Source: a virus. Taken from it: a DNA stretch of 24,277 nucleotides. The notes beneath the pieces were generated by a model. The model was given only the letters and a program-made list of their open reading frames with translations, was not told the origin of the DNA and did no database searches. This document shows, one piece after another, positions 1 through 24,277 of this stretch. Made by a program: the position numbers and the translations under genes. The stretch is from positions 1 through 24,277 of the IMG/VR virus record IMGVR_UViG_3300044630_001968; one strand, 5' to 3'. The first letter of the stretch is position 1. Every line of letters starts with the position of its first letter.

Positions 1-122
1 ATGATGATGCTTGGAATCATTTTAAGAACCTTGGCTACTATGATGAGTGTGACGACTCTGCTGACTTAGAACAGACAATGATTTCTTTAGAGTATCACGG
101 ATTAGAAGTGGAGATTAACTAA
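1..122 (+). CDS. 3' end of a small phage protein (partial)
   Basis: The frame that starts at base 3 is open from the window edge to a TAA at 120-122 and encodes 39 residues beginning DDAWNHFKNLGYYDE. It has no start codon here, so the gene begins upstream of the window. The tail is acidic and aromatic, like the small proteins that follow, and I do not recognise a family. Its stop codon shares one base with the ATG of the next gene (TAATG), the same coupling seen repeatedly in this operon, which supports it being real. A GGAG inside its last codons serves as ribosome binding site for the next gene. Confidence 0.75.
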   Translation, partial: DDAWNHFKNLGYYDECDDSADLEQTMISLEYHGLEVEIN

Positions 123-304
123 TGTATGAATACAACGTAGAGTTTGTATTAGAGTCTATGGTAATGATCACAAGTGTTTCTTTTGATGAAAGACCAACTG
201 ATGAGTTTGTTATTGAACAAGCAAGACAACACCTAATTAATAGTTACAAGATTGACCCAGAAGTTATGTACCTACAAGACGTAATCGTACACGAGAGGGA
301 TTAG
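122..304 (+). CDS. Small hypothetical protein, 60 aa
   Basis: This is an acidic 60-residue protein with no recognisable domain, signal peptide or membrane segment. The middle (FVIEQARQHLINSYKID) looks like an amphipathic helix and the ends look beta-rich, so it is probably a small soluble alpha/beta protein. The ATG overlaps the preceding stop as TAATG and has a GGAG about 8 bases upstream. It belongs to the rightward operon of small genes at 1-1997. Function unknown. Confidence 0.75.
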   Translation: MYEYNVEFVLESMVMITSVSFDERPTDEFVIEQARQHLINSYKIDPEVMYLQDVIVHERD

Positions 305-305
305 T

Positions 306-494
306 ATGAATACCTGGCAAGATGAAGTGCACTTTGATGTGCTGAAATTAGATAAAGAAGAGTTGGAAAGAATGAAATTAGTTGTAGAACAGTTGCAGGA
401 AAATCTAATGACTTTCCTTGACGGAATGAGTGATGAAGTGCTAGACGGAGTATGTCAAGTAGTAGTAGATACATTTAAGGAAGTGGGAGTATGA
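306..494 (+). CDS. Small helical hypothetical protein, 62 aa
   Basis: A 62-residue acidic protein rich in Glu, Leu and Val and predicted to be mostly helical; residues 14-45 have a coiled-coil-like heptad pattern. No cysteines, signal peptide or membrane segment. The start is fixed by GGGA five bases upstream. The last codons overlap the next start by four bases (ATGA), indicating translational coupling. No family recognised; a small phage regulatory or host-interaction protein is possible but unproven. Confidence 0.75.
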   Translation: MNTWQDEVHFDVLKLDKEELERMKLVVEQLQENLMTFLDGMSDEVLDGVCQVVVDTFKEVGV

Positions 495-727
495 GTTACG
501 AATATCATTGGGTAGTAGTTTATGATGAGGATTGGGGAGCTTTTATGGTTGATGCAGAAACTACTGAATTAAACTTTGGAGAAGTTCACGGTGCTGCATA
601 CAATAAAACTAGTGGACGTTGGGAAGATGTTAAAGATGATCTTGGTGTAGAGACAGAATATTTGAGGCTAGAAGAACTTTTAGCCTGGAACCTGACAAGA
701 CTTGACTTATCTAAGAAAACAGTATAG
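491..727 (+). CDS. Small hypothetical protein, 78 aa
   Basis: A 78-residue acidic protein with many aromatics (YEYHWVVVYDEDWGAF at residues 3-18) and a beta-rich N-terminal half followed by a charged helix. The ATG lies inside the ATGA overlap with the upstream gene, and GGGAGT just before it forms part of the ribosome binding region. No known family, membrane segment or metal-binding motif. An overlapping frame on the opposite strand is treated as a shadow because it breaks operon continuity. Confidence 0.72.
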   Translation: MSYEYHWVVVYDEDWGAFMVDAETTELNFGEVHGAAYNKTSGRWEDVKDDLGVETEYLRLEELLAWNLTRLDLSKKTV

Positions 728-736
728 GATATGGGT

Positions 737-1165
737 ATGAACTTAGAAGGCGTAACAGTAGAATACACACAGACTATTCCTACCTCCAAGCAGATGCCAG
801 AGTTTTATGTTTGGCAGGAGGGCTATGAGTCTTATGCAACTATCACATACTTGGACCGTGTGGTTGAGGTTGAGCGTGGTGGTGAGATGCACTTAACACT
901 ACCAGAATTAGTTAATGGTGAACTAACTGATGAGTGTGCAACAATTGTTAGATATTCAGATGATCTAGAGGCAGAGGGTATCAATGACGATATTCAGTTG
1001 CTGCAGTTTATTAAAACTATTAGTAATAGTGGATTTGAAATCTATCGTATGAATCCTTGGTGGGAAGTGTTTGCACACAATGAAGATATGGGAGAAATCT
1101 ATGACACATTCTATGAAGCCGTAGATGCTGGCATTGATCACATTCTAGATGACAGGAACTGGTAA
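737..1165 (+). CDS. Hypothetical acidic protein, 142 aa
   Basis: The largest protein of this small-gene operon. Two in-frame ATGs lie at 731 and 737; I chose 737 because an AGGA sits seven bases before it, whereas it is only one base from the first. The protein is acidic, with a beta-rich N-terminal half (residues 1-50) and a C-terminal segment around NPWWEVFAHNEDMG and DTFYEAVDAGIDHILDD. That second segment resembles the small sensor-like domains common in phage early proteins, but I cannot name a family. The stop overlaps the next start (TAATG). Confidence 0.75.
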   Translation: MNLEGVTVEYTQTIPTSKQMPEFYVWQEGYESYATITYLDRVVEVERGGEMHLTLPELVNGELTDECATIVRYSDDLEAEGINDDIQLLQFIKTISNSGFEIYRMNPWWEVFAHNEDMGEIYDTFYEAVDAGIDHILDDRNW

Positions 1166-1335
1166 TGGATAAAGAGATTAACAAGTTTATTAAACATACC
1201 ATTACTAATCTGCAAGGTGCCTTAATGCAAGATGAGGACCAATTAACCTTAGCAGTCTTAGTTAATCTAGAGGGTGTCATAGACACATACATAGAAGCAC
1301 TTGAAGATAGTCTTGATAGGTTGGGAGGTAAATAA
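1165..1335 (+). CDS. Small helical hypothetical protein, 56 aa
   Basis: An ATG at 1165 overlaps the previous TAA, and the frame runs 56 codons to a TAA at 1333-1335 that in turn overlaps the next ATG. The product starts MDKEINKFIKHTITNLQGAL and ends SLDRLGGK. It is acidic and almost wholly helical, so it may form a coiled-coil dimer. AGGA lies eight bases before the start. Perfect TAATG coupling at both ends is the main evidence for a real gene. No function can be assigned. Confidence 0.75.
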   Translation: MDKEINKFIKHTITNLQGALMQDEDQLTLAVLVNLEGVIDTYIEALEDSLDRLGGK

Positions 1336-1541
1336 TGTTACCACAAACAATTGAGATCATGAAGAAGCATATCTATACAGTTAATGATGAACTTGTAGCA
1401 GTGGTCCAGGATTCTACTGGACAGCCAGCCACAGTTGAATCTATCCTGGAGTACATTAAGGAACACGTCCTTGAAGTATTCTCCACACCAGATAACTTAA
1501 ACTTAACAGATGAATACGGAAACGACCTTGCCAAGTGGTAA
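1335..1541 (+). CDS. Small hypothetical protein, 68 aa
   Basis: A 68-residue protein preceded by a strong GGGAGG six bases before the ATG and coupled to the upstream gene by TAATG. The sequence is mixed alpha/beta with a helix at about residues 32-48 (ATVESILEYIKEHVLEVF). No cysteines, signal peptide or membrane segment. Function unknown. A gap of about 30 bases follows before the next start. Confidence 0.74.
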   Translation: MLPQTIEIMKKHIYTVNDELVAVVQDSTGQPATVESILEYIKEHVLEVFSTPDNLNLTDEYGNDLAKW

Positions 1542-1571
1542 AGTGTCAGACCTCTATGATAGGATTGAACA

Positions 1572-1787
1572 ATGAGCGAACACAGAACTAAAGCCAAAAA
1601 GATAGCAGACATTTTTTCAGATGAAAGGACTAATGTTATTGACCTAGCACACCAGACCGCAAATCTGCTTACACCCAATTCAGAAGTGCGTTTGCATAAC
1701 TGGTTGAGGTGGCACTACAAAATGACAGAGGGATACAAGGCGGAAGTGCCTGAACCAATCCAACTTGACAACTATGATGAAAACTGA
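1572..1787 (+). CDS. Small basic/helical hypothetical protein, 71 aa
   Basis: A 71-residue protein with a basic N-terminus (MSEHRTKAKKIADIFSDERT) and an acidic tail. The middle residues ANLLTPNSEVRLHNWLRWHYK look helical. The charge pattern would suit a small nucleic-acid or protein-binding peptide, but no helix-turn-helix can be demonstrated. AGGA lies seven bases upstream of the ATG. It belongs to the same rightward operon as its neighbours. Confidence 0.72.
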   Translation: MSEHRTKAKKIADIFSDERTNVIDLAHQTANLLTPNSEVRLHNWLRWHYKMTEGYKAEVPEPIQLDNYDEN

Positions 1788-1799
1788 TAAGGTATTACT

Positions 1800-1997
1800 A
1801 TGACAAATGATGAACTATTACAGAAACTACACGCACACCTACAATTAAATCTTGATACCTTGATTCAAGACCTTGAGGAACAAGAAACAGAGTATGGTGA
1901 GGACAGAGATGAGTTTGATTCTGGCTATGTAGCAGGTTTGAAATTTGCTATTACTAGAATTGAATTTATCCAAGACGGCACAACTGAATTAAAGTAA
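1800..1997 (+). CDS. Small helical hypothetical protein, 65 aa
   Basis: A 65-residue acidic protein with a long predicted helix (residues 3-36) followed by DEFDSGYVAGLKFAITRIEFI. The segment DSGYVAGLKFA resembles short phage proteins of about this length seen in many actinophages, but there is no assigned function. AAGG lies seven bases before the ATG. It is the last gene of the first rightward operon and is followed within six bases by a strong hairpin. Confidence 0.74.
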   Translation: MTNDELLQKLHAHLQLNLDTLIQDLEEQETEYGEDRDEFDSGYVAGLKFAITRIEFIQDGTTELK

Positions 1998-2002
1998 TAC
2001 AA

Positions 2003-2039
2003 CACACCCTTGGGGGCTTGACAAAGCCTCCAAGATGTG
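2003..2039 (+). terminator. Strong hairpin after the first operon
   Basis: An 11-bp stem (2009-2019 with 2024-2034, one G-U pair in the + strand RNA) closes a four-base GACA loop. A further CACA/TGTG pairing extends it to 2003-2039. It starts six bases after the stop of the preceding gene. There is no U-run after the stem, so it may be a weak terminator, an RNA 3'-end stabiliser or part of the regulatory region rather than a canonical intrinsic terminator. Confidence 0.5.
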
Positions 2040-2042
2040 CCG

Positions 2043-2071
2043 ACAATATCATATAAAATAATATATGTCAA
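2043..2071 (-). promoter_or_regulatory. Possible leftward promoter TTGACA-17-TATTGT
   Basis: On the minus strand a perfect TTGACA (2066-2071) is followed after 17 bases by TATTGT (2043-2048), which is preceded by TGA as in extended -10 promoters. Transcription would start near 2036, inside the hairpin, and run antisense to the first operon. The match is good, but the region is very AT-rich, so chance is a real possibility. Confidence 0.3.
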
Positions 2072-2113
2072 GTATTACGAACCAATATAAAAAATCACGG
2101 GAATATTTGACAA
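2071..2113 (+). repeat. 43-nt direct repeat, copy 1
   Basis: This copy aligns without gaps to copies at 2205-2247 and 2499-2541. The blocks AGTATTACGAAC and AATCAC are separated by exactly ten A-rich bases in all three. The end of this copy contains the TTGACA of the promoter at 2107. Confidence 0.7.
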
Positions 2114-2136
2114 ATGTCAGCTCTATATGCTATGAT
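2107..2136 (+). promoter_or_regulatory. Rightward promoter TTGACA-18-TATGAT with -35 dyad
   Basis: A perfect TTGACA (2107-2112) is followed after 18 bases by TATGAT (2131-2136). The dyad TGACA-AA-TGTCA at 2108-2119 overlaps the -35 box and is a candidate operator for a repressor. Transcription would start near 2143 and give a leader of about 75 bases before the gene at 2219. Confidence 0.65.
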
Positions 2137-2204
2137 AGTATTCCCTATAAGTATATGGATATACCATCTACACTCCGACAAAATAGTTATCTTAAAATAA
2201 ATAA

Positions 2205-2247
2205 AGGATTACGAACACATGAAAATAATCACTGGAATATATGACAA
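2205..2247 (+). repeat. 43-nt direct repeat, copy 2
   Basis: AGGATTACGAAC, ten bases, then AATCACTGGAATATATGACAA. This copy spans the ribosome binding site and start codon of the gene at 2219; its ATG lies in the ten-base variable segment. Confidence 0.7.
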
Positions 2248-2380
2248 GTTTGTTTGTTTTATGTTTGGACACCTGGAGGGTGTGCAATCATCATGTCCAT
2301 TTACCCTATATACATATACATACTGTATCAGATGTAATGAAATATATAAGTACATCCCCTCCGATTATGCAGCTAAATAA
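2219..2380 (+). CDS. Small zinc-knuckle-type protein, 53 aa
   Basis: The ATG at 2219 is preceded by AAAGGA and opens 53 codons ending in TAA at 2378. The protein starts MKIITGIYDKFVCFMFGHLE and carries C26, C36 and C39 (a CIRC pair), with H18 as a possible fourth ligand. Many actinophages encode comparable small proteins with a GH...C...CxRC pattern, presumed to be zinc ribbons of unknown function. A longer frame from 2241 overlaps it in another phase, but the cysteine motif, ribosome binding site and one-base gap to the next ATG favour this reading. It lies downstream of the consensus promoter at 2107. Confidence 0.65.
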   Translation: MKIITGIYDKFVCFMFGHLEGVQSSCPFTLYTYTYCIRCNEIYKYIPSDYAAK

Positions 2381-2381
2381 A

Positions 2382-2552
2382 ATGAATAAATATCTTCTGA
2401 TTTTAGGTAAGTTTGCTGCAATTTTTATATACTTTCTATACAGTTTGATCATGTTTATACCAGTTTTAACATACATTATTTGTAGGAAATATACAAAAAG
2501 TATTACGAACGAACCAAAAAAATCACTGGAAAGTATGGGATATATAAGATAA
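2382..2552 (+). CDS. Small membrane protein, 56 aa
   Basis: Starting at the ATG at 2382, one base after the preceding stop, the product MNKYLLILGKFAAIFIYFLY... has a hydrophobic stretch covering about residues 4-34 (one long or two short transmembrane segments). A basic, hydrophilic tail (CRKYTKSITNEPKK) would lie in the cytoplasm. The same frame is open from 2241, but the internal start is preferred because the upstream part overlaps the zinc-knuckle gene. The third copy of the 43-nt repeat lies in its 3' coding end. Function unknown. Confidence 0.55.
   Translation: MNKYLLILGKFAAIFIYFLYSLIMFIPVLTYIICRKYTKSITNEPKKSLESMGYIR
2499..2541 (+). repeat. 43-nt direct repeat, copy 3
   Basis: AGTATTACGAAC, ten bases, then AATCACTGGAAAGTATGGGAT. 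It lies inside the 3' coding part of the small membrane protein gene, which argues against a purely protein-coding origin of the repeat. Confidence 0.65.
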
Positions 2553-2719
2553 GATAAGATAGGCATACATGCCTTTGTAGGATATATACATTACGAAGCC
2601 ATCTTTCATATCGTTCCATTACACATATAAATCTCAATATATGAGACGTAAGTGTTTAACTAATTTATTATAGGTATGATATGGAGTAAAGTGGAGCAAA
2701 ATGGGGGGACATAACCCTA
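2553..2719. other. Short non-coding stretch
   Basis: About 170 bases without a convincing gene. It holds a perfect 14-nt palindrome AGGCATACATGCCT at 2561-2574 followed by TTTG, a possible weak terminator for the gene just upstream. A tandem pentamer (ATAAG units) at about 2544-2562 precedes it. A small dyad TCTCA-ATATA-TGAGA lies near 2632-2646. Confidence 0.4.
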
Positions 2720-2725
2720 TATAAT
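2720..2725 (+). promoter_or_regulatory. -10 box six bases before an ATG (leaderless geometry)
   Basis: TATAAT at 2720-2725 is followed by exactly six bases and then the ATG at 2732. That puts the expected transcription start at or next to the start codon. There is no good -35 hexamer. The same geometry occurs before the genes starting at 6867 and 8649. Confidence 0.45.
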
Positions 2726-2731
2726 GTTCAT

Positions 2732-2806
2732 ATGATTGAATGTAAAACATGTCCTTTAAAGTATTTAACATCAGGACAACTCTCTGATATTCTTGACAAT
2801 CGCTAA
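2732..2806 (+). CDS. Tiny CxxC peptide, 24 aa
   Basis: An ATG at 2732 opens 24 codons (MIECKTCPLKYLTSGQLSDI and four more residues) to a TAA at 2804. It has a CxxC pair at C4 and C7 and a short helical tail. It would normally be ignored at this length, but it has a perfect TATAAT six bases before its ATG, the arrangement seen at several longer genes here, and CxxC peptides are frequent neighbours. Its 3' end contains the -35 box of the next gene. Uncertain. Confidence 0.4.
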   Translation: MIECKTCPLKYLTSGQLSDILDNR

Positions 2807-2821
2807 AGTATCTGGTATTAT
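2793..2821 (+). promoter_or_regulatory. Promoter TTGACA-17-TATTAT, leaderless geometry
   Basis: TTGACA (2793-2798) and TATTAT (2816-2821) are separated by 17 bases, with seven bases from the -10 box to the GTG at 2829. Transcription should therefore begin at or within a base or two of the start codon. Confidence 0.6.
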
Positions 2822-2828
2822 TGTGTAT

Positions 2829-2954
2829 GTGAAGAAATACCTCATTGCATTTGTATTATGGTTATGTGTATCCTTATTGACTATATACTTATCAAAGCAT
2901 TTCTCTTCACAAACCCCCGAAAATTTAGAATGGACTATATATGCAGACAAATAG
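2829..2954 (+). CDS. Small single-pass membrane protein, 41 aa
   Basis: A GTG start at 2829 gives VKKYLIAFVLWLCVSLLTIY followed by a polar tail ending TIYADK. Residues 4-22 form one transmembrane helix, with basic residues before it suggesting an N-in orientation. The start was chosen because a consensus promoter places the transcript start at this codon; no Shine-Dalgarno is needed or seen. It overlaps the next gene by 14 bases. Possibly a superinfection-exclusion or membrane-stress peptide, but this is only a guess from size and topology. Confidence 0.6.
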   Translation: MKKYLIAFVLWLCVSLLTIYLSKHFSSQTPENLEWTIYADK

Positions 2955-3156
2955 TGTAATCCCCTTAGTTAAGCAAGCTATGATTGATCATGAAAAAGAT
3001 ATTGGTCCATTTGCTGATGATAAAGAATATGAACAATGGTTTGTTAAGTACTATCTACATTTCTCTACTATAATTTCTAATCACCCCACCTCTTCTAAGA
3101 AGAAGCAGTCTAAGTCTATTTGGTCCCCTGAGAATCTGAAATGGATACCTAAATAA
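2941..3156 (+). CDS. Small hypothetical protein, 71 aa
   Basis: A 71-residue protein with an acidic, helical first half (residues 9-45, with KEYEQWFVKYYLHF) and a basic C-terminal tail (SSKKKQSKSIWSPENLKWIP). No cysteines or membrane segment. Its start lies inside the end of the upstream membrane-protein gene and its stop overlaps the next ATG (TAATG), so these genes appear translationally coupled. Function unknown. Confidence 0.72.
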   Translation: MQTNSVIPLVKQAMIDHEKDIGPFADDKEYEQWFVKYYLHFSTIISNHPTSSKKKQSKSIWSPENLKWIPK

Positions 3157-3290
3157 TGTGTGCTAATTGTGATACAAGTATTGTAAATGATGTTATGTTG
3201 GCATTGGATCCAATCTTTGAAGAGTTTGGTAAGCAAGAGGTTTTAGATATTATCCATGACTACTATCACAATCGTCATAGGGATGCCTAA
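3156..3290 (+). CDS. Small CxxC protein, 44 aa
   Basis: The frame runs from the ATG that overlaps the previous stop to a TAA overlapping the next ATG: TAATG at both ends. The product starts MCANCDTSIVNDVMLALDPI and ends NRHRDA. C2 and C5 form a CxxC near the N-terminus, and H34, H38 and H41 in the tail (IIHDYYHNRH) could complete a metal site. No family recognised. The double coupling argues strongly for translation. Confidence 0.7.
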   Translation: MCANCDTSIVNDVMLALDPIFEEFGKQEVLDIIHDYYHNRHRDA

Positions 3291-3808
3291 TGACTTGTAT
3301 TGTAGGTATTGCACATGAGGGTAAAGTAGTATTATCTTCTGATCGTGGTCTATCAGATGACGATCTAATTACTGCTATGTCTAACCCTAAGATTAAGCTA
3401 AATGATAGGTATCTAATTGGATACGCAGACTCTGTTGGTACTGGTCAGTTGCTTCATTGGATTACTTTGCCTACCCCACCCAGAAATAATCTGGAGAAGT
3501 TTATGCGTACTACCTTTGTAGGATCTGTACGAAAGCAACTAAATGATTCTGGTGTAGACCTAAAAGAAAATGCCCATGCTTCCTTTCTAATTGGAGTATC
3601 TGGGGAGTTGTTTTATGTGGATACCACAGACTGGCAAGTAACTAAGGTAGAGTATATGGCTATTGGATCAGGTGCTTCAATTGCTATGGGTTCTCTCTAC
3701 ACCACCCAAACCTGGAAGTCTGCAGAAAAGAGAGCATATACAGCAGTCTCTGCTGCTATCGAGCTCTCACCTTCTTGCATGGGTCCAGTAGACACATTAA
3801 GTATCTAG
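3290..3808 (+). CDS. Proteasome-beta / HslV-like Ntn hydrolase
   Basis: A 172-residue protein of the N-terminal-nucleophile hydrolase superfamily, proteasome beta/HslV branch. After removal of Met1 the new N-terminus would be Thr2 (TCIVGIAHEGKVVLSSD), the expected nucleophile. D18 matches the conserved Asp after the second strand, a Lys at NPKIK (about 33-36) matches the catalytic Lys, and GSGASIAMG near residue 127 matches the family glycine-rich turn. It is close to HslV in length (about 170-180). No HslU or other unfoldase is visible in the window. Related proteins occur in actinophages and may process a virion or host protein. Start fixed by TAATG coupling. Good family confidence; substrate unknown. 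Confidence 0.75.
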   Translation: MTCIVGIAHEGKVVLSSDRGLSDDDLITAMSNPKIKLNDRYLIGYADSVGTGQLLHWITLPTPPRNNLEKFMRTTFVGSVRKQLNDSGVDLKENAHASFLIGVSGELFYVDTTDWQVTKVEYMAIGSGASIAMGSLYTTQTWKSAEKRAYTAVSAAIELSPSCMGPVDTLSI

Positions 3809-3831
3809 CATGTTTCATGCTGGGTTTGTTC
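3807..3831 (+). terminator. Hairpin after the Ntn hydrolase gene
   Basis: AGCATG-TTT-CATGCT (3807-3821) is a perfect six-base-pair stem overlapping the stop codon, followed by GGGTTTGTTC. The downstream T content is moderate, so this is a weak intrinsic terminator candidate. Confidence 0.4.
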
Positions 3832-3873
3832 TTTCTCGCCGCCGAATTTCGCCGTTATTTATTAAAGAAAAGG

Positions 3874-3879
3874 TATACT
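3874..3879 (+). promoter_or_regulatory. -10 box seven bases before the carbamoyltransferase ATG
   Basis: TATACT at 3874-3879 ends seven bases before the ATG at 3887, again the leaderless geometry. No clear -35 is present. An alternative reading is that AAAAGG at about 3868-3873 acts as a distant Shine-Dalgarno. Confidence 0.4.
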
Positions 3880-3886
3880 GTTAAAC

Positions 3887-5599
3887 ATGGTTAATATATT
3901 AGGACTACACTTTGGACACGATGGCTCAGCCTGTATTGTTAAAGATGGGAGGTTGGTCTCTGCAATTAGTACAGAGAGGCTAAATGGTATTAAGAAGTTT
4001 TATGGGGTTATTCCATCCACTATAGATTATGTTCTTAAAAAGGCTGGTCTTGGATACGAAGACATTGACGTGATTACTTTGGCTGATTATATTGGAAGTA
4101 ACTCTCATGACACCTTAAAGCTTTTTGATAAAAGTGGTACAAGAATAGAGCTCTGTTCTCAAAATGTTTTTGGTAATGAGATGATTGAGTTGGTCGGAGA
4201 GCTTAATGGTTTTAAAATTCCTGTAATTGCTTTACCTCATCATACCTGCCATGCTGCATCTGCTTTTTATACAAGCAATTTAGATGAGTCTGTAGTTTTA
4301 ACTATGGACGGCTGTGGAGGAGATTTAAGATCTAGCAGTTGGTTAGCTGTTGGAAAAGGAAATAAGTTAAATCATGTAGACTATCCAGGAATGAGAGTTG
4401 GTGAGCTTTACGGAGATTTTACAGTTTTACTTGGATTAGGACCTTCAGTGTACAAGGCTGGTAGCACAATGGGTCTTGCCTCTTATGGAAAGCCATCGGA
4501 AAGTGTTGTTTACAATAGTGATAAATGGATAGAAAAACTTTATGCTAAAAATTATCACTGGTCTGAGGCTGGACCTATATTTCATGCAATATGGGAAGAA
4601 GAACAAGTTGAAGTAAAGCATATACAATACGATACTGACAATGGAGCAACATATTATGAGCAATTAATGGAAACATGTGAGTGTAACCTTGAGCCACATG
4701 GAGGAAAGGGATCAAAAGATATATATCCATTTGAAACTAAATCTGGAATGACACAGGCTGCAAATATACAGTACCTATTTGAAAAACAAATTCTAGACAC
4801 AGTTGATAAAAATATTAGAGTTAATGAGCAAACTAAAAACGTAAATAATATATGTCTTGCTGGAGGATCTTTCTTAAACTGCAATGCAAACTCTGCCATA
4901 AAAGCAACTGGATATTTTGATAATGTACACCTATTTCCTGGTGCTGGAGATGATGGTATTTGTGTTGGGTCTGCACTTTACTATGCCCACCATGTCCTTG
5001 ACTACCCAAGAGAAACATATAGCTTTTCAGACTTAGCCTACATGGGAAGTGAAAGTGTTGAGTTAAAGGAAGAAGAATATGCCTACTTAGCAAATGAAAT
5101 TGCTAATGGTAAAATTATTGCTTGGGTATCTGGTGATTCTGAATATGGACCTAGAGCTCTTGGTCACAGAAGTATTTTAGCAGACCCACGAAACTTTCAT
5201 AACAGAGAAATCTTAAACTTTTTAGTTAAAAAGAGGGAATGGTTTAGACCATTTGCTCCAGTAGTACTTGAAGAAGAGGCACATAATTGGTTTGAACCTA
5301 GTGATCCTAGTAAGTATATGTTGTTTACACAAAGGGTACTACAGCCTGAAAAGATTCCTGCCGTAACGCATGTTGATAATACTGCTAGAATGCAGACTAT
5401 TAATGAGGAAGATAACAAGCCATATTACAAATTAATTCAGGAATTTTTTAAGATTACTGGAATACCAATGTTAATTAATACCAGCTACAATGCAAATGGA
5501 AAACCAATAGTTCATAGCAAGCAACAGGCTTTAAACGCATTTCATACAAATAGTGGAATAGATATTCTGGTGCTTGATGGAAAGATTATTGCTAAGTAG
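3887..5599 (+). CDS. Carbamoyltransferase, NodU/CmcH/TobZ family
   Basis: A full-length 570-residue O-carbamoyltransferase. These enzymes make carbamoyl-adenylate from carbamoyl phosphate and ATP and pass the carbamoyl group to a hydroxyl. The N-terminal Kae1-like part shows GLHFGHDGSA (residues 6-15), the metal-binding HHTCHAASAF (118-127) and DGCGGD (141-146). LAGGSFLNCNANSAI and the FPGAGDDG loop lie in the middle. The C-terminal YrdC-like part has YGPRALGHRSILADPR and RPFAPVV. Known acceptors in this family include sugars, cephems and, in some phages, 5-hydroxymethylcytosine in DNA. No hydroxymethylase is in this window, while sugar genes are, so a sugar or glycosylated acceptor is at least as likely. 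It converges end to end with the nuclease gene. Confidence 0.9.
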   Translation: MVNILGLHFGHDGSACIVKDGRLVSAISTERLNGIKKFYGVIPSTIDYVLKKAGLGYEDIDVITLADYIGSNSHDTLKLFDKSGTRIELCSQNVFGNEMIELVGELNGFKIPVIALPHHTCHAASAFYTSNLDESVVLTMDGCGGDLRSSSWLAVGKGNKLNHVDYPGMRVGELYGDFTVLLGLGPSVYKAGSTMGLASYGKPSESVVYNSDKWIEKLYAKNYHWSEAGPIFHAIWEEEQVEVKHIQYDTDNGATYYEQLMETCECNLEPHGGKGSKDIYPFETKSGMTQAANIQYLFEKQILDTVDKNIRVNEQTKNVNNICLAGGSFLNCNANSAIKATGYFDNVHLFPGAGDDGICVGSALYYAHHVLDYPRETYSFSDLAYMGSESVELKEEEYAYLANEIANGKIIAWVSGDSEYGPRALGHRSILADPRNFHNREILNFLVKKREWFRPFAPVVLEEEAHNWFEPSDPSKYMLFTQRVLQPEKIPAVTHVDNTARMQTINEEDNKPYYKLIQEFFKITGIPMLINTSYNANGKPIVHSKQQALNAFHTNSGIDILVLDGKIIAK

Positions 5600-5620
5600 T
5601 TACTTTTTTCTTTTAGCAAT
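5588..5620. other. Dyad at the convergent gene ends
   Basis: ATTGCTAA (5588-5595) and TTAGCAAT (5613-5620) form an eight-base inverted repeat around the adjacent stop codons. Both genes thus end with a similar -IAK- coding segment. It could act as a weak bidirectional terminator, since T- and A-rich runs lie in the loop, but the stem is short. Confidence 0.35.
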
Positions 5621-5998
5621 TAGTACGTCAAAGTCTTTCTTCTTTGTACCACCATCGTAGGTCCAGGCATATCCTTCTTTAATCATAGATTCATTTACGG
5701 ATAGTTTTTCACCATCTACATATATCCAACCAAGGATACGACCATACTTCTCTGTGCTATCTGGAAGCTCCGTCTTAATTACAATAACTTTGGCATCTTT
5801 AAGTCTTCCACTAAGGTAATCTTTTACCTCTAAGCCAAGTGCTTTTTCTTTAATATCTTTTGTTCTAGACTCAGGGGTATCAATACCAGCTAATCTTACC
5901 CTCTGTGTATACGAAACATTAAAGCCAAGATCAATATCAACATCAATAGTGTCACCGTCAACCACCTTCAATACTTTTTTTACACGATATTCGTACAC
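5600..5998 (-). CDS. Thermonuclease-like (SNase) nuclease
   Basis: A 132-residue staphylococcal-nuclease-fold protein. These are Ca2+-dependent phosphodiesterases that cut DNA or RNA. Visible motifs are VVDGDTIDVDID (12-23), RLAGIDTPE (35-43) and EKYGRILGWIY (83-93). The catalytic set R35, E43 and R87 and the calcium ligands D21 and D40 are present, at the same numbers as in the mature staphylococcal enzyme. There is no signal peptide, so it probably acts in the infected cell or is packaged. The start is a GTG whose G is shared with the stop of the upstream gene (TAGTG), implying tight coupling. It may degrade host nucleic acid or act in head assembly; the function here is inferred. Confidence 0.88.
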   Translation of the reverse strand: MYEYRVKKVLKVVDGDTIDVDIDLGFNVSYTQRVRLAGIDTPESRTKDIKEKALGLEVKDYLSGRLKDAKVIVIKTELPDSTEKYGRILGWIYVDGEKLSVNESMIKEGYAWTYDGGTKKKDFDVLIAKRKK

Positions 5999-6867
5999 TA
6001 TCTTAGCCCACTAAATGGTGTGTCAGACCAAAAACTTTTTTTAACTTCTTCTTTTCCATAAGATTTGTTTTCTCTTTGTCTTTGGATACTAGCCCACTTA
6101 GCTTTAGACCATGAGTACCCTGCGTCTCCACCCCAAAGATCCCAAGCAACTCTGCCTGGAGATGGATATCCTTCTTCACCTGCACTAAATCCAGTAGCCT
6201 TTTTATCTACTTCGTGACGAGAAAAGAATGAGTACATGCGAGCAACTGTTGATTCAGATAGTTCTGTACCGTTTACAATTTGATTTGCTCTAGCAAGACC
6301 AACTCTTGTGCCACCACGCTTGCCTTCTTTTTTCCAAGCTAACGCTCTAGCAGCAGCAGACTTCATTCCAGATGTTGGTGTAAGGTTTATGTCTGCCTTT
6401 TCAATATCATCTTCTTGGTCTGCTTTAGATACTGGTACGCAGTTAGGAACCATACGTCCATCTTTTTCTTTCATACCTCTTTGTGTATATCCAGTCCAAC
6501 ATTTTTGTGCTACATTGTCCCACTTATCTTCATCTTCATTGTTAGACTTATACATGTCATCCATGCTATCGGAATTGTCTTGCATATCACCAGACACATC
6601 TACATATCCATCAGGAATTACTGCAAACCTGCACTTACCGTCAGGCTCTACATCGAATGCAATTACTTCGCAGACATTACCACCTGAGTACAAGGCACAG
6701 TTAGAGCATTTAACTCCAATTATCTTTTCTTCATTTTCTTCTGCAGATTCATAACCTGCCCAGATGCCAGATCCGTCTTCGTCAAACTTTCCATACTGTT
6801 CAGCAATTGATACCAGTGCATCATGTAGTGCTTTTTCGTCAGGTGTTAATAAATCTTCTAGAGCCAT
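5998..6867 (-). CDS. Modular phage protein (head/structural-associated type)
   Basis: A 289-residue protein assembled from modules I recognise from many tailed-phage proteins, often attached to portal, prohead-protease or other structural proteins, without a biochemical function. Residues 54-79 carry four cysteines (C54, C57, C66, C79), likely a metal or iron-sulfur site. Residues 123-145 have the CWTGYTQRGMK...VPNCVP motif. Residues 167-197 carry GMKSAAARALAWKKEGKRGG and the following GLARANQI. Residues 233-253 have GYPSPGRVAWDLWGGDAGYS. The rest is acidic and flexible. The ATG at 6867 has TATAAT six bases upstream; the 3' end is fused by TAGTG to the nuclease gene, so the two are probably expressed together. 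Confidence 0.7.
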   Translation of the reverse strand: MALEDLLTPDEKALHDALVSIAEQYGKFDEDGSGIWAGYESAEENEEKIIGVKCSNCALYSGGNVCEVIAFDVEPDGKCRFAVIPDGYVDVSGDMQDNSDSMDDMYKSNNEDEDKWDNVAQKCWTGYTQRGMKEKDGRMVPNCVPVSKADQEDDIEKADINLTPTSGMKSAAARALAWKKEGKRGGTRVGLARANQIVNGTELSESTVARMYSFFSRHEVDKKATGFSAGEEGYPSPGRVAWDLWGGDAGYSWSKAKWASIQRQRENKSYGKEEVKKSFWSDTPFSGLR

Positions 6868-6873
6868 AACTCT

Positions 6874-6879
6874 ATTATA
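6874..6879 (-). promoter_or_regulatory. -10 box six bases before the ATG at 6867
   Basis: On the minus strand TATAAT is followed by AGAGTT and then ATG, the leaderless geometry. The -35 (TTAAGT, 17 bases upstream) is weak and lies inside the end of the NlpC/P60 gene. Confidence 0.5.
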
Positions 6880-7350
6880 TTAAGATATTGTTCCAAACTT
6901 AACCCTAGAACTCCAGATATTTTCTACTCTTACTTTCCTGTTTGGCTTAGGTGAGTGTAGTATTTGGTTGTTACCCATGTAAATACCAACATGATATGGG
7001 TATCCACTTTTGGTAACAAAAAATACAAGGTCTCCAGGCTGGGCTGAGCTTTTTGAGATTATGGTTGCTGCCTTCATTTGACCACTTACAAATCCAGGAA
7101 GCTTAACACCTTGTTTTGAATATACATATTTGATTAAACCTGAACAGTCAAAACATCTAGGACTTACTCCACCCCTACAATACCTAGTTCCAACATAATC
7201 TTTAGCCAAAGTTAAAGCGTTCAGACCAACCATTGTTCTAGTGCCACTTCTTGAGACAGTTTCATTGCCCCTATCAGTTGATGCTTGTGACGGAGCAACT
7301 CCTGTATTCCAAAACACAATAGAGGTTATTAGAATAATTATTGTTTTCAT
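6880..7350 (-). CDS. Secreted NlpC/P60 peptidoglycan endopeptidase
   Basis: A 156-residue precursor. The first 23 residues (MKTIIILITSIVFWNTGVAP...) form a signal peptide, and a single NlpC/P60 domain spans about 45-155. The family is a papain-like gamma-D-glutamyl-diamino-acid endopeptidase that cuts stem peptides of the cell wall. Catalytic residues are visible: C69 in FDCSGLIKYVY, H120 in YHVGIYMG and H132 in ILHSP. GDLVFF at 106-111 is also typical. Its ATG directly abuts the stop of the transglycosylase-like gene upstream, with AAAGGA before it. It likely acts outside the membrane during lysis or wall breaching and, having a Sec signal, may not need a holin to reach its substrate. Confidence 0.9.
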   Translation of the reverse strand: MKTIIILITSIVFWNTGVAPSQASTDRGNETVSRSGTRTMVGLNALTLAKDYVGTRYCRGGVSPRCFDCSGLIKYVYSKQGVKLPGFVSGQMKAATIISKSSAQPGDLVFFVTKSGYPYHVGIYMGNNQILHSPKPNRKVRVENIWSSRVKFGTIS

Positions 7351-7821
7351 TTAGTACCATCCTTTGCTCCTGAAGGCTGACCATGCACCACATGGATTTT
7401 TATATCTGTTTTCAATATATTCCAGCCCCCAGTTTATTTGTACATGTGGGTCAGTTTTCCAACCTTTGCCCATCTTGCTTCCAGGAAGAGCTTGGGGGAT
7501 ACCATATGCACTAGAGTTTGGATTGTCTGCGTTGACTTTCCAATTACTCTCTTTATTCCAGAGTCTAACTAAACAATCATATTGCTTAGAGCCCCATTTA
7601 TATTCTTCTGCCATAGTTTTCTTGGCATAAGCTTTATTATAGGCAGGAGAGGCGAATTTAAGCCTCTTAGAGGACCTTGAGGCTGCTTCCTGTCTGTCTG
7701 ATGCTTCTTCTATGCTTGTTTGTTTTATCTGTACCGCATCAATAAATACTGGTTTTTTCTGATTGCTTGAGCCCAAGAGCATTGCTACTAGGGGAATGAT
7801 AATTAGAGTTGAGAAACGCAT
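7351..7821 (-). CDS. Secreted lytic-transglycosylase-like protein
   Basis: A 156-residue exported protein. Residues 1-18 are a hydrophobic signal sequence, residues 25-75 are a charged linker, and residues 77-156 match the small lysozyme-like/transglycosylase domain common in actinobacterial secreted proteins. Motifs are CLVRLWNKESNW (83-94) with the probable catalytic E91, and NPNSSAYGIPQALPGSKM (100-117). C83 and C144 probably form a disulfide. It would cleave glycan strands, complementing the endopeptidase encoded next. The gene starts six bases after a TAGTAT box with a perfect TTGACA 18 bases further upstream. Confidence 0.85.
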   Translation of the reverse strand: MRFSTLIIIPLVAMLLGSSNQKKPVFIDAVQIKQTSIEEASDRQEAASRSSKRLKFASPAYNKAYAKKTMAEEYKWGSKQYDCLVRLWNKESNWKVNADNPNSSAYGIPQALPGSKMGKGWKTDPHVQINWGLEYIENRYKNPCGAWSAFRSKGWY

Positions 7822-7827
7822 TGCACT

Positions 7828-7857
7828 ATACTATCAGTTACAGGTAGGTCTTGTCAA
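7828..7857 (-). promoter_or_regulatory. Promoter TTGACA-18-TAGTAT, leaderless geometry
   Basis: On the minus strand TTGACA (7852-7857) and TAGTAT (7828-7833) are separated by 18 bases, and six bases separate the -10 box from the ATG at 7821. The -35 box sits in one arm of an imperfect inverted repeat (TGYCAAGTTT) whose partner is near 7912-7921. Confidence 0.65.
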
Positions 7858-7884
7858 GTTTTGCCAACTCTCCCAATCGGCTCC

Positions 7885-7906
7885 CATACCCATCTCAATG
7901 GGCATG
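7885..7906 (-). terminator. Hairpin between two secreted-protein genes
   Basis: In the minus-strand RNA CAUGCCCAU and AUGGGUAUG pair over nine positions (one G-U pair) around a UGAG loop. It lies just downstream of the gene at 7931-8434 and upstream of the next promoter. There is no U-run, so termination is only plausible. Confidence 0.45.
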
Positions 7907-7930
7907 ATCTAAACTTGGCAGGTCCTACTT

Positions 7931-8434
7931 CTAACCAATAGCCCCCTCTGGTATAAAGTCTGAAAAATCAGCTGGGTAGTCTGCACCAGGTGTCCACATC
8001 TTGAACTGCCTCATGTCTGACTGGTAAGTCTTACTTCCTCCAGTAATTCTAATTTGTACCTTTACTGGTGAATTAGTTTTAATAACCCAGCAATTAGATC
8101 CAACCCATGTTGAACCAGGCTTTGCCTCTACTGGATAAATATTTGTGGCTGTAGAATCTGCTCCCTTAGCCTTATCTCTAACTAATCTAAGTTTAATGTA
8201 GTCAGGCTTCTTCTTGCCTTTCATCTTAACTGCTACCATATAGCAAAACAAAGACCTATCTCCATTACCTTTAATAGTTTTCTTTCCATTAAAGTCTAGA
8301 GTTGTCCATTTATTCTTTTTAATTGTCTGAATAGAGTCTGATTTATATCTAATGCTTTCTCCTGCTTGTGCAGGAATTGCAAATGATAATAAAGTAAAAG
8401 ACAAAACAATAGATAATATTGCTTTTAATTTCAT
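7931..8434 (-). CDS. Secreted protein of unknown function, 167 aa
   Basis: Two ATGs are adjacent at 8437 and 8434. The second lies five bases after GGGAGG and is preferred. The precursor has a clear Sec signal (MKLKAILSIVLSFTLLSFAI, then a likely PAQA cleavage site near residue 24). The mature part is about 140 residues, beta-rich and basic, with two cysteines that could pair. I do not recognise the family. Its position between wall-degrading enzymes and holin-like genes suggests a role at the cell envelope such as lysis or superinfection control. Confidence 0.75.
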   Translation of the reverse strand: MKLKAILSIVLSFTLLSFAIPAQAGESIRYKSDSIQTIKKNKWTTLDFNGKKTIKGNGDRSLFCYMVAVKMKGKKKPDYIKLRLVRDKAKGADSTATNIYPVEAKPGSTWVGSNCWVIKTNSPVKVQIRITGGSKTYQSDMRQFKMWTPGADYPADFSDFIPEGAIG

Positions 8435-8490
8435 CATAACCTCCCAATGTTATATATCTAGCCTAACAGGGATAGTTATTTAAGTTAGTT

Positions 8491-8649
8491 TTATCTTATA
8501 TTAGAACTATTTTCGAGGTATAATAATACATCGCTGGCAATCTTTTCAGCCATTTCCACATGTGATGGGACTTTATCCTCACTTTTATTTTCCTCAGTTA
8601 TTGTAACAATTGCCCTATAAATAACAGCAATAAGTTCTTGATTGTTCAT
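8491..8649 (-). CDS. Small helical hypothetical protein, 52 aa
   Basis: A 52-codon frame starting MNNQELIAVIYRAIVTITEE and ending LLYLENSSNIR. It is acidic and predicted to be helical throughout, with no cysteines or membrane segment. It starts at an ATG exactly six bases after TATAAT, immediately downstream of an intrinsic terminator, so it looks like an independent leaderless transcription unit. Without that promoter I would have doubted it. Function unknown. Confidence 0.6.
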   Translation of the reverse strand: MNNQELIAVIYRAIVTITEENKSEDKVPSHVEMAEKIASDVLLYLENSSNIR

Positions 8650-8655
8650 GTAACT

Positions 8656-8661
8656 ATTATA
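8656..8661 (-). promoter_or_regulatory. -10 box six bases before the ATG at 8649
   Basis: TATAAT, AGTTAC, ATG on the minus strand. It begins right after the U-run of the terminator at 8664-8704. No clear -35 hexamer is present, since that position falls inside the terminator stem. Confidence 0.5.
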
Positions 8662-8663
8662 CC

Positions 8664-8704
8664 AAAAAGAAAGACCAGGGTGGTCGTGAGAATCACCCTG
8701 GTCT
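8664..8704 (-). terminator. Rho-independent terminator
   Basis: A perfect 11-bp stem AGACCAGGGTG/CACCCTGGTCT with an 11-base loop (8672-8704) is followed in the minus-strand direction by TTCTTTTT. It ends the transcript that carries the stalk protein and the two small membrane proteins. It is the best terminator in the window. Confidence 0.88.
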
Positions 8705-8723
8705 AACTTAGTTTTATTATATA

Positions 8724-9008
8724 CTATCCAGCCTTTTTATCTACTGGGGCAAATGCTGCATTGATCTCTTTAGCACTTAGCTTACCGTCATCGAGGAAGG
8801 CTCTAGCGAGCTTTTCTACAACTGTTGCAACTCCAAGTGTTCCAGCCATAATTACGGCTGTTAGAGTGTCAATTCCCACAAGGGAACCTGCACCAATGAT
8901 TGAAAGTCCAGACGCTGCAAATACTGCAACGATTCTGAAAAAGATATTCCAGATGTTTGTTACGGCTGTTGAGCCAATTACATCTTCTTCTGTTTTATTC
9001 TTTACCAT
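8724..9008 (-). CDS. Holin-like membrane protein, 94 aa
   Basis: A 94-residue protein with two hydrophobic helices, about 22-44 (FFRIVAVFAASGLSIIGAGS) and 48-66 (LTAVIMAGTLGVATVVEKL), then an acidic/basic C-terminal tail. Size, topology and position in the lysis region fit a class II phage holin, which forms lesions in the cytoplasmic membrane at a programmed time. The start has AGGAG six bases upstream and overlaps the preceding gene by 14 bases. The family assignment rests on topology and context rather than a diagnostic motif. Confidence 0.7.
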   Translation of the reverse strand: MVKNKTEEDVIGSTAVTNIWNIFFRIVAVFAASGLSIIGAGSLVGIDTLTAVIMAGTLGVATVVEKLARAFLDDGKLSAKEINAAFAPVDKKAG

Positions 9009-9186
9009 CTTTTTCTCCTTCCCTAAATTTCATTGAAAATAACCACACAACTACGCATAGCATAATCGCCCACCCAACTACTGTCTTAGCAGACCCATCT
9101 AGGACTGCCCATGCTACGAACATACCAAGAAGGGTGAATGTCTGGTTCAATGTTTCACGGAACTTATCCTTTAACCATTTTTTCAT
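8995..9186 (-). CDS. Small two-helix membrane protein (second holin or antiholin)
   Basis: A 63-residue protein with a basic amphipathic N-terminus (MKKWLKDKFRETLNQ), two hydrophobic segments (about 15-29 and 36-51) and a charged C-terminus. Tandem small membrane proteins of this kind in phage lysis blocks are often holin/antiholin pairs. GGAGG lies eight bases before the ATG, which overlaps the stop of the upstream stalk-protein gene (TAATG). Confidence 0.65.
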   Translation of the reverse strand: MKKWLKDKFRETLNQTFTLLGMFVAWAVLDGSAKTVVGWAIMLCVVVWLFSMKFREGEKDGKE

Positions 9187-10721
9187 TATCTTATCCTCCC
9201 TGTTATTAAATTAGTTGATGCTATTACCTGTCCAACAATAATGGACGCAACAACCACGGTTTGTGATTCTTCACGTTGTTCTGGTGTCATGTCTGCACCA
9301 ATATTAGCCACAGCAGTAAGAGCCTTACCAGGATCTGTAAATACTGCAGCTAAAATTTCTGATGGATTCTCAAATATTTCCAAAGCATCTGCTACCTCTG
9401 CAAAAAGAACTACGCCATTGTCTAACATAACTGGCTGATCATCTGGCAAGTCTTCATAGTCAAGACCAAGCTCATCAATTAATTCAGTTGAGATTGCGTT
9501 ACCATCTGCTTGTTCTAAGATAACATCTACAAGCAATTCTTTTTCATCTTCCGTCAAAATTCCATCTTCAGTTAAAGAGTCTGAAAGACCAGATACTTCA
9601 TCTTCAGAGATAAATCCATCTCCCAAGAAGGTATTAATTAGTTGTTCTGTCTCAATGTCTGAGATAACACCACTTTCAGTAAAGGATTCAACAAATGTAT
9701 CTATTTCAGTATCAGTTATTTCTGTGATAACATTATTAGATGGAAGATCAATGGATGGAAGATCTAGATCAGGAAATGAACTCTCGATTGGATCTGGAGT
9801 TAATGGTTCTGGAAATGAAATCTCTGGCTCAGGATCTAGGGATGGAACTACAACAGGTCCTTCAGGCTGCCACGGATATTCTGAGGGACTTGAAAAGGAA
9901 GGGACTGGAATAGGTGAAGAAGTTTCTGAAGGCAGCACAACAGGTTCTGACGGTAGTGGGCTTGGCTCTATTGGCTGGGGTGACGGTTCTATTGTTGGCG
10001 TTGGTGATTCTGACGGCTGTGGCTCAGGGCTGGCAGTAGGTGTTGGCTCAGGTGTTGGCTCAGGTGTTGGCTCAGGTGTTGGGCTTGGAGTTTCACTAGG
10101 AACAACTGGAGGCTCTGTAAAGCTTGATGGTGTTGGTGATGGCTCAACCTCAATAGGAACCCCACCATTGACATCAAAGGCTGCTTCCATAGGAACAACA
10201 GCCTGACCTTCTTGATATCTAATTGCTCTTCTTGCATCTGCTGGAAGATCTGTCATTGTAACAATCTCACCATGCCATCCACCATTTGAAAACTTAGTAA
10301 CAACCAATCTCATTTGAGTTAAAGGTCCAGTAGACTGTGGAAATGGTCTAACAGACCACTCTATACAAAAGGAATTTTCATTATATCCATATGAAGTATA
10401 TGCACCTTCTCCAAAAGAAACCCAGTCTTTTCCAGCTATTGATATAGATGGTGTTTGTGGATAGTCCCAATAAGTTCCATCCGCTTTTCCAAATGTTACA
10501 GTTGCATTAGTACTATAAAAAATTTGATTATACTCTGTATTGCCTAAAGTTAAACTAAAAGGTAGGGTCATTGGAAAAGACCCATCATCATCTCCAGTAA
10601 TTGTAGACATATTGCAAACTAAAGGTGTAGCATGTGAAGATGTTGCTATAAAGAAAGAGCCCCCCACAAAAAGCAGGGAGCTAACTAAAATGTATGATAT
10701 AAACCTTTTCAACTCTCCCAA
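9186..10721 (-). CDS. Surface protein with Pro/Ser/Thr stalk and C-terminal anchor
   Basis: A 511-residue exported protein. Residues 1-31 are a signal peptide ending near SSHA. Residues 32-185 form a beta-sandwich-like domain with paired Cys 36 and 119. Residues 190-335 are a Pro/Ser/Thr/Glu-rich stalk (PTPEPTPEPTPEPT core). Residues 347-400 hold three 18-residue repeats with an EF-hand-like DGxISEDE core. A hydrophobic stretch at 488-504 could be a membrane anchor. The start is not ATG: a TTG at 10721 (alternative TTG at 10712) follows GGGAG, and a stop lies just upstream in frame. It is coupled to the small membrane protein gene. Such stalked proteins usually project from the cell wall; a host-cell surface or lysis role fits better than a tail part. 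Function unknown. Confidence 0.72.
   Translation of the reverse strand: MGELKRFISYILVSSLLFVGGSFFIATSSHATPLVCNMSTITGDDDGSFPMTLPFSLTLGNTEYNQIFYSTNATVTFGKADGTYWDYPQTPSISIAGKDWVSFGEGAYTSYGYNENSFCIEWSVRPFPQSTGPLTQMRLVVTKFSNGGWHGEIVTMTDLPADARRAIRYQEGQAVVPMEAAFDVNGGVPIEVEPSPTPSSFTEPPVVPSETPSPTPEPTPEPTPEPTPTASPEPQPSESPTPTIEPSPQPIEPSPLPSEPVVLPSETSSPIPVPSFSSPSEYPWQPEGPVVVPSLDPEPEISFPEPLTPDPIESSFPDLDLPSIDLPSNNVITEITDTEIDTFVESFTESGVISDIETEQLINTFLGDGFISEDEVSGLSDSLTEDGILTEDEKELLVDVILEQADGNAISTELIDELGLDYEDLPDDQPVMLDNGVVLFAEVADALEIFENPSEILAAVFTDPGKALTAVANIGADMTPEQREESQTVVVASIIVGQVIASTNLITGRIR
10039..10080 (-). repeat. 12-bp tandem repeat coding the Pro-Thr-Pro-Glu stalk
   Basis: Three exact 12-bp units (GGCTCAGGTGTT on the + strand) at 10045-10080, preceded by a half unit at 10039-10044. 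They encode the PTPE repeats of the stalk and could change copy number by slippage, altering stalk length. Confidence 0.75.
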
Positions 10722-10728
10722 GTCTCCC

Positions 10729-10761
10729 TGTTAGTCTAAGACTAACAAGTTTATTATATCA
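10729..10761 (-). promoter_or_regulatory. Extended -10 promoter with downstream dyad
   Basis: On the minus strand TGA-TATAAT (10753-10761) is an extended -10 box without a good -35. Just downstream, TGTTAGTC-TTA-GACTAACA (10729-10747) is a perfect eight-base dyad across the expected transcript start. It could be a repressor operator or a 5' mRNA hairpin ahead of the TTG start at 10721. Confidence 0.5.
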
Positions 10762-10769
10762 CGGTGGGA

Positions 10770-10901
10770 TTATTTAGATAGTTCTTTCCACATTGCCTGG
10801 GTATCTTCAATTTTTAATAAGGCTTCAAGCACTGTCATTTGCAACAGTTCTTCTTGGTCAAGACCAATTTTTTCAGCATATCGTAAAATCTTTTGTATCA
10901 T
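10770..10901 (-). CDS. Small helical hypothetical protein, 43 aa
   Basis: The frame begins MIQKILRYAEKIGLDQEELL and ends TQAMWKELSK, 43 residues. It looks helical with an amphipathic pattern and may dimerise. Its ATG overlaps the preceding TGA (ATGA), the same coupling seen along this operon, and its stop lies just before the promoter of the stalk-protein gene. It is the last gene of the leftward accessory operon. Function unknown. Confidence 0.7.
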   Translation of the reverse strand: MIQKILRYAEKIGLDQEELLQMTVLEALLKIEDTQAMWKELSK

Positions 10902-11146
10902 TTAAAGTTATCCTTATCATCTTCTAGTAGTCTTTCTTCTATGCCGTCTGGAACATCATGACCAGCATCTCTATGTTCTTTTATGTGCTTAATCATAGCT
11001 GGTGTACTTTTTGTGCGGAAAGATACTCCATTAGTTGAGTGAGCCATTACTGTTTTTGGGGCTAGCATGCATCCCATGCACTCTAAATGCCCTTGCATGT
11101 TCATAAATAAATATAGGTCTGAGTGAGAAAGTCTAGCATATGACAT
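10898..11146 (-). CDS. Small zinc-binding-type actinophage protein, 82 aa
   Basis: An 82-residue protein with a metal-ligand pattern: C23 and C26 (ECMGCML), then H54, H58 and H63 in a helix ending HIKEHRDAGHDVP. I recognise this CxxC...HxxxHxxAGHxVP layout from small proteins widespread in actinophages; their function is not known to me. A structural zinc site is the simplest explanation. The start is fixed by TAATG overlap with the methylglyoxal synthase gene. Confidence 0.75.
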   Translation of the reverse strand: MSYARLSHSDLYLFMNMQGHLECMGCMLAPKTVMAHSTNGVSFRTKSTPAMIKHIKEHRDAGHDVPDGIEERLLEDDKDNFK

Positions 11147-11541
11147 TATTTTTCACCTTTTCTTTTTTCAAATAACTGAGAAGATATCATCATGTCTGCG
11201 GTTGCTTTGTTTACTGCTACACCAGCGTTCCAAAGAGTTGCCAACCTTAACAATGCTTTTACGTCAGGGTCGTGTGGTTGTGCTTCCAGGGGATCCCAAA
11301 AGAAAATAAGAATATCAATTATACCTTCAGATATTGAAGCACCAATTTGTTGGTCTCCACCTAAAGGTCCACTTAAAAATTTTGTAATAGGCAATTGCAA
11401 TTCGTTTTGTAACAAGATTCCAGTATTGCCAGTAGCATACAGGTGATGCTTACTAAGAATAGAATGATTAATTTTGCACCATTCTAGTAAATCTTGTTTT
11501 TTATTATCGTGAGCAACAAGGGCAATGTGTCTAGTTTTCAT
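11146..11541 (-). CDS. mgsA: Methylglyoxal synthase
   Basis: A complete 131-residue methylglyoxal synthase. The enzyme converts dihydroxyacetone phosphate to methylglyoxal and phosphate, a bypass of lower glycolysis. Conserved blocks are [11 protein letters not shown] (5-15), LYATGNTG (34-41), [12 protein letters not shown] (57-68), [20 protein letters not shown] (80-99) and the [11 protein letters not shown] block (111-121). The residues matching the E. coli active site, H11, D12, D63, D83, H90 and D93, are all present, so the enzyme should be active. It is shorter at the C-terminus than the E. coli protein (152 aa) and lacks its extension. The gene is embedded in an operon of small phage genes, with single-base overlaps on both sides, so it is part of the phage genome and not a contaminating fragment. 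An accessory metabolic role during infection is inferred. Confidence 0.92.
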
Positions 11542-11783
11542 TAAATCAAATCTTCTGTTAGGTGGTTAAATTGTGGTAAAGGCTCTAGGTTATCAAATAT
11601 CCCCATTTGATTATGTGGCACAGCAAGACTATCTTCATCCTCATAGTCGTCCCATATCGCTGTGTACATGTCTGCATAATCATACAGGGGCTTTTCAACC
11701 TTATGTAACAGGTTTAACATTTTGTTAGCAAACCAACGAACTACTGGACCAGCATCCTTTTCATGATGTAGTTCAAATTCCAT
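11541..11783 (-). CDS. Small acidic hypothetical protein, 80 aa
   Basis: An 80-residue acidic protein beginning [20 protein letters not shown] with a tryptophan-containing helix and an acidic C-terminal half ([13 protein letters not shown]). The ATG follows a strong AGGAGG about eight bases upstream, which lies inside the end of the preceding small membrane-protein gene. The stop overlaps the methylglyoxal synthase start (TAATG), so the two are likely translated together; whether they interact is unknown. No family recognised. Confidence 0.72.
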
Positions 11784-11886
11784 TTCGTTTCCTCCTATCC
11801 CAAATATATCTTCTTACATTAACATAACAGTTTAATGCTACAAATGTAAGAATAAGAAATTCTGCTACTGAGTGCGTAAGCTTCAT
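11773..11886 (-). CDS. Tiny membrane peptide, 37 aa
   Basis: The ATG at 11886 forms an ATGA overlap with the upstream gene's stop and opens 37 codons: MKLTHSVAEFLILTFVALNC and a basic tail [14 protein letters not shown]. Residues 8-22 form a single transmembrane helix with strongly positive residues after it, so the tail should be cytoplasmic. It overlaps the next gene by 11 bases and supplies its ribosome binding site. Real by operon logic; function unknown. Confidence 0.6.
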   Translation of the reverse strand: MKLTHSVAEFLILTFVALNCYVNVRRYIWDRRKRNGI

Positions 11887-12071
11887 CTATTGTCCTTTGG
11901 TAATGCTTGAATAATAGAATAGAAACATTCAGCAAAGCTGGCTGCCTCTATAGCAAAATCTTCTATATGTGATTCTTTTGTTCCAATACGACCAGCGACA
12001 TAATGCTCTAAAGCATTAGTATAAATTTCCATTAAGTCTTCTGTTGATTTAATTAAATAACTCTTAGCCAT
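11883..12071 (-). CDS. Small helical hypothetical protein, 62 aa
   Basis: The product starts MAKSYLIKSTEDLMEIYTNA. The same frame is open further upstream to a TTG at 12101, but the ATG at 12071 has AGGAG seven bases before it and overlaps the previous TAA, so it is the better start. The protein is acidic and helical with no metal motif. It belongs to the leftward accessory operon. Function unknown. Confidence 0.72.
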   Translation of the reverse strand: MAKSYLIKSTEDLMEIYTNALEHYVAGRIGTKESHIEDFAIEAASFAECFYSIIQALPKDNR

Positions 12072-12481
12072 TAAAAATCTCCTGGGGCTACCTGTAAGCA
12101 AGTAAGACCAATTTCACGCCACATATCTACTACTTGTTGGCGATCATCAAGCACACATAAAATATCATAATCAGGTGCAATAAGTTGTTCGTAAATTTCT
12201 CGTTTAACAATTGAATCCTGTCTAAAGTCTCCATACTTACGCATGTAAAGCTTAATAAATGGTGGGCAGTTTAATGTTAACCACCTATATGTTTCATTAA
12301 AGCATGAATCATCACGACCTGAAACAAATATAATTTTATGTCCAGCTCGCCACAAAGCGTTTACAACTTCAATAACATTTTTGTCTGGAGTATCATGAAT
12401 AACTTTTGAGTAATCATATATCTCACGATTACTTCTGTGAGACACCGTTCCATCAATATCTACAATTACTGCACTACGCAT
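12071..12481 (-). CDS. HAD-family phosphatase, PNKP 3'-phosphatase-like
   Basis: A 136-residue HAD-superfamily hydrolase resembling the isolated phosphatase domain of T4-type polynucleotide kinase-phosphatase. Motif I is VDIDGT (D8 nucleophile, D10 acid/base), motif II is VSGRDD with S54, K93 is the conserved lysine, and motif IV is VLDDR (D112, D113). The C-terminal block DMWREIGLTCLQVAPGDF is typical. Such phage proteins remove 3'-phosphates from nucleic acid or act on nucleotides. No kinase domain is attached. It overlaps the flanking genes by one and eight bases in the accessory operon. Confidence 0.85.
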   Translation of the reverse strand: MRSAVIVDIDGTVSHRSNREIYDYSKVIHDTPDKNVIEVVNALWRAGHKIIFVSGRDDSCFNETYRWLTLNCPPFIKLYMRKYGDFRQDSIVKREIYEQLIAPDYDILCVLDDRQQVVDMWREIGLTCLQVAPGDF

Positions 12482-12773
12482 GTCTGTTCCAATTCTCTAA
12501 AAATGGATCTTCATATTCATATAAAATTACTGGAGTTAGTTCGCCCATCCAGGCACCTGCACAATTATATGAAATATATTCTTCTGCTTCCATTACATCC
12601 ATGCCATCACGCTCAACAAGTATCTGTAGCATCTTTATAAACGAGTATGTTGCTAGTGTTGGTTGACCACACCGTCTTGAAAAACCAATAAAGGCATCCT
12701 CAAATCCATCCATTAACAGCATCTCTTGATCTGTTTCATAATAGACTAAAGTTTCTAATTCTTTTTTGTTCAC
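12474..12773 (-). CDS. Conserved phage protein of unknown function, 99 aa
   Basis: A GTG start at 12773 is chosen because GGAGG lies six bases upstream and the G is shared with the preceding TAG (TAGTG). A possible ATG at 12779 has no space for a ribosome binding site. The 99-residue protein contains GFEDAFIGFSRRCGQP and a later AEEYISYNCAGAWMGELTP. I recognise this as a family common in diverse phages and small bacterial proteins, with no function known to me. Acidic, soluble, alpha-helical. Confidence 0.75.
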   Translation of the reverse strand: MNKKELETLVYYETDQEMLLMDGFEDAFIGFSRRCGQPTLATYSFIKMLQILVERDGMDVMEAEEYISYNCAGAWMGELTPVILYEYEDPFLENWNRHA

Positions 12774-12934
12774 TACCATCCTCCAAGACAGCTTTTTGAG
12801 TGTGTGTGTATCCAAAAGTTTCCTTCTAGATGTTTTTTTGTTGGTGCATAAAGTTCTGTGCCACAGGCACCACAATTATGCAACCATTCTTGTGCAAAAA
12901 AATCGTACTGAAATCCTTTTTCGTACTTAATCAT
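12773..12934 (-). CDS. Small zinc-finger-type protein, 53 aa
   Basis: A 53-codon frame starting MIKYEKGFQYDFFAQEWLHN. It has C21 and C24 (CGAC) followed by H43, H45 and C49, a plausible zinc site. It is the first gene after the TTGACA-18-TATTAT promoter, with AGGA seven bases before the ATG and a leader of about 20 bases. The stop shares a base with the GTG start of the next gene. Function unknown; DNA or protein binding is possible. Confidence 0.72.
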   Translation of the reverse strand: MIKYEKGFQYDFFAQEWLHNCGACGTELYAPTKKHLEGNFWIHTHSKSCLGGW

Positions 12935-12961
12935 TTAATATCCTTGGCTTTGTGTATATCT

Positions 12962-12991
12962 ATAATACACTATGTGGGGTGGGCTTGTCAA
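12962..12991 (-). promoter_or_regulatory. Promoter TTGACA-18-TATTAT of the accessory operon
   Basis: On the minus strand TTGACA (12986-12991) and TATTAT (12962-12967) are separated by 18 bases. The context AAACTTGACAAG is identical to that at the promoter near 7852. It should drive the operon containing the HAD phosphatase and methylglyoxal synthase genes. Confidence 0.72.
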
Positions 12992-12993
12992 GT

Positions 12994-13158
12994 TTATTCT
13001 TCATAGAGTTCGTAGGCAACAAAGTCTGTATTGTCCACAAACTCTTCATGAACTACTCCATCTACAAAGAACTTAATCTTAGAAAAATATGCTCCATAAG
13101 AAACAATTTCTCCAACAACTTCCTCTTCAAATAGCCATACTAGATTGCCCGATGTCAT
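12994..13158 (-). CDS. Small beta-rich hypothetical protein, 54 aa
   Basis: A 54-codon frame beginning MTSGNLVWLFEEEVVGEIVS and ending FVAYELYEE. It alternates hydrophobic and acidic residues, so it is probably a small beta-sheet protein such as an SH3-like barrel. The ATG overlaps the previous TGA (ATGA), and the stop lies three bases from the -35 box of the next promoter. Function unknown. Confidence 0.72.
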   Translation of the reverse strand: MTSGNLVWLFEEEVVGEIVSYGAYFSKIKFFVDGVVHEEFVDNTDFVAYELYEE

Positions 13159-13412
13159 TTTATACTCCTTGGTGGATCGCCCTTGGCTCCATCAAAGTAG
13201 CATTTTACACCAAAGGATTCTATTAGCTTTCTAACCATTTGTAAATATTCCATAAAAGTTTCCATCTGCGGAGCATTCATAGACATAATTTGATTTTCAT
13301 AAATACGAATAGAAATATACTGATCAAACTCTACAAAATCCACAACAAGTTTTGGGTATGGTGGCTTAATTTGATGAACTGCAACGGACATTTCTTTTGT
13401 AAATTTAGCCAT
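13155..13412 (-). CDS. Small conserved phage protein, 85 aa
   Basis: An 85-residue protein starting MAKFTKEMSVAVHQIKPPYP; an alternative ATG at 13424 would add four residues, and neither start has a strong ribosome binding site. A beta-rich N-terminal half (LVVDFVEFDQYISIRIYENQ) is followed by a helix (QMETFMEYLQMVRKLIESFG) and GVKCYFDGAKGDPP. I have seen proteins with this layout in actinophage genomes but know no function. Overlaps the WhiB gene by eight bases. Confidence 0.7.
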   Translation of the reverse strand: MAKFTKEMSVAVHQIKPPYPKLVVDFVEFDQYISIRIYENQIMSMNAPQMETFMEYLQMVRKLIESFGVKCYFDGAKGDPPRSIK

Positions 13413-13689
13413 CTGACACCGCATCTAAAATCATAGACCATACCTCTTTTGTTTTATGCATATTTTTAGAGGGACTTGGCTCTCCATCTACTAAGTATAC
13501 ACCACCCCAAACTCCCCATTCTGAGTTTGTTGTTCCGTGATTAAAACACTCTGCTATAACAGGACACTGCAAACAAATAGTTTCATCAACTGTTTTTGCA
13601 AGTATTGGATCTTCTTCATACTTATCAAAAAACATTTCACGGTCAATGGCACGACACTTAGCCTTCATCATCCATTCTTCATCTAACAT
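13405..13689 (-). CDS. WhiB-like iron-sulfur transcription factor
   Basis: From the ATG at 13689 the protein has 94 residues. The WhiB signature is complete: C12, C39, C42 and C48 (C-x26-C-x2-C-x5-C) for a 4Fe-4S cluster, and GVWGG at 59-63. WhiB-like proteins are restricted to actinobacteria and their phages and bind the main sigma factor to change promoter choice. A longer frame from 13755 overlaps the upstream gene and is less likely; the chosen start overlaps that gene by 11 bases. It may regulate phage or host promoters, or block a host WhiB, during infection. This is the best host indicator in the window. Confidence 0.9.
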   Translation of the reverse strand: MLDEEWMMKAKCRAIDREMFFDKYEEDPILAKTVDETICLQCPVIAECFNHGTTNSEWGVWGGVYLVDGEPSPSKNMHKTKEVWSMILDAVSDG

Positions 13690-13888
13690 ACTTTGCTGGC
13701 ACTTCCCAACCATTTTCATTTGGCTCGTAGGTTTTATAGAATCCCCATTTGCCATCCCTTAGCAAACCGCCCTTTGACATTTCTCCAAGAGAGTCTGCCT
13801 TCCAGTCTACAATAGTCCAGCCATCCCAGTAAAGACCCTTGTTTTTTTCTACTATAGCGTGTGCTTCTTCGTAACCAATTATTGGCAT
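13679..13888 (-). CDS. Small aromatic-rich hypothetical protein, 69 aa
   Basis: A 69-residue protein starting MPIIGYEEAHAIVEKNKGLY and rich in Trp, Tyr and Gly (WDGWTIVDWKAD, DGKWGFYKTYEPNENGW). It looks like a small beta-rich fold. AAGGAAA lies upstream of the ATG, which follows the preceding gene after nine bases. No family or metal motif recognised. Confidence 0.72.
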   Translation of the reverse strand: MPIIGYEEAHAIVEKNKGLYWDGWTIVDWKADSLGEMSKGGLLRDGKWGFYKTYEPNENGWEVPAKYVR

Positions 13889-13897
13889 TTATTTTCC

Positions 13898-14275
13898 TTA
13901 GTATCTGTAGAATGAGGCTGGAATTTTTAGTTGTTCAGCCTTACGGATAAGTGCATCATGATTCTTGTCAGGATCTGACTTTGAATTAAATGACACGATG
14001 TGGTCAATATTGTAGCTTTCTAAATTTTCTAAAACATCTTGGTACTTAGCACGAGCGAACTTAGTCCAGATTTTCTTTTGTTTAAACATATCCTCTGACC
14101 TATTAATAAACTCTGCCGTATATCCATTTATTCTTCTTGGTCCTGCGGTTAAGATCTTAATGTGTTTTTCTTGGTATCCGTTTTTGTGTAGGTTTTCTTC
14201 AATTGCAACTACAACTCCACGCATAAATGTTGGATAGTCTCCAAAATCTTTACTACCGTATACTAAAATTTTCAT
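13898..14275 (-). CDS. Possible SLOG/YspA-like nucleotide-binding protein
   Basis: A 125-residue protein starting MKILVYGSKDFGDYPTFMRG, which resembles the N-terminal GSRDF loop of YspA/DUF2493-type SLOG proteins. It continues with ILTAGPRRINGYTAEFI and a later DHIVSFN strand, a Rossmann-like order. SLOG domains bind nucleotide-derived ligands or cleave N-glycosidic bonds. The second half is less typical, so the assignment is tentative. AGGA lies five bases before the ATG. Confidence 0.45.
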   Translation of the reverse strand: MKILVYGSKDFGDYPTFMRGVVVAIEENLHKNGYQEKHIKILTAGPRRINGYTAEFINRSEDMFKQKKIWTKFARAKYQDVLENLESYNIDHIVSFNSKSDPDKNHDALIRKAEQLKIPASFYRY

Positions 14276-14282
14276 AGCATTC

Positions 14283-15185
14283 CTAATTAACTAGATCAAC
14301 AATAAACATTTTTCCTGAACGCTTGTGTTCAAGGTATCTTGACTGGGACTTAATTCTATCATATACTTGAGACATTGACAACCCAGGGCTTAGTTCTTTT
14401 ACTGCTACCCATTTTGCTGCCATAAGTGCACTGGAGTTTGATGTTCCAACAGAGTTTGCTGTTTTATTATTTGGTGCTGCTGCAAACATTGTTCCTAATG
14501 CAAAAAAGTCAGTGCTGGCTGAGTTGTTGCTATATAGTGCTGGAGACATTTGCTTTCCATATGCTGGGTCTGTGGCACCAACAGAAATTGATGATGCAAT
14601 ACATGCAGGAAAGTCTATCTTAGAATAATTATATCCATTTCCTGTTGGGAAAAATGATGGAATATTCTTTGATGCAAGAGAGTTGATTGCATTTTCAATA
14701 GGCACATGCTTTGTGCAAGCATCTCTTGAAACATATGACTGACTCATATTTACCGCAACAATGTTATAAGTTTGGTGATTCTTGTCTACCCACTCTAGTG
14801 CTCTTTGCACAGCAGTCAGTGACGTACTTGCCCTAAGTCCATTTGCCGTCATTGGAATAATTCTAATAATAACAAGATTAACATTTGGATTGTTTTGAGT
14901 AATTACTGAAGCAATTTGTGTACCGTGATAAAAACCATTTCTACTAGCTCTTGCTGGATCTAAAGTTGCTGCTCCAACACCTTCCATAAAATTAGTTTTA
15001 TTTGGACAAGTGTTAAAGTCAAGTACACATACTTCGTGTACAATTTTTCCAGATACTGAACTATGCGTAGCGTCAATTCCTGTATCAATTACGGCAATGG
15101 TGGGCTTGGTGTTACCCTTTGCTGAAGTTCCTGTAATAACCAAAAGCAATGCTATTCCAATAATAGCAATAATACTTTTCTTCAT
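14283..15185 (-). CDS. Secreted subtilisin-like serine protease (S8)
   Basis: A 300-residue exported subtilase. Residues 1-22 are a signal peptide. The catalytic triad is visible: D34 in AVIDTGID, H87 in FYHGTQIASVI and S249 in VGTSNSSALMAAK; N183 in PTGNGYN is the oxyanion residue. There is almost no propeptide between the signal and the catalytic domain, unlike classical subtilisins. Four cysteines (53, 60, 157, 195) may make disulfides. Its own TTGACA-17-TATAAT promoter and AAAAGGA ribosome binding site give independent, probably strong expression. It could process virion or cell-surface proteins outside the cell, or remove receptors. Confidence 0.9.
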   Translation of the reverse strand: MKKSIIAIIGIALLLVITGTSAKGNTKPTIAVIDTGIDATHSSVSGKIVHEVCVLDFNTCPNKTNFMEGVGAATLDPARASRNGFYHGTQIASVITQNNPNVNLVIIRIIPMTANGLRASTSLTAVQRALEWVDKNHQTYNIVAVNMSQSYVSRDACTKHVPIENAINSLASKNIPSFFPTGNGYNYSKIDFPACIASSISVGATDPAYGKQMSPALYSNNSASTDFFALGTMFAAAPNNKTANSVGTSNSSALMAAKWVAVKELSPGLSMSQVYDRIKSQSRYLEHKRSGKMFIVDLVN

Positions 15186-15214
15186 TTTATTTCCTTTTGT
15201 TAGTTGGGATTTAT

Positions 15215-15243
15215 ATTATATCAATTTAATTGTTAGTTGTCAA
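15215..15243 (-). promoter_or_regulatory. Consensus promoter TTGACA-17-TATAAT of the subtilase gene
   Basis: On the minus strand TTGACA (15238-15243) overlaps the last codons of the dehydratase gene. TATAAT (15215-15220), preceded by TGA, follows at the ideal 17-base spacing. It is the closest match to consensus in the window and gives a leader of about 20 bases with a good ribosome binding site. Confidence 0.85.
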
Positions 15244-16243
15244 GCCATTGAGGGTTATTGTATGTCCATTTTACAACCTTGTCAATTGACTCTTCAATTG
15301 CCATTGGGTGTGTCCATCCAGACTTAGCAAGATTTTCTCCACTTAATGCGTAGTGCATGTCGTGTCCTGGTCTTTCTGTATTTGGATCCACCAAATCATA
15401 GTTTAATTGCTTACCTGCTGCGTCTGCAACAAGCTGGGCAAGTTCTAGATTGCTTAATCTTTTTTCTCCAGCAATATGCATTCTTAATGGCAAATCTGCT
15501 TCTCCATACTTTGGAAAGTCCTGCTCTAAGATATGCATTAGTCCTGAGGCTAAGCTTCTTGCATGTAAATAATATCTGCTTCCAATGTCACCCTTATTAA
15601 AATGAACAACAACTTTTTCATTCTTGTAAATCTTTTTCATGATCATAGCCATATACTTTTCAGAGTCTTGAGTTTCTCCAATGATGTTCATGCTATTTAC
15701 AATTCCGACTGGAACTCCATAGGTTCTCCAATAGGAAAGGGCTATGTCTTCCTGGGCAGCTTTAGATGCTGCATACGGATTACTTGGAAGGTGCAGGTCT
15801 TTCCATTCCTTGTTTGTTCTGTGCTTTGATCCTGGACCATATACCTCGTCAGTAGATATGTGCAAAAACTTTTCTACCCCCGTGTGTCTTGCCCAATCAA
15901 GCATGTTACACATCAATGATACGTTGTTCATGATAAATGGAGCTGGGTTTTCAATGCTACGATTGACATGGCTTTCACTTGCACAATTAATTACATAGTC
16001 AATCTTACCAAAATCAGCATAGGTTACTGGGGACATTGGCTGTGCTAGGTCTATACCAACAAGCTTTACTCTTCTCATTGCATCTGGGGAGGAGCTAAAT
16101 AAATATCCAAGCCTATCTTGAATACCACGATGTTTATAACTTACTGGCAAGACAATGCTATTGCAATCTGTAGTTTTTAATATGTGCCTAACAACATGGA
16201 CCCCCATTAGTCCACTAGCACCAGTAACCATTATTCTTTTCAT
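15233..16243 (-). CDS. RmlB-like NDP-sugar 4,6-dehydratase
   Basis: A 336-residue extended short-chain dehydrogenase/reductase. The NAD-binding motif is TGASGLMG (7-14). The active-site block is STDEVYG (130-136) with the Asp-Glu pair of dTDP-glucose 4,6-dehydratases, and the catalytic pair is Y157 and K161 (YAASK). ASESHVNRS (88-96) is also typical. RmlB-type enzymes convert dTDP-glucose to the 4-keto-6-deoxy intermediate from which deoxysugars are made; other NDP-sugars are possible. The ATG overlaps the glycosyltransferase stop by four bases with GGAG upstream. Its position beside two glycosyltransferase genes supports a phage glycan pathway. No other Rml genes are in the window, so later steps would come from the host or elsewhere. 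Confidence 0.88.
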   Translation of the reverse strand: MKRIMVTGASGLMGVHVVRHILKTTDCNSIVLPVSYKHRGIQDRLGYLFSSSPDAMRRVKLVGIDLAQPMSPVTYADFGKIDYVINCASESHVNRSIENPAPFIMNNVSLMCNMLDWARHTGVEKFLHISTDEVYGPGSKHRTNKEWKDLHLPSNPYAASKAAQEDIALSYWRTYGVPVGIVNSMNIIGETQDSEKYMAMIMKKIYKNEKVVVHFNKGDIGSRYYLHARSLASGLMHILEQDFPKYGEADLPLRMHIAGEKRLSNLELAQLVADAAGKQLNYDLVDPNTERPGHDMHYALSGENLAKSGWTHPMAIEESIDKVVKWTYNNPQWLDN

Positions 16244-17196
16244 TGCATATCTCCAATAATTTTATCTAATTCCATCCACTGCCGTATACAATTATCTCTT
16301 GAAAATCTATTGTTAATGTATTCTATTTGTGGTTTTGGATCAAACTTATTTTTTCTAATTTCTTTTATTGCTTTTTTTATTTCTTTTGTAAAAATTTTTA
16401 CCATTTCTTTTTCACGTTTTTCTATATCTTGAAAAGTTACTGGATAATTTTTAATAATTTTTGCAAACCCATTAGTTGTTTCTGGTAATGCACCAGCATC
16501 AGTAGTAACTACTTTTACCCCAGCACTCATAGCTTCCATAACTCCAATACATGCAGTTTCTTCAAATGTGCAGGGATAAGCATAAATATGAGATTTTTGT
16601 AAAGTATCTAAAAGAACTTCTTTTGTACTATCTCCATTTTTAATAATTCTTTCATCTTGATCAAAAATTACTTTAGCCTCATAACTTATTTCTGATGGGG
16701 TCATGCAGTCTTCGCATTCGCAGCAATGAATGGTAAGAGTAACATCTTTGTCTTTTATTTTATTAAAACATTTTAGTAAAATGTCCAGACCTCTTGATGC
16801 CTGAGATATATACATAAGGTTTATTTTGTCTTTTGGCTTTTCTTTAAACTCAATGGGATCAAACTGATTATTTACAATATAAAATCTATCCTCGTCTATA
16901 GCAAAATTTTCTGATAAGTTTTTTTTATGGAACTCCGATTGAACTAAAAACATGCTGGTTATTGATAAAAAATCTGGGTGTACAAAAAACTTTTCTAAGC
17001 TCCATGGCATTCTATAAGCTGGAACGTGGCACCAAACTATATTTTTTGTGTATTCTTTCATATTACCCTCAAGACCAGGAAGAACAATTAAATTACAATC
17101 TTTTAAAAAATTTGTTTTTGATAAAACATTTTCATTTACAAAGCTAGCCATGTTTCCTGTACCTCTGTTTCCAAATCCAGCAAATTTTCCTATCAT
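16240..17196 (-). CDS. GT4-type glycosyltransferase (GT-B fold)
   Basis: The start at 17196 (MIGKFAGFGNRGTGN) forms ATGA with the upstream stop and gives 318 residues. The nucleotide-sugar-binding C-terminal half has SRGLD at 134-138, the EX7E motif at E213-E221 (FEETACIGVMEAMSAG) and TTDAGALPE, all typical of GT4 enzymes. The acceptor-binding N-terminal half is shorter than usual. An unusual cysteine cluster CCECEDC lies at 158-164. The product probably transfers a sugar to a growing glycan in the cytoplasm, possibly the one made with the neighbouring dehydratase. Coupled to its neighbours at both ends. Confidence 0.87.
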   Translation of the reverse strand: MIGKFAGFGNRGTGNMASFVNENVLSKTNFLKDCNLIVLPGLEGNMKEYTKNIVWCHVPAYRMPWSLEKFFVHPDFLSITSMFLVQSEFHKKNLSENFAIDEDRFYIVNNQFDPIEFKEKPKDKINLMYISQASRGLDILLKCFNKIKDKDVTLTIHCCECEDCMTPSEISYEAKVIFDQDERIIKNGDSTKEVLLDTLQKSHIYAYPCTFEETACIGVMEAMSAGVKVVTTDAGALPETTNGFAKIIKNYPVTFQDIEKREKEMVKIFTKEIKKAIKEIRKNKFDPKPQIEYINNRFSRDNCIRQWMELDKIIGDMQ

Positions 17197-17456
17197 TTTT
17201 TTTCCTTCATGGCTTCTGAGTGTATTCCCCACTTACCTATTGGACAAGAAGCGTCAGCTAGTTTTGTTTTTTGAGGCATAATACATGCACACTTGCTACA
17301 CTGGGTAGTTACTTTAATATAAAATGGGCATTCTTTGCATATAGCCATTCTTCTTTCTTGTGCTTTATCAGAGACTCTTTCTTTGTTTGGATTAAAAAGG
17401 TCCCAAGGTCTTACTGGTTTTAGAGGTGGAACTTCTAAAAATTCATCATCATTCAT
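17193..17456 (-). CDS. Small six-cysteine zinc-type phage protein, 87 aa
   Basis: An 87-residue protein with C40, C43, C53, C56, C58 and C71 in the block MAICKECPFYIKVTTQCSKC followed by ACIMPQK and ASCPIGKW. I recognise this layout from small proteins in tailed phages, often beside glycosyltransferase or methyltransferase genes; the function is not established. A zinc-binding fold is most likely. The N-terminal 20 residues are Pro-rich. AGGA precedes the ATG. Confidence 0.75.
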   Translation of the reverse strand: MNDDEFLEVPPLKPVRPWDLFNPNKERVSDKAQERRMAICKECPFYIKVTTQCSKCACIMPQKTKLADASCPIGKWGIHSEAMKEKK

Positions 17457-17465
17457 AATAACTTC

Positions 17466-18404
17466 CTAATAATATTGTTCTGGAATATATTCGTTGTCCT
17501 TGTAAAGACCTACAGACAGATTTATTTTAGCATAATTTTCATATTTTCTAACATAATCTTTGTTTGAAATTAATTTAATATATCTATTTTGAGAAATGTT
17601 GTGAAGAGCTATGTTATTTTTTTCAGATAAATATTGAGTAAAATATTTTCTTTCTCCACCAAATTCATTCTTAAAATCTGTATAAAAATGAGTAAGAGGT
17701 AGTTCCATGTTTGGATAAACCATGTAAAAACCGTTGTTTATTAAATTAATTCCCTGAATAATTTCTTCATCATAAAAGAACGCTTCGCTGTATGTTCCTG
17801 GATTTTTTGCAAATTCTTTATCACTAAAAGCAAAATTTCCATTAAACTTTACACACGGATAAAACTTTTTAGGATACAAAGGATCTCCAAACAAAGGCTT
17901 ATCAGTCCATTTAGCATAAAAATTATTAAAAAATCCAGTAATATAAAATGGGTATCTTGAACGGGAATCTAATATCTTTAATCCATCTGAATCATACTTA
18001 TAAACTCCAAGATATGCAGTTAAAACAATTTTGTCATGGTTTAATTCTGATTTTGCTTCCTTAAATAAATCAATTAAAATTTCATCCCAATCTTGTTCAA
18101 AGTTTGTATGAGAGTCACATTGCAAAATGTAGTCTTGTCCAGAATATAAAGAGATTGCTTGCTGTCTTGCAAATCCAGTTCCATATTTTGAAAGATCTTT
18201 ATTATCAAGCTTGTTGTAAACCATCTTTACATTTTTCCCTTTAAAAGACTTAGAAAGCTTTTTATATAAAGACTTAGAATCTGAAGTGCAGGGCATTCCA
18301 ACAAAAATTCTTTCGGGGTACTTTGCTTTTTCAAAAAGACCTAATATAGATCTTTCAGTTTCTGTGTCATCCATCGTTGCCGTTGAAACATAAATTGTTT
18401 CCAT
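17466..18404 (-). CDS. GT60-like GlcNAc-transferase-family glycosyltransferase
   Basis: A 312-residue GT-A glycosyltransferase. The order YVSTATMDDTETERSILGLF (5-24), RIFVGMPC, then GFARQQAISLYSGQDYILQC with D97-S98-H99 in place of DXD matches the bacterial and protist GlcNAc-transferase family related to the Skp1 hydroxyproline GlcNAc-transferase (Pfam GlcNAc family). WD at 106-107 and a later NGNFAF block also fit. Known eukaryotic members glycosylate protein Ser, Thr or hydroxyproline, so a protein acceptor such as a tail adhesin is a reasonable guess. It overlaps the methyltransferase-fold gene by one base (TAATG). Confidence 0.8.
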   Translation of the reverse strand: METIYVSTATMDDTETERSILGLFEKAKYPERIFVGMPCTSDSKSLYKKLSKSFKGKNVKMVYNKLDNKDLSKYGTGFARQQAISLYSGQDYILQCDSHTNFEQDWDEILIDLFKEAKSELNHDKIVLTAYLGVYKYDSDGLKILDSRSRYPFYITGFFNNFYAKWTDKPLFGDPLYPKKFYPCVKFNGNFAFSDKEFAKNPGTYSEAFFYDEEIIQGINLINNGFYMVYPNMELPLTHFYTDFKNEFGGERKYFTQYLSEKNNIALHNISQNRYIKLISNKDYVRKYENYAKINLSVGLYKDNEYIPEQYY

Positions 18405-19156
18405 TATTTTTTATCCTTTTCAAGTTCCTGTTTTATAAAATCAAATCTTATTTTTGCTAACTCTGTTTGATCTTCTGAAACATCTATGCTTATGGCTTTT
18501 CTATTTAAAAGGTAGGCTTCACAAGCAGTTGTTCCGCTACCGCCAAATGGATCTAAGACAATATCTTTTGGCTTAGAAAACATTTCAATAAGTTTTTTTG
18601 GAATTTCTGATCTAAAAGAATTTTCAACAAAACCAAGGGGTTCTAATTTTTTTGTAATTTTATTAGAATTATCTTTTGCTGGGATGTTCCAAATGGCTTC
18701 AGAATACTTTCTTACAGAGTATGGGTTGCTATACATAAGTCCTGGGCTTTTTATAAAATGATATATTAAATGATAATTAAAGTTTACTATACCAAGATTA
18801 TTTTCTTTTACATTTTCTGACCAATTCCATATAAACGGTGGATTTGCTAAAAACAAATTCGTTTTTTTTAAAACACTTGAAACGTATTCTGAGTATAACG
18901 GCTCTGTATTAGAAATGCAAACAAAAATAGATCCTGTTGGCTTTAAAACTCGTTCCATTTCTTTTGTTGCAGATAGCAAAGAGCTAATATATTTTTTTGT
19001 ATTTTTTTCAGAACCTATTTGTTTGGTTGGATCTCCACCGTAGTAATCAAAATCTAATTGATAAAAGGGGGCTTGAGTAACAATTAGATCTACAGAATTA
19101 TTTTCTAAATTAATTTTTTTAGAATCTGATGTAATAAAATTTACAGTGCTGTTCAT
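18404..19156 (-). CDS. DNA methyltransferase-fold protein (N4/N6, beta class), atypical motif IV
   Basis: A 250-residue protein with the order of beta-class amino-methyltransferases: motif IV first, motif I near the C-terminus. Motif I is LDPFGGSGTT (201-210) followed by SIDVSED, as expected for AdoMet binding. Where DLIVTSPPY is expected the protein has DLIVTQAPFY (23-32), so the catalytic tetrapeptide is QAPF instead of D/N/S-P-P-Y/F. LKPTGSIFVCI (71-81) fits the following strand. It may be inactive, or act on a different atom or substrate. No restriction enzyme is nearby. The start overlaps the next gene's stop (TAATG). Confidence 0.8.
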   Translation of the reverse strand: MNSTVNFITSDSKKINLENNSVDLIVTQAPFYQLDFDYYGGDPTKQIGSEKNTKKYISSLLSATKEMERVLKPTGSIFVCISNTEPLYSEYVSSVLKKTNLFLANPPFIWNWSENVKENNLGIVNFNYHLIYHFIKSPGLMYSNPYSVRKYSEAIWNIPAKDNSNKITKKLEPLGFVENSFRSEIPKKLIEMFSKPKDIVLDPFGGSGTTACEAYLLNRKAISIDVSEDQTELAKIRFDFIKQELEKDKK

Positions 19157-19815
19157 TATCTAAATTCCTTTTTGGTCCACCAGTTTCTTTTGTATTGACC
19201 AAATGGAGGATTAAAAATTTTATAAAAATCTTTTGGTTCAACATAGTCTTCATTGTCAATAACTTTACTTTCCCATTTATCTCTTTTAAATGGAATAACC
19301 TGAATAATTGGAGTTCCTGCTGGAATTACCCCCTCAAATTCTTTTTTAATTAAGAATGGAAAATTTACTGTAACTGGGTGTTTGTCTGTATCAACAATTC
19401 CAGAAAAAGAATAAAATGGAGAATCTCCCGAATTTAAAGGATGAACGAATAGGCAGCTATATCCTTTTGGTGTTTTAATGTTCCAAGGATTTACCCACTT
19501 ATAGGGCTGTGAATCAAATTCTTCTGGGGCTGGATAGGCTTCCGTTTGTAAAGGATAGTGCTCTGAAACAAAAGTAATGTCATTTCTTTGACCAAATTTT
19601 TTTACCTCCCTTGCTTTGTAAACATCTGAAGGTAAGGTTATAATATAACCTGCAGTTAAAGAATCTAATATGGGGACACATTTTTTCATTGTGTGCATTT
19701 GTTCTTTTACAACAGAATCTTTTCTCCACCAATTTGGAACAGCCTTACTTGCTGGAACTGGATGTGGTATATCAAATTGTGGAAAGACGCTGGTAAATGT
19801 AATCTTATTTGTCAT
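19156..19815 (-). CDS. Duplicated-module protein A, 219 aa
   Basis: A 219-residue protein homologous to the product of 20251-20940. Shared features are IPHPVPASKAVPNWW near the N-terminus, CVPILDSLTAGYIITLPSDV, KTPKGYSCLFVHPLN with an invariant His, SGIVDTD, and GVIPAGTPIIQVIPFKRDKW. The pattern suggests a beta-sandwich or cupin-like fold, but no catalytic site can be named. I recognise related proteins in phage genomes without a function. AAAGGA precedes the ATG. With the gene at 19817 it forms one copy of a duplicated pair. Confidence 0.7.
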   Translation of the reverse strand: MTNKITFTSVFPQFDIPHPVPASKAVPNWWRKDSVVKEQMHTMKKCVPILDSLTAGYIITLPSDVYKAREVKKFGQRNDITFVSEHYPLQTEAYPAPEEFDSQPYKWVNPWNIKTPKGYSCLFVHPLNSGDSPFYSFSGIVDTDKHPVTVNFPFLIKKEFEGVIPAGTPIIQVIPFKRDKWESKVIDNEDYVEPKDFYKIFNPPFGQYKRNWWTKKEFR

Positions 19816-19816
19816 T

Positions 19817-20251
19817 TTATTTATTATCCTTTAAGCTAGTAATTACTGTTGATCCGCCAGAAATGCAAATTTCGCATTCTCCACAAGCATTTTCTATTAA
19901 TCCAAAGCAAACTTCTCCTTCTCTAACCATTTTTGATGGGTTAAAAAATCTTCCATCTATGTATTTCCAACCAACAGCAGGAACATCTCCTGGATCTAAA
20001 TTTTGACCAATTTCTTCAAAGGAAGGATTTGATAAAAATAAAGATGCCAAACCAGACTGAGCTCTAATAATTTCTTGAACCTCTTTGTCTAAAACAATAG
20101 CAATGGTTACTATTTTTTCTCCAAAAGGTTCTGGTGGAGCTAAATTATATAGAAGTGACTGCTTATTTTCAAATCTTTTTCTTTTTGAAAACCATGCCTT
20201 AATAATATCTAGGGTGCTAAGAATAACTACCCCATCTTTGTGCTTAGCCAT
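19817..20251 (-). CDS. Duplicated-module protein B: tail-fibre-associated type with C-terminal Cys cluster
   Basis: The ATG at 20251 overlaps the previous TAA, giving 144 residues. Residues 48-105 (VTIAIVLDKEVQEIIRAQSG ... VGWKYIDGRFFNP) match a small family usual next to tail-fibre genes, with a hydrophobic strand pair, a helix ending LSNPS and a GW-Y-F-P end. A homologous segment is encoded at 20956-21216. Unlike that copy this one ends with C115, C123, C126 and C129 (C-x7-C-x2-C-x2-C), a potential metal site. Role in fibre assembly or attachment is inferred from context. Confidence 0.7.
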   Translation of the reverse strand: MAKHKDGVVILSTLDIIKAWFSKRKRFENKQSLLYNLAPPEPFGEKIVTIAIVLDKEVQEIIRAQSGLASLFLSNPSFEEIGQNLDPGDVPAVGWKYIDGRFFNPSKMVREGEVCFGLIENACGECEICISGGSTVITSLKDNK

Positions 20252-20940
20252 TAACTGTATTCCTTTCTTACCCAAGATCTTTTTTTATAGTATGCTTTTT
20301 CACCAGTAATTTTTATATTTTGTTTCGCAACTAGGTCGTAGTTTTCAGGACTATTTATGGACTTCCAGTGTTTTCTTTTTATTGGAATAATTTGTGCATA
20401 TGGAGTTCCTTCTGGAATAACTCCATAAAAACCTTCTTTTAAAAAGAATGGAACGTTTCCATTAACTGAAATTTTATCAGAGTCCATAAAGCCAGACATT
20501 GTTGTAAATGGTAAATCAAACCTATTATAAGGATGTGTAACAATTGTACTATACCCTCTCGGTGTTTTCCATCCCCATCTATTTGTCCAAACAAAATGAC
20601 TATCTAGATGACCTGCAGGTCTTGGAATTGTTTTTCCAGATTCATATGGTCTTTGGTTTATAAAATCTTGCCATGGACCTGGAGAGTTCCATTCAATGCT
20701 TAAAGACCCATCTTCTTTTTTACCAACAAATATATCAAAGGGTGTTACAAGAAGATATCCAGCAGTTAAAACGTCTAAGAAAGGAATGCATGTTTTTAAG
20801 CCAGCACTTGCCTCACTTCCATGTGTAGTAACATAAAATGTTTCTCCATCTTTGTACCATTGTGGAATCATTTTTTTTGCAGGTACTGGTATGTTTAATG
20901 GATAGGTTTTATCCGAACATGTAAATTTTATTAATTTCAT
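20251..20940 (-). CDS. Duplicated-module protein A', 229 aa
   Basis: A 229-residue paralogue of the protein at 19156-19815. It shares IPVPAKKMIPQWYKD near the N-terminus, LKTCIPFLDVLTAGYLLVTP, KTPRGYSTIVTHPYNRFDLP, SGFMDSD and GVIPEGTPYAQIIPIKRKHW. The conserved His in the HP-N motif and several aromatic and Gly positions are kept. No signal peptide or transmembrane segment. The strong conservation of the GTPxxQxIPxKRxxW block between the copies suggests a binding site. Function unknown; see the duplication finding. Confidence 0.7.
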   Translation of the reverse strand: MKLIKFTCSDKTYPLNIPVPAKKMIPQWYKDGETFYVTTHGSEASAGLKTCIPFLDVLTAGYLLVTPFDIFVGKKEDGSLSIEWNSPGPWQDFINQRPYESGKTIPRPAGHLDSHFVWTNRWGWKTPRGYSTIVTHPYNRFDLPFTTMSGFMDSDKISVNGNVPFFLKEGFYGVIPEGTPYAQIIPIKRKHWKSINSPENYDLVAKQNIKITGEKAYYKKRSWVRKEYS

Positions 20941-20955
20941 TATTATATAATCTTT

Positions 20956-21216
20956 CTAGTAGTAAAAAGTATCGGTGTCTGGGTCGTAAGTTGGTCTAGA
21001 AAAAGTTTTTGTTTCTGGGTTGTACCTCCATCCAACCTTTGTTTCTCCCTCTTTTACTCTAAGGTAAGTCGGCTGAGACAAATATTGTGCTGCAGACTGA
21101 CCGTCTACGTTAAGCACTTGATAAACAACATTGTCAATCATCATTGCGATATCAAATGGCAACCGTTCTGGTTCTGGAAATGGTCTAACCACTTTAGGTA
21201 GTTCTTTTTCTGACAT
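20956..21216 (-). CDS. Duplicated-module protein B', tail-fibre-associated type, 86 aa
   Basis: An 86-residue protein whose segment FDIAMMIDNVVYQVLNVDGQ ... YLSQPTYLRV ... VGWRYNPETKTFSRP aligns with the family seen at 19817-20251. Such proteins are commonly found immediately downstream of phage tail-fibre genes. This copy lacks the C-terminal cysteine cluster and ends in a short acidic tail. AAAGGA lies seven bases before the ATG, and the gene directly follows the Cys-rich tail protein gene. Confidence 0.7.
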   Translation of the reverse strand: MSEKELPKVVRPFPEPERLPFDIAMMIDNVVYQVLNVDGQSAAQYLSQPTYLRVKEGETKVGWRYNPETKTFSRPTYDPDTDTFYY

Positions 21217-21227
21217 AATTTTATCCT

Positions 21228-22565
21228 TTAAATCTTTTCAATTGTAATTTCATCTATTTCATATCCTTGACTTGTTGGGGACGGTTCTACAATTATACCA
21301 TATGTAGAGGTTAGAGCAACACCACTTGGGGTGTATACCAAGTCACTTCCAATTTTTGAAGTAAGATCTGCATTTGCATATGGCTCAATTGTTATTTCAG
21401 AACCACTTGTAGTTATTCTCATGGAGTTAACTATTGATGTTCCAAGGCTAGATACCACCCACTTGGTTAGCTCTGTAACAGTTCCTGCAACAGACTTTAT
21501 GACTCTGATATATGATGGAAAACAGGTTTGACAGTTGCAACTAATATTGTTAAAGGACTCACAGCTCCAAGCAGTACAGGTATATGCTGCACAGTTGTAG
21601 CTTCCAGAACAAAAGCCTCCAGTACAAGCACTCCATACACCAGTTGGTGTAGCTGGATTATTTCCAGTAAAAACGTTATATGGTGTGTTTCCAGTAAATG
21701 CATTGACGTTGCCTGGATTAAATATTTGATTGTTTCCGCCTCGTGTGTTGTAAGATGCAATACTTGAGGCTCTACAAAATCTATTTCCTGTTCTATCACA
21801 GGCACTCCATCCAGAGCAAGGACGCACAAAGTTTTGTGTGTTCCAGGATATACAGTTTCTTGGAACGGGGTTTCTTCTCCATGCCCTACAGTTGTTTCCT
21901 GGCAGAGCAACAGGAGGATCTGGAATTGTACAGTTTTGTGGATTACAATTTCCAGTATTCCAAGCATTACAGTTATAGTTATTTGCATTTCCTCCAGTAT
22001 TAAATGAATTATATACTCCAGTTGGTGAAGGTGCGTTTGTGTTGCCTCCACCAGTTGCTGCATTGTATCCTCCAAAAGCAAAGTTTGGATTTCCTGGGGT
22101 AGCACTTGTATATTGAGCTGTATTACATGGTCCATTAATACAGTTTCCAGGGGTACTACAAAATCCAGTAGTGCAAGGAGTATTTACGGGCAGTGTGGCA
22201 CATTCTGTACAAGTATCACATTGACAATTTTCTCCATTATCAATTCCTGTTGTAACAGCCCACCAATCACCAGTGTCTGAAATCCAAAGGGCTGCACCTG
22301 ATCCAGGGGTAGTCCCCTTTAACGTAATAACTACATCTTGATCAAGTGGAGAATCTGGCATTGTAATAGAAGCAATTGGATATGTGCTAACAGAAGAAGT
22401 TGTTTTAGCTTTATTTCCAAAAATAGTAAATACTCCACGAAGAGCTGTCCATTTACTACCATCTGTTGCCTCTCCAAGTTCTCCTGCATCAGATCTATTA
22501 AAATTATCTACGAATACATTACGGACTGCTGATGCAATTGTTGATAAATTTTTAAACAGGAACAT
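21228..22565 (-). CDS. Tail adhesin-like protein with Cys-rich insertion
   Basis: A 445-residue protein. Residues 17-110 (VFVDNFNRSDAGELGEATDG ... ALWISDTGDWW) match the first half of a concanavalin/LamG-type beta-sandwich found in phage tail proteins, and residues 349-445 (FPSYIRVIKSVAGTVTEL ...) match its second half. Between them, residues 114-348 are a low-complexity stretch rich in Cys, Asn, Thr, Gly and Pro with 24 cysteines. The insertion is in frame, has no stop codons and matches its surroundings in base use. It probably projects from the tail tip as a disulfide-bonded knob or arm for host binding. Head-on context: late tail genes upstream, glycosyltransferases downstream. Confidence 0.78.
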   Translation of the reverse strand: MFLFKNLSTIASAVRNVFVDNFNRSDAGELGEATDGSKWTALRGVFTIFGNKAKTTSSVSTYPIASITMPDSPLDQDVVITLKGTTPGSGAALWISDTGDWWAVTTGIDNGENCQCDTCTECATLPVNTPCTTGFCSTPGNCINGPCNTAQYTSATPGNPNFAFGGYNAATGGGNTNAPSPTGVYNSFNTGGNANNYNCNAWNTGNCNPQNCTIPDPPVALPGNNCRAWRRNPVPRNCISWNTQNFVRPCSGWSACDRTGNRFCRASSIASYNTRGGNNQIFNPGNVNAFTGNTPYNVFTGNNPATPTGVWSACTGGFCSGSYNCAAYTCTAWSCESFNNISCNCQTCFPSYIRVIKSVAGTVTELTKWVVSSLGTSIVNSMRITTSGSEITIEPYANADLTSKIGSDLVYTPSGVALTSTYGIIVEPSPTSQGYEIDEITIEKI

Positions 22566-22568
22566 AGT

Positions 22569-23246
22569 TTATACCGTCAAATCTCCAATTAAAGCCCAGG
22601 TATTAGTAGCTCTTTTAACTAAACTTGCAGCAGACCATTGTGCTCTTAGTTTGGCTCCAGGAGTAGCGTTTACAGTCACACCTGCTGCTCCAGAGATAGT
22701 TGTCTGACCAGCACCTGTTTGAAGCACTGAAATCTGAGTGCCTATTGGAAAGGCGTGGGACGAATTTAAGGGGATTTCAAGAGTGTTGCCTACTCCAGTA
22801 GTAGTATTCATCTCAATCATCTTACCGTCATCTGCCAAAACTAACGTATATTTGTAGGAATTGCCAGAATTTAAAGTTGGAGTATTTGTATCAATATGTG
22901 AGACAACATTTCCAGCAGAATATACTGTTCCAGTAAAAGATGGAGCATTTAAAAGTGCATAGTTGCTTAGTGTAATTGTTGCCCATGAAGCAGTAGTTCC
23001 ATCAGTTGTTAGATATTTTCCTGAATTTGAAGACTGTGATGGTAAAGCATCTAGGGTAGCCCACTCAATTGTAGTTCCAGCAGAATTAACTTTAAGTACT
23101 TGGTTTGGTTGTCCAAGCAATCCGTCAACAAGAGTTTCACCAAAAACATTAACGTCATCTAGTACAGTTACATCATTATTAGCCAGTAAAGAATCTACTG
23201 TTAATGGCTCAGTAGAGTAAAGGTGGTTTAGTTTATTAAGTCCCAC
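22569..23246 (-). CDS. Tail fibre protein, 225 aa
   Basis: A 225-residue phage fibre-type protein. The segment DNVTVLDDVNVFGETLVDGL (approximately 24-42) and the VLKVNSAGTTIEWATL and GKYLTTDGTTASWATI repeats are typical of trimeric fibre shafts. The C-terminal 115 residues (NSYKYTLVLADDGKMIEMNT ...) form a beta-rich tip domain seen in many phage fibres. The start is GTG, with a strong AGGAGG five bases upstream. It lies four bases before the Cys-rich adhesin gene. Confidence 0.8.
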   Translation of the reverse strand: MGLNKLNHLYSTEPLTVDSLLANNDVTVLDDVNVFGETLVDGLLGQPNQVLKVNSAGTTIEWATLDALPSQSSNSGKYLTTDGTTASWATITLSNYALLNAPSFTGTVYSAGNVVSHIDTNTPTLNSGNSYKYTLVLADDGKMIEMNTTTGVGNTLEIPLNSSHAFPIGTQISVLQTGAGQTTISGAAGVTVNATPGAKLRAQWSAASLVKRATNTWALIGDLTV

Positions 23247-23258
23247 GTTTTCCTCCTA

Positions 23259-24277
23259 CTATGCTTGGGCTTCGGTCCAAGAAAGCCTTCCGTTAACTGT
23301 AGCAGTTGTTACACCAGAACCAGAAAGGTTTCTAATTGCTATTGTTACAATGTCTGGTCCATCTGGGAAAACGTTAAGTTCTGTAGTAGATGCGGTATTT
23401 GTTGTACCACCACCAAGAATTGAGTTTCCTAAATCTCTAACCAAACCAAGATCTTGCTGAACAACACTTGCTTCACCAGACTGAGTAGATACAAAGAAGG
23501 AGAAGATTGGTTCTCCACCAACTAGGGTTGTATTTACTGCGTGATAACAAACTTGAGACAAACTTGATCCACCAACATTTTCCCAAGTGTTTCCAGTTGC
23601 AGTATTAAATCTTGGATTCAAAATAAGTTCTACTAGGAATGCTCCTGGGTTTCCAGCAGTTCCTGCAACTAAGCTTAAAACGTCCATTTGTCTTAGTCGT
23701 AGCTGCATTCTGTTAATAAGCTCTCTTTCTCCAAAAACTCCAACAACTCCGTTGTCTACAGATGGAGCAAGTCTTAGGCTAAGAAGAGCAGATCTTGTTG
23801 ATGAGCTTCTTGGAACAACAACACCAGACTTCATACCTGCTTGGAATACGAATGACTTATCATCATCGTATCCACCATCCATAATTACAGATGATCCCCA
23901 GTGACTTGTTCCAGTAGCATACTGTCTAGAGTATAGATCTACTCTTACAGGTGCTGTTGCAGAATATGTAAACGATTGTGCCGTTCCATTTCCACCACCA
24001 GTGGCACCAGAAACTGGGTTAATGACTACGTTGCTTAGGGCTCTTGTTAGACCTGTAAAGGTTGTAGCAGTTTTTCCTGTGTAAGAAACATACTCAATTT
24101 CTTGTGCAGTATTTCCAGCCTTTGTAATTGCAAGAGTTCCAGCTGATGGGAATCCTACAGTACTTGCAACTGACATACTAGTAGCAACATTTGAAAGCGT
24201 TGCTGAAAGTTTTGTAACTGGTGCATCTGCTGCTGCCTCATAGCGAGAAGGAAGGTTTCCAGAACGCATATAGGCTT
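23259..24277 (-). CDS. Tail structural protein (5' end beyond window)
   Basis: At least 336 residues with a frame still open at the window edge, so the true start may be upstream; an internal ATG lies at 24269. The N-terminal visible part (TKLSATLSNVATSMSVASTVGFP ... IEYVSYTGKTATTFTGLTRA) resembles a domain often found in phage tail or baseplate proteins. The rest is beta-rich and Ser/Thr/Gly-rich, as in virion surface proteins. Its order, followed by fibre and adhesin genes, suggests a tail-tip or fibre-attachment component. Confidence 0.75.
   Translation of the reverse strand, partial: AYMRSGNLPSRYEAAADAPVTKLSATLSNVATSMSVASTVGFPSAGTLAITKAGNTAQEIEYVSYTGKTATTFTGLTRALSNVVINPVSGATGGGNGTAQSFTYSATAPVRVDLYSRQYATGTSHWGSSVIMDGGYDDDKSFVFQAGMKSGVVVPRSSSTRSALLSLRLAPSVDNGVVGVFGERELINRMQLRLRQMDVLSLVAGTAGNPGAFLVELILNPRFNTATGNTWENVGGSSLSQVCYHAVNTTLVGGEPIFSFFVSTQSGEASVVQQDLGLVRDLGNSILGGGTTNTASTTELNVFPDGPDIVTIAIRNLSGSGVTTATVNGRLSWTEAQA

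Follow-up and report, generated by a model that had tools for sequence, protein, structure and literature searches.

Methylglyoxal synthase (MgsA) is a homohexameric enzyme that is allosterically inhibited by phosphate, and D91, D101 and D20 (E. coli numbering) have catalytic roles in it. In the accessible text of PMC7843640, D71 is described as the base, H19 and H98 as its helpers, and K23, S65 and T45-G49 as the phosphate-binding set. The phage protein considered here shares with E. coli MgsA (PDB 1b93, 1egh) the predicted fold, the catalytic residues, K23, S65, G66-P67 and four of the five phosphate-loop residues, but differs from it in being phage-encoded, in the absence of a C-terminal tail and in having Asn in place of T47. 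The short MgsA proteins of Thermus (PDB 1wo8, 2x8w, 2xw6) resemble it in length (126-134 aa) and fold (Z 19.4-20.3); however, they are only 38-43% identical to it, and its nearest kin in the tree are tailed proteins of Actinomycetota.

Viral versions of the gene were known before. The Lake Baikal virome lists mgsA as a viral metabolic gene on a 120-kb scaffold of the virotype Caulobacter phage Cr30, which accounts for up to 8.8% of the reads in one sample (PMC8066274), and a study of a deep-sea brine pool lists it by gene name alone, under methane metabolism (PMC11252502). The identity of the latter is less sure, given that the word "methylglyoxal" is absent from the text of that source as available. 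Both are annotation lists that, in the accessible portions of these sources, come without residue, selection, phylogeny or insertion-site analysis, and the virotype of the Baikal scaffold is a phage other than the actinophages described below. Among the matches listed in the open-access literature, we found no study on the function of a phage mgsA. The novelty of the present case lies in the lineage, its constraint, the altered phosphate loop and the insertion site. The freshwater actinophages of Nanopelagicales share with the phages studied here a WhiB gene, glycosyltransferases and a dsDNA phage nature, but the isolates, as described in the available part of PMC10202952, have 39-kb genomes, whereas the near carriers of mgsA reach 71 kb, are of the linear class and are often fragments; the main text of that source has no mention of methylglyoxal.

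The gene lies in a 24,277-nucleotide stretch of an IMG/VR virus record (IMGVR_UViG_3300044630_001968); the whole stretch is termed the window. The original prediction, made from the letters of this stretch, had placed an intact methylglyoxal synthase gene at 11146-11541, overlapping by one base with the small phage genes on both sides, and these coordinates and overlaps are exact (Table 1). The gene is read on the minus strand, from 11541 to 11146, the plus-strand reading being interrupted by stops. Both overlaps are TAATG stop/start junctions; at the 5' junction the stop codon of the upstream gene gives its last A to the ATG of mgsA, and a Shine-Dalgarno-like motif within the last mgsA codons presumably serves the downstream gene.

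Table 1. The mgsA gene, its junctions and the neighbouring genes in the window
Feature	Coordinates	Strand	Basis
mgsA, methylglyoxal synthase, 131 aa, without C-terminal tail	11146..11541	(-)	TIGR00160 and NF003559 over cut-off
TAATG stop/start junction, mgsA 5' end	11539..11543	(-)	Sequence
TAATG stop/start junction, mgsA 3' end	11144..11148	(-)	Sequence
Shine-Dalgarno-like AAGGTG within last mgsA codons (...KRKGEK)	11154..11159	(-)	Sequence, without chance control
g3, upstream neighbour, 80 aa, no family	11541..11783	(-)	No match in Pfam, PHROGs or NCBIfam
Downstream neighbour, 82 aa, no family	10898..11146	(-)	No match in Pfam, PHROGs or NCBIfam
g5, small gene in the mgsA block	11883..12101	(-)	Neighbourhood clustering
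Polynucleotide kinase-phosphatase-type HAD phosphatase	12071..12481	(-)	PF25109 E 8e-52, phrog_505
g2, phrog_13182, near mgsA at sites A and B	12474..12875	(-)	PHROGs match
WhiB-like transcription factor, actinophage marker	13405..13755	(-)	PF02467, phrog_472

Several other genes of the window deserve mention in their own right. A 511-aa protein encoded at 9186-10721 has no match in Pfam, PHROGs or NCBIfam at E 0.001 and belongs to a cluster (cluster 11) represented in several records of the family. The segments 3887-5599 and 15233-19156 encode a NodU-like carbamoyltransferase, a nucleotide-sugar epimerase, two glycosyltransferases and a DNA methyltransferase, which possibly form a glycan or DNA modification set. 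Two peptidases occur in this one phage, namely a subtilase-family (S8) version at 14283-15185 and an HslV-like version at 3290-3808.

The 131-aa product scores well above cut-off in each of NCBI's two MgsA equivalog models, with 200.8 bits for NF003559 (cut-off 84) and 184.1 bits for TIGR00160 (cut-off 146.9); it also matches the Pfam MGS domain (PF02142) and 11 distinct MgsA sequences of solved structure (best E 1.4e-47), all of which bears out the predicted family assignment. PHROGs had no match for it at E 0.001. An AlphaFold model was built from 40 aligned sequences, the five models ranging in mean pLDDT from 72.5 to 90.2; the best of these (90.2) is weakest in residues 51-60 (mean 79) and from residue 121 onwards (means 75 and 56). 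When this predicted model was compared with known structures (999 chains aligned), the top 12 rows were all MgsA (Z 19.4-21.3), led by the E. coli enzyme (1egh; Z 21.3, rmsd 1.9, 129 aligned residues, 56% identity), which is the comparison that the original prediction had proposed as a check. The next rows were carbamoyl phosphate synthetases, with Z 13.4 and 14% identity. The protein was also rejected as a regulatory MGS-like domain of the kind found in carbamoyl phosphate synthetase or PurH, as it is free-standing at 131 aa and its Z is 13.4 against carbamoyl phosphate synthetase versus 21.3 against MgsA.

Residues were compared across the 14 near phage copies introduced below, five more distant copies from the viral collection and 80 bacterial copies (the best 80 of at least 565 loci). 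The six active-site residues named at the outset for the window protein, H11, D12, D63, D83, H90 and D93, are present and equivalent to E. coli H19, D20, D71, D91, H98 and D101. All six are found in the 12 complete near copies, and the two incomplete copies retain those that are still encoded. More generally, H19, D20, K23, S65, G66, D71, D91, H98, D101 and R107 are kept in every row that reaches the respective position. Within the phosphate-binding set K23, S65, T45, G46, T48 and G49 are likewise kept, but T47 of the TGTTG loop is replaced by Asn39 in the window protein. This position is Asn in all 14 near phage copies, as against Thr in 79 and Ala in one of the best 80 of at least 565 bacterial loci; in 10 further bacterial copies it is Thr (7) or Ser (3), and in the identical distant viral copies L016 and L017 it is Glu. 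The phage protein further ends at about E. coli residue 139, before the C-terminal tail: the 12 complete near copies are all 131 aa long, versus at least 144 aa in 76 of the 80 bacterial relatives (start codons assigned by rule). The short Thermus enzymes imply that the loss of the tail need not abolish activity. Asn at the T47 position may still bind phosphate, and this replacement leaves room for altered kinetics; as a guess, it might, together with the missing tail, tune the phosphate sensitivity of the enzyme. The tail might also have been traded for a compact junction, by which the gene could be gained or lost with the adjacent genes left intact.

When 2.9 million viral contigs were scanned for close relatives of mgsA, 18 loci were recovered; a broader, alignment-based scan brought in three more contigs (L207, L209 and L220). 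Thirteen of the 18 loci (L002-L013 and L019) encode proteins 92-100% identical to that of the window, so that the near copies comprise the window and 13 other viral contigs, 14 in all, in three genomic places. These carriers are partly redundant: the window and G001 share an 11.9-kb overlap at 99.98%, and the records L004, L006 and L007, whose mgsA genes are identical, align to the window in the same way. At 71 kb, G012 is the largest of the near carriers; it encodes a DNA polymerase, a DnaB-like helicase, a primase, a UvsX-like recombinase and a terminase. The four family scans of chosen proteins from G012, G005, the distant contigs and the window covered 10 proteins per scan. The occurrence of mgsA among phage genes on 14 contigs in three places, with precise empty sites in relatives, establishes that the gene belongs to the phage, as had been proposed from its overlaps, and the 13 further near copies are the result of the database search for mgsA amid phage genes that had been suggested along with that proposal. 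In these phages mgsA is an accessory gene. It was found in three of the 50 terminase-related records searched, and in one of the eight of those longer than 70 kb, proportions that are distinct from prevalence: the 50 leave out the known carriers L009 and L019, although both are among the listed terminase loci, and the carriers G001 and G005, with terminases 77% and 72% identical to that of the query, are absent from that list. The 50 were mainly longer records, taken from the 80 loci listed of 171 terminase relatives. As a separate observation, G005 encodes another enzyme of purine metabolism, of the IMP dehydrogenase/GMP reductase type (L109:13483-14511; PF00478, E 3e-96), and clustering (cluster 34) also places this gene in L004, L007, L010 and L011.

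The three places of insertion are distinct. Site A lies between g3 and g25, downstream of the terminase region (L005, L008, L009, L011, L012 and L013/G012, with L019 being cut after g3 in the same context); site B, with g3 upstream, is flanked by the WhiB block and the gene of the 511-aa protein (the window, G001 and L003); and site C is upstream of an HslV-like peptidase gene (L004, L006/G005, L007 and L010). Thus g3 adjoins mgsA at sites A and B, and relatives keep g3 without mgsA next to it. At site A the distance between the g3 end and the g25 start, as judged from protein matches, is 398 in L005, L008, L011 and L013, 608 in L009, which has an extra small gene after mgsA, and 338 in L012, whose mgsA is damaged. 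In ten records (G005, L122-L127, L139, L142 and L143, several of which are near copies) the site is empty and the distance is 3 or 6, giving totals of six occupied records, one of them damaged, and ten empty ones. Eight of the ten empty junctions were read letter by letter and have a single TAATG, versus a TAATG at both ends of mgsA when occupied; therefore, the insertion amounts to 395 bp. These phages have many such stop/start overlaps of one base (16 in G012, 13 in G001, 18 in G005 and 10 in the window, among ORFs defined by a simple rule, with the window and G001 overlapping), and 52 of the 57 are TAATG. Since G005 has an empty site A and carries mgsA at site C, the gene must have moved, or have been lost and gained. 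A toxin-antitoxin or other obligate partnership of mgsA with the 80-aa g3 product was considered and rejected, as g3 is joined straight to the next gene in ten records and mgsA occurs without g3 at site C. In the damaged copy (L012:4917-5264; 115 aa) the 3' end is deleted, apparently together with the beginning of the following gene; this mgsA is seemingly in decay.

The near copies are under strong constraint at the protein level. Pooled over 36 pairs of nine distinct coding sequences, mgsA has a pS of 0.61 versus a pN of 0.032. In seven pairs of records its dN is 0.031, 0.020, 0.028, 0.003, 0.042, 0.059 and 0.055, against 0.182, 0.196, 0.205, 0.194, 0.405, 0.396 and 0.421 for the terminase in the same order; since dS is infinite or exceeds 2 in several cases, the argument is drawn from these contrasts in pN and dN instead of from exact ratios. 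The truncated copy of L012 and that at the contig end of L019 were left out of these pairs, and identical coding sequences were counted once. The dN of mgsA is the lowest of the eight shared genes, with WhiB and five others being faster in every comparable pair, and it lies 6-10 times below that of the terminase in six pairs near synonymous saturation. In these six the dS of mgsA is at least 1.74 or saturated, so that the low dN reflects constraint, not recency. In the remaining pair, G012-L008, the dS is 0.36 for mgsA versus 1.23 for the terminase, which indicates a recent exchange of mgsA between phages. This lowest non-synonymous divergence of the eight genes argues for a working enzyme.

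In a tree of the phage rows and the best 80 of at least 565 bacterial loci (L019, at a contig end, left out), the 13 phage rows form a single clade (support 100/100) within a set that holds 19 rows of Actinomycetota (100/99). The nearest rows are Jiangellaceae with support 92/72, the exact sister being uncertain and the bootstrap not settled. This supports a cellular origin of the phage gene, which was probably captured from an actinobacterium. WhiB is regarded as a key indicator of actinophages in the available text of PMC10202952, and the position of the clade inside Actinomycetota MgsA, together with the WhiB gene in the window, makes an actinobacterial host likely. Among the 10 further bacterial copies, which are absent from the tree, one from a 1.6-Mb genome (locus GC 48%) is 71% identical to the phage protein and has the WNAG motif in common with it, but retains T47 and the tail. 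Among the 393 sampled genomes of the class to which Phytoactinopolyspora belongs (completeness not given), an mgsA match occurs over the cut-off in 28 and at E 0.001 in 29; hosts may thus often be without the activity, and the host of these phages may or may not have an MgsA enzyme of its own.

Taken together, phage ownership, MgsA orthology, the predicted fold, the catalytic residues, the constraint and the single-gene presence or absence lead to the reading of a competent enzyme. Against it stand the Asn in all 14 near copies, the missing tail, the accessory status and the decay of the L012 copy. Going by its sequence, the protein is very likely an active enzyme that converts dihydroxyacetone phosphate (DHAP) to methylglyoxal plus phosphate. 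The fuller proposal, namely a phage-owned, catalytically competent MgsA captured from an actinobacterium whose benefit is metabolic diversion, has in our estimate about an even chance of being right. According to this proposal, mgsA would be translated within the run of small overlapping phage genes, and the enzyme would convert host DHAP during infection to methylglyoxal and inorganic phosphate. The phosphate held in triose phosphate would thereby be freed for nucleotide synthesis, and carbon flow through lower glycolysis would be reduced, and with it host growth. The presence of mgsA suggests that these phages, which probably infect actinobacteria, redirect the sugar metabolism of the host. 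For the most part, auxiliary metabolic genes are known through annotation; here a captured enzyme of central metabolism is the most constrained of eight genes and forms an exact one-gene insertion that is present or absent in relatives. With a product that is toxic and also a source of phosphate, it offers a testable case of a reactive metabolite, or of phosphate release from triose phosphate, controlling infection, and the naturally occurring occupied and empty relatives would lend themselves to such a comparison.

The neighbourhood of mgsA has no gene recognised as belonging to phosphate starvation or glycolysis. PhoH was found in none of 13 actinophage records (mostly fragments) and in one of six other mgsA records, and neither the glyoxalase family PF00903 (none of 18) nor DJ-1 (PF01965; none of 19) was found in the mgsA-bearing records, which may be fragments; in these searches the window locus was represented by its near copy G001, which covers window positions 9599-24277. 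Hence, nothing found ties mgsA to phosphate starvation or detoxification, and within the families searched (PF00903, DJ-1 and PhoH) the gene stands alone, with no phosphate or detoxification module in view. As to the benefit, we favor metabolic diversion that releases phosphate, with methylglyoxal poisoning as its chief rival; the data fit either. The rival, which is possible but on the unlikely side, holds that the active enzyme is kept for methylglyoxal itself, a diffusible electrophile that would glycate host protein and guanine, stall host growth or replication, or exclude competing phages. The lack of a detected detoxifier near the producer fits with it, although fragments cannot prove absence and the search covered two families only, and the host may provide detoxification. 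That most sampled genomes of the host-like class are without mgsA (a match over the cut-off occurs in 28 of 393) and that a stand-alone gene capture suits a self-acting product are also in its favor, but phage DNA and proteins would be damaged as well.

A bolder version of the competent-enzyme reading, which we consider unlikely, is that tail loss and the change of T47 to Asn represent an escape from phosphate inhibition and that the gene is a promoterless, TAATG-to-TAATG, one-gene takeover cassette spreading between phages. If true, the re-tuned enzyme would run in phosphate-replete cells, flooding the infected host with a reactive electrophile, and the cassette, where present, would be held more tightly than the terminase.

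Still more doubtful, with a small chance in our judgement, is that only the fold was kept and the protein is a regulator sensing phosphate or triose phosphate, or acts on another phosphorylated substrate. MGS-like domains of carbamoyl phosphate synthetase are regulatory and have the same fold (Z 13.4), and the phosphate-loop change shared by all 14 near phage copies would be compatible with such a shift. However, the six active-site residues are kept in the slowest-evolving of eight genes, the equivalog scores are well over the cut-offs, and the protein is free-standing, unfused to a synthetase. The ligand-binding regulator, put forward as the alternative in the original prediction, therefore appears disfavored by the intact catalytic residues and the strong purifying selection. 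The last alternative, that bacterial contamination or an assembly chimera placed a host mgsA on a viral contig, could explain other database entries (four INPHARED matches, and L015 with its prophage integrase), but for the present gene it is vanishingly improbable and the chimera named at the outset as a possible refutation is excluded, since separate contigs have precisely bounded sites with and without the gene (14 contigs, three places, stop/start overlaps, a clade of their own with 100/100 support, and a 71-kb carrier with DNA polymerase, primase, helicase and terminase).

In the INPHARED collection 22 of 50,697 phage records match mgsA. Four of these that were inspected (MT835682, OR846776, MT835478 and MT835555) look like bacterial chromosome by eye, without annotation, and were not counted; we take the neighbours of mgsA to be MinD/MinE-like and RodA-like genes in two of them, and a transporter and other chromosomal-type genes in the other two. 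The mgsA of L015/L210 was likewise set aside as a host gene, because of its position at a prophage contig edge next to an ORF that by eye resembles an integrase, and because it clusters with Bacillota rows in the tree. The integrase-like ORF is situated just past the 3' end of this Bacillota-type mgsA (L015/L210:1-1964), and there is possibly an attachment site near the gene.

Among the more distant carriers, L207 encodes a baseplate hub and a clamp loader, L209 an SbcC-like nuclease and a virion protein, and L206 a topoisomerase II and a terminase. The L206 copy (as L016/L017), the only one of these three in the tree, falls outside the actinobacterial clade, which suggests that mgsA was captured by phages more than once. 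The terminase family PF03237 was found in one of six more distant mgsA contigs; a search with PF03420 gave no match, controls included. The phage nature of L204 (250 kb), L208 and L220 is unproven, and the proteins scanned against PHROGs, one from L208 and two from L220, had no match. Downstream of mgsA, L220 encodes (L220:6433-8967) a deoxyribonucleotidase (NT5C), a nucleoside deoxyribosyltransferase-like protein and Ham1, a protein of nucleotide sanitation. In L204 the gene after mgsA encodes a NADAR-domain protein (L204:6475-6903); NADAR enzymes act on ADP-ribosylated guanine, and guanine is also attacked by methylglyoxal.
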